Source: Mesaphorura yosii
Lineage: Eukaryota; Arthropoda; Collembola; Poduromorpha; Tullbergiidae
Length of the DNA: 64,000 nt
NCBI GenBank assembly: GCA_009869945.1
Contig: WIXG01000310.1
Coordinates: forward strand, 30,024 to 94,023
Direction of reading: 5' to 3'
Of the stretch, positions 1 to 64,000 are shown one piece after another; position 1 is the stretch's first letter; every line of letters begins with the position of its first letter. A program made the translations under genes and the position numbers. The notes under the pieces are model-generated. The model saw nothing but the letters and a program-made list of their open reading frames with translations. It ran no database searches and had not been told where the DNA came from.

Positions 1-918
1 CTGTACAGTACAGTCTGCTGCCTGGGTAGGTACGTAGGAGCCAGAGCCAAGCCAAGAGCAGCCGTGATCCAGGTCAATAGCCATATGCAATATGCAATTC
101 AATAGTAAAATGTAAAACAGGATCCCAGTGCTAAACTAAGCAACTAAGCACTAAACAGGCTCAGAGCCAATGAATGGAGCGTTGGAACTCATTTCAAGTA
201 ATTTCTTCATATTCATCTGTTAACTGCATGCCAAATGCCTAATGCCAATTCGATGGCATCGTCGTCATCCTCGTCGTGTTATCGGTCATGTCTTGCTTGC
301 GATGGCAAGGCGATGGTTTGTAGTATGATTATGATGATCCGAAGTACGAATACAAATACCAAGGTTTGGTTCTAATAACGACTCGATTAACCCAACTGCC
401 AATTTGAATCACGTGCAATTAACATGCTGCTGTTGCTGCATAAAACAAATGAGACTGCCAAAAATCAGACTAATAAGGGCAGGCGACCGACGTTCCAGAC
501 AACCTGATTTCGATTTTGGTTTGGCTATTGCCTTATCTTGTATTGTAATGCGCACGTGTCGTTCGTGTTTCTAGAAATAGATTCTAAAGGTAATGCCCTA
601 ATTTGCATTTTATGGATCAGCAAGAAGCAGGTTCATTTCAAGACAAAATCGCGTCGGATTTGATTTCTTCTTTACTTCACTTGAGAAATCGTCCATGGTC
701 CGTCCAACGTTGTCAATGTTCGCGTTATCTCCGTGCGGTGACCTTTCTACATACTGGAAATACATTTGAATTAATTGTCCAGCACAAAGCTGAAGCTTGC
801 GTAGCCAGTCCAGTGCCTTGCACTCATGAATCTATTCTAATTTTAGACCTTCTCGACTCGCTGCCCAGCAGCCGGTGTCGGTGCAAATGAAATGGCTTGA
901 CCTGGGCCCAGCCAAGGG
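1..918. other. Noncoding upstream region
   Basis: I see no gene here. Open frames around 600-890 lack initiation context, splice partners or family resemblance. The sequence is the upstream region of the small secreted-peptide gene. CAG/CTG-like runs such as the one near 425-440 are short and unremarkable. Confidence 0.6.
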
Positions 919-925
919 TATAAAA
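919..925 (+). promoter_or_regulatory. TATA box of the small secreted-peptide gene
   Basis: A perfect TATAAAA lies about 34 bases upstream of an arthropod-like initiator, TTCGCAGTC near 948-954, and about 150 bases before the ATG at 1067. Spacing, orientation and a following short 5' leader support a focused core promoter, as is usual for highly expressed secreted or cuticle-type genes. The initiator is an inference from the consensus. Confidence 0.7.
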
Positions 926-1066
926 GGCACTGGCCAATCCTGCCAACTTCGCAGTCACACTCTTGTTCTTGTCGCAGATCCATCAAAGTCGTTTCAGACT
1001 CTAAACCCACTCTCATCCAAGATTTTTGGTGATTCCAAGTTGAACACGTTTCAGAAGACAAGAACA

Positions 1067-1673
1067 ATGAATCCACAAGTAAGTTTCCTGAATCCCTGAT
1101 CTTGGCGTCTTGGCCTTGGGGAAATTGAGATCTGCTCTTGTTCTGCTCCAAATGTGTAATCACTAATCACGATTTCTCTGTCTTGCTTTTAATCGCAGAT
1201 CGCCCTGATCTCCATCGCCATCGTTGGCTTGGTTTGTGCTGTTCAACTTGGTACGTCCTCGCCGCTGGCTGACCACAGCACTGGATCCATGGCCCACGAC
1301 ACGCCGACTCCAACTCCATTCCTGAAGAAAACACCCGTATCCATCAGTTCACCACGACCAGACGCACCGAAGTTCTCGTCCGTCTCGATTCCAAAGAGCA
1401 AAGAAGTCGACTCCGCAATTCATACCCTGAAGACGAAGACTGGAGAACCTCTCGATGCGAACAACGCAGATCTGGACGGAGCTAACACATTTTTCTTCGG
1501 CTATCCATACGCAGGATTTGGATGGGGCGGATATCCAGGATTCGGGTAAGTTTGGGCTCAAGCGCCTAATTTTTCAGTCAGTTTCCTTCTCTTCAGCCTT
1601 CGTTACCTTTGCCTTATCTGTTCGTTCCTTCGTTCTATTTTCTCGTAGATACGGCGGAGTTTGGGGACGTTAA
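1067..1673 (+). CDS. Small secreted Gly/Tyr-rich peptide (cuticle- or neuropeptide-like)
   Basis: Three coding exons: 1067-1078, 1199-1545 and 1649-1673, with GTAAGT/CAG, GTAAGT/TAG junctions and matching phases, giving 127 aa. Exon 1 encodes only MNPQ; the hydrophobic stretch ALISIAIVGLVCA follows, so the signal peptide is split by intron 1, an arrangement typical of arthropod cuticle-type genes. The mature part is Ser/Pro/Thr/Lys-rich and ends in an aromatic-glycine tail (FFFGYPYAGFGWGGYPGFG then YGGVWGR). No Rebers-Riddiford chitin-binding motif and no cysteine scaffold are visible. Retaining intron 2 would stop at TAA 1547-1549 right after GFG, giving an alternative shorter C-terminus. 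The function is unknown; a structural cuticle peptide, antimicrobial Gly-rich peptide or NPLP-like precursor are all possible. The gene model is well supported; the role is not. Confidence 0.75.
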
Positions 1674-2899
1674 GCAGCTGGACGATCGGACTCATCCATT
1701 CTCCACCGACGTTGGTTGTTTCCTGATTTCCACTTCACCAAATTACGACTGATCTGTTTTTCCACGATTTAATTCATCACAATCCACTTTTTTTTAACTT
1801 TTTACTCCTTTTGTGATAGGCATTTGACTTTAGTTTTTTTAACAACTCGAACGTTCCGTACGAACCTTTCAGTATTTTGACCATGCCATGATCAATGTTG
1901 TTCAATCAGAATTCCGGGTAGGTTTTCATTGTCGAAACTCGTGCAGAGTGTAATGCAGATTGAGACTGAGCCTGTGCTTGTGCTATTACAATTACGTTAA
2001 TCGTTAATCTTTTGAAGAACGTAATTTGTGCGTTTGTTTCTCAATGAAGCCTTGCCTGTACCGTCAACAATTAACATCTTGACTGTCAAATTCCATGAAA
2101 AGATTTCTGAAATCAATAAAACCCGAAATGAATGACTGAAATTACTTTGACAGTTTGTGTTCACTGCGTTTGGGGTGGGATTTTCGGAAATTCAACGTCG
2201 GTCGCGTCCTTCCGTTTGTTATTTGCTTGGATTCTGCCGTTTTTTGTCGCTTATCCCCGGTTTCTTCCATCGCTGTCTTGGAATTTCAACTTGATTCTCT
2301 GATTTTTCTTGGATTTGGCTCACTTGGATCCAATTTTCAGCTTTTTTCCACTTCCCAGAACGCTAGAACGAAAGATTTCACAAATTCAATACAAACCGCA
2401 CTTGCACATACTTGCATCGCACTTAATTTTTATTCAGAAACTTCATTTTCATGTAAAAATGACTCTGCTCGTTTGCTCACACAACTCGACTTCAGTTTTA
2501 GCATTTTGGTGTAATACTTCAGTTCTTCAGAGTTTTTCAGCACAACTTTGGCTTTGGCTTGGCCGTCAGCTGCGGCATGAAAGCAAAAACAGTTTCTTCA
2601 ATTTGAATCTCAATCTAGGAATTTCAGAATTTCATCAAGCGATTGATTGCCTTGCAGTGAAGCAGGCGCACAGTTCACAGAGACATAAAACACTTAAGAA
2701 GACCTTCGAATTTCTAAATTCGGTTCCTACTTCAGATTTCAATTTTCGTTACGGCTTATGCAATGCAATGCAGGCAGATTTTGCAATTGCATTTTAATAT
2801 TTACATTCCAAATTGAGTTAAGTGACAAGTGAAAAACAGAAATTAAAGTAAACGTTAAATATTTAATTACTTAATAATGTACGAGGAAAAAATATAATT
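1674..2899. other. 3' UTR of peptide gene and intergenic DNA
   Basis: The first part is the 3' UTR of the peptide gene, up to the AATAAA at 2115-2120. The rest, about 780 bases, is AT-rich with pyrimidine runs and separates two convergent genes. Open frames at 2155-2797 are long because the DNA is T-rich; they show no domain or splice structure. Confidence 0.6.
2115..2120 (+). terminator. Poly(A) signal of the peptide gene
   Basis: AATAAA lies 440 bases after the stop codon, on the coding strand, in AT-rich 3' UTR sequence; a TTTGTGTT-like GT-rich stretch follows at 2152-2160. It is the first canonical hexamer after the gene. Confidence 0.6.
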
Positions 2900-4646
2900 T
2901 CAATTTTCTTTTTTGTGTTTAGTCGACGACGATGAAGATGAATCTCCAGTAGCGGCAGCGGATTTCTCGCCGTCCTCAGAAGGATGATCTTCATACCTTT
3001 GAAAGTTTAAAGAAAGACATTTTAAAGTAGATTTCATTTTTTAAGATTCGGATTTGAGAACTTACTTAAACATAGCCTTGAGATCGCCCTTAATCAGTGC
3101 CAAAAGCAATGGAGCACCAAGACAAGCCGGGACGAGGTACAAAAGCGCCGGCTGTGCATGCTTGAATACATGCATCACAAAGATTGTTGTAAACAGTCCA
3201 GCAATGTACGCTACGAATCCGGTGTTGAAGTACGTTCTTGAATTTCGACTTAGACTGCAATTGTGAAATTAGAAATGACGCCGGGCACATTAACACGGAC
3301 ATTTTAATTTCTTAAGAATTTGCTCTGAACTTACTGAATGTCAAATCTCAGGAGTAAAGCGATAAAAATTCCAGGAAGCACAATGTCTCCAAGTCCAAGC
3401 ATTGCGAAATTGTCTGCAGCAAGACCCTTCTCCAGCAGGTCTTGCGGGAACACCACTGCAAAGTGCATTCAAAGAAGTAAAAGGTGATTCTGATGAGAAA
3501 TTCCTACATGCTCAATAATTTATTCATGGACTTACATTTAATTGGAGCCTCGAACGATTTAGCGACGGTAACCATTACATTTGTTCCAAATACCCAGAAG
3601 ATATCGTAGAAAAACAACCCTCCGAGTAAAATACAACCTGTGATTACATTGTTCAGATGGAGCAGCTCCACTCCGTTGATTGCAAACGCCATTCCAAAAA
3701 GGTTGTTTGCCAACCAATGCTATAAAAAGGCACACGATAAATGAGAGCTTGGTAGAAGTGAAAATCTTATTGGAAGATTGGCTCGGGCATGATTCTATTA
3801 CCTTTTGGAAGATGTACCACAATCCAATTAAAGTGCAGATCGACACTGTCACAATGTCATGTGACGAGAATTGATAGTCAATCAGGCTCGAGGGCTCAGC
3901 TCGATCACCTTCCCTCTGATTGAATTGCAAGTGGAACGTGCGATATGGTATACTCGCTGGAACCAACTTGGAAATGACTGGGCTGCAATTCGAAGTAAAA
4001 TTTAATAAATTATATAATGGGAACACGTAAATCAGTCATTACTCAAGTGATGTAGGTACCTAAGTAAATGTGATAGTGCCAAAATTCCAAGAAAGAAGAA
4101 GTACACCGTCAGCAGTAAGTTGATGTACTCCTTTGAGAAAATCTACGAGCAAAGGAAGCAAGCATTAGCATCACGAGTAAAATCTAATTAGCCTTAACAC
4201 AGATAACTATTAAGTCAATTAAGACTTGGTCTTGGCGAGGAATTACCTGGAAAAAGATGTACAACCCAAACAGGGCTCCGCTGGCGATTAATGGAAACAT
4301 CGCCGCATCTTTGTGAGTCATTGTATCTGGCTTCTCCCCAGTTGCCTCCATGGATGCCTGGATAAACGTAGAATAGGCCCGTCCCCGTTAATGTCATGTT
4401 AAATCGTATTTCGTAGATGTATGGCTTATGTATGGAACTTACCTTTTGTTCACGATGATGGCGGACAGATCGGAACGCACCAAAGAAGATTGGAAGCAGT
4501 GCCATAACCATGAGTGAGCCATATGCCACGAACATGCCCTCCTGTGTCGCCGGAACTCTGGCCCCAGCAGTTCCGTTGGTCGCATTCTTGACTGCATTGA
4601 TAATCTCGGCGATTTTTCCCTCACCAGCTGCTGCGGTGTCTGCCAT
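2900..4646 (-). CDS. HM13: Signal peptide peptidase (intramembrane aspartyl protease)
   Basis: SPP cleaves signal-peptide remnants within the ER membrane. Coding exons in order on the minus strand: 4646-4443, 4357-4247, 4142-4060, 3982-3802, 3719-3536, 3455-3335, 3254-3066 and 2996-2900. Phases are compatible throughout (1170 nt, 389 aa, normal for the family). Catalytic motifs are present: YD in LFFYDIFWVFGTN (Asp about 232), GLGD in AMLGLGDIVLPG (Asp about 278) and the PAL motif in HAQPALLYLVP (about 329-331). The N-terminal part NATNGT offers luminal glycosylation sites, and multiple hydrophobic segments follow. The C-terminus ends HKKEN, a KKxx ER-retrieval signal like that of animal SPP, after a run of six Ser. 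The ATG at 4644-4646 was chosen because MADTAAAGEG precedes the conserved first membrane segment. Presenilin and the SPPL proteins are less likely because of the KKxx tail and the SPP-specific VTVAKSFEAPIK stretch. Confidence 0.95.
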
Positions 4647-5675
4647 ACTGCTGTTGTAGCGGTGTCAGTGCACTAATTAAATTCGACCGAGCTAGAAGTT
4701 TTGTCTTGTCAGAAGTGAAGTGATATGAAATGAATTGGGTCAGCCAGGAGCCTGCCTTCACAGTGCACAATTAATTAAAGACGTAATTAAATTAAAGCCC
4801 GTACTTGAAATTAAATGCGTTCACCGACTGCTAATTCGACGTGTATTTTCGCGATCAAGTTCCCGAGCCAGTAGAAAGGAAGCACGGCACGGCACTGGCA
4901 ATATAAATTGAATGACACGACAGACAAGCTGCCTGCTAAAAGCTAAACTAAAATTGGCTAGCATACGGCGGAGTTGAGCGAACGGTGACAACACGACTCT
5001 GCCACTCCACCAGCAACGAAGCACCTCTGTTAAACCGACTGTATCTCAATGCATTTGAAAGCTGTTTGTATAGAAAAGCAACGGTGTGAGCGTGAATTGC
5101 AGTCTTGGCTGCTGGCAGTGCTGAGCATCAGAGTCTTTGTTGTCCTATTTCATTCAATTCAGCTACAGAAATGCAGTTACTACCTGGTTTATGGTTCATA
5201 AAATGGCAATCTCAATTTTAATTGAATTGCATTTCAAAAAGAATTCGTTCGAAAGCGTTCTAAATTCAGTTTAGAGGTTAAGGTGTGTTTTGGCACACTC
5301 AAATTTATTGTCATTTGCATCCTGCTCCATCCGAAGCCCGAAGATCCTGTAATTCAGCTCTGTTCTATGGCGGATAAAATTCTGTCTGAAGCAAGCGGAT
5401 GTTCGGTTATTCCGATAAAAAAGGAATTCGACCCTCACCTTTACCGCCTGTCGCCAGTGGCAGTCAAGTTGCTATTGGTCACGATGCCCTGACGAGCCGA
5501 GGACTTCCTGCGGCGGCGGAGAAATTGCCAAATCAAATTATGTCAATAAATCGAACGGAGATCTTGAAATTAAAGCATGAACTCAGTGAATTGTCACTCA
5601 AAAACTTAAATCCCATCTCTAGAAGCATTACTGCGTGGATTAACAAATGGTCAGCCTAAAGAACACACCACGCCA
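4647..5675. other. Intergenic region between divergent SPP and CIBAR genes
   Basis: About 1 kb separates the two head-to-head ATGs (4646 minus, 5676 plus), so it should hold both promoters and 5' UTRs. I see no clear TATA box. Two overlapping plus-strand open frames (5283-5492 and 5399-5659) include stretches such as KLKHELSELSLKNL. They could be uORFs or part of an alternative 5' exon of CIBAR, but no splice junction joins them in frame to the CIBAR start, so I do not call a gene. Confidence 0.5.
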
Positions 5676-8164
5676 ATGTCCAATAAGAAAGGAAAAGAAG
5701 CCACCGGAAACATGTTCAACGGAAACATGTTCAATGCGGGCGTTGACAACTCGGACGACGCAACAGACGACTTGGAGCTTATCGGAGACAAGTAAGCAGG
5801 ATCTTGTCGTATAACTTCTGACCTGATTGAGAACTGATTTTCTGTTCTTTTACCTGTAAAAGTATCAAACAAGGGAAGGAAATGCTGGAGCGAGTCGCCT
5901 TCTTCCACCATCAACTTGCGAAAATCTGCGATGTCCTGACGGAGTATGGCGTAAAAAGCAATTCGTAAGAAATTCCGGTATTCCAGTATCAGAAAGTTCG
6001 CCAAAATTACAATGCTTTAATGTTTATCTCAGGTTGGGTGATAAGAGCGCTCTTCTTGCGGAAAACCTCACGAAGCTTCAGCGACAAAGTGCGTTGTCCA
6101 CTCGTGCTGATTTGGGCCTGAATGTGATCCCAGACTTGATTGCGTCGCTTGGAGATCACAGGTTGGCTGACGAATGCCGATTCTTTGACTTGCTCCTTCG
6201 CGGAATTTCCAATTTGCAAATTCCCCAGGCGCAAATTAAGCTTTCCTATAGCGGTGTGCTGTGTTTAGGGACGCTGAAGTAAAACAGATCAAAACGAAGG
6301 TTGTGCCAATTCTTTCCCGATACGGCCTGACCTGCAAATACTTGAAGAACAGCATCAAAGACGCGCTCAACGCCCTCGAAGCCGAAAAGGCGAGTATAAA
6401 GCGTGTGAGGAAACTCCTTTATCGGTTTGACGATGAAACTGATCCTGGTCGAAGAAGGATGCTGGAATTTCAACTTGTAAGTGATAAGATACGCGCCAAA
6501 GCCCTGCAATCTTTTTTTCTGAGCTTTTTTTTAGTTTTTTTTTTTACAAAAAGGAAGCGGCGGAGACCGAATACGAGAAAAACTCGACGATTTCTACAAA
6601 CTTCCAGAAATTGGCGTCCGAACAAATGCTCCAATTTGAGCAGGCTCACAGTATTGACTTGCGGAAGTTTCTGCTCGCCTTCTTTCGGACTGAACTTGGA
6701 ATGCATGCGAAATCCATCGAAATTCTGAGTGAGGCGTACCGATTTCTTGGGTGTATTGACGATGACGACGATTCGGTCAGTCAACGCCTCAAAATGAATG
6801 ACATTTGAATTTATTTGAACGAAATTAAACAAGATCCTCCTCTTGCAGGTGATTAAAACCGTGCTTGAAGCCGGAGCCGGTTCTGGCCCCGGCGTGAACA
6901 AGAAAGTGGAGTCAAAAGACAGGAGGCACAAATCGGCATCCTCAACGGCGATGTCAAAGTCTGTGTCTGGAATTTTGAGGAAGTATTCCGCTGGAGAAAT
7001 TGTTTCAGATAGTAATTTTACGCAGAAGAGCAAGAGCAAGGCGTCCCGTAAAACCGAATTGGCTCCAGCAGCAGGCGCTCCTCCAAAGCGGCCAGTATCC
7101 AGTCACAGTCACAAGCCAGTTGACTCGAGCTCGAAGGAGGCTTGGCTCTCTAAAACTATCTTAACGGTCAGTATTATCACACACGAAAAACATTGACCCG
7201 ATAATGCCCAGCTAACTGAACTTTTGCAGGATTGATGCTCTTTTACGTAATTTTCTTTCAGGCAGCAAAGCCAGACAAGTACAGGAGCAGCAAAGGAATC
7301 ACCAGCGAGACTTCGTTGGCTTCCACTTCCAGGTGGAAGGCAGTGCGAAGCCGAAACGGATGCGAACGAGAAAGTCTAAAGTCAATGAGCGTCGCTTCTG
7401 TTTCAACTTTCCCGTGCAGCATAGATAAGGATTTCGATAACAACCTCACGAACACGAACAAAAGCAAATACGTGAGCGGCAGCAGTGGGCGGCCGACTCC
7501 GAAAACGTCGAAGGAGCCAATCAGCAAGTCGAAAACCATGAAATCGTTTCCGTCTTCAGAAATGTTCGACGAGAGCGGCACTTGGAACGACATCGACTCC
7601 GACAACGGCACGAGCGTGGCCGCGAGAAAAGCGACGAAACCTTCCAGAAAGGTGTCTTTTGAAGCGATAAGCATGGGCAGCCGTCGACAAGAACGAAGAA
7701 CGGGCACGAGTACATCAAATTCTTGTTTGTGGACTGAAACTGAAGCAGCGGAGGCTGCTGTATGCGGCAGGCAGGAAGAAGAAGCCACTGAAGCATCAGA
7801 ATCAGAATCCGCAGTCCATCCCGAAAGCAAGATGGTCAGGAGTGCCAAGTCGAAGTCAACCTCAAAATCCAGTTCGAAGACGAAAAATAAAAAGGAAGGA
7901 TTCTCCACCAACGTCGATGAACGCGAACTCGAACGAGATCAGTCCAAATCTAGAACTCGCGCTGGCGGTCCCGCCCCACGAGTGGAATTCGCAAAGATTG
8001 AGAATGTCTCTACGACTCTGACCGGCCTCGACACAAGCTTTGTCAGGCCGGCAACGGCAATTTCTTCCGTGAAGGAGGTGCAACCGACGCCAGCGTCGGG
8101 GTTGAGAAACCCGCAGCAGCAGCGGTCTGCGTCTGCACTTTATAGACGAATGCAGTTCTTGTAG
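5676..8164 (+). CDS. CIBAR/FAM92-type BAR-domain ciliary protein
   Basis: The family binds curved membrane and Chibby at basal bodies and the ciliary transition zone. Seven coding exons: 5676-5791, 5863-5964, 6033-6161, 6269-6476, 6554-6775, 6849-7166 and 7262-8164 (1998 nt, 665 aa), all phase-compatible. The BAR-like region spans about residues 40-260. It includes DAEVKQIKTKVVPILSRYG, matching the RQAEVERLEAKVVEPL-type segment of FAM92, a basic stretch (KRVRKLLYRFDDETDPGRRR), and the closing helix HAKSIEILSEAYRFL followed by an acidic DDDDD. Vertebrate CIBAR1 is about 290 aa. Here roughly 400 extra residues follow, rich in Ser/Lys/Arg and probably disordered. Exon 3 uses a GTTGGC donor. The ATG at 5676 begins a short Asn/Met-rich leader; a different upstream start cannot be excluded. 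The BAR assignment is strong; whether the tail is one continuous CDS is moderately sure. Confidence 0.82.
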
Positions 8165-8218
8165 GAATGCGAAATTGGGAAATGCGATGACCTGTAAATG
8201 TCCTGATTATAGTGCAAA

Positions 8219-8224
8219 AATAAA
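8219..8224 (+). terminator. Poly(A) signal of the CIBAR gene
   Basis: AATAAA occurs 55 bases downstream of the stop codon at 8162-8164, on the coding strand and with no competing hexamer closer. It would give a very short 3' UTR. Confidence 0.65.
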
Positions 8225-11200
8225 ACGGCAACAGTTGAACATTGCATTGCGATTGCGAGGCGTGAAAGAGTGATGCGCCCTGCTCATATCAAAATCATGA
8301 AATGAAACCGTTCTTCGCTCGCTGGGGGTTTTAATATTTATGAATGGTTTCCAGGCCGCATCCCAGCCGTAGTCGGCAGCCGCCAGCCATGTTTAGTCAT
8401 AATTTTCTTCACCAGGTGCTGGCGTGCCTGTTCTGAGAGGTTGAAGAACTCCAGTTCTGCCATTTCCAGGTCCTAGTCTCCAAGTAATCAAGATCTAGTG
8501 AGTGGCACTATCCTGCATACGCTATGCGGTTTGGAAATAGGTTTACTGACTCCTCATCAAGCACCAAGGCCGACTCTTTATAGTGCCTGCATATGGCTTC
8601 TGCTTGTTCTATCACTTGCGGTGTGGGAATGAAGATTCGGCGAACATCAAACGATCTCGGTCAGAACCGGAGAATGGAAAGACGGTGCAGGCAGTGCAGT
8701 GAACTGAATTGTCTCCGATCTCGATCTCGGTCGCTCTTCCTACCACACACAAACGAAAGACGGCTGTACTTTTGCATGCGGGTGCTGGACTACTGGAGTA
8801 TTTGAGTATTTTGGCCTTTCGGTGTCGGTGCTCTGCTTTGATCTACTCGCAGAGAGGAGAATAGAATAGAGTAGAACAGAATTCGGGGCTCACTCCGCTC
8901 CGTCCGGAGTCCAGAGAAAGCACAGCACGGTTGCACGGTACACAAGAACCGTTTTTATGCTGGTAGCCTTCTCCTGTTCTCTAGGAAGACAAGACTTGTT
9001 TTTATATCGCGGCGCTATTTGGATTCATAATCAATATCTCGATCTTCCGGGTACTGAGAGTACCGACTCCGAGTTTGGAGTTTGGAGGCTCTGCGCTGCT
9101 GTGCTGAATGATTTAATTAACTTCACCAGCCAGAAACGGCTACGTTACACAAAATGAAAATGATACACCAATCGAACGTACACGTTAACGTAAACAGTGC
9201 CGCGGCTGGTACAGGAATTAGAAAGATGAAGATGAACCTAACACGAGCACGAGCACAGATTCAATTGTTGTGATTCCATACTCCATTGCAATTCAATTGC
9301 ATGCAATGTCCATGCACCCAACATAACAACCAAATATTTTGGTTTGAGCCTCAGGCGAAAGCAAAGGCAGATCAGTCAGCTCGCTCTTTCGCTTTCCGTG
9401 GTATGATTCGTATGATGCCATGAGTTGGTACATCGGATCGTCGTCGTCCTGGTAGAAAGTGCAGCGAGATGCATGCGTTTGGAGAACGGGTATAAAAAAT
9501 CGTATCGAGGCGAGTGAACGATCTTTCCCTGCCTACCGAGCCTGGCGTATTATATAAGTGCAACTGGCTTACTGCTTAAGCTTAATAACGTGGTGGATAC
9601 AAGTTATGGATTTTTTGCTTCCCTGCTTGCCTGACTATACTGTGCGTAAGCGTACGGACAACGTACCCTGTGCGGTGTTTCGATCTTGATGTTTGGGAGC
9701 TGGGTTCTGTTCCGAGTTCCTCTGGGCTTAGACTTCAGTTTGTGTTTAGTGACGAGGGGAAGAGTTCATACCCTGCCTGCGACTGACTGACTGAATACTG
9801 TATGGCTGGCAGAGTTGGAGTTGGATTGGACGGATACTGTGAACGAGATACGAGAGTATGGACTAATCCATAGTTTGGATAACTGATTAACTGTTGGATA
9901 GGCTAGATTGGGCCCGCCAATGTTAATGTGCAGTTAAGTGAGCATCAAGCGTGGAATCTTCTCCGACGTGGAGTGAATGGACCGTGGACTCGATCCCGAT
10001 CGATCGAAGGCTTCGAAGGGTATTGAGCTGACAGCTCCGCTGGTGTGCCGTGCGGTGAATTGTTCGGGATCCACGAACCCCGATTAAGAATTGCGATTGC
10101 AATTGATTGCAAGTGGGTGCGATTCCACACCGGGTTCAGGATCCGCATCAACAACAACAACCGGTCACTTACTGTACTGAACTGCATTGCAATTAAGTGA
10201 GTTTGCATTACTCTAAGTAAGTAATCATAATGATGCTGCTGCAATTATGTAATTGAGTTGAATCAAGTTCAACTATCGTGCTGGTTCTGGTTGAGTTGAG
10301 TAGTTGATTCGACTTGGCTTGGCTCATCTTCTCGTTTGTTGCTCTTTTGTGCGTCAGCCTGCGTGTGTTTTGGTTTGATTTCGCATCTGTCAATTATCCC
10401 GTACGTATGCAATCCGCAATCATACTGTGGACTTTGGCCATGGCGTTTTTTCAGAATCGAAATTCGATAATAGTGCGAGCTCTGGTTTGGTCTGGTTCAG
10501 TCACTCTAGTTAAATGCTAGTTGACTGGTTCATCGCATGTCACGCTGTCACGCACCTGCTAAAGTCGAAGTAGGGTTCAAGTTGGTTGTCTAATCAGTTA
10601 CAGCAGACATTCGCGAATCGCAAAGAGGAATGTTGTCGAAGTTGAAGATGAAGATGATTAGTTAATGATTTATTTCTTGGGTGACTGCCTGCGCCATTTA
10701 ACAGATATTGAAATCATAAAATTAGAAACTGACATAAAAAGTTTCAGATGTGTAGCACTTGCGTAGAAGAACTTCTCTGAATTGATAAGCCAGTGCGCCA
10801 AGACAGAAGAAAGAACAGCAATTTTTTGCAAATGTTTACGGAGTCGGACACCACAGCGCATGCGTAATGACAATGACGAATGACTTCATAATTCATAAAG
10901 TCTGTTGTAGAAAACGGCAACGACGACACGACGTTGATGCGAGTGCAATTTAAAGGGTACAACAACGCGATACGCGAAATGTGGTAGGTAAGATTAGGAG
11001 TGAGTTTTAGCTGGCTGGCTGTAATATCTGTGTTTATGTACTTATCTAAATACTATATAACATGCAGTAATCGGTTGCTTGATCCCAAATGTCAACAAAT
11101 TCAACAAAATGATTCGATTCTTCTTTCTTACTGACTCCTTCACAGTATTCATCTTCGTCGTGTCAATCAGTCCCGTCAAGGTCGTGTTCAGTCATTCTTC

Positions 11201-13926
11201 ATTCGGTCATTTGAGCGCAGATCAGCCACAGATTTAATTACTCTTGGTTTTGGCTTCTTGTCCTTTGGTTCTTCTGTCGTTGAACCGTCGGCCGTCGGGC
11301 ACACGCCCACCGATAAACGATTAGTGATTAAGGGTGACTTCTATTTATTGGCTGGCGACCCGCGGCGGTCGATAGCTATTGCCGTGACCAGACTTGCGTA
11401 ATATTTGATTTGAATCATGAGCTATTTCCAGAAATAAGAAAAACCCCGTCACAGTCGCATGCCACGCGTATAACGTTTATCGGGAATTTGATCAGCTTTG
11501 TTTATCCACCTCGATTTGGTTAGGACAGGACAGGACAGCCAAAATAGGATAGCCTGGCCTGAAGCCGTAAATTTCCTGGAATGACTGAAATGACTCGAAT
11601 CAATGTTTTGATAAGTCAATCGTCTCCATCCACCCTGTCAGGGCAAACCAGCATCGATTGTACTCCATGGCACTCTCGTGTCGTGGCATAGCCCAAACCC
11701 AAACCCAAGTCAAGTGCTTGGGTTCTTCGGTTCTAGCTCCAAATTCCAAGTTCCAGCCATGGCTACGCTACGGCTTCGGTCGTGTGATTCTTACATTTAC
11801 TTTACTTTACTTCTCCATTCTCCTGGCTCGAGGCTCGGGTAACGTTTTAATGTTAGTGTTCACGTTTTCGGAAGTCTCTCATGCGCCTGCACTCTACACG
11901 CCACGCATGTGTTACTTGCTACCCGTGTTTTTAGTGCTAGTACGCGGTGTACGCGTACCCGACTGGCTCGGGGTCGGGCGAGTTCATTTCTCCGTCCGTG
12001 TCGGTGTTTTCTTCTCTCTTTCACTACGGGACTACTGCACATCGCTCTTTACTTGGCAAAGGCTAATGACTAGTGTAACAGGCAATAGGCTAGGCTAGTC
12101 TGGTCTAGGCTTTAGACTCCAAACTCTGCTGTATTAACGTATTTGTAAATGCATGCTAATGGAAATGGCATTGCTGAATGGTGACTGGTGAGAATTTCCG
12201 CATATCGCATTTTTCGCATGTTATTTGAAACTGAAATTGCTTCTGATGCTGTATGGAATGGAGAAACTGTCAAATCTGGCTCGTCAATTGCCGATTTTCG
12301 TGTCGCGCCTGTACGAATAGCGGAAATCAGTCCTAAAAGAGCATTAAACTGTAAACCGATCAGTACAACTTGGAACGATTTCGATAATTTGTTGTTAATG
12401 GCAGCAATGAATTTTAGGAAGCTCGCGAATAGATTTTTACTTCTTCTGCCGCTAAATGAGTTACGCATTTCTTAAATAAAGTGATCCAACTATAACAGGT
12501 TAAGAATTGAACGACACGAGCCGAGTTAGCAAAAAAGAGGCAATAAATGTCATAAATCTCGTAAAACAGCGAGCCAAGTGAAAAGGTCAACTTTAATCCC
12601 TTCCACGGGACGCCAAACACCAAACGCAAACGCCTGCCTGCTTCTTCTTACCTGTGATCGGCTCTGCGTCTGCATAAATGTCAATACACCGCCGAGAAGT
12701 CTGCCTTTATCTCGTAAATCAAGAAAACTATTAAAATCGCCATTGTCGCTATGCGCCTGGAACATGTTAATAGAGATTTTATGGCTTTTGTAATGATTTC
12801 AGAGATTAGCCAAGCCAAAGCCAGCCAGCCAAGCAATGGTTTCTTAGTTCTTTTCTTGCATTGCACGAGGAGCACTCAAATTACAATAAAAATGCGGCAC
12901 GCCCTCCAACCGAAGCAGAAACAGAAACAATAGAATTACGGTCTACTCTGGAAAGGAAAGAGTCCCATTAACTTTGTTTGCACATTAAATCTGTATTCTG
13001 TATTCATAATGCGTTGATTGATAGCTCGTCCCATTTCATTTGATTTGAGAATCGTGCCTTATTACAGTAGTTTAGTTTACCAACAAATCATTATTAGCCA
13101 TTAGCATTAACAAGCTTGTTTCATTGTAGTGGTAATTCATGTCAATTTAGCAGCTGTAATGCCGTAATTCGAGTCCTTGGCATTGAAATTGAAGCCAGAA
13201 ACGAATTTTCACCAGTGCACTTGAAAAAAACGGTTGAGCACGCGGCACGCAGTTTTATTGTCATTTTGCGCTAGTTTCCTTCTTAAACCTCAAAATTTCA
13301 CATAAATCAAGACAAAACTCTTGAAAGGATTACTTACAGAAAGATGCAGAATGCAGAATGCGTCTTGGCTTGCCATTTACGTACTGATTTATGATTGTGG
13401 AAACTTCAAATGCCTGATGCGTAGCGTGTTTTCTATTTTCTGTTTCTATTTCCAGATTTGTACGACCGTTACGCATTTCACCGACCAAAAAGGGATTGAA
13501 ATGAAAGAAAGAAGCAGATGAAGAAGCGAGAAGCCCCAGACGCCCGTGCCCGCCTGCACTTCAAATTGGAGGGGATTAAGCGATTTAAAGAAGATTAGTG
13601 AAAGTACTTGACATTGAAACTTGAATCGAACGGGCTTGAATTTTCGACTCAACTTTAGTGCGTGTGGGTTGTGGATTAAGTGTTACGTTAAAGTGAAAAG
13701 GTGATGGTGATCTTTATGAATGGTGGCTGAAGGAGCCACACCACGAGTGCAAGTGCAATGACGACTGCTTCCAGCTTCAAGACTTGAAAGGCTCCGTTGA
13801 CGTTTTGTGTTCAATTTTGTATTTTTCTACGTGAGTGAGAGCAGAAGGCAGAAGATCCCAATCAATGGCTTCAAGATAAGATTCCCACCGTAGCAAGCCA
13901 AAGCAAAACCGCTAACGCCTACCGCC
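8225..13926. other. Long noncoding region upstream of CadN
   Basis: About 5.7 kb contains no protein-coding gene I can support. It probably holds the CadN promoter, noncoding 5' exons and enhancers. TATA-like strings occur at 9491-9498 (TATAAAAA) and about 9551-9557 (TATATAA), but neither can be tied to a transcript. A CAG acceptor-like site after a pyrimidine run sits near 13453-13455 and could start a 5' UTR exon. Short CCAAG-type pentamer repeats (10314-10325, 12807-12835) and GTACGCGTAC at 11949-11958 are present. Open frames such as 11658-12098 look random. Confidence 0.5.
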
Positions 13927-15472
13927 ATGAAGCCCCAACAAACAAGTTTCCAGTTTGTGTTAAGTGCGTGTGCGGCGCTTTCCACGATGATTCTGGTCGA
14001 TGGCCTAGCCATCGTCCGCCGAAATGTGCTGAAAGTTCCTCACGACGTACATCCGGGCTACGGAATCAAGAAATTCAGCGATGGACACCTGTACCACCTC
14101 ATTCCGAACGAGTACTCCCACTATTTCACGATACTGAGCAACGGGCTACTCATGAGCACTGCCAATATCACGAACCTCGTCGACCACCCCGTGTCGCTGG
14201 CGATCGATGAGGAAATCCCCGAGTCAAACGTGTCGACGACGCATACGCTCCAACTTTACGTGCTTGACAGCCATGCGATGCTCGCGTTTCCGAAGGAGCT
14301 GTACAGGGGCCACGTGCTCGAGAACAAGCCGGTCGGGACTGCAGTGCAGGGCCTCGCCGGCGTACGGCCGACGCTCGACCCTCGCCGCAAGCTGAAGTAC
14401 GAAATTATCAGCGGCGACGGCAAAGGCCTCTTCCATATCAGCACAAACGAGTCAACCAACGGATTCGAGCTCGTCACAACGAAAGAACTCGACCGCGAAG
14501 CGAAGAAAGAGTACTCTATCGTCATCAAGGCTTTTGACTTGCTCGGAGTTGATGCGGCCACGACGAAAATCGCCATTGAGATTGACAACGAAAACGTAAG
14601 CTGGGATTTCCTTTATTTTCTTTGCCAAGATGGTCGAATTGTTTAATTTTCTGGTCAAAACTCATCAAAATTGGTTAATTTTCAGGATAATTGCCCTGTG
14701 TTCGAGAAAGACGTGTATCATTGGGTCCTTCCAACTAACACCACCAGATTTTCTGTCATCGGGACGGTGAAGGCCAAAGATGGGGACGGTGACCACGTGT
14801 CTTATCGTCTCACAAGTCCAAGCTCGACCTTCGTTGTCGTACCGCAAACCGGGCAGGTGCTCCTGGTCAACACACCGACTGAAGAATCGTACCAGCTTCA
14901 GGTTCAAGCACACGACGTACAAACACCAACATTATTCGCACTGCAGCCGGCAACTATTTTAATCCATGTTGGGTCGCCAGAGTATTTGGAGGGCATGATG
15001 GCCATAGAGTCAGCACAGGACGACAAGGACGGAGGAGTCGTCGTGGTCATTCTTAACGGAGACGACGACGAAGACGGTGATGACGACAAAACGGCTGAAA
15101 ACCAATTCTTCGACGAGCCGCCTGACTGGCACAGCATCGATGTTCATTCGCACGCACATTCCCACACTCACAGCATTGGCATTGGCCCGACTTACAAGCA
15201 CCGAATCACAAAGCGCCGTGTCACTCGCGCAGTGCGCCCGACTGTCAGAAAAGAGTTTCTCGAGTCGGAAGGTCAAGTCGAAGGTCGTCCAGTGTTTGAG
15301 CTCACGAAGGAAGTTGAGTTTGAAACCTTCAAAATCCGGGATGAGAATCCGTGGGTGACGGTCGAGCCCAACGGAGCCGTACGCGTAAAGAAGAAGTGGG
15401 ACTACGAGGAACTCGGGCAGGAGAAAACGATCGACTTTTGGGTTATGATCACGAACCCTGGAATTAACAGCG
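13927..15472 (+). CDS. CadN: CadN exons 1-2: signal peptide and N-terminal region
   Basis: Exons 13927-14595 (residues 1-223) and 14686-15472 (224 to about 485). The ATG at 13927 opens a signal peptide ending near [10 protein letters not shown]. Degenerate N-terminal cadherin repeats follow, with [16 protein letters not shown] and the linker [13 protein letters not shown] across the first junction. An acidic/Gly stretch (about residues 334-362, [12 protein letters not shown]) is followed by a His-rich patch ([10 protein letters not shown]). Next is a basic block, [16 protein letters not shown], which contains RVTR and other furin-like RxxR sites and resembles the [11 protein letters not shown] block of Drosophila CadN. 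The conserved end [12 protein letters not shown]-like and [13 protein letters not shown] segments confirm the family. Exon 2 ends with a single G (phase 1), which matters for the 9-nt microexon downstream. Confidence 0.93.
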
Positions 15473-18400
15473 GTAAGTGCAGTCATTAAATTCTAAATGC
15501 CTGAAATTCTTGAATTCCTGTACTTTTCGAGCTGCCTCATGACAAATCGCATTTGCTCACTTGCGATGAGGCATTTTATGCGGGCAGGGCGTTAAATGTT
15601 ATTTACTGTCGAGTGTCGATCTCCGTCCATTTCTAATGTAAATACCATTCCGATTCCATGCCGTAATAACATGCAATGGTTAAGCGAAGCGTGAATTTTG
15701 AAATATATTTCTAAAATTCCGAAGGGAAGGCCGGGTAGGCAGGCAGTTGCCATTGTCATTTGTCTCGTCTCCCATTTCTCGACTCGAGTTGTTCTCTTCT
15801 GCAGTGTCATACCAGCGTGATGCGCGCGATATGGTTCTGACCGTCCGCGTCGCAAAATTTCAATAACTGCAAGGCAACTGAACTGCAGCCTGCAATACTT
15901 TCACACTTTTACGATTCAAAATATTTCCACTTCCAGCGTTCCAGCAGAATTCTTGAGCCGAGCCGAGCCGAGCCGAGGAAGTAAACGTCTCTCTCCATCA
16001 CTATTATTTTAGAGCATCTTCAAATATTTCTCTTCCCATTCTTGTTCATCGCTTCCCTTTTTTCTCGTCTTGTTCTTGGCATTGACTCCATTCCAGACAA
16101 GACAAGCCAGTGCACCCAAACGCAGCGCAGTACGGAACGTAAAGTGGTATCGGTGGGCGGGTATCACGTTGCTCGGCAATCTTTATGCGATGCCATGAGA
16201 TGAGATCTATTAAGTTGCTGTTCTGATGTTGTTGCTGTTGCTCCTTTTTTTTGCTTCGTGATTCCAAAGAAAGGGTCTTTAGTAGGAAGTTCCCTGACTC
16301 ATCCATCTTCGAGCCAGGCAGCCAGACAAGACACCCAAAGGTCCAATTCGAAACGAAATTCCAACTGCCATCATATCTGATAATGACACAAGTCCAAGCG
16401 AATGCATTTCTTTAAGAATAATGAATAACATTGGGCACTGGAATACTGCACCTTCGCCTTTTGAAGATAAGGTATAATTTGTTGTGGTGTGGTGTGAGTT
16501 TTTCGTGAACTTTACCTTTTCTACCGTCGTCGGGCAGTTGAGTTTGTTGAGGTTTCGGGGTTTCGGCTCCTGCTGCTGTATTTGTATGTTTTGTCAGTTA
16601 ATTCCATGCAAACAGCGAACAGCACCCAAACCCAAGCCCAAATACACTACACTGTGAAGACAAGAATTTGGTACATTGTTGTAATTCACTTATGAAAAAG
16701 GTTTATTAGTTTTGGGTTTCGAATCTTTTGACCCTTCTCGGCTCTGAATTCGTATTTCGTATTTCTTCGTCCATAGACGTCGTTTCATTCATTTCTTGGC
16801 TTCTGTATTATGAGAAATGCATTGGAAGTTTGGCTGTCAGAGACTTTCAATCTTAAATGGGTTTATGATGTTTTCCTTCCCAATTGACAATAATCGAATC
16901 AATTGCATTGTAGTAAGTGGATTTTCTTGGTCCCGGTCTTCATGATCACCGGCCGACCGTTCCGTCGAGAGACTTGGGCGTTTGACGCGCTTGCTTATCT
17001 CTACAATTATTTACCTGTCCTTTGCTTCGTGTTTGTGAGTAAATTCGAGTCTTGGGTCCTTGAGCGATTGAGGAAAGGTGCACGCTAGCACACTGTAATT
17101 AAGCGGATCCAGCAAATTGTATAGTAAATAGGCTTCTCAGATTCCCTGCTTTTGGGCTCTTCTTTCTGTTCTTTTGTCCATAATTTGTGAATTGGTTATG
17201 ATCTCAGCTTCCCAGCCGAGCCTTTGTGATTGCGATCTGCACTCAGCAATTTCTTCTGCTTCGTTAAACTTTTGTCAGAGAATTAGTGAATAGATTTTAC
17301 ATTTACGTGGATGTGGACCGAGATTTTGGGAATTTCTGCTGCATGCCGCTTGCTTGCGAAGATATTGACAAGTTTTCAATCTTCTCTCAAATGAAGGGCG
17401 TGGAGAATGTTTCAAGTTTCTTTGCAACCCGGTGTTGAATAGAAGGAAAATTCGAGGACAATAAATTCAATGCAGAATTCGCTGAGAAAACTAAAAGCAT
17501 TGGGAATTCGATTATGAAAGGGGCACACCAGCACAAAATTGAAGGTTTCAGATTTTGAAGCCCAACGTTGCTTGGCGCTTCTTGCTTTATGCGTTTTCCG
17601 CTTTCCTTTGCGTTACGTGCGAGAAAATAAACAGTCGAAAAGAAAACACCGAGAAAGGAAACTCTCAAGACAAGACACAGAGTCAAGGCGCCATTGTGCT
17701 CGGAAGTCGATTGTTCACATTCTGCTGCAATACTCGATCCGCTTGCTGTTTCCGTGCGGTGCTTCGCTCGTATGTCGTGTTTACATTATTAAATCGTTAT
17801 GCCCGCTTCTGTCTATCTCGCGTCTTGAAATCTTGATCCATGCGTTAATAGTACACTTACTAACGTTAACGGAGACACGCAATGCACAATTCACCCACGA
17901 CAGGCCAAGCGTTATTGAAAGACTTGAAGAAAGCACGCACAGGACACCCAAACGAAGGAGCTCCAGTCTGGATCCGCTCACTCTTTTGATGAAAACTCAT
18001 CAAATCGTAACAACTTCCTTAAGGTTGCTGTATTTGTTGTTTGCTGAGATATGAAGTCACAAAATAAGTTGGGTCGACCAGCGACTTTGTACTTGGACTT
18101 GCGATCACTATTCACGAAATGAAGTAGTTTATGGCAGTAAGTTGGATTCTTCGGAGAAGCTGAAGCTGACATTATAATCATAATCATTAAAAATTAGCGT
18201 TCTCTGAACCGTGTAAATGAAAAACCCATGGCCGCAAGCCTGAAGCCTGCCTTCATGCCAGCCAGGCGCGTAAAATTGATCGTGATCATTAATAATGCTG
18301 GTTGCTGCCTGTGTGGAGCCACAACTAAAAATGAGCTGATTTATACTCTTTTACGTCTACTTGACCCTGGACTCAATTGGAGCCGGGCTAAGAACTTGCG

Positions 18401-21400
18401 TCGAGGCAAGAAGGTAACTGATCTATGAACTTTGTAAAGCGAGGAATTTCTAATTTCTTAAGAGGCATACAACGTTCAAACCGAAGCAAGCCAAGTCTTT
18501 CAAAAACTAGATCTTCGTGACATGTTCTTGAAAAATCTCCTCTCTTGCTTATGTAATTGTAATCTGTGGTTTGGTAGTTTGGCTTCGTGGTGTAAATGAT
18601 TATCATTACTAAATTGTTGTTTCTGCGTTAAGAACTTGTTATTTGTCGAGCAGTCGTTTATCTAAGCAAATTCTTCGCCTGCCTGTCAGGCACTTAATTG
18701 AAGAGGCGAACGGGTCCATGCAACGAAGGCGACGAGGGTGAATGTGCCGTGCGTCAATTTCGTGGCTTGCCAGGCCAAGCCAAGCCAAGTCATGGCTCAT
18801 GGAAATGGAAACCTATTAAAATAAGTGCGCACGTGATTTAGAGCATTTATGCATTTACCTGAGCTTGTGAGGTAGAATTCCAGTTAAATTGCTTTTTGCT
18901 CACATTCGAGGCAGGCGATTTTTCTATTAAAAAGTGCATGAGCACCATAAAATCGCACTGAACGGAGATCATAAAATCAAAATCATCAATTCGTGCACTT
19001 GTTCTTAGCTTTCTTCTTCGAAGTTAAGTATATACATTAACAAGTCCTGAATTGATTTCAGGCCAGACCACGCCGAATGTTGAGTGTTTTATAGCTTTAC
19101 GTTCACGCTTACTTACGTGATCCAGTTGCTCAAAGATGCGTTGCTCGCAGGTTCATCTGATCATGAACCGTTGTTCGTTGTGCTCTTGCATAATACTCAA
19201 AATTTGGTTCAGTGCAATCGCAATACGCAATGTGCGGTGCGTGTCTGTTTTCTGTTTCCGTCACTTCCTGGCCTGGCCCGCTGCACCCCTTCTTGGCGTG
19301 GCGATTCCAGCGATTCTCGCCTGTGCTCTTGCATATAATGACTTTGACTTTAACCCTCGACTCACATCGGTGATACAATTTTAATTTCGTGCCGGAGCAG
19401 AGCGATGACGTGAAGAAGAGTAAATTGAATGAATACAGGCCAGGCTTTGGCTTGGGTGTCTGGTCTTCCGTTCCAGTTCGTTTCTTGAATTTAAATGCGG
19501 AGGGTGAACGTGAACGCATTTCCACGCACATTTGCTTTTGCATGCATCTGCGATCCTCGGTCGTGTTTTTGTTTTGCCCCTGCATTGAGTTGTTTATGCT
19601 GGAATTAAGCGTTGAGCGTTCGGTGAGTTTGTGCGCTGGACCTGTTTTGCATTCAGAAAGCAAGTTCTTCACCTGCTATTGATTAAGCCACCTTATCATT
19701 GTCATTGCACATTGCACAATTTGTGAAGTTCATTAAAATTGGCTGCACTGGTTTGGGGCTTTTGCTTGCTACTGCTATTCGAAAGCAACTTTCTGTTCCA
19801 TTATTATTGCGTAATTTGGCTAAGCGTAGGCTTTGGCCATGGATTTGTGCTGGATTACTTGAGCTTTTTCAATCTCATCGCCTCTTTCAACACTCTTTCT
19901 CTTCAACTTCATGGTTCCTTGTGATTTTCAGTTTCTCACGAATCCTGACAATCGAACTGCTCCATCTTTAATGGAGGTTGTGTATAAATATACAAAAACA
20001 CAAAGTATCAATGGCTTGTAAGCATGTCGATGTAGCCTGTTCTTGTAAAACTTTTAAACTTTGTAACAGACTCGTGAGAAAAGCCATAAAAATCAACGCA
20101 TAAGCCGGACATGGCTTGGCTTGGCTTGACTTGGCTAGGCCAACAATACGCATTGCGCTTACGCACTTGATACGCACCAGATTGTGTAATTGTTCGTGTA
20201 AATACATCTTGATTCGTCTTCCTTTCCCATCGCAGCTCAGCTCAGTGATACCTCGTTTCGATTTTAAGCTGAGTCACTGAGAAGAGTTTATTTTCTTAAT
20301 TTAAAAGAAATTATACGTCATCTGGACCCAAACTGAAATTCATACGAAGGGCGCAGGCGTTTAATTGTTCTGAACTTGCTCATCGGTGCTCACAATTTAC
20401 ACGGTCGAGAGCGTCCTTTGATTTTGACTGATTTCTCTGATCGCGCTGTCGTGTCTTGAAATTAAGGCGTTCATTGTCTTGGACTGGCTTGGTTTGATGT
20501 GAAGTGGCTTCGGGACATATGGCATGGCTTGGCGTGATTGTGGTTAATTCCATGAAACACAGTAACGAGTCAGGTGAACTAATTGCTCATCACAGCAGCT
20601 CAGCCTTTCGGGCTCGAGCTTCAGGTAGTTTAGAGCTTTTAGCGCTCAATTGAGTGATAGCGTACGAACGGATAAAATGAAAATCCTCTTCTGACTTGGT
20701 AATAAATACCTGTAATCTTAATTTGTTCATTGTTCTTTCACTAATGGAACCGCGTCCCAGCGTCGTTTACTGTATACGTATTTTGGTATTTTCTCACTGC
20801 GTTTAGCATTTGCATTGTTTGGATTAATTGATAATAGAGGTACAAACTTCAAGCAAGCCAGCGACACGTCTTCGGTCTTCGTTCTCTTTTCGCATAATTG
20901 CTGTTCCGGACGGCGAAAGAACAGAAGTTTGAATGGAGGAGCAACAGCAAAGCAGAGGAAAGTTGTTTATTATGTCATTATTGTCTCGGGCTCTCGGCTC
21001 TGCTGATAAGAATGTGAATAATGATTTGCTGAATGCAGACATGGTTCTTGTTCGGCGGTTAGGCCGAGAGGAAGTGCGCGTACGAATCTACCAAATACGA
21101 ATCGATGTATGGGACTTGGAAGTTCAGGTTCATGTCCACGTACGGTCGACGGTCACGAAGATTTTTATCCTGTGTCCATTGTTTGTGATTACGAATACAA
21201 ACGCAGTTTGCAGGTTGTATTCTGTTTGCTCTCTCGGCAGAGTTCCTGCGATGCGAGTGTCTGTTTCTTTATTCATCCATGCATTAAGCATACGCATTAA
21301 GCATGCGTTGCCGTTCCTTTCTTCATTGTTTGTTCACTTGTCCATCCAATTCTTCTCTGTCCGTGTCCTGTCCATCCGTCGACCCGTCCGTCCATCCGCT

Positions 21401-24400
21401 GACGCTTTTGACGGCTACGACTACGCTTGGCCCGAAGAACCGAATAACGCATCTCGGCTCGCATTAGTAACTTTCGACTGATTTCTGTTTCTCGCTCTCG
21501 CTCTTTACTATTTACCTGCCAGGCCTGGGAAATATCGAATTTCACATCATTATTTTGATTAGTTGGTTTAATGCTTAACAGCCTAAACGGGATTGACGTG
21601 TTGGAAAACTAGGCTGAGGCTCAAATTTTTCCATGGCTTGGTGGAGTGACCAATAATTTACGCTTCTTGCCCGCTTCCGCCTTGGTTTTGTCTTCGTTTC
21701 TCCGTAATTTGGGTCGGTAGTTAGAAATTCGATAAATTAATTACGGTGGTTTTTGCGGTTGTTTTCTTTTCGTCCGTTAAATTAATTGATTAGCTAATCG
21801 TTGGCGTTGACGGTTGCAAAAACAGAAGGACGAAGAAATGAAGTGAAATGTCCAGCCACCAAGCGAGCCAGTTGCCAATCAATCTGCGTTGCGGCGGAGT
21901 TAGGTTATGTAGGTTTATAGCAAGCTAGCAAGCAAGGAGAATTTTGTGTCGGCAGCTTGCGTGGATTTTGAAATGAAGAGATCCTTGTTGGTCGTTGAAT
22001 GAATGATGGTGATTAGAGCCTGGTCTCGACGTATGTGGAGGGTGGCTTGCTGACTTGACTTGACTTGATTTGCATTCGCAATTGCGTACCGGTACGCACG
22101 ATGAAATGATAAAGGGTTAATTAATAGGAAGAAGGAACGAGAAACCAAAAGTCAGCAGCCGAGTCCAGTCCAGGTCCACTTTGCAATAAATCCTGTCTTG
22201 TTCTTCTCGTTTGCTACTCGTATCAGCTGGAAAATGCAGCAGTGCTGCTGCGACTGTTGCCTTGTCCGTTTTATCGACAAGAATCATTCAAAGCCCTGCT
22301 AATCATTATAATTTACTGCCTGCCCGCACTACCTTTGCGTCGTCGCAATCATTCCTTCGCCAGTTAGGTTGGCATTTGGCTTGGCAATTGTCGAGGCAGA
22401 AAATAAACAACTTTTGACTAGAGTTCTTTTGTGTACGATGTGCATTCACGATTATGCGATGTACAAATTTGCATATGAGTCGTTTGAAGCCATAGTTTTG
22501 AAATCACGACGACAGGATTCCAGACCAAACCAATCCAAGATAATGGATTGAGTAAAGAAATGAAGGCAATGTAAGTTTTTGTATGGAGAAGACAACAACC
22601 AACAACAATGCGATGTTAGCAAAGGAATTGACGGTTAGTTAAGAAAAAGCGACGGTGTATCGCGTATCTCGTATCGTGATGTACAGATGTTGTATCGGTT
22701 GGAGCTCCATAGTCCATATTGTACTCGTACTGGCTCTCACTCACATGCTGGCGCAGGTTTTAACAATACAAACTTTACAAACTTGAATGGAACATGGAAA
22801 AGTTGCCTTCCCAGCGCGTACGCAATGCGCACAGCGAAGGCATCAGCCACCTGCTGCCTTGGGTCATTTTGCTCTTTGGACGCGGACCCATGCGAGTGCG
22901 CGCAGCACCGAGACATGAGCCTGAAGTGGCCTTGGGCCCTTTTCTTTCAACCGTCACATTAAATTTTTACAAACGACGGTTCGTGTAATGTGTACAATGG
23001 TGTGATGTAATGGAACTGACTCTTAGGCAGTGCGGAGACTGAAGACGGGATGAGAAATGAGTAAAAGATTCTCCAGCATCAACAATCAACCAAACCAACA
23101 TCATATCAACCCTTCAGAAAATCTGTGCCTGTGCCTCGCCGTGCCTTGTCTCATCTTTCTTTTCTTTCTTCTCTCAGTATTTGTTCAGTTCGTGTACGGC
23201 AACGCTACGGCTGAAAATTAAAGAAAACCGAAAGCCTGCCTGCCTCGACAGAAATTTGAATTGTTAAAAAGCAGAACAGGCACAGGCGCAGGCTGTCGAC
23301 TCGAATTATGAATTCTGGACTCAGCTCTCAGCTCTTGTTACTGCCCCGAACACCTTTATTTGACATTTCGACCTCGTATAATTTCTTCGAGATGTACGGG
23401 CTGATAAGGCAGATGCGCTGGCGCTTGAGATGAATGCTAACGAGCAGCGAATACAAATTTGTACGTACGCGTTAGCATTTATCATATCAGACGCGGTGAT
23501 CGGATGAGTAATAAATTTTTTACGTGTACTGCCTGCTCCAATAAAAGCGGGACTTCCATAAATAGAATCAAATCAAGAAACGGGTTTCATCTTATTAACA
23601 CTGATTTAATAAACCTGGACACACTTTCCTTGATCCCTATTTTCCCGTTTCTTCTCTCGCGTTGCATGGCCAAATACCAAATTTGGAGTTTCTAATTTCT
23701 GAACCTGTTCAACAACTCGTTTTAGGCACTGCACTTCACCTTGTGATATTTTTGTCACTGCGTCAAATCTCGCGTAGAAAGTCGAAGGAGAGACTGAAGA
23801 ATACTCGGTTCGGCAAGGCTCAGGCCGAAAAATGCGGCGTGCATGATTGATTGATGGGATTTTGACTCGGACTCGACTGAATAAATGTTTTATTATTACA
23901 AGCCATTATTTTCTGAGCCCGTGACGGTGACTTGAGCGGGTTTCATATCGTACGACTACGCGTACGAATGGGTAATTGGAATTCTTATGCATTGTAGTTG
24001 TACGCGTACGAGGAAAGGTGAGATGTAAATTGTTGTAGAGTAATAACAATTCATTTTTCATATTCCAACGATTATTTGACTCATCCACGACATACACGCA
24101 TGCATTTACGCATGCCTGCAATTTGAGCAGCCTGCCTGGATGGAAAAGGACAATGGACAATCGAGTCTCGAGCTGTTTCGATTAGGATTAAGTTGATGAT
24201 ACACGAAGTACGGCAGGGATCGACGCGGCTGAGCGTTGTTGATTATGAAAAATTGACGATTCATGCTTCGGGTCGGTCCGGCTTTGGCTTGCTTTTCTTA
24301 TGTAAAATTGTATTTGTACGTTGAGTGACTGGCAAAGGCAATGGCGAAGGATGAACGAAGATTTTGGTGCTTGCTTTGACTAATAACGAAATGAATCTCG

Positions 24401-27400
24401 TAATGAGCGCTGGAAAAGTTATTCATCATCGTATGCGTATTGACTATCGACTTTTCAACAATAACAACAAGCCTTTCAATTTCTAAATTCTAAGCAGTGC
24501 AGTGAAATGTGTAACTAAACTGAGACGAGATGAGATGAAAGCCAAAGCCATTGTCGTGAGAATTCTGAAATGAAAAGCCGAGACAAGCCAGCCTTGATTC
24601 TTGATGCTTGTTGTGTCGTGTTGTTGGTTTTGTAAATTCACGCCTTCAAAGAAGAATCCAAGAATCCGTTCTCGATTGAAGTTGAGTAATGAGCGTTGTC
24701 TATAGTTGATGAGTTTTCTTAGCGGGCCCGGCTGAGAATGAGAATTGGTTCAAATCTTGAACGACTACTCATGAACTTGATTTGTTGCATTACCGTCTAC
24801 TTGCAGGGCACTTGGCACCTTGGCTTCTTCTGTTTCTTTCTGCTTCTGGAAGGAATTTGTAGCCGTTTAGCGAAGTGAGACTCTGAAATCATTCGTGAAG
24901 GTGCTCGCATCCGATTTCGATGCAATTTCGTCGCTTGAAATGCATTATTTACGCAAATTCCATGCGAGATGCACTAAAGAGCCCAAAAATGCGTAGCGTA
25001 TACGAGTTTTGGCTCGGTATTTGTGCGCACGTGAATTTGTTTATGAAGATACTCTTTTTGCCACATTCTACAAGTAACACGTTACACGTGTTTAGTGTTT
25101 TTCAATCTGAGTAACAAGACAAGAAGGCGAACGCTCGATCGCTGTTCACTGTTCATTATTCGCGTCTCATATCGCATCTCGTTAAGAATGCATTTTTCAA
25201 GCCGTTATTTATGGCTTGGCGTCTCGCGTCTCCTCCACCTCCCCATTTTTTATCGGGAGCTCGTCGTACACGAAGAAGGTGCTTTCCTGGCTCTTCTGAT
25301 GCGTTTTTGATTGCTATTGGCCTTGGTGCCTCAGGACTCAGGTGCAATTTATATGCGACGCGTAAACGTACGCGTAATTTGTACGTTGGTCTTTTGTTTG
25401 TGCAGTCTACATTGTAATTTCGTACGTGAACGTTAAGAATTCTTTTGATGGTCAAAACTCGTCCAGTGGCTCAGTCCAGATCTCTTTCAACCAAGCAATG
25501 TCCTGACAGCCAAGAAATCGAAGATGTGATTAACTCCGGCCATGCATCGCAATTCCTGGTCTGGCCTGGCCTGTACATAATCACAATTCACAAAATAAAC
25601 ACAGGCCTCAATCACGCGTTCTCGTTCGCATTTTAAGACGAATCATGCATGAAATGCATATAGACTACATTTCTTTTCGAGGCTGGAAGGCTGGTGTTGT
25701 TTTTCGTTCAGTCCCTTGTCCACTAATTATTCTGACTCTAATTAGAACTTGCCTGCCAGCATTTTCCTTCAGCGTACATGAGCTGCAATCGTTCGGACTG
25801 AATTTTCAGCTGCTTTTCACTGGAAATTGATTTTGAATTAATTGGTATTACCTGCTAAGCACTCAGCATTCACGCACGCAAGCTCGCACGGTAAAATTTT
25901 GATGGAGCTCGGCTGCGGAAAAATCGGGGCTAATTTCAGCTGTCTGCCGTTGTCCGTTGTTGCTCGTTGCAAATACAAATGCAACCAAAGCATGTTCATT
26001 GCCATTGTTGTGTTGTGTATGAATTAAATAACCTGGCCACTAGCCGAACGGATCTGACAGTTTTTTCCGACTTCCTTTCCTGTACTCGAATCGTAGACTG
26101 CTCACTAAACCAACTAAACTAAACAGGAAGAGTAAAAGTATTGACGGAAACCATAACGTAACGCAAGCACATAGCATAACTTGAACTTGCATTCGGTTTT
26201 GCTTCGCGTGGAATGAGACAATAAGCAGTGCAGTGGCGGTGGGCACAGAAATATTTACTTACGGTCTACAGTGGCAGTGGCATTAATAATGATTGATTCA
26301 AGCCCTGCGCTGTCGTGCAGGGGTTCAATGCTCAAATAAAAACGAGAGTAATTCCGGCATTGCTTTTAATACCTTTCCCTTGCTTGCTCATTGCTCGCGT
26401 TTCGCGTTTTGAGATCTCGTTAACTCGTGTGTGGACTAAGCTAGAGTGCAGTTTCCTTAATAATAGTGATAATACGCCACGCCAGGCTGACGTGGAGCGG
26501 AGCGTGGAGGATGGAGCATTTTTGTTGTCGTCCCTCGCGTATTTTCATTTTCATTCATTTCTGCTACTCGTTACTGCTACCCTCACCAAGAATTAAAACC
26601 TTATTGCTGTTGCTATCTATCAGCCGGTGCTTCAGCTTCGAGTACGCGACGCGATGCCCTGACCAAGCCAAAGCCAAGGGCAAGGGTGTTCGCTACTCTC
26701 GTGTCGTATTTATAGAACAGTAACATCTGTCTGACTCATTGTCTTTACCGCTAATCCAAAGTCCAAGTACAATATTGAAATTCAGGAATACGGCTCTGAA
26801 ATGAACGAAAAGTGAACGTTTACGGCACTTATCGATTTCACAATCATTACGCTAACGCTAAAGGAAGGCGGTTAAAGCAAGCAAGCATGATGCATGCAAG
26901 AATTCACTTTCGGCTCTGCTCGGCACAAATCAGGAAATGAAAAAATCTTGCAAAACGCAATTTCGGAAGAAAATATATTTGACGACTGGCTTGACTCTGC
27001 CTCTTGACGCTTCGCTTTCATTTCTCCACAATATAATTCGCTGGATGACAATGGCAGTGACAACGACAGTCGACAGCGCATAATGCAATTCGGATGAGAT
27101 TTACGGCTGCTTCGTGTATAGCGTCACGGTGGCCCAATACAGGCTCACAAAACTGAAAGTGAGTCCAAAGGCTCAAAGGAAATGCTGTTGGCGAATTGTA
27201 AAAATATGAGGCAAGCGTAAAAAATGAATTATAAATTATATTGCGTGCATGTTTTGGAAATATGCATAGCCCAGTCTCTCAGTCCTCTCCAGCCCAGTTC
27301 CATTCTCCCATTGTTCGATTATTCGTTTGGTGGTCTGGGCTGCTGCTCTCGTTAGCAGTTAGCAAAGGGTGAATTTGCTTGACTGTCGCGTGCCATTCTA

Positions 27401-30400
27401 TTTCGGTTCGGGTTAGACAAGAGTCGGAACAATAACTCTTGTTCGACTGACACGGGAGAAAATTGCCCTTTGCTTGGCTGCCCTGCAGTGCAGGCCTTAA
27501 TTCAATGAGCCGGCCAGGCAGGCCAGAAAAATGGAACCCCAAAAGCGAAGGCGAAAAGCGCCGCCGCCGTCGTTGTATGAATGACCTCATTCATTCCATT
27601 ACGAATTACGACTCCCTGCTTCTACTTGATCACAAACACAAAAAACTCTTTCAGTGCGTAATGCGTACGCGTATTTGGTTCAATATTGCCGACGAGCAAT
27701 GTGTGAGCGGAGTAGTAAAAGTATTGATAACTTGTTCTCTAAACTCCAGCAGCGGAAGCCAAATGAAGCGTAAATATACAAGGCGATCATTGGGTGCTTG
27801 GCCTGAACTTCTCTTTTAATCAATACGCTGCAGGTAGTCTTCAAGTCTTTGTACGCGTACCCACAAATTCTAATGCATGGAGGCATTTATCAGCGCCGAC
27901 ACGAATTCACACATTCGGCTGCAGGCTACACGTCACGTCACAGTCGCATGAAATTTATCATTCAGCCTCTGCGTCAAGAGATTTGTCTCTTCTTGTCATA
28001 GTCATATCAGGCTTAAAGCGCTCAGAACGTAGAAGTTTTGCGATTCTGCGCCTGCGCCAAAGGACAAATTTCAGATTATAATTCAGACCGCACAAATTAT
28101 AATCTATCTGTGCTGGTGCTGGCTGTCATAAACGTGTGAATTGTGAATTGCAGACACAAAAGTCAAGGTAGTTAGTCTCAACCCTCAAGTGAGCTTGGCA
28201 TGGCTCTCAAGTCAATGCACCCTTTTTGGTTGCAACTTGCACAGCTTCTCCATTCTCCAACTTGTTCTTGTTCCTGTTCTGATCTGATTTCGAATTACGA
28301 ATTCATAACAAGTCTTACGTAACAAACACAACAGACAACACGAAGCAACAGAAGCAGAAGTAAAATGCTCGACTCGACTAATGGAAATTCCATCTCAAAT
28401 GCAAAAGCAAAATGCATGCATGCATGGAGTTGATGTAGAATGTTGAAGTTATTAATCTTGCAGTGAAGCTCAAGCTCAAGCTCATCTGAATAACAATGCC
28501 ATCGCCAATTGCCATCGAATTTGGTCGGGCGAATTTTGCTTTTGCAAAAGCAAGAGTTTTCATTGCTCTCAGAAGTGAATTCTACTTATCTTCACGAGAG
28601 ATCAGAGTTGGCTTGGCTTGAAGCGTCACTGTGTTTGAGGAAATTGCTTACAATTGCCATCGCCATTCATTTACTGCTCACACATTAAATCACTGCTCGA
28701 TTGCTGATTGTTGATTGTTGCTGGGTTGCGATTGTTGTGCCTTGAAAGTTGAAACGAGTATTTTGACGGCGACGACCACGATGACGCTAATGAGCTGTTC
28801 ATTATCACGGCTTCAAGCTGTAGGCTAAGCAGGCTTAGGCTTGGAGCCCGTTTAGATTTATTAGTTTGTATCCCGAAATGCAGTTTGCTAGTTCAAAGTT
28901 GTTCAAAAGTTCAAGTTTAAGCTTCTGGGCGACATCAAGAAGCATGTTTGACCGGGCGACTAAAATGAAATTGCAACGAAGCCGTGGAGTGGATGAAGCG
29001 TGATTACAAGAATATTATGGATTGGATTGGGCATGAGAATCTGACATGACAGGGCAGGGCTAGGCGGTGGTGAAAATACGGTTAAACTTTTCTCGTTCTC
29101 GGCGACACTTCCGCTTGCCTGTCTTGAGTCATGTCGGGCTCATGTTGGTGTTGGTGTGTTTTGTCATTCGTGCGGAGCGAATGCGAAGAAATTTTGTGCT
29201 TACTGTTGTGCTGTTTGTTCGTTTGCTTGCTCGACTCGAGTGTTAGAGAAAACGAGAGCATGAGCAGACTCGCTTTTTTTTAAATGTGAAATGCGGACGA
29301 TAGGAGGAAAGTTCAAGCAGGCTTTCCAGACTCCAGTCACTCCAGCAGCAGTGCTAGAAGAAATCGATTGCTGCGTGCGGCGTGTCGCGTGCAGCGCAGT
29401 GCTTGGCTTCCTCGTTCTTACTTGAATTCCTGTATAAGTGAGAGTGAAAGTCCAAACTCCATCACACTCACTCACTCACAGCGTGGTGAAAGGAGCAGGG
29501 CAGAAGGAGAGTGAACTTTGTGTGGTCCGAGTCGAGCTAGCCGGGCAGAGACATGAATGTGTTTTCCATGCACTCATCGCCGTTCGCTTGACGGTCCGAC
29601 CAACGAATAACGAGCCAACACAATCGCATGCTGAATACTTCAATTTTTATGTTTACCTTGTGAGTCATTTCCATTTCAACTTTCTTGGGGAAAGCGAAAT
29701 GCTGCGCTGGGAAAGTCTTTGTCTCAGGCAACTCAGACTTCCTCTCTGTATGGACGGACGCATGAAAATATGCGTATGAAATGAAGAGAATTAAATGCTA
29801 TGAGATGTCTTGCATTCTAACAATCGACATTCGATAATGAATCATGCCTGAAATCCTGAGCATTAACATAGTTAAGATTATGGCTTAAATTTGTATTGCG
29901 TTGTCATTTGTCATTGCCATTGCTAACTTGGGATCTTTTTTTTCTTGCCACATGCCACCACGTTTCTGGAATCTGTCAACAGGGCTCAAGTGTAAGTTTC
30001 TACGTCCGAAGTTCTGAAATTCTGCCTGCGTTTTATTTTGCCGGCTGTTCGTATCGTACTCGTTTTTGTTTCGTTTTCGTTATCCTTTGAAGTTTGATTT
30101 TGTCATTGCTTGACTCTTGACTGGCCGAATTCGTACGCATTTTAATTGGATGCAGTTTGAAACTAGTTTACTACTCAATTATTTTGTACAAATTTGGAAG
30201 TGTCAATAAAATTTTATCTCTGCACCCATCAACAACCCGCCAGGTTGTAAATTATCAGCACCGCGCCTTGGTTCTTCGTTCTTGTGTTCTTGTCTTGAAG
30301 TTTTTTTTTTACTTGTTATTTCGCAAAGCTCATTTTTATAAGTTTTATTGCGTAAGTTTCCGTCATGCCTTTTGTCTTGGTTTTCTTATCACTACCTTGT

Positions 30401-33400
30401 GTCATTGCATTGAGTTGATCCAAATTTTAATTAAAATTCCAGATACTGACAATCAGCGGGTCATAATCTACGTGAAGGACGTCAACGATGAGGCACCGTA
30501 CTTTATCAACCGTCCGCTGCCCATGCAGGCTGTTGTGCAGCTCAACGCACCGCCAAACACCCCCGTCTTCACGCTCCAGGCGAGGGATCCGGACACGGAC
30601 CACAGCATCCACTACTTTATCGTGCGTGACAGAAGTAAGTCGATCACAATCACAAGACAATTCTATGATAGCCTGATACCAATTCAATTAATCTCCATCG
30701 GTCGCTTTTTCTTGCTCTTCTGCAGCCGGCGGCCGTTTCGAAGTCGACGAACGTTCTGGTGTCGTCCGAACCCGAGCCAACGACCCCTTCCAGCTCGACA
30801 TGGAGTACGTGCTCTACGTGAAGGCCGAAGATCAGAACGGGCGACTGGACGACCGGAGATTCCAGAGCACTCCAGAAGAAAGGCTCTCCATCGTCGGAGG
30901 AAAGCGACCACCGCAGTTTTACATGCCCAAGTACGAGGCAGAAATTCCGGAGAATCGCAAGAAGGATTCCGAGTACGTGACATTTTGCTACTTTGTATAT
31001 TTATCGGACGGGCAGATTGCTCTTTGCCCTGCTCACGCACGCACGCAAGCTGCTGGTTTGCTCGCTGCTGGTGAATTAAACTCTTAAAAATGCGGCTAAT
31101 CAACCCAAAACCAAAATCAAACCAAACCACACACAAACTCGTTATCGTTTCTCGTTATCAAGTCATCAATATCCTTTTTTGAAGCAAAGTAACTTCAGTC
31201 AAGCCAGTTTTACGCGTGTGGCTCTTTTTCGCGAAAACTCGACCCATTATAACAAATTGACAGTTTGCAGTTCATACGAATAATACGAAACAACGATCAA
31301 CGAAGCGAGCAAGGCCGTCATTAAAAAAATCGACGAATGTACCTTAAATATTAAGCAGATGGCTTGATTCTGCATTCTTCCGCGAATTCGAAAAGTGGTA
31401 AAGTTCTGGTTAAGTTCGGGTACAACAAGTGATGCAGTAATGATTAATTTTGTTGGGCACCACCTGCTTGTCTGCGATTACAAAACTGTCAAAGCGCAAT
31501 GTTCAGGATTAGAAACCCACTTAGTAATTGCCTACATTATTGGGTTGAAATACCGGAAGTCAACGGCATCCGAATTTTTCTTTGCTTCAGACCTCAGTCA
31601 GGAAGAAAAGGAAAAACATTTCTGGTTCCTTCTACGCCAATGTCGATTCGCTATTACATTCCAAATAGTGCCTTGTTCCATTAGAATGGTTCTTACTGAT
31701 GATGTTGAGTCTGATAATTCTTTGTTAATTGCACCGTCAATTAACATTTAAGCCAGTTAATAGAAATCCGGAATCTGTGCCTGAAAAAGAGCCGGGCGCA
31801 ATTTTGCAAAAGCCTCGTGCGAAAATCAATTCAAAGACCAGAAATTGACGGTTGAGCGTCGAATCATGACATCTGCAAATAATTAAGCCATTAAAAACTT
31901 TGTACGTTGGTACAAGACATTTTTGTGCTATTCTCAGTAGAACAAAGCCTGCCTGCTGCTTTCCAGCTAACTCTTTTGGCTTCTTGTCTTTCTTTTTCAA
32001 ACTCGGCTCAAATTACGAACTAGGTAGGCATGCCGTAAAATAAAGTTTTCTCACTTAAACTCAAACGTTCGAAATTGACATGGAAAACAAGTCAATGCGG
32101 ATCGTAAAACAAGAACAAAAAATTCTTAAAGAAAGGACCGGGCTCAAAAGATAAGTCGACAAGTGCTTATTTAAAGGGAAATTCGTAATGGCAGTTTACT
32201 GTTTGGTTTTAAGAGGAAACATAAACGCAAAACGCATACAAACATGTGTTTCTGTCATATGCGTGCAGTGAAGCCAATAATTCTTCATAACTGCTTATAA
32301 ACGCGAAAGACCATCGCCAAACGCGACGGGGAAGCATACTTAAAGTGTCATAAATGCGTCTGGAAAGGCAAGGCAGTTTCCTGATTAAAACCTGATGGTT
32401 AGAGATTCGGAGCATATTCTGCAGCGCAGCAAAGATGCGTTGTTATTATTGTTGTCACCCTTGAGAATTAACCCTAAATGAACACAGACGAGACGGGAAA
32501 ATCGACGGCATGAGTCACACATGTGAGCATCTGAGCGTCTTTCATCCCGAGCCAATATTTCGACCCATTCTTCAGTCTTATGCGCGGGCGATTTTGGGAT
32601 GTAGATGACCAAAATATCATTTTCTGGACAATAAAATTCTATTTCTCGAGTATTAACATGTGTTTTATGGCTTTGAGGTTTACAATCTCACATTTTGGGT
32701 AATAAACTCTGGAACTCGTGGCGTACCGCGATGGCGATGGGCAATTGACAATTGTCCAGCTCAGAGATCATAAAAGGAAGATTCTGTCATCCGCTGCAAC
32801 GGCAAGGCAGGCAGTCGCAGTGAAGGCAGTGACAATGACAATGACACTGGCGCCTTATTCTGCGCTGCGTTCGGCTTTGAGTAGGAAGTTGAAGTTGAAA
32901 CTGAAGTTAAACTTAACTGACAACAACGACACGGCCGACGCGTAATAAAACTGTGACATGTGACATGACGGCTTTCTTTCTGGTTCAGAATGGGCTGAAC
33001 AGGGATGGGAAGATTTTGATGTGATTGAATGCTTGCGTCTCGAGTTGAATTTAGTTTTCTTCTTTTCTTTCTGCTTCTGCGGTTGACGTCGATAGTAAAA
33101 TTAAGCAATTACATATAAACTCCAAAGAGTTGTCTTAGTGGGTATGGTGGAAGGGATTTGTAGGAATAGACCGAGAATTCCAGTAGAGACAGTTTCGACT
33201 CGAGTTCCTGGAATAAGAACAGTCATATTTCTTTATTTGGAATGTCAGATAAGAAGGAGAGGAGAGGAGATGACAAAATTATCGCTGTCGTTGTTGACTG
33301 TGACAATAACATTATGCATTGCGGAGCCGTGTCGCGAGCCGTCTTTTTCGGTAGTTTGTTGTAAAGATGTAAAGAAGAACGTATGGAACTGTGCTAAATT

Positions 33401-36400
33401 TAGAATTTCTAAGCACGAAATCAAATTGCACCATATTAATCATAATTACTGCTTGCTGTCTCGTGCCTGATCAGGCCAGGGCAATTTTCTCTCTTTTCGG
33501 CGCAATGACGCACGCGGCTCCCTATTTCATGCCCCTTGTTAACAAAGTCATTCAAAAGTTCCAGTCACCAGCCTATAATTAGCTCAGGCCAAGACTCAGC
33601 TTGGCGCTGGTTTTTAAATATTGGACGACGTGACCTTTCCCGGCCCTGGTCCACCCGGGCTGACTCGGATTGCAAGTTTCATGCTTGCGGTTAGCTTTGA
33701 TCAGTCATCAGCGTCGAAAGTGACGTCGCATTTTCGGCATCGCTTAGCGTAATTAGAACCTCAATCTCTGAATAATTCATGAGATTCAGAGGAGTAAAGT
33801 TTGGCGCATGAGACAAAGTGCAATGGTAGAAATTCGGTTTTCGGGTTTAGAAGCTCAAACACAGAGAATCCAGGCTCCAGCGTCCAGCGAGACTGTTAAC
33901 ACGAACTTGTAATGTAATTGGATACAATGCTACAAAATAACATGGCACAGCATCCGCTGGCTCCTGGCTCTCAGGCCAGGAAACTCATCCGCGCGAGGAC
34001 GAGAATGTACTTGATCAGGAAGTCGTAATGCGAGATGCTGTCACCATAAATTGTGGCTTAAGTGACTCCGCTGCTGCTAACGGCTCAGTTCGGCGGCGCG
34101 CAGGTTAATTGAATTTTTACGAGCAGCGGCCCAGCAGCAAGCGAGGCGATAGGCGATGAAAATAAAGCATGACTCTAATTTATTGTCTTGTTTTCTTCCC
34201 CGCTACGCGTAACAGCATCATCTCCGTCAAGGCAAAGTCGTTTGCGGACCGCGAAATTCGCTATACGCTCAAAGCCTCCGGACAGCAGGGGCAAGGAACC
34301 TTCAACATCGCACCGACGACGGGCATCGTCAAGCTCGCGAAGGAACTGGACTTTGAAGACCTCCGCCAGCCGCACGTTTACCAGCTCATGGTCACGGCAA
34401 CGGAGGACTCGGGTGGATTCTCCACGAGCGTGGAGCTCACGATTCGAGTTTCTGACGTGAACGATGTAAGCTCGGCCTTTTAGAAAAGCAGTTAGAAAAA
34501 TATGCGTAAATCAGGAATCCTGCTCTTTCACTTTTCCAGAATGCACCAAAATTCGAACTGCCCGACTACCAAGCGCACAACGTGGACGAAGACCTGCCGC
34601 TGGAAACCTCGATTCTGAGGGTGAAGGCGACCGACGCTGACTCGGGCTCAAACGCAGAGATCGAGTACCAAGTCTCCGATGATCACTTCAGCATTGACCC
34701 GAACGGTGTCATAAAGAACAATAAACAGCTGGACGCGGATAATAATAATGCGTACTACGAGTTTGTGGTCACTGCTAAAGACAAAGGTAAAGTGAGCTAG
34801 GGCCCGAATAGCGCTTGATAAGATTGATTGCCGGAGATCTTTACTTGCATGGCAGTGAAGGCATTTTTATTCCATTTCTTTAAACTGTGTCACAAAAAAT
34901 GAAACCTAAAATTCATGGCTTACTTGCGTCATTCCTTATGAATTCTTGGTTATAAAATTATGATGGTATGAATGACAATTAAATTCACTCATGACTATTT
35001 CAGGTGAGCCGCAGCAAACCGGAAGCGCCACTGTCAGGATCTACACGAAGAACAAGAACGACGAGGAGCCCAAATTCTCACAGCAAGTGTACACGCCCAA
35101 CGTTGACGAGAATGCTGGACCCGACACGCTCGTCACGACGGTCGTGGCGTCGGACAAGGACGGTGACAATGTTCGGTGAGTCCTGCCAGTTTTATGCCTT
35201 GGAGCGGCTTGCTTCAGAAGTAATTTACGGTGCCTGTTGTTGTTTGCAGCTTTGGATTCGTTGGTGGTGGCACCAAATGGGTGAGTTGTACTTTACAGTA
35301 CTTGAAATGGCATTTGAGTGAACAGGAATTGAAACTGGAGTAGTAACGCTTAACATGAAAATATTGACATTAAACGGCAACACTAAGTAACTACTCTGAC
35401 TCGAAAATAAACTTTTATTCCATCACCACAGGATCAGTTCGTCATTGAAGACTACACCGGTGTCATCCGTCTTCATAACGGAGCCATCGACTTGGACCGT
35501 GACAAGTACGAGCTGAATGTAACGGCCATTGATGACGGTAAGAGGTAACCTGGTACTATGGTACCATTGTCGTATCCAGGATGAGCCGACATTTCTTGTG
35601 TCGACCTGCCTCCAGGCTAGATGGTCAACTCATCCTGAACTTTTGCAATTATTTAGTTTGCTATTGATCATTTACACATTACATAAACTGTTGCATTGCA
35701 GGGTCGTGCTGCGAGGGCGGTGCGGTGACCATCCACACGTCCACTGCCGTGGTTGTCGTCTTCATCACTGATGTAAGCTCAAAACACGGCGTTCAACGTC
35801 GAATCGTCGAAAGTAGCCTCTAATTTGCAATTTCTTGGCCAGGTCAACGATCAAAAGCCATTGTTTAAAGACTGTGCGTCATACAACCCAAAAGTTATGG
35901 AAGGCGCGCCGAATGGAACACCCGTGCTTAGAGTTCATGCGACAGACGACGACAAAGGTGCCAATGGACAAGTAAAGTACTCGATCGTCCAGCAGCCAAA
36001 TCAGAAAGGAGCCAAGTTCACGGTCGACCCGGAAAGTGGCGAAGTGATCACGAACAAGGTGTTTGATCGCGAAGGAGACGATGGCAAATTCGTGTCGCTG
36101 ACGGTGAAAGCCACCGACCACGGAGACCCTCCACTCGAAGGTGTCTGCTCCTTCAACGTGGAAATCTTGGGTATGAACGCAGCGAATTGACAATCAATTG
36201 TAGAATTTGAATTTGAGTAAGTAAGCAGGAGCTAATTGTTGTAATCCCTGACGTATTTTCAGATGTGAACGATTCTCCTCCCCTCTTCGATCGCCAGAAG
36301 TACGTTGAGAACGTGAAGCAAGACACCAGCGTGGGCGCTAACATCCTGCGAGTGTCCGCCAGCGACGAGGACGCCGATAATAACGGAGCGATTGTATACA

Positions 36401-39400
36401 CCCTCGCGTCCCCTCAGAATCAAGGGGATTTGGATTACTTTGAGATCCAGCCGGAGTCTGGCTGGATTATTCTCAAGAAACCGCTCGACGTAAGTCAAGT
36501 CAAGCTCAGTTTTTCCTCGAAGCTGTTAGAATTTCAGGAAACGAACTTGTTAAGGTATAATGAACTCAGATAGCAGTAGCGAGTTGTGTGAAGATTTGAG
36601 TTTGAGGTCTTATATCTTGTGCGCAGGGAGCCAATTCTTTGCAAAATCCAAAATTGATATCACAAAGCACAAGCACGCTTCGTGGCGTGTCAGGAACAGA
36701 ATGCCATTTTAATTGTAGGACAAAATTTAAGCCGCTGTTTAGAATTTGCGCTGATAGCTTTCATAAATTCAAGTAAGACTTGACCGATTCATCAAGCAAG
36801 GTAATCGAATCAGCTTCAAACCGAAAACCATCGTTGGCATTATCACTGGATAATCGTTTATCGTTTCATTTCAGTGTTGTGTAGTTTAATGTCCAATTTT
36901 TCAGTTTCTGTTTTTATTTCACGTTGATAGCACGATTTTTGACAAAAGAAAATATTTTGATCCGCGATTTGCGAAGACATTTTTTGAAGCGCAATCGACT
37001 TTTCTGTTGTCTTTGTGAAAATTTAGAATTCAGATTTTTACGACATTTTTTAAGACAAGGCAAAGAATTTTTGAATGCCGCGAGGAACTTTGCAACCCTT
37101 CCCTTAATTTGTGTGTATTTTGTAAATCTTTTTGACGGAGTGGATCGGTTCAATTGCAAATTTGTTTTTAGCGTGAAAAGTATCGCTTGCAAGTTCAGGC
37201 TTCCGATAAGGGACTGGACCCTCTCGTGGCGGTAGTTGACGTGGAGCTGGACGTAGTTGATCGTAACAATAAGGTTGGTCCATGACAGAACAAATTAGCC
37301 AATTATAAAAGAGCAGATGAAGGCACCTTTATTACCAGTAAATCAGTAAAAATCGGAACAAGAATTAAGAAAGCGAGTTTTTGTTGGCAAGAATTGAAAG
37401 TAGTTAACTAACACAACATTTTTACTTTTTTTTATCTGATGAACGAGTGACGAATTTATCCAACGTATTTTGCTTGCTAGTATCTGGGTTCGACTCCTTA
37501 TCATCGTTGCTTTTAGTTTGATTTGCGTCCATTATCTTAACATTTTGAAGCAAGTGAATGCATGGGTAGAATCTTAAATTCCCTTTGTTGTTATATAATT
37601 GACATTGTACTGGTTTACTGGTAATGAAGTGAAAACGAGAAGACTGATCACCTGAAGAACAAAGTGATTCAGTGTGACAGAAGAGAAATTTTGAAATTTA
37701 AGCCGCGCTTATGCATTTTTTAAGCCACCAATCTGGGATCAAGGAGTGTATGGACCGATTTACACCAGGGAGAATGTGACAGTTGGTACAGTTGTCACGC
37801 CTGTGAAAGCAAGGTTCGTACGTTGCCCGGCTGGTATTTGGTGGTATTTCTAACGCGTATCGTAACGCATCGCGTAATTCACTTGCCTTTGCTCTTTGAC
37901 TATTCTTCTATTGTACTACTTCTTCTTTGTGGGCTCTTAACTAAACACTTAAACACTGCGTCACTCCACCATGCACTGTAATTAATTTAATGATGCCTTG
38001 CTTCCGCAATTTGCAATTCACTGGTGAAGGTGTGCTACGCTAAAAGCCAAAACGCAGCCATTGTCGTTGCCTTACTCAAATCCGCACTGTAGCTTATCAT
38101 ATTCGTATTCGTATCAGCACTAGCCAATCAGCAAGCGTCGTGCGTGTTTAATCGTCAATCCCCAGCGAAAAATCTCATTTTGTAAAAACATGGTAAAAAA
38201 CTCGAATCTCTGGTCAAAGGTCAGGTATTTAGGCAGAAAACATGCAAAATTGTTAATTAGGATAGGTTAATTACAGTTTTTGTCGATTAATTCACTTTCC
38301 TCATCATCCTTGCCACTCCACAGCGAGATTCCTACAAATTTGAAGCCATCGCCCAAGACAAAGGCTTTCCTCCGCTCTCGAGGACCGTCGAAGTCCAGAT
38401 TGACATCGTGAATCGTGACATCAACCCTCCAAAGCACGATTTTCTTGGTGAGCCGCTGCGTCGCTTTCGCGTTGCGCGTAGCCACTGAACGTAGAGTCCA
38501 AGAAAAATGCTAATTATTCGTGCCTTTCAGTCTACGGTCCGATTCACGTGAAGGAAAATATGCCCGTTGGAGCCAAAGTCATTTCGGTTAAAGCCAGGTA
38601 CAAATGCAATACAAATGCGTAGCGGCCAAGTGTGGGAAATGATAAATAGTTTAGACCCGCCGAGACGAAACAGATTTTTGTGCATGGCAAAATGACAGTG
38701 TTCAGGTTTGTGACTTGACTTGACTTGTGACATTGCGTCATTGCGCATCGCACTGCAGGGAGTCAGCCGACTCGAATTTTGAGCTTGGAAAAGAGCAACT
38801 TTTGCCTTTGCCCACCTACCAAGCGCCGCTTCTTTTAACATTTAAAGCATTTTTTTGAATTTGTGGAAGCGACCGCGTGAGAAATAACAAAAGTCACACA
38901 CTTTGAGCCGTCATTTTGTCATGTAAATCTCGACCAGCGAGAAGCCGAGCTAGAATTTTGGCCGTAGAAAAACTAAAGCACGAATTTTTTATACGCGTAC
39001 GTGTACAAGAATTTTGTACGTCTGCCTTTTTTAATGAGCCGCAGACAATTTTGTTGATGTGTCTTGATCGCAATTTTGTAGTAGAAAGTGATTAGTCAAG
39101 CGATTAGTGAATTGTTTTAGAGAACGTCTGCGAATTTTTGATGCCAGAACCTGGAATATTGTGCGTAGTTTGTAGTTTTATATGTATGCTCTAATTAATT
39201 TTTGACGAGCTGATTGTATTTTTCGTAATCTACCTACGATATGGTATATAGTGATATGATTTTTGAGGCAGGTGAGCCATGTTAGTGGGTAGAAATGCAA
39301 TGCATCGATCATGCGAAGATTGTAAGGAGACTTGTATTTTTGACGTAGATTTTAGAAATTGATGTCGTGAAGCTTTTTTGTCCGTGCCGTATCGTACATT

Positions 39401-42400
39401 GGCATTGAATTGTAAGATCTGGTCAAACGAATTTTTGATACGACCAAGATCGCAATTTTGCGAAAGAATAATGAAACGAAGCATTTTGCAATTGCATATT
39501 CGATATTCAGTGTCTACAAATTAGTCTCGGTGTTTTGTATTTTGTAATTTTTACCAGCCTCGAATTTTTGAGCCTTGGCCCCCAAAACCAGCCCGAATTT
39601 AGTGGCTATCCCGATCGGATTGCTTGAGATGCAATGCAGTGCATGGAATTTGAATTTTGATACCTCTTTTTCAATGCCTGTCGATATTTCGAATGCGTGA
39701 ATGAATTGCTTGACTTCTATTTCCATTTTTCGTCTTTTTCGGGCCAACCTGCGGCCTGTAATTGTAATTTTTCAACTAAACTGAGAGAATTTCTGCTTGT
39801 GTGAATGAGAGAATGTATTTTTTGAAAGCGTGAGTGTGAATGATTGCAAAATTGTGTTCGTACTTCCGTCATTAATTCACATTTCGCAAAAATCCGCACA
39901 GCTCTGGGATCGAAGGAAATCCGACCGTCTTCTACCGCCTCATCCGGGGTTCAACGGCCCAGACAAACAAGTATGACACTTTTTATCTGCAGCAGCGTGA
40001 GGAGAACGGCTACACGTGGGCCGACATCAAAGTGAACCATCCGCTGGATTACGAAACTAACAAAGAGTACAACCTCACCATTCGTGTCGAGGTACGTACG
40101 TCCGCAAATAAATGCATACAAATGAGTACGAGGGCCGGGTGGAGAAATAATACGAGTACGAGTACGAGAAATGGAAATGAATCGATGAAATAGAAGATAC
40201 TCCATTTTCCATTACGATTTGAGAATTAGTTTACTGCCACGGCCCATTTTCCAATAGATATATTTTGACACGGTTCCTTTTACTGTACCCGCCTGCCTGT
40301 TTGGTATTTAGAACAATGGAGCTCAACAACTCGCGTCTGAGGCGACCATTTACATCATTCTCGAGGACGTGAATGATGAAATTCCACTTTGGGTCGGTAA
40401 GTCAAAGTCAGCGCAAAGCAGACAGGTCAATAATCCCGATTTTAATTAAAATCTACCAATCTACGTCTTTCTTGCCCGAATCATTCATTTCTATTTTCTA
40501 CGAACTAAGGCGTAAACAATTTTGTTTGACACACGCGCATTGCGTTTTCAGAGCGTGAACAGGAAACCGTCGCTGAAGGAGAGCCTGTTGGGACTCGAGT
40601 TTCGCAAGTTAATGCCATTGACAAGGACGGAACGGCTCCAAATAATCTGGTACGCCCGCCACGCGACTGAAAATGATTTTGACAATGAAGTTTATGAGCC
40701 ACGAAGCTACGGCTGTCAAATGATATTTATTCGTATTTTCGCCTTTACACGATGCGTATTTTAGGTAAAATATTACGTGGTCAACTCGGAGGGAAAGGAC
40801 TACTTCGAGGTGAACGAGTTTACTGGAGAAATATTCACCAAAGTCGTATTCGATCGTGAGAAGCAAGGTGCATACGCGTTGGCGATTGAAGCCAGAGACA
40901 GCGCGCCGTCCGCCCGGCCAAACAGCAATGGACAGCCAAACACTGGTACGGACAACTAATTCATGTTTTGCTGGGCGATGTCAATAATTTGAGTCAAAGT
41001 TTTCAAAGAATTCAGCCAAATGAAGTAGCGATCTAAAAAAAAGGGGTTCATTGCTGCGTCTTGCGTGGAACCAGCATCCGTACACCGGTAGATTTAAGGT
41101 AGCTGTTGCGCAGAGGAGAAATCTTGGCGCAGGATACTTTCACCACTTTCCTTCACGGCTCCACGCTGAGGAAAGTGAGACCGTCAAGTCAGTCTCTGTT
41201 TGGTCTTTCTCTCGAGCTCATCCACAAAGAACTTTGAACTTTTCTTTTCCTAAACGTGAAACGCAAATCTTTCGAGCTGAAACTGAAGCAAGGACAATTT
41301 GACCATTAAGTGAATTTTAGAGCCAGATCAGTAATTTAGGAAATAATTAAGCGAGTACTCATTCTTAATTCGTGCATTTCGTATGTTTTTGTTTTGGGCT
41401 TGCAGTTACGAAATTCATCCGAATTGGAATCGCCGGTAAGTTTATTTTCTTATATGCCTCAATAAAACTGTCCATACCGGATTCCTCAACGCTAATTATG
41501 ACACGTTCTCTGAATTCTCTGAATTTCAGATAAGAACGACAACCCTCCATTCTTCAGTCAAGCCCTCTACGAGGCGGAAGTCGACGAAAACGAGGATATT
41601 CAGCACACTGTTCTCACCGTGACTGCGAAGGACCTTGATGAATGTAAGTGCACTTTAATTTTTCATTTACGCCGTAACAAGGAGAAGGCGACGGTTGAAA
41701 AGAAGATTCCATCCAAAAATTGGCTGCGTTTGCCGTTTGCATTAATTTGCATTTTCCGCTTTCGTTTACCAAGAATTCGTAATTTGTATTCGAATGGAGC
41801 GCGGATGAATTTTTAATTACACAATAAATACTTCATTAATATTGCTAAGCGTCTGTTGCTGCTGCTGATGGCTAGCAGGTTCCTGAACAGGCAATTAGTT
41901 TTTAGTACAGAATTCTTGCTCTTAATTACTAAAGTATGCGAGCTTTTCACATTTGCAGCGAAAGTTTTTCAAAAGACCTGCACCACACAATTTCAAAGGA
42001 AACGGTACACGTGCGCTTTCTTCGAAAATTCTTTGTCAAAAGTCTTAAAAGTTGGTCGGTCAAAAAGAATGTCCACTCATCAAATCAACGGTGGAGACCA
42101 TTCCATAAAGATAAACACAATCTGATCACGATGATGAACTCGTTGAAGGTCTCACGCTCGTGCACCAGCTTTTCTTCAGTGCACCGCGTGCTGGCACGCT
42201 CCATTTCCCTTCATGTCCTGTCCCGTATGAACGAAATGCAAAAGTAAAAAGTCAGGAAACATAAAAGCAATGCTCGTTTGGAGTGCTCCCTCGTATTTTG
42301 GATTATTCTTATTATTTTGCAATGAAAATGAAGACAACACGCAACACGAGGCGAGATAAGCCAAAGTATTATGTTATCGTCATCTTTATCCTCATCCTCT

Positions 42401-45400
42401 CTTCGCTGCTGCTGCTAGCCAGCCAATCTATCACTTTGATCATCTCCTTCCTCCTTCCTGTGCCTTCGCTCGCCAGGTTTCTTTTCTTTTTTCTTCTGTC
42501 TTAAGAAAACTGAAGAATAAGGATCAGAACCAGGAAGCTTGCTCGCCTTTGCTGTTTGGTTCCTTTGAACCTTTGATAAACTTGTTTCTTTGCAAAAACT
42601 TTGTCCGAGACCGCGCAGGCGATTTTGCAAGGCCCGGCCGTTTAATCATTGGCATTGGCTTGTGAGGCGTTAGAAATTTGCTGCTGCTGCGATGCGATAG
42701 AAAATTCGAATGCGATCGGGAAAAGAAAAGGAAGAGTAAGCGTGTGGTGTGCTTTCAGTAAATTGGTTGTAAATTACGAGATGAGATGAAACGAGCCCGT
42801 GTCTTTTGTGGTCGCTTGGTGTCGGTAATAAGCTTGATTTTCCGTTCGCCACACAAGCTACCATCCTTTTACTTTTAAACTCCTACGGATAAATTGTTCA
42901 TTTATTTACGCAGTCCGGCCCCAACCTCAATTAATTGCGATTGCGACAGACTCGACAGACTTTCGTACGAAATAATTAAACTCTCGTCCGTACTGTGCTT
43001 TGTGGTTAGTCGTTGGTTGGTTGGCTGCTTTGCGAAGCAGCAGCCGCGCAGTGATTAAAACTTTCTCCTGAGCCCGTGCCTGTGCTTGTGGCTGTGCCTG
43101 CATCTTGTACGTGCATTTATTGCTATTGCTGGTTGAGTAATGAGTGCAAGTAAAGTTTGGGTAGAAGCATTAAAAGTTCCATGACCCACTAATTTGCATT
43201 TGCTTACATGCAAAAAGTTTAATTTTATAAATTGTCGAAGCTGCTGCGAAGCAGGAGTACGTAACGAGATTTAACTGCAAACTTTCTCCATTTCAAGTTC
43301 CACAAACAGCGTGGCCGTGTCCGGTTTTTGCATCCTTCTTTCTTATCTCATTCCTGTTTTCACTGTTATGTTAATCATAATCGCAAGTTTCTGCTCTTCT
43401 TTAGCACAATTTCACATTCCGATCGCATTTTCCCTTCGAGACTGCCTGAATTCTAGAGTTTCGAGTCCCAGGCGGCGAGAGTTCAGACGAGGCGATGACC
43501 ATACGTGAAAGAATGTCAGGTCGATGAGAAAGTGAACGCTTTGATGTCTGTCCGGTCTCTGAAAGACTCTTCTCGTCGTCCTTCATCGCTTCCGTGAACT
43601 GAATGGAACGAACACAAGCTTGGGCGTGGGCGGACGCTTGATAAACAGGATAAATGAACTGCGAGCTCTTTCCTCGAACGCAATATCCAGAGACCTAAAT
43701 CCCAATCCGAAACATACACGGACGAAGATCAAAAGGCAAGGCGACTTTCACTGAGCTTCTTTTCAAAGAATTTCGCAAGCATGAAAGATTAACCTGAAAA
43801 TTGAGCATTACGAATTGTAAAGAGCCAAATGGCGCTTGGCCACTCAATTTAATTTACCTTCAGGCACAGTCCGCATTCTCGTTGCAGTGAAAGTTTTCGG
43901 AAATATTGACTCAGGAAAAGCAAAGAACAAAAGCAGCAGGCATGAATAGCAATGAATTGGCTTTGGTGATGGTGGTTGTGATTTAATGCATGAATAATGA
44001 GACAGGGAGTTGAGTTGATAAGCCGTGATAAGCACGACATGAAATATGAATGCACTTTCACCCGGCCAATTTTTATTAGAAAGGAAAACTGCAAATTGGA
44101 CAGTCCAACTTTTGCCTTTCGCATTTCCTGGTCGAGATTTTAATGCGACTTTCACCGCACGCATCAAAAAGTGCTATAAATTTTTTAAAAAGCTTCCGTT
44201 TCCACTTTCACTTTCGGCGTGCGCGAACCTTCTCTCTTCGTATGCGTCTTGTCATAAATTGTCTTCTAGTCTTCTTGGTACACTTTTGGAGAAATGAGAA
44301 AGTAGAAAGGTTAAATATTAGAAAATGCACTCCATTCCAAATTTATTTAATGAAGACACAAAGCCTTCCTATTTCCGTACACGTACGTGTACGCATGTGT
44401 GTGCCTGAAGCGGAACTATTAAGTATTAAAATTGATTAATGGCAGAGTAATTATTAGAACAACCTTTAGCTCTTTGAGAAGCGAGGGAGAATGGAGAAAG
44501 TCAGCTTTCACGGGCCCCGCGGACTGGCTTCATATTGTCGGATTAATTTCAAGTCATTAAGTGTACTACTCACTCCGTGCTCAGCTTGGAAGGCTGCTAC
44601 TCGTGTGAGTGTTTATATTTAACAGATAATGGACATTAAATAATGGGTGGTAATTTAACAGACACAACAAATATTTCATTCGGAAGTTTTTTTAGTTGTT
44701 TTAGCAAAACATATTTATTTATTAAAATCACAAAAAAATCCTTCTAGCAAATTTATACTTGATCAAAATAATTATTTTAAATAGCGGTGCAAATCATTCG
44801 AAAAGAAAATGGACCTATTTTACATTCTCAACAGCGATTTTGTGGCACTCTTCGGTCTTCCACGTTTGCGCTTCTGTCTGATGGGAACATTCTTGTAAAT
44901 ATTTGGGAACGAAGTTAGCTTTTTATGTGATGCCAAACCGTAAACATGCTTACATTTATAGTTTTTTTTTAAAATATGAACAAATTCATGAGGACATTTT
45001 CCAGTCCGAAAGATTAAAATTTATCTTGTATGAGGAAAAGTGAATCTTCTTGAAGTTGTTGAAGGTTCTCTGCTGTGCATAAAAAATTTGAGGGGACAAT
45101 TTGAAGTGCACAGCGCAGAGTACACGCAAGAACTAACTAAAAGGAAATGAAACGATTAACTCGTGGTTTATTTTTACACGAGCTGCCCTTATCTTTTTTG
45201 ATAACTGTAAATCAGTTTTGCTAGAAGAAATATTAAATTTACCAAAGACTTCATTTGCTGAGTAATTAAAGTTTTGTTTTGCTAAAAGAAATATTTATTT
45301 AGACTAAAAAATAATAACCTCTAAACAATGCGTCCAGGATTAAAAATATTGTGGAGCTCATTTTCCGGCCCAAAAGCAAAGTGAGCGGATTAAACACAAA

Positions 45401-48400
45401 ATCCATAATAAATCGAGTTTCGACTTCTACAAAATAAGTGAGAAGCGATTTTAAGACCCGAAATGTCAAATCCGAATAAAAATAGAATCGTGGTTGCTGG
45501 TTAAAGTGGTCTGGTAAATCAATTCTTCTTCAATGTGAAAATGTGATTATATAATGGCACAATGCACGGTGGTATTATTACCGCACAAATGGATTGAATT
45601 CATTGATTTACATTTTGCTAGGTTTCCTGCCTGCTGTGAAAAAAGAGAATAGAATAGAATTCTTTTTATTTGGAGACTTTAGAATTCGAATTCACCGAAG
45701 CTGAAGCCAATCGTAATCGGAATTCGAATTCGAAGTCGCGAATGTCGCGACCGACCGACTTTGGCTGGCTAGCTTGGCTTCGTTTGTTCAGACATGAAGC
45801 TGATTTCCGGGTGGCTCATTGCCTTGTGGCTTGCCTAAGCCCATGATTTATTTCTCACATTACTGGCAGTACGTAAAGAATATTTGAAACTGTGCCAGTG
45901 CCAGGGCGCTTGACACTTTTATTGAGATGTGATTCCCTTTCGGCTCGGCTCGAATTTTCTGTCGTGTGGCTGTGGTTTTAATGTTTATTATTTTGTGTAT
46001 CGGAACACATTGACCTTAAATAGACAGGCAGACAAATTTTATTGAGTACGCACCATTTGAGCCGTCGTTAGCCCATTTTTGAGACTGTGACAAAGACTGG
46101 TGGCTTTTCCGGGCAGGCGACTGGATACTTGACATAAATTCGATCGCGTTTGCATCGCATCGCAAGGAACCCGCTGGCGCTGGCTAACTTTTGCAACATG
46201 CAACAATGGGCTGCCGATTTTCGTTTTCCAATTGAATTTCCGGTAAACGACAAAAGAAGAGCAGAAGAACAAAATTCTTCGAGCATCTTGAAGCATCTGC
46301 GAACTGCATACGCGTGCTCGATTTGGAATTATTAGGAAATTGAAAATGGAAATGCGGCGCGTTGAAAGCTGTAATCAAAGTCAAAGAGAAAGTAGTGAAA
46401 GTAAAAGAAATCTCTGGAATAGGAAATTGAGTACATCTTACTTTACTTTTACTTGTGCGATTCGCCAACTTTTTCAAGCCAGGCACGACTGCAAGCAAGC
46501 AGCAGGTGGAGGACGTTTTTTATGCTTGAGAGGACGGCTGACTGCAGACTGCAGAAGAGATGAAACGCTGCTGCTGCGGAACTGGCTTTACTGGGCATGA
46601 ATACCAAATACAAATACGCGCACGCACGATATCGCGAATCTCGATTGAATCTTCAATGAAGTGTGGACGACGACGATCGAGCGTGCCGTTGAAGCAGAAT
46701 CAGAATGCAGAGGCATTCTTGTCCTATCTTAAGTCTTGATATCATTGGGCTGAACTGGAAGATTCTTTGTATTGTGTTCTGTATCTCGTGTCCGTCTTTC
46801 AATACAGCTCGAAACGCGAATTGAGTCCGACCGTGAGACTGGATAAAATTTGCAATGTAATGCAATTCAGTGCGATCTGAATCTACTCTTGGTTGAAGCT
46901 GTCGCACCTAGATGTGCTGACTTCTTATCAAGCCTGTTTGCAAAAGTTACAAAAGGCGTCCGAATCCGAATCACGCTTGGGATTGGAATCTTCTCTTCAA
47001 CGAATAGACTCGAGTTAATTTGACTTTTGACCACTAATTTCGCCTTTTTCTCTTCCAGCGTCAAGAATCAGGTACGAAATAACGAAAGGTAACACTGGTG
47101 GCGCCTTCGCCGTGAAGAACATGACCGGAGCCATTTACGTCGCCGGACCGCTCGACTACGAAACGAGGAAACGGGTAAGAAAGGCAGGCTTGGCATGTAT
47201 CATAAAAGTACAAGAAACAGGAGACGCCAATTACAAAATTATATAGGAATGAGAAAGAGTCAAGGGTTTTTGTAGTTAATAATCATGTTGATGGTGATGC
47301 TTGGAGTTTGGACGTTGTAAAATGACCGACGAGACGCGAACTCGAGAAGCATAAAATCGCATGGCGCAATGTTAAATTGGTGGCGGTAACAGAGCATTTA
47401 CGGCATTTTTAATGACATTCCTGTGCTGTTCTCTTCTCTCTGCTTTATTTACGCTGCCGTCCGCCGCTGCGACTGCAGTATGAGCTGAGGCTTTCTGCAT
47501 CCGACAACAAGAACGAGAATTCGACGACCGTCATCATCCACGTGAAGGATGTCAATGACAGGTAAGTGCAGTGTAGCAAAACGGTGGTAGAAACAACGCA
47601 GTTATTTCGCAACGATTGGAGGTCCAATACATAAAATATGAATCCGCAGTCCGCCAGTCTTCGATCGTCCAAATTACGAGACACAAATCACCGAGGAAGA
47701 TGATCGAAATCTTCCGAAACGCGTGCTCCAGGTTATTGGCCATTGACTCAGCCATTTGCTATTTGCAATACACAAGCAGCTTGCCTCGCTTTGCACTCGT
47801 GCTCGATGGCGTTTTCTGTGACAGCGCACAAGCAGAAACTTTTGTTTATTGCTTTAGCTTATTGCTTATTGTTTTCGCCGGTTCTTCCTTTATACATGTA
47901 TTTGCTTGGCTTTAATCTCAATAAAAGCGCCCGTGCCGTGACGTGTGCCCTGTGACTCATAAAAGTTGACTTGACAATTTACGTCTCGCCAGCGCAGCCC
48001 TAGAAAATATTAAATCATAAAAATGTAGGCAAAGGTAATAACAATTTCGTATGAATTACAGTGCAGCTCTTTCGTATCGTATTTCGTGCGCACCAGAGCG
48101 AAATGCGCATCCGACTTCACGTTGGACCCGAATTCTAGAATTCCGGGCTCATTTTTCAATTTTGGGCTGAAATTCGTCTTCATTTACATGTTGGCAATAC
48201 GATCTGGCTACTTTTTATGCATTACACTGAATTTCGAGTTCGGCAATGCCAAAAAATCGACATGAAATTCCAAAATTCTACAGCTTCTTCTTTTATGGGT
48301 GATTCCGCTTCGGCAATCCGCGATTACGTTTGTGGTCCACACAAATTCTATTACTCTAACCGAATCCAGAGAAAAAGACTGCCGTGTGGGTGTCCACTGC

Positions 48401-51400
48401 TGCGTCCTGCATGACCGGCTCTTTTAGCAGTTGGCAATCATTGCCGAAAACCAAACTTTTCAGAATAAATTTTTGTGAGAATCCACAAAAGTTGCATAAA
48501 AAGACGAAAGTTGCAACGCGAGCTTGGCGCTGTTGGCTTTCTGGCTTTTGTTTTAACATTGGCATGATGAAACTCAGATTCTTTGCTCTGGTCGACTTTG
48601 TGTCCGTCTTCTGCTTCTTAATGTCCAAACGACGAATTTCGAGATCTTGAAGAGGATTTACTTAAAGATCGTTTTGCATTTTCATTTTGAACGTTTTACT
48701 TTCGTTCGATTTTCCCATTCTGAATCGTTTACATTTCCTCGAATCCTTTTCCACAATTTTCCCGGACTTGAATGCAAATCCGAAGCGAAACTTCTTCCTC
48801 GTCGTCTTCTTCGAAAATCTCTAAACACTCAGCTGAACATCTGTTTGTATTCTTTGTATCGTATCCAATTTGTCACATTGTAAACTTCAAAAGTCACTTA
48901 CTTAGCCTTCACGTTGATGTTGACGTTGACGGCTCGGCTGATACCGTGCTCGTTGCGCTTGAGTAGCTGAATACCAGACGGGCTCAGGCTCAGCCAGAAA
49001 ATAGAAAATCGTTTACGGCTTGAGAATATGAAAGAGGAACTTTCTCCGAATAATACATTCACGCACCCAGCTCTTGAACTTTGTATCTGCCTGTCTATTA
49101 TTATTATTCGTCACTCGAAGCCGAGCTGTAACTGCGAAATTCAGATGTGTGCATGCGTATCTTCCAAACTCAAAATTGCACTGCGCTTTCACTTTATTGA
49201 TATTTACGTAATGATAACACGACGAAAAAGAGGAAAACACGACTCGCGCTTTCATTTCGCAACGCATCTCGTCTAATGCATGTTTTCATTTTACTCTGAA
49301 AATTGATCTCTGAGGCTGCGACGTGGGAAAAGATTCCCGTATGCTAATATTTTGGATTCGAATTTCATGCAGTGCGAGTGTGGAAAACAAATGCGAACCA
49401 GCGAATTCATCCAGAATCTAATTCGAAAGAAATTCGGAGATGATCATCGATTGAACTTAGAGAAAATGATGCTGATCTTACATTCAGATCTTTTGTTCCT
49501 GGGCTCTTTTAGCTTTAAGTTTTTAAGTTTATTTACGTCGTTTTAGTTGTAGCATGGCTTCTTGTGTGCTCACGTCGTTGATTTTTTGTTGTCTTTCTTT
49601 AATTTGCCAGTATGAGTTGACTTTGGTTGCTTCTGACACGCTGAACGAGAATGAGACGACCGTGATCATCAGGTAAGGTCACTGTAGCCGAGCCGTAACT
49701 GTAATTAATCACTGATGTATCATTTTTGCATGGGTTCTTGCCGTTTTATCTGTGATTAACATTCTTTTGTATTTGTATCTGATTTGCGTTTCGTGACGCG
49801 TTTGTAGAATTAACGACGCAAACGATCTCCCGCCCGCGTTTAGCGAGACTCTGTACAAAACCCAGATCGAAGAAGAGTACAACGAGAATTTGCCATTGAA
49901 GCTGCTGAAGGTATCATTTAAATTGTCGATTTGTGCTTTGAATTGCTTCATTTTGATTTTTGCACCATTTCGCTTCGCAATTCGCAATACACTGCTTGTC
50001 ACTTCCAATTCGTTATCACTGCCCAAATTAATACCCGTGCCCGCCCTGCGATTAAATTAGGTCACTGCCACGGACGGAGACAAGGACCGCCCCCAGAACA
50101 TTGTCTACTTCCTCACCGGGCAGGGAATCGACACGGACAACCCGGCCAAGAGCAACTTTGACATCAACCGCACGACGGGCGAGATTTACGTGCTCAAGCC
50201 CCTCGACAGAGATCAGCCGAACGGGCGAGCTCAGTGGCGGTTCACAGTTTTTGCGCAGGACGAAGGTGGAGAGGGACTCGTCGGCTACAGCGACGTGCAA
50301 GTCAATCTGAAGGTATGATACAGTAAATGGGTCGTTAAGATTTAGGCGCAGACAACAAAAATTGACGCACGCACTTGGCTTGATTGAATTCTCGCAGGAC
50401 ATCAACGACAACTCGCCAATGTTCCCACTTGGCGTGTACGTCGGAAACGTCACTGAAAACGGAACTTCTGGTAAGCATTTCAGTTTACTCACGCGTAGAA
50501 TGTGCGCATCAAAGACGGTTGAGCCTGATGGAACTGTTTTCTAAATCCGTGTATGTACTTTTCTCTTTCAGGAATGGTTGTGGTGAGTCCTTTTCTATTG
50601 AATTCTGCTCTGATACGTGGACGGTAAGTGCAACTAAGACGCTCGATGGTAAACATAATGCTCATTTTAGATGACCATGACTGCCATCGACTACGACGAC
50701 CCGAATGAGGGAACAAATGCCAAATTGACGTACTCAATCGAGAAGAATGTCATTGACGAAGAGCAAGGACGACCAATCTTCGAGATTGAGCCGGAGACGG
50801 GAGTCATAAAGACCGCTGTTTGTTGCCTGGACCGAGAAAAGACACCAGACTACTCGATACAAGTCGTGGCGATGGACGGCGGAGGGCTGAAAGGCACGTG
50901 TGCAGATTTCATTTGCTTTTTTAGAATTTAGCACTTTAGCATGCTGCGCGAACTGAATTGCTAATGAGCAAGCGCGGTTTCGGCGTTTTACATTATTGCC
51001 CACTTTCCTTTCATGATTCATTTCCAGGCACGGGCACGGCGTCCATCAAAGTGAGAGGTAAGTCAATTCTCCATAACTTCATGCAAACGTAATTAAACTA
51101 AAACTGGATTTCCTTTCTGTTTCTGTTTCTAGATGTCAATGACATGCCGCCCAACTTCACGAAAGGTAAGACCTGGCTGGAATACAAATGATTCAAATCC
51201 CTGCTGGTTTTTAGTATCGTGTGAACTATCTTTGTCTTGTCTGGTCCGCTTTTCAGATGAGTGGTACACGGAAGTTGACGAGACGGAAGGAAGCTCGCTG
51301 CCCGACTCTCCGATTCTAACTGTCACCGTGCACGACGAGGACGAGACAAACAAGTTCCATTACAAAGTGCTGGAGAACAGTGGTTATGGAGCAGACAAGT

Positions 51401-54400
51401 TCACGATGGTGCGCAACAACGACGGGACGGGGTCGCTGAAAATTGTCCAGCCTCTGGACTACGAAGACCCGCTGCAAAGTCAAGGCTTCCGATTCCGCAT
51501 TCAAGTGAACGACAAGGGAGATGACAGTGATACAGACAAATATCACGTTGCATACGCGTGGGTGAAGATTGCACTTCGCGATATCAACGGTAAGACCGCT
51601 CTGATCCGGGTTTCTACTGCATTGCATAGTTTGGTAGCTAATTTGAGCTGGACCTTTTAGATAATTTGCCCATCTTCGAAAAGCCCAACATTGAAGTCTC
51701 CGTTTATGAGAACGTCGAAATTGGAAAAACGCTCGAGACATTCAAAGCGACCGACCCGGATCAAGGCGGTAAAAGCAAAGTTTCCTACCAAATCGATCGA
51801 TCTTCCGACCGGAAACGGCAATTTTCAATCGGGCAAGACGGCACGGTCACGATTCAAAGGACCTTAGATCGAGAAGAGACTCCAAGGCACCAGATAAAAA
51901 TCCTGGCGGTTGATGACGGCAATCCCCCGAAAACCGCCACGGCCACTCTGACCGTCATTGTGCAAGACATTAACGACAACGCTCCAGTCTTCCTGAAAGA
52001 CTACCGCCCGATTCTACCCGAACACCAGCCGCCAAAGAAGGTTGTCGAGGTTCTCGCAACTGACGACGATGACAGGTCGAAAGGAAACGGGCCTCCTTTC
52101 ACATTCCGAATGGATCCAAACGCCGGAGATGAAATCAAGGCTTCGTTCAAAGTCGAGCACGATCCAAAAGGCGCGAACGGCGATGGAATGGCGATTGTTT
52201 CTTCACTGAGAATGTTTGACCGCGAGCAGAGGAAAGAATTCCTGGTGCCAATCGTGATCAAAGACTCCGGGAGTCCCGCCATGTCGGGCACGAGCACGTT
52301 GACCGTTATAATCGGTAACAAACTCTTACCCAAAAAATCTTGTCATTTATCGGGGATAAATTGATAGTAGCGTAAAACTTTGAACAGGTGATATCAACGA
52401 CAACAAAATGCAGCCGGGCTCCAAAGAAATACTCGTCTACAATTATCAGGGAATGAATCCAGACACGGAAATCGGGCGTGTCTACGTTTACGATCTGGAC
52501 GATTGGGATCTACCTGATAAAAAGGTAGGTAAAGCCACAGTATTAACTTGTTAGGTTGATGGAACTTGACGAGATTGGTACTGATATTGAATAAGTTATT
52601 AAAATGACATCTTTGAACAATGTTCGATGTAGCGTAAAATGATAACAATAATCAAAACCAACAGAAGGAACGGTGTGGATGACTAAAGTTCCGAATTCTA
52701 AGTAGCGTAGGGCTCGACTTCAAATTGCACTAGTTCAACATTTCACGGCAGTTTGACCGTAAAAGTGGAGAATCGACTTTTGGGTTTAATCTTTCATGGA
52801 ATTATGTGCCAAAGATTTGCTATTAATACCTTCTTGCATTTCTTGCTTTCTTGAAGTTCTACTGGAAGATTCCCGACTCACCACACCCACGGTTTAGGCT
52901 CCATGAAGATACCGGCACAATCACGATGATTCAGGACACTCGCCCTGGAACATACGAACTGGAGTTTTACGTTTACGACCGATACCACACTCAGCTTGGA
53001 GTTCCGGCCAATGTTTCTGTGACGGTGCGGGAAATCTCACGAGAAGCAGTCTTGAACGCTGGATCCATTCGAATTTCAGGGATCTCGGATGAGGACTTCA
53101 TCAGAATTTGGGATTACAGAGTGAGTTCACCACAATTTCGCACGAGAGTTCTCTTCTTTAACTTTTATGTTTTTCAGAGCCAATCGGTGATTAAGAGCAA
53201 AGCTGAACTTTTCCGAGCTAAACTGGCCCAAATTTTGGACACGGACGAAAGCAAAATTGACATCTTCAGCATTCAGCAGAAATCAAGGCGACCTCTTTAC
53301 ACAGATGTAAGATTTTCCGCGTATGGATCGCCGTACTTCAAGGCAGTGCGGTTGAATGGAATCGTATTGCTTCACCGGGAAGAGGTAAGATAAACTTTAG
53401 CATCGAATTTAACCGATAAAGGCAGAGTGGCAAGGATTTAATTGGTGTGTTGAATTCAGATTGAGCGAGAAGTCGGCATCAACATCACGATGGTCGGAAT
53501 TGACGAATGCCTGTACGAAAACAAGCCATGCGAAGGATCCTGCACGAATGGCTACGAAATCGGAAAATTGCCGTACACCGTCAACGCAAATAAGACGGCG
53601 CTCGTTGGAGTTAGAATCGACACGTACGCCGAGTGCATGTGCGGGGCGAGGAATTTCACCGAGCTCGAACGTGACTCCTGTCGAAAATACGAGTGCTACA
53701 ACGGCGGGCGCTGCATTGAAGGAAGAACCGGCCCAATGTGCGTATGCCCGAAGAGCCACGACGGACCGCGGTGTCAAATCAGCAGCAGGACCTTCCGAAA
53801 CAGCGACTGGGCCTGGTATCCTCCGCTCGAAATGTGCGACGAGTCTCACCTGAGCTTGGAATTCGTCACGAAGCGTGACGAAGGGCTTCTTCTTTACAAC
53901 GGGCCGATGGTGACGCCTGAACCGGACGAAATTATCCTCAGCGACTTTATCTCACTGGAGTTAGAGAAAGGTGAGCCGAGATTACTCATCGATTTCGGGT
54001 CGGGAACGCTCGAACTCCGAATCAAGCCGAATGGCTCGCTGGCCAATGGAGAATGGCACCGAATTGATGTGTTTTGGGACACGGAGAACATCCGAATGGT
54101 TCTTGATCTCTGCCGCACCGCGCGAATCAGCGAAGCGGACGACGGCTCGCCAGCCGTATTCGATACTTCCTTCTGTCAAGTTGAAGGCATGATTCCTCCG
54201 TTCAACGAACTCCTCAACGTCAACACACCTCTGCAGATTGGAGGTATGCACGTGAATCAGTTCGACCCAAGTCTGTTCTTGTGGAGATACGTCCCGACGA
54301 ACAAGCACTTTGACGGATGCATCCGCAATCTCGTGCACAACAGCAAAATTTATGACCTCGCAAATCCCGGCCACTCACGACACCGAACCTTGCCCGGCTG

Positions 54401-57400
54401 TATTCCCATCGAAGACGCGTGTCTCGGAAATGACATCATTTCAAGGTGCTCGGAGCACGGAACCTGCGTCGGGAGCTTCAACGAACCTCGCTGCGAGTGC
54501 AAGGTAAGTTGGATTCTTCTTCTTATTAAATTATTGTTTTAAAAAACATTATGTTATCATAGCATCATTAAGTTAAAAATTTATTTATTGAGCTCTTGCG
54601 TGTACACTTCCCGCACATGAATTTGAATGAAAATTAATGAATTCAGCCAGGTTGGATGGGACCGTACTGCGGTACTCGAACCGTTGCGACAACATTCAAA
54701 CAGCAAAGCTACGTCAAATACGCGTTGTCATTCGAGCCTGATCGCTTCGTGACATTGATTCAGCTCAGATTCAGAACGAGAGAAGCTCATGGTGAACTTT
54801 TCCGCATCAGCGACCAGCATAATCGGGAGTACGGCATTCTGGAGGTAATTCCTTTGCTGTGCTGCTTAATTATATTCTTATATTTTTACCATGTAATTTT
54901 GTCAATCCAGATTAAAGACAGCAAACTGAGATTCCGGTACAACCTGAACAGTCTTCGAACTGAAGAGCGCAATCTGTGGCTCACATACGGGACTGTCGAC
55001 GATGGGCAGTGGCATACGGCGAAAGTGTCCCGGCACGGTTCCATTGCGATTCTGGAGCTGGACGGAGGAGAAGGAAAGAATTACAACGAAACGTTCAAGT
55101 TTGCCGGGCACCAGTGGATGCAGGTCGATAAACAAGAAGGAGTTTATGCTGGAGGCAAAGCAGAGTACACAGGGCACAGATCGTTTGAGGTTTATGCTGA
55201 CTATCAGAAAAGTAAGTCTGACTTGCGACTGCGAAGCTGTCTGGAACACAGATACTTCAGTTACTTAATTGTGCTGCTGTGCCGGTGAATTTCAGGTTGC
55301 TTGGATGACATTCGACTGGAAGGGAAGCATTTACCGCTTCCTCCTTCACTAAACGGCACGCAGTGGGGTCAGGCAACGCTGTTTCGAAATCTCGGACCGG
55401 GTTGCCCCTCAAATCGGCCTTGCGATAACGTCAGTTGTCCTTCGCCATTCAACTGTACCGATCTCTGGATGGAGTACGAATGCGCGTACGTTTCATTTTA
55501 TGCTTTACCAAATACTTAAACTGCTTGAACTATTTTCTGGATTCACGAACCAAAAACTAATTAACACTTTACTTCTCATTTCTAATTTCATGCTGCCTCC
55601 TTTCACATTCTAATCTAATGCCCGGTGCTTGGTAATGTTAACTAATCTTGCCTACAAAAGTTGTGCGGAAGGTCTGCAGCCGACGCTTGACGGGAAAGGT
55701 TGCGAGGACAAAAACGAATGTCTCGATAATCCGTGTTTGAATGGGTAATTTACTTTCGATAAATCTTACGTGAAATTGGCCGAGGGCCAAAGAATCAAAG
55801 AGCAGAATTAATAAGCAAGTTTTGAATTTGTGACGTGATGATGGCTGTTTGTTGATTTGTTTGTTAAAACATGTTTACTTAATATCTCTATTACCACTCC
55901 ACTATAGTTTTGACTAGTTCTTAGTTAAGTTATCCAATTACTTAGAGTTACTCTTGGAAAACGATTCACCCGCGCAAATCCTGACGTGGTTTACATGCTG
56001 CACTGCACTGCGTGTCAAGATTTGGGCACTTATGCTAATCACGTCGGATCAACAGTAAACCTACACGCTGTAATTGTGAGTCATTTGAATGGAAGAAGCA
56101 GCATCACTTCAGGAGATGGAAGGCAAAAGTACTCTTCAGAAGAGATTTGACAATTCATCTCAACTAGCCTTGACCCGGGCAACTTCCGACGAGACTCTCA
56201 CGTATATTTCTCTTACGAACATGAAACAGTGGGACGCGAGATCGCGGAGGTCCCGGTTTTACACAAGCTTTCCAAGACTGAAAACGCAAGAGCCGTTGAG
56301 GCCAGTTTCAAGAACGAAACCGGTGCTTATACTTACAAGGGGTTAGGGAAAGGAGAGCTTAATGGATACAGTGGATAGATAGCATAGCAATTACTTACCG
56401 CTGTTAATCAAATTTTTATTTACTCAACACTTACTGTTGTACATTTAGTCAACATAGTCACTTTTCTTAATTACTGACGTGTTTTATTGTATTAAACACA
56501 ATACTTTCGATTTAATTTAGTTGGTCTGGAGTAGAGTAGGTGGTCGAGCTCTTTCAACTACTAACATCACTTTCTTCTTGCAGTGGTGTTTGCTCGAATC
56601 GCGACCCGTCGCTGCGTTACTACTGCGAATGTCCTCCGGGATACTGGGGACACGACTGCGAACTTTATCAGGAGGGGCAGATTTTGACTCTCAGGTTAAC
56701 CACGAATACTAATTACAAATCAAGAGAATCTTAATCTGGAGCCTGTCTCGATGTTTTATGTGATTACTAATTAATGCAGCATGGGAGCTCTGGCTGCCAT
56801 CTTAATCTGTCTTCTACTCATTCTTAGTAAGTGCTACGATTACGATTCTGGTGCGAGGAAATTGATTAATTAATTAGCCAGGAGTTTAATTAACAAGAAA
56901 AATAAGCTACATTTGATTCGTCGAAAAATGGTTGGCAGCTCGCGATTTGCTTTGTTCCTTTTCTGTCACTTTATTGTCTTTGATTTCTTGTTTCCCCTTT
57001 AATTTCTGCTTTCTACAATCATTTTTGAATTTTTGGTTCACGCTTATCATTTTGCCCTTCCTGCTTTCATTTACGCAGATGTCCGAAAGGGACGCGCCAA
57101 ATTACAGATCAAGCCGACTGCGTAGACATAGACGAATGCATCGAAGAGATGCCATGTCAAAATGGAGGTACCTGCGAAAACCTGCACAACTCGGAGCAGT
57201 ATTTCTGCATCTGCCCGGCCCCTTTCGGGGGCAAAGACTGTGACGTTGAAGTCCTGCCTTCGGGAATTATCACGACGTCCGCTGATTTTGTTGTTGCGCT
57301 CATTATTTGTATTCTGGTCATGTTGAGTAAGTTTTCTTTTCTTCGTTTTTTCCGTTGCAATTTGTGAATTTGGGGCTGCCCACGACAGCTTGAGCCGAAA

Positions 57401-58217
57401 TCGAATCTAGGGGCCATAGAAAGACAGGATAATCAGATTTTCGCAGGAAATGATTGCTAATTTGCATAATTTCTTTGCCCGCACAGTTCTGGTCCTCGTA
57501 TTTGTTGTGTACAATCGGAGACGCGAAGCTCAAATCAAGTATCCTGGTCCTGACGATGATGTTCGGGAGAATATCATCAACTACGATGGTGAGTGACCTT
57601 CAAAGAACATTCTCGATTTTCCAGACCTGGATGCTCACTTTTCTGATTTATGCCACAGATGAAGGAGGCGGTGAAGACGATATGACTGCGTTTGATATCA
57701 CACCACTTCAAATTCCTATTGGAGCTCATGGACACGAGATGATGATTGGAAAGATGCCATGTAAGGACTCTTTATCTGAGGGACGCGTGCGCGTATAGAA
57801 ACTCAGCGCAGCTTATCAGCCCTGTTGTTCTTGTAGATATGATGCAGAGACCAGCTCCCGAAGCGATGATGAGCGGTGAGCCAAACGTCGGTGTTTTCAT
57901 CGACGACCATAAAAGAAGGGCCGATCACGACCCGAACGCACCGCCGTTTGACGATTTACGAAATTACGCTTATGAAGGTGGAGGAAGTACAGGTGAGCCA
58001 TTGCGAATTTTTGTTTGGCTTTCTGTGTTAGAATTTTTCGGATGACCGACCCAATTGTTCTGATTGCTCTTTAGCTGGATCTCTGTCATCGCTCGCATCC
58101 GGGACTGATGATAACGAACAAGACTTTGACTACTTGAACGGCTGGGGACCGCGATTCCAGAAACTTGCAGACATGTACGGTCACGGCGAAAGTGACGAAG
58201 ACGATCAACAATACTAA
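13927..58217 (+). CDS. CadN: Neural cadherin (CadN, type III classical cadherin), whole gene
   Basis: Calcium-dependent homophilic adhesion receptor of neurons, linked to actin through catenins. One isoform joins 46 coding exons over 44 kb: 9201 nt, 3066 aa, close to Drosophila CadN (about 3,100). Order: signal peptide (1 to about 27), about 16 cadherin repeats with DxNDN-type linkers, the membrane-proximal type III block with EGF, LamG, EGF, LamG, EGF, one transmembrane helix (about 2884-2908), and a 158-residue cytoplasmic tail containing the family signature [20 protein letters not shown]. Exon coordinates are given in the regional entries below. Every junction was checked for phase; all introns are GT-AG except one GC-AG. 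Three pairs of alternative cassettes allow eight isoforms. The largest intron is 15473-29982. Similarity to insect CadN is so close that identity is not in doubt; individual small exons are less certain. Confidence 0.97.
15955..15978. repeat. GAGCC pentamer tandem array
   Basis: GAGCC is repeated head-to-tail between 4 and 5 times without mismatch, ending in GAGG, inside the large CadN intron. It is a short microsatellite with no sign of function. Confidence 0.85.
20111..20135. repeat. TTGGC/GCCAA pentamer array
   Basis: Tandem GGCTT/TTGGC units with one substitution (GGCTTGACTTGG). The same pentamer, on one strand or the other, recurs at 10314-10325, 12807-12835, 18774-18789, 26663-26679 and 28608-28620, so it is a dispersed simple-repeat family of this genome. 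Confidence 0.75.
29983..29991 (+). CDS. CadN: CadN 9-nt microexon
   Basis: The nine bases GGCTCAAGT are flanked by a CAACAG acceptor, preceded by a long T-run at 29935-29945, and by a perfect GTAAGT donor. They join exon 2 (ends G, phase 1) to the exon at 30443 (starts AT) in frame, giving G-L-K-Y before [15 protein letters not shown]. Drosophila CadN, recalled from knowledge of the family, has GIKY at exactly this place. Skipping is also in frame and would give D instead of GLKY. The agreement of splice sites, phase and protein makes this credible despite the tiny size; transcript data are needed. Confidence 0.78.
30443..36489 (+). CDS. CadN: CadN exons encoding the first well-formed cadherin repeats
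   Basis: Ten exons: 30443-30634, 30726-30972, 34216-34465, 34540-34786, 35004-35175, 35250-35280, 35432-35537, 35702-35772, 35843-36170 and 36263-36489 (about residues 488-1112). They encode successive extracellular cadherin repeats. Linkers seen are [37 protein letters not shown] and DVNDSPPLF, with the matching DRE/LDF-type calcium ligands, e.g. LDFEDLRQP and [10 protein letters not shown]. The exon at 35250-35280 is only 31 nt ([10 protein letters not shown]). The last exon ends at phase 0 after KKPLD, where both versions of cassette 1 begin. The 3.2-kb intron 30973-34215 shows no gene. Sequence identity to insect CadN is very high across this part. Confidence 0.93.
36490..37171 (+). other. 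CadN: CadN intron before cassette 1
   Basis: The sequence is AT-rich, especially 36890-37100, and lies between the constitutive exon ending KKPLD and alternative exon 1a. Open frames at 36914-37235 on both strands arise from T/A-rich composition. No other feature is visible. This is where selector or docking RNA elements for cassette choice might lie, but I see no clear pairing. Confidence 0.4.
37172..37813 (+). CDS. CadN: CadN alternative cassette 1a (two exons)
   Basis: Exons 37172-37273 (34 codons, [14 protein letters not shown] to DVVDRNNK) and 37725-37813 ([17 protein letters not shown] to VKA plus AG). Together 191 nt, exactly the size of cassette 1b, and homologous to it ([13 protein letters not shown] against [13 protein letters not shown]). 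It encodes the end of one cadherin repeat, the linker and the first strand of the next. The internal intron lies at phase 0 just before PP. Both donors are poor (AAG|GTTGGT and AAG|GTTCGT). Splicing joins KKPLD upstream and SSGIEGNP at 39902 downstream. Confidence 0.85.
38324..38597 (+). CDS. CadN: CadN alternative cassette 1b (two exons)
   Basis: Exons 38324-38447 ([17 protein letters not shown] to NPPKHDFL plus G) and 38531-38597 ([14 protein letters not shown] to VKA plus AG). Total 191 nt. It is the copy closest to the common Drosophila form ([16 protein letters not shown]). The internal intron lies in phase 1 after KHDFL, about eight residues later than the intron of cassette 1a. Donors are stronger (TTG|GTGAGC, CAG|GTACAA). 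Joining exon 1a-first to 1b-second would hit TGA at 38549-38551. Joining 1b-first to 1a-second would shift frame and stop at 39974-39976. Confidence 0.9.
38598..39901 (+). other. CadN: CadN intron after cassette 1 with recurring AATTTTTG motif
   Basis: From about 38770 to 39830, variants of GAATTTT(T)GA recur roughly every 50-70 bases on the transcribed strand, e.g. near 38775, 38952, 39006, 39131, 39196, 39430, 39563 and 39651. No coding sequence is present. The intron lies directly downstream of the alternative exons and upstream of the constitutive acceptor, so a cluster of U-rich RNA-protein sites is possible. The function is unproven. Confidence 0.5.
39902..47174 (+). CDS. CadN: CadN cadherin-repeat exons between cassettes 1 and 2
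   Basis: Seven exons: 39902-40091, 40312-40396, 40552-40649, 40765-40945, 41406-41435, 41530-41643 and 47059-47174 (about residues 1176-1447). Recognisable segments are [95 protein letters not shown] and [20 protein letters not shown]. The exon 41406-41435 is 30 nt. One residue stretch (DEIPLWVERE) differs from the insect sequence EIPLFTERE. The 5.4-kb intron 41644-47058 shows no gene but has an AT-rich patch with repeats at 44.7-45.3 kb. The last exon ends phase 0 after YETRKR, the entry point of cassette 2. Confidence 0.92.
40151..40168. repeat. Three copies of TACGAG
   Basis: A perfect hexamer triplication within a short CadN intron, a microsatellite-scale repeat. Nothing further is visible. 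Confidence 0.85.
41644..47058 (+). other. CadN: CadN 5.4-kb intron
   Basis: No second gene is supported. Between 44680 and 45310 the DNA becomes strongly AT-rich and carries a direct repeat (45215-45234 and 45276-45295, one mismatch) with an inverted partial copy at 44699-44710. These may be the remains of a small nonautonomous element. No target-site duplication or transposase is visible. Confidence 0.45.
45215..45295. repeat. 20-nt direct repeat pair in AT-rich intron DNA
   Basis: GTTTTGCTAGAAGAAATATT at 45215-45234 and the same with one A/G change at 45276-45295, 61 bases apart. The core GTTTTGCTAAAA of the second copy occurs inverted at 44699-44710. Confidence 0.7.
47479..47731 (+). CDS. 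CadN: CadN alternative cassette 2a (two exons)
   Basis: Exons 47479-47561 ([27 protein letters not shown] plus AG) and 47650-47731 ([20 protein letters not shown] to KRVLQ). Total 165 nt, the same as cassette 2b. It encodes the last strand of a cadherin repeat, the DVND calcium linker and the first strand of the next repeat, continuing into [13 protein letters not shown] at 50061. The internal intron lies directly after DVND. The second donor is weak (CAG|GTTATT). It is the version most like the common insect form. Confidence 0.9.
47732..49610 (+). other. CadN: Intron between cassettes 2a and 2b
   Basis: About 1.9 kb with no third copy of the cassette that I can find and no other gene. Open frames at 48356-48966 and 49013-49276 look random. 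The region would have to contain any RNA elements that keep 2a and 2b apart. Confidence 0.5.
49611..49910 (+). CDS. CadN: CadN alternative cassette 2b (two exons)
   Basis: Exons 49611-49672 ([20 protein letters not shown] plus AG) and 49808-49910 ([18 protein letters not shown] to LPLKLLK). Total 165 nt. Clearly a diverged tandem copy of 2a: YELTLVASD against YELRLSASD, and [12 protein letters not shown] against [12 protein letters not shown]. The linker is INDAND rather than VKDVND. The internal intron lies about seven codons earlier than in 2a, before the linker. The second donor is weak (AAG|GTATCA). Confidence 0.9.
50061..52524 (+). CDS. CadN: CadN cadherin-repeat exons after cassette 2
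   Basis: Nine exons: 50061-50312, 50398-50470, 50572-50582, 50671-50893, 51028-51057, 51133-51165, 51257-51589, 51661-52314 and 52388-52524 (about residues 1503-2084). They encode further cadherin repeats with linkers [36 protein letters not shown] and DINDNKMQP. Other family-specific runs are [33 protein letters not shown] and [13 protein letters not shown]. Three exons are tiny (11, 30 and 33 nt). The intron 50894-51027 begins with GC. Reading frames agree at all junctions. Confidence 0.92.
50572..50582 (+). CDS. CadN: CadN 11-nt microexon
   Basis: The sequence is GA ATG GTT GTG between a TTTCAG acceptor and a GTGAGT donor. With the G ending the previous exon it encodes GMVV, joining VTENGTS to [14 protein letters not shown], as in the uninterrupted ENGTAGMVVMTMTA of insect CadN (recalled). 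Skipping would leave phase 1 against phase 0 and shift the frame, so it should be constitutive. Confidence 0.9.
50894..51027 (+). other. CadN: GC-AG intron in CadN
   Basis: The conserved protein [14 protein letters not shown] requires a cut after AAAG, so the donor reads AAG|GCACGT, the known GC-AG class with an otherwise good consensus, and the acceptor is TTTCCAG. Using the nearby GT at 50898-50899 would put the next exon out of frame. It is the only non-GT donor I find in the window. Confidence 0.82.
52857..53384 (+). CDS. CadN: CadN last cadherin-like region before the EGF/LamG block
   Basis: Exons 52857-53120 and 53178-53384 (about residues 2085-2241). Sequence runs from [13 protein letters not shown] through [21 protein letters not shown] and [16 protein letters not shown] to [27 protein letters not shown]. 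This is the conserved membrane-proximal region of type III cadherins. The preceding intron (52525-52856) holds nothing else visible. Confidence 0.92.
53460..55485 (+). CDS. CadN: CadN EGF and laminin-G region
   Basis: Exons 53460-54503 (1044 nt, the largest after the N-terminal part), 54647-54844, 54911-55211 and 55296-55485 (about residues 2242-2819). First a Cys-rich block ([16 protein letters not shown]), then EGF ([21 protein letters not shown] to C), LamG 1 ([17 protein letters not shown] through [18 protein letters not shown]), a second EGF ([27 protein letters not shown]) and LamG 2 ([13 protein letters not shown] to [17 protein letters not shown]). The last exon ends GC after EYEC, in phase 2, where either version of cassette 3 begins. 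Drosophila CadN has the same domain order. Confidence 0.94.
55661..56826 (+). CDS. CadN: CadN alternative cassette 3a (three exons): EGF and start of TM helix
   Basis: Exons 55661-55744 ([28 protein letters not shown]), 56584-56694 ([32 protein letters not shown]) and 56780-56826 ([16 protein letters not shown] plus A). Total 242 nt. It encodes the last EGF domain and the outer half of the transmembrane helix, continuing into the common [13 protein letters not shown] at 57487. MGALAAIL is the form known from insects. The middle donor is weak (CAG|GTTAAC). The 840-base intron inside the cassette (55745-56583) shows nothing else convincing. Confidence 0.88.
57079..57326 (+). CDS. CadN: CadN alternative cassette 3b (single exon): EGF and start of TM helix
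   Basis: One 248-nt exon encodes [53 protein letters not shown] and the hydrophobic [12 protein letters not shown]. It aligns end to end with the three exons of cassette 3a (ACPKG against ACAEG, DIDEC against DKNEC, then the EGF core and half a membrane helix), starts at phase 2 and ends at phase 1, exactly as 3a does. It therefore replaces all of 3a. Splicing from 55744 into this exon is also in frame but would break the EGF. It has a strong donor (TGA|GTAAGT). Confidence 0.88.
57487..58217 (+). CDS. CadN: CadN inner TM half and cytoplasmic catenin-binding tail
   Basis: Exons 57487-57588, 57659-57760, 57837-57992 and 58075-58217, stop TAA at 58215-58217. They encode [13 protein letters not shown], then [24 protein letters not shown], the juxtamembrane part that binds p120-type catenin in this family. 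The distal beta-catenin-binding part follows: [36 protein letters not shown], then [11 protein letters not shown] and [12 protein letters not shown]. The tail ends [10 protein letters not shown]. Near identity to insect CadN makes the assignment certain. Confidence 0.96.
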
Positions 58218-60468
58218 ACTAAACTAACTTTATTGTGCAATTAGACACATCTTCTCTATTGTTGTATACATTGTCTTCTCGTTTCTGTCGTGCAGTGCCG
58301 CGCATTATGCCAAAGAATTTGTGTGCAGTAACCAAAAATGTCTGCTTTTGTTTCCAAGCCGTAAAGCCAAGTCAGGAAGAAACTTCGATTTGCCAGTCAA
58401 GACTAATTACGAAGTAAGAGTTTGTAGAAACTGAGTAGGAATCCAACACTGCTAATTTCCAGTGATCTCAAAGTTAGTAGTTAATTTATCGACTTTAGTC
58501 TTGCTTTAATCTTTAACTTTTTGTGAGGATATTATTACTTTTACATGTGCATTTGTATTTTATAGCAGCAGGGCAGCTCAACGATAAGGTAAAAACATTC
58601 CAATTCCAATTAGCCAGCCAGATTTTATTGCCATTAAAGTAGGTAGTTAACAGTTAAGATTTGGATTTGGCTGACCTTCACATTCCTGAAATAGAAATAG
58701 AAAGTAAGCTTGCAGCATCACAAACTTGTTCCTAGACTAGCGCTTGCATTTCGTGGTTACTTAATTATTAATTATGGATCTGAGTAACTGTACATTCTAC
58801 CTCAATCTCTCTAATCTTGAATCTCTTGAACAAAATATAAGTATTTACGGCAAAATCGAGAATCTTTGTAATGAAAATTCTCTTGGAGCCAGAATCTCAA
58901 AAATTACAGCTCTTTTGTACTTTACTGATAAGGAAAATACTCGTAAAGACGTAAGGCAATGGTCGAAATCTCGAATCTCTCCTGGAACAAAAGAATTTAT
59001 AACAGCATGCATTTCGTGATTCGTCTCGAAACGCATTTGCATTGCATTTGCATTTGCAATTTGCATTCAATCAGTAATTAAGCAAGGAGCAATGCAATTA
59101 GCAACTTCTCAATTTATGACAAATTATCGTAGTAGCGAGAAACTCGAGTCAACTTACTTCATGTGCAAAAGTTGTGCTGTGCTGTTTTCCTATTTTTGAA
59201 TACTGATACTCTCGTAAGGTTAATTTTGGCTAAGTATTTTGTGTTCAACGCGATACGCGAGTGGCGTGTATTTTAGCAATTAACGACAGTGTCAACGGAA
59301 TTCGACGTCGAATTCGATGACAGACAAAAGGCGACAAGTCCCAGTGCAACAGAATGTAACATAAATACGTACGTATGCGAATGCTTACTATTCTTTTGCG
59401 TAATTAACTGATAAGATAAGAGTTCAGACTATGTGTCGTTAGAATATCGTGAGTCATTAAAGAAAGTGTTCGGTGTTCGTATAGGCCATTAAGATTAATT
59501 AAGCCAAGATAAGTTAAGATGTGATGTGCTTAGTGCTTGGTGGACTTGGAATCTCGTTGTCGTATTTGAAATTAAATGTTTGTTCTACTTTGACTTTGCA
59601 CTTTAATACTGTACTCAGACTCTTCGTAGGATCTCCTGCACTCACAATTAATTAATTAGTTCGTAGTTAAGCACAGAAACGTAAACCTAAATGTAATAAA
59701 CTGAACGTTTGTTAGAAAACGTGGCCAACTTCCTATTTTTGTACGATTTTCTTGACCTCTCGATAATTTTCGTCTTAATTTATGCCATCATCATGCCTCC
59801 GTAGTATTTTTTAATTATGCTTATTTTATTGCAGTTTCTTTTTTATAGTACTTTACGTTATTTATGCCATGTACTTTCCACCCAAAAACTGTGATTTTAC
59901 TTTATTTGTGCTTTACGTGCAAGGAAAGGCAAGGGTTTAATTATTTTGTTAATTTTTTATGCTGAGTTTGCCATTGTTTTGTTTTTGCCAAGCCGAACGG
60001 CGAAACCAACGAGCGGCGACTCGGAGAATTGATTAACTCGTGTTTTTGTATGACGTTTTGGCGATTGGCGAGGCAATTTTGACTTGAAATAAATTAAGAT
60101 GAGAATCCGAAGCAGAGGATCATGACCACATTGCATTAACTTATCGACCAATCATTATGATTCATAATCGAAAATCGCGCCAATTTGCCAAAAACGCTGC
60201 GAAGTCACTGTCACTGGTCTTTATTGACTACTTGACTGCTGTTGGGTTTCAGTTTCCAAGCAACCCATTCGGTAGTCGAGGTAAACACAAGCGCTACAAC
60301 CATTTCGAAGTCACTACCACTTTCCTGAAACACAACAAAAGAGCCAAAAGATATGCAAATTGATTTTGCACAGGTATCAGCATTGCATTGTATTGGTGAA
60401 GTCTCGAGAATGCAATATCAGTGAATACAAATCGACTTATCAGTGATTAGTCTAAAATTTTGCGTATA
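58218..60468. other. CadN 3' UTR and spacer to AHI1
   Basis: About 2.25 kb without a coding gene. The stretch up to about 59.7 kb is probably CadN 3' UTR, AT-rich and ending near the AATAAA at 59695. The remaining 0.75 kb would contain the AHI1 promoter. The 81-codon frame at 58774-59019 has no support. Confidence 0.55.
59695..59700 (+). terminator. CadN: Probable poly(A) signal of CadN
   Basis: AATAAA on the coding strand, followed by the GT-rich GTTTGTTAG at 59708-59716, about 1.48 kb after the stop. A 3' UTR of this size is usual for neural adhesion genes. Confidence 0.5.
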
Positions 60469-63400
60469 ATGAGCCGAAATAACCTTTTTGAGCTGAACGA
60501 ATTGAGCCAGAGCCAAAATGATTTGATTCCAGAAAGAGAACAAAAAACTCAAGAAAAGACTGGTAAGACGACAAAAGACAAAGCGTTCGTCGAGATTTTG
60601 GGTTCAAATTTTCAGCAATAGCAATAAATTGATGATTGCGAGAATTTTTGAATGCAGGCAGGGCCGTCAGGCCGAAACCGCGTCCGAGGACAGTCCTGAC
60701 TGGCACTCGACACAGTAACGATAGCCTCGAAGGGGACGGAGTGCAGAACGAAGCTTTTGCACTAGACGAGTACACAATCAGCAGCGCCGGTGATCACGAC
60801 CACGATTTCAAGTCAAACGCAGCAGCAAAATCTTCCAAGAACGATTATGTCGACACTTTTCCATCAAGACTGGTTTCATCCACGAATCCGGCGAAAGCGA
60901 ATGATCCATTAGTAGTTTTTGCTTCAGGTGATGCCGGCGCGGACGTGAATGCGAATGCGAGTTCGACTTGGACGACCACGAAATTCTCCGAGAAGTTCAA
61001 GGTTGAAAGGGAAACGAAAATTAATGAAAGGGGCTCGCAGCGGAGGCCAAAGCCAAAACCGAGGACAAAGTCCAAGGAAGATCTTTTAGGCGATGACCAG
61101 AGAGATCGAGAAACTGGAGGTAAGAGCGAAATTAGTGCCCGTACGCGTCCGCGAAAGTCAGGCGACGACGATTCGGAATTTTCAGAAGGAACCTCTGGCC
61201 AATCAGTTCTGGAATCACAAAAACTGAAGGGAGGCGAAAGCGACGAATATCTCGTAATTCCCGTACCGGAAGCTGAAGATAATGAAAAAGATAATCAGTT
61301 GTCGAACTACAAGCAGTCGGACGCTAGCGCTGGAACCGGATTTCTTGGGAAGTGGAAGAAAGCCATAAAAACCTTTTCAAAGGAAGCAGTTTCAATTTCT
61401 TCTCGGCAAAGCAGCATCAAGCGAAAACCTCGGTCAGACGACGTTGATGTCGAATCAGGAGCTGGAATCGAAGAGCAGTCCCAGGCCAATCAGCAACGGG
61501 AAGAAAGCATGGAGCTGACGCCAACGCAGGCCGCGTCCGCGCGCGTCCGTACTCCAGAAAAAGGTCGGAAGAAACAATCCCGCACGAAGACGGATGCCCA
61601 CAAGATTTCCGGCAGATCGTCCGGTTCTTCACAGACTCCAAGCCCTTCTCCGCGCGCCCCTGCCCACAGCAAAAGTTCCGAATCCGACGCGAGCCCGAGC
61701 CCGAGCCCTCAGCATTCAACCCAATCCAAATTATCGAAGCGTCGAGTTCAGCAGGGTGAACGTGAATTCAGTGAATTCCTCGGGATTACCATTCACAGAA
61801 GTGATTCGCTTCCAGCCGATCCATTTTGCACGCATCCTGTCGTAAAAGTGACGCTCATGAATCAGGACGGGTCGTACATTTCCAAGCGGAGGGAGCGAAT
61901 CAGTTCCGGTCGCGGGCTCAGGCAAGGCGGAATCGGCCGTGGCGTGGAGACGTCGGATTCAGAAGACGAAGGCGGCAGGAACAAACGCGGAGGACGGCGC
62001 ACGCGTGGGATTTTGAGCAGATCGAAGAGCTCGGCGTCTTCTGCTTCGACGAACTTGAGCAACGACGCCATTCTGCCCATGCTTACACAGCCTTATCAGT
62101 TTTCCAGCTACGGTCACGGCCACAGTCACAAGCACAGTTTGAGCAGCGTCAGCGTGCCGGTTCGCGAACCGGCCTGGAATGAACTCATTTTGTTCGACGA
62201 GCCGTTTTCGAAGTTCGTGCACGAGGACTCGACGTGCATCTTCTTCTTTGAAATTATGGACTTCCTGCCCGTGGATCACATCGAAAAGGTGTCCGGACGC
62301 AATCGGTACTCAGGTAAGAATTTATTCCAGCTAATTCAGCTCCCACAATTTGAAGGCTTTGGATTTTCATTTTAGGCTCCGAAATGGGCTGGCACAAGGT
62401 TGCGTGGGCTTTCCTGAAGCCCGTTGGGGCCAACGGAGTCCGGAATGTGAACCACAAGCTGAGGTTACAGCTGTACAAACCTGAGCGGCTGACGCAAAGG
62501 GAAGCAGACGCCGGCCCCGAAGTTTACTGCTGGTGGAAGTTTAGGCGCCTGTCCAAGCTGGACGCCACGACGCTGCACGTGACCGTGAAGGGAATCGCGC
62601 CGCCGTCTTGCCCGACGGCCAGCCTGCAGGCTCTGCTCGCGATGAGGAAGGAGGAATTGACCGAAGCACTGATTGACAGCCAACTGCAAACCGAAGTCAA
62701 AGTCGGAGCCGACGAGGGCAGTGGCGATGACGATGACGACGGCGATGGGTCGTTAAAGTTAAAGCACGGGCGCTCGGGCACTGCGAAGGAACTCGTCATT
62801 GTGCCTGTGCAGGAGCCTCCAGAATGGAACCGCCTCAAAGGCCAAAGCTGTAAACCACCAAATAAACTGCTGAAGGCTCTTCCGTCGAGTGATCTCGATT
62901 CACTGAAGATCAGCGTGTCCGGAAATGTTCACTGCGTGCGTTTTAGCCCGTGCGGGCAGTTCCTAGCCGCTGGATTCGACACGGGGCAGATGCACACCGT
63001 TCTCATTTTCGAAGTAAGACAAAATGAGCTCAATGTGCAAAATGATTTTATTTTTAGCATTAACTTTATTTCGAAGCTCTGTTCTTCTCGTATCGCAGAT
63101 TCCTTCAGCCGTACTCGTAAAGAGCCTTCGCTGTCATCACGGTCTGATTTACGATTTGGCGTGGAGGAAACATTTCTCCAGAGATGATCACGTGACGAAT
63201 TATTTGGCTACTGCCAGTGCGGACTCGACAGCTTCGATTTGGCGGTGCAGGCAGGACAGAAACAGAAGCGTGAACGTGAGCCTAGTGAAGGTAGTTCCTC
63301 CAATCCTCGCCCTAATTCCTTCGTGCTGATTACGTGATTCGTCGAATTTTAACGGCCTGTTCTTATTTCTCCCTTAATTCTAGATTTTGCTTCACCCAAG

Positions 63401-64000
63401 TTTCGTGTACTGCATCAGATTCCACTCGAAAGACCCGAATTTGGTGGCGACGGGCTGCTTCGACCGAATGATAAGAATTTGGAGTATTGATTCGAAGAAA
63501 GGCTCGATGGATGGCCAAGAAACGGACAGTTCACCCGTCATTATGGTAATTTTTTCGTTAATAAATTGACCTAAATCTAGTGGGAATTCGTCCGGTGGTG
63601 TGTGATTTTGATTGTCTTCCGCATTTCAGCTGGACAACCCCGCAAGTTTCGTCAATTGTCTCGAATTTCACCCGTCTGGAAAATATTTATTTGCTGGAGA
63701 CGGCGAAGGATCCATGCACCAGTGGAAATGTTCGTCAAACAGTCAACGATGGAGCCTCGACAGGTTTGTCCCATCGTGCCACAAAAGGCACTACTTTAAT
63801 TGCGTATTGGCGTCTTTATCGTTAGATTTTCTCATTTTCAGATGTATCAAACTACACGAGCACAGTAATAGGCCGATAAACTCAATCACAATTCATCCGA
63901 CATACGGGAACAAGCTTCTTGTGCACAGTCGCGATAGTTGCCTGAAAATTGTGGATGTCGAGACTTTTCTGGTCCTGCAAACGTTTCATGGGTTCAAAAA
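60469..64000 (+). CDS. AHI1: Jouberin/AHI1 WD40 protein (3' end outside the window)
   Basis: Jouberin is a ciliary transition-zone and basal-body scaffold. Coding exons: 60469-60562, 60658-62313, 62376-63013, 63099-63290, 63384-63545, 63630-63763 and 63842 to the window edge, all phase-compatible, giving about 1,010 residues so far. Residues 1 to about 400 are low-complexity, Ser/Lys/Glu-rich with SPSPSP runs. The conserved pre-WD region follows: HPVVKVTLMNQDGSYISKRRER, FSKFVHEDSTCIFFFEIMDF and GWHKVAWAFLKPVGANGV, all typical of AHI1. WD repeats begin near residue 767 (VHCVRFSPCGQFLAAGF), then GLIYDLAWRKHFS with ATASADSTASIW, LLHPSFVYCIRFH with ATGCFDRMIRIW, and CLEFHPSGKYLFAGDGEG. The ATG at 60469 was chosen because exon 1 (MSRNNLFELNEL) joins exon 2 in frame; it has no upstream in-frame competitor that I could splice. 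Any C-terminal SH3 domain would lie beyond the window. Confidence 0.92.

What the first reader, a model, noticed from the sequence alone, without database searches (positions are those of the whole stretch)
36490..39901. Cassette 1 of CadN: two mutually exclusive two-exon modules, each 191 nt
37172-37273 plus 37725-37813, and 38324-38447 plus 38531-38597, encode homologous replacements of the same segment between KKPLD and SSGIEGNP. Both start at phase 0, both end with AG, both total 191 nt. Drosophila CadN is known to have an alternative pair here; here each alternative is itself split into two exons.
Basis: partly seen in the sequence, partly recalled or inferred. Interest (0 to 1): 0.8.

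Follow-up and report, generated by a model that had tools for sequence, protein, structure and literature searches.

The report
Split alternative exon pair in N-cadherin
A small-genome arthropod carries the long-known choice between two versions of one N-cadherin segment, but here each version is cut by its own extra intron, so the cell must choose between two-exon modules instead of single exons.

Summary
37172-37273+37725-37813 (102+89) and 38324-38447+38531-38597 (124+67) each give 191 nt, enter in phase 0, leave in phase 2, and encode homologous 64-residue segments (30 of 64 identical). The gene is CadN (type III cadherin). Published fly and beetle primers identify the modules as ME-7a and ME-7b, a mutually exclusive pair known from insects and Daphnia (PMC2655722). 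So the pair is known; the split is the news, and even that has a precedent: insect 7a has a 12-nt micro-exon 7a'. The internal introns lie at different positions and phases. A paralogous cadherin gene here has the collinear segment in one 197-nt exon, so separate intron gains after duplication are likeliest. ME-13a, ME-13b and ME-18a are also split; the 6 introns match what the gene's intron density predicts (4.9). New: the a1-a2 intron holds a 22-bp helix, longest in the window within 700 nt and reached by 0 of 2000 intron shuffles, which could join a1 to a2. The swapped segment contains the EC7-EC8 hinge. Mutually exclusive use is inferred; no transcript was available.

The parts
36263..36489 (+). 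constitutive exon upstream of the choice, ends KKPLD, donor GAC|gtaagt, phase 0
37172..37273 (+). module 1a (= ME-7a), exon a1, 102 nt, 34 codons, frame-neutral; weak donor AAG|gttggt
37274..37724 (+). a1-a2 intron, 451 nt
37327..37348 (+). left arm of a 22-bp uninterrupted helix (20 Watson-Crick and 2 G-U pairs)
37608..37629 (+). right arm of that helix; loop 259 nt
37725..37813 (+). module 1a, exon a2, 89 nt, ends phase 2 (AG)
38324..38447 (+). module 1b (= ME-7b), exon b1, 124 nt, ends phase 1
38448..38530 (+). b1-b2 intron, 83 nt
38531..38597 (+). module 1b, exon b2, 67 nt, ends phase 2 (AG)
39902..40091 (+). constitutive exon downstream, begins C TCT GGG ATC (S SGIEGNP)

Best explanation
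This is the conserved arthropod CadN ME-7 choice. Exon 36263-36489 is joined either to module a (ME-7a: a1+a2) or to module b (ME-7b: b1+b2), and the chosen module to exon 39902. Each module replaces the same 64 residues: the last third of cadherin repeat EC7, the EC7-EC8 linker and the start of EC8. Shown from sequence: homology, equal total length, matching outer phases, intact frames, and orthology to 7a and 7b. Inferred: mutually exclusive use in mRNA. Likely working, inferred: each internal intron is removed within its module (83 nt in b; in a, a 22-bp stem leaves 53+95 nt of path outside it in a 451-nt intron), so each module behaves as one exon. Regulated choice acts on weak splice sites, and double inclusion or double skipping breaks the frame and should be removed by nonsense-mediated decay. 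Most likely history: a single 0/2-phase exon was duplicated before insects and Daphnia parted (PMC2655722), and each copy later gained its own intron in this lineage. At protein level the switch changes the partly calcium-free EC7-EC8 hinge inside the EC7-EC9 part that holds major homophilic-specificity determinants (PMC8325961).
For: Coordinates, frames, 30 of 64 identity. Both isoforms built are open through 1097 codons. Eight published fly/beetle primer peptides compared with 1a and 1b: 7 favour the assigned module and 1 ties (for seven; the eighth, primer H, was mis-framed there and rescored, 10 of 11 against 8). Best cases: Tribolium 7a RENVTVGT 8 of 8 against 4, fly 7a VTVGTVV 7 of 7 against 3. 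Primers from PMC2655722; other primers and probes of that paper were not scored. ME-7 is stated there to be 63 residues. All three ME sets are present in the published order: 13a and 13b 165 nt each, 18a 242, 18b 248. No close second copy was found: with isoform b as query the next place by E-value is 33% identical (best candidates only), and a1 DNA has one match. In a second classical cadherin gene the segment lying between matches to both flanking exons is one 197-nt exon with the same 0/2 phases; aligned to modules a and b it gives 16 of 66 and 15 of 65 identical, reached by 0 of 1000 shuffles each. Stem: 0 of 2000 intron shuffles reach 22 bp; 1 of 60 block-shuffled windows does; lowest z of 21 introns of 120-1500 nt; no second genomic copy found. 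For each of the four module donors at most 8 of 27 constitutive donors score as low or lower.
Against: No transcript evidence. a1 is frame-neutral, so a1+b and a2-only products are not blocked by frame. The fold of the whole a1-a2 intron is no more stable than shuffles (z -0.85, 22 of 100), another intron (55745-56583) also beats its 40 shuffles (z -2.6), and with no relatives the stem has no covariation test. Weak donors are not general in the other alternative exons: ME-13 and ME-18 donors rank from 0 to 25 of 27. The linker calcium motif is degenerate in both modules (DRNNKPP, NRDINPP), although PMC2655722 lists DxNDNxPxF as present in all ME-7s. Each module alone is below the Pfam Cadherin cut-off (13.9 and 20.9 bits against 28.8); in spliced context both isoforms pass (88.4 and 95.9).
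Confidence: 0.85

Rival explanations
1. Not strictly exclusive: a1 behaves as an independent cassette exon, so some mRNAs carry a1+b1+b2 or a2 alone.
For: a1 is 102 nt with phase 0 at both ends; a1+b1+b2 and a2-only give no stop in the tested context. Its donor AAG|gttggt is weak: only 1 of 27 constitutive donors scores as low or lower.
Against: a1+b would duplicate a half-repeat and a2-only would delete one, which should spoil the cadherin fold (inference); published insect transcripts use 7a or 7b (PMC2655722).
Confidence: 0.1
2. Exclusivity is set by competing RNA pairings between introns (docking site and selectors), as in Dscam or srp.
For: This is called the major mechanism for such exons in PMC6071210 (passages, including parts of the abstract).
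Against: Of 10 intron pairs tested, none clearly beats its 25 shuffles: the two best are each matched by 1, the other eight by 3 to 25. The one strong helix lies inside the a1-a2 intron and does not link the two modules.
Confidence: 0.15
3. The internal introns are ancestral and were lost or moved in insects and in the paralogue, rather than gained here.
For: The intron-rich spider type III cadherin genes are taken as the ancestral arthropod state (PMC5473995, passages including part of the abstract); insect 7a is accompanied by micro-exon 7a' (PMC2655722).
Against: The two modules are cut at different codons and phases, and the paralogue has the collinear segment in one exon, so losses would have to be repeated.
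Confidence: 0.2
4. Module 1a is a decaying relic and only 1b is used.
For: Both of its donors depart from consensus at +3 (gttggt, gttcgt).
Against: Open frame, conserved 7a signature [12 protein letters not shown] borders on both exons.
Confidence: 0.04

Closest known systems
CadN ME-7a/ME-7b of insects and Daphnia (Hsu et al. 2009, PMC2655722)
   Same: Same gene, same place, same order, 63-64 residues, same signature residues, accompanied by ME-13 and ME-18 pairs
   Different: Both alternatives are split by an intron at unrelated positions; in that paper the only split I saw reported is the 12-nt micro-exon 7a' of insects, with 7a only
Insect micro-exon 7a' plus 7a (PMC2655722)
   Same: One alternative made of two coding exons that travel together, never with 7b
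   Different: Here the split is 102+89 and no 12-nt exon is needed; 7b is split too
Mutually exclusive exons as searched for by length, phase and homology (PMC3228551, passages)
   Same: Modules have equal total length, equal outer phases and homologous products
   Different: The exons themselves have unequal lengths (102/124 and 89/67) and different inner phases, so an exon-by-exon search would probably miss them (inference, not run)
DN-cadherin EC7-EC8 partial Ca2+-free linker (PMC8325961, passages)
   Same: The module contains this linker, by my count of repeats from the furin-like site
   Different: That paper does not treat it as switchable: 'isoform' and 'alternative' occur 0 times in its main text

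Membership tests
CadN ME-7 pair | type III cadherin CadN gene with ME-7, ME-13 and ME-18 in order | tested here: met
CadN ME-7 pair | 63-residue alternatives between the KKPLD and SSGIEGNP exons | tested here: met
   191 nt each = 63 codons + 2 nt
CadN ME-7 pair | orthology of each alternative to 7a or 7b | tested here: met
   7 of 8 published peptides favour the assignment, 1 tie
CadN ME-7 pair | calcium motifs DRE and DxNDNxPxF said to be present in all ME-7s | tested here: inconclusive
   7a has DRE and DRNNKPPIW, 7b has DRD and NRDINPPKH; the linker is called partly Ca-free in PMC8325961
CadN ME-7 pair | each alternative is one exon (7a plus micro-exon 7a' in insects) | tested here: not met
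   two exons each, other positions. Layout, not a defining feature in my view; filed as a variant because orthology, position, length and outer phases are met
Mutually exclusive splicing | each mRNA contains exactly one alternative | not testable with these tools
   no transcripts held
Mutually exclusive splicing guarded by frame | both-in and both-out are out of frame | tested here: met
   382 and 0 nt both frameshift into stops; a1+b and a2-only are not guarded
Exclusion by steric hindrance | too short a distance between the alternatives (<50 bp donor to branch point in PMC5740500, passages) | tested here: inconclusive
   510 nt between a2 and b1 makes it unlikely; no branch point was predicted
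Exclusion by U2/U12 incompatibility | one alternative with U12-type sites (U12 consensus recalled) | tested here: not met
   all GT-AG with U2-like donors, judged by eye on the output
Docking site-selector exons | competing complementary intron elements | tested here: inconclusive
   no inter-intron pairing clearly above 25 shuffles in 10 pairs; covariation untestable

The most novel reading that the evidence does not exclude
A nested form of mutually exclusive splicing: the unit of choice is a two-exon module, and module a is held together by a dedicated 22-bp intron stem that joins a1 to a2 before the a/b choice, while module b relies on an 83-nt intron. The choice swaps a flexible hinge in the homophilic-recognition part of N-cadherin.
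Probability: 0.25. Interest if true: 0.5.

Novelty: new variant of a known kind. Interest (0 to 1): 0.35.

Why it matters
It suggests that a mutually exclusive choice kept for over 400 million years (PMC2655722) can survive the insertion of introns into both alternatives, so the unit of choice need not be one exon. It gives a natural test of how two exons are kept together inside an exclusive choice. It warns that annotation methods that look for single length-matched exons may miss such modules. It also links the old ME-7 switch to the EC7-EC8 hinge.

Tried and rejected
Docking site-selector pairing between the five introns: nothing clearly above 25 shuffles in 10 pairs. Repeated GAATTTTTGA-like motif in the downstream intron: strong against the intron's own shuffles (GAATTTT 8 against a mean of 1.0, 0 of 500), but by a test that does not pick the motif in advance this intron ranks 19th of 44 segments, so I do not claim it. 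Known RNA families in 36490-39901: none at gathering score. Transposon origin of the stem: no second genomic copy found. The split as something special to alternative exons: rejected, 6 introns seen against 4.9 expected from 27 introns in 6591 nt of 30 constitutive exons (left out of that count: coding exons before 30443 and after 57326, and the introns flanking the alternative sets; the unresolved stretch 50471-50670 is counted as one intron). Naming the species: COX1 family not found (8 of 14 controls rang), an exact 18S pattern not found, odorant-receptor family 7tm_6 not found, but none of the 14 controls rang either. A second classical cadherin with type IV features judged by eye points to a pancrustacean. 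Paper searches gave no report of a split 7b that I saw; the library lacks most subscription journals. Papers seen: PMC2655722 abstract, parts 1 and 4 of its main section, and passages; PMC5473995 and PMC6071210 passages including parts of the abstract; PMC8325961 start of the abstract and passages; PMC3228551, PMC5740500, PMC3912159, PMC2257972 and PMC3385985 passages only.

Full report
WHAT IS THERE. The four exons are at the stated coordinates with GT/AG borders. a1 37172-37273 (102 nt) and a2 37725-37813 (89 nt) sum to 191; b1 38324-38447 (124) and b2 38531-38597 (67) sum to 191. Both enter in phase 0 after KKPLD and leave in phase 2, so that AG plus C of the next exon makes the serine of S-SGIEGNP. 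The products are 30 of 64 identical, score 152 against a maximum of 14 in 2000 shuffles. Spliced with their neighbours (7a with 13a, 7b with 13b), both isoforms built give 1097 open codons from 30443 to 50312.

WHICH GENE. Solved structures (isoform a searched) and Pfam agree that the segment is cadherin repeat: the spliced isoforms score 88.4 and 95.9 bits for Cadherin, while each 64-residue module alone stays below the 28.8-bit cut-off. With isoform b as query the next place by E-value in the 93-Mb genome is 33% identical (best candidates only). Independent of memory, primers printed in PMC2655722 encode peptides that match 1a where they are 7a and 1b where they are 7b: of 8 compared, 7 favour the assignment and 1 ties. 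The genome holds a second classical cadherin gene with a compact type IV look by eye and no hit to the insect odorant-receptor family (no control rang), so a non-insect pancrustacean is likely but not shown.

WHAT IS KNOWN. [quoted passage not shown] So an alternative made of two travelling exons is already known here.

WHAT DIFFERS. Here both alternatives are split, at unrelated positions: after codon 34 in phase 0 (a), and inside codon 42 in phase 1 (b). The same holds for ME-13a (83+82) and ME-13b (62+103), both in phase 2 at different codons; ME-18a has three exons (84+111+47) and ME-18b one (248). The 30 constitutive exons modelled between 30443 and 55485 have 27 introns in 6591 nt, which predicts 4.9 introns in the 1202 nt of alternative sequence; 6 are seen. 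The split is thus ordinary for this gene. In the paralogous cadherin gene (L014) the segment lying between matches to the two flanking exons is one exon, best read as 197 nt with phases 0 and 2 (a 184-nt reading was the other candidate and has the wrong end phase). It aligns to modules a and b with 16 of 66 and 15 of 65 identical, 0 of 1000 shuffles each. Different positions in the two copies and none in the paralogue favour separate gains after duplication; losses elsewhere remain possible, since intron-rich type III genes are taken as ancestral in arthropods (PMC5473995, passages).

HOW EXCLUSION COULD WORK. Both-in (382 nt) and both-out (0 nt) shift the frame into stops; a1+b1+b2 and a2 alone do not, so frame guards the choice only in part. 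Steric exclusion is unlikely (510 nt between the modules), and all sites look U2-type by eye. No pairing between introns clearly beats 25 shuffles in 10 pairs. For each of the four module donors at most 8 of 27 constitutive donors score as low or lower by a matrix from this gene (a1: 1, a2: 8, b1: 8, b2: 4); donors of the other alternative exons range from 0 to 25 of 27, so weakness is not general.

THE STEM. Inside the a1-a2 intron, 37327-37348 pairs with 37608-37629 over 22 uninterrupted base pairs (20 Watson-Crick, 2 G-U), with a 259-nt loop. It is the longest uninterrupted helix spanning up to 700 nt on either strand of the window (next 19). 0 of 2000 intron shuffles and 1 of 60 block-shuffled windows reach it. 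By energy it is the most extreme of 21 introns of 120-1500 nt tested (0 of 100 shuffles, z -4.0; the next, 55745-56583, has 0 of 40, z -2.6). Against it: the whole-intron fold is unremarkable (z -0.85, 22 of 100), and there is no relative to test covariation. It leaves 53 nt to the a1 donor and 95 nt to the a2 acceptor, so it could make a 451-nt intron act like a short one and join a1 to a2. This is a hypothesis.

PROTEIN LEVEL. Counting repeats from the furin-like KRRVTRAV (window ORF 14647-15489) through the linkers in the translation, the module covers the end of EC7, the EC7-EC8 linker and the start of EC8 (my count). PMC8325961 calls the DN-cadherin EC7-EC8 linker partly lacking calcium-binding residues and a predicted bending site, and places major homophilic specificity determinants in EC7-EC9. 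The two modules carry different degenerate linkers, DRNNKPP and NRDINPP. A hinge switch is therefore a testable idea; the abstract of PMC2655722 says that no significant difference between the fly isoforms had been demonstrated in vivo.

VERDICT. A real, well-formed member of a known alternative pair in an unusual exon layout; new variant of a known kind.

Noticed in passing
47479-47561, 47650-47731; 49611-49672, 49808-49910: ME-13a and ME-13b are also two-exon modules, 165 nt each, split at different codons, both in phase 2; being multiples of three they are not guarded by frame.
   Followed up: partly
55661-55744, 56584-56694, 56780-56826; 57079-57326: ME-18a is split into three exons (242 nt) while ME-18b is a single exon (248 nt).
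   Followed up: partly
50471-50670: The exon ending at 50470 leaves phase 1 but the next clear exon (50671) begins in phase 0; a very short exon is probably missing from my model here.
   Followed up: no
50894-51027: Best-fitting intron here has a GC donor (AAG|gcacgt).
   Followed up: no
38598-39901: GAATTTTTGA-like words, mostly on the sense strand: 11 AATTTT+G against a shuffle mean of 1.7, irregularly spaced; not exceptional among 44 segments when no motif is chosen beforehand.
   Followed up: partly
L014 1218-1790: Second classical cadherin gene; the segment collinear with ME-7 is one uninterrupted 197-nt exon with phases 0 and 2.
   Followed up: yes
60636-64000 + and 4215-4664 -: Neighbouring genes by eye: a WD40-containing protein resembling Jouberin downstream, and the start of a signal-peptide-peptidase-like protein on the minus strand upstream; names from memory, not tested.
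   Followed up: no
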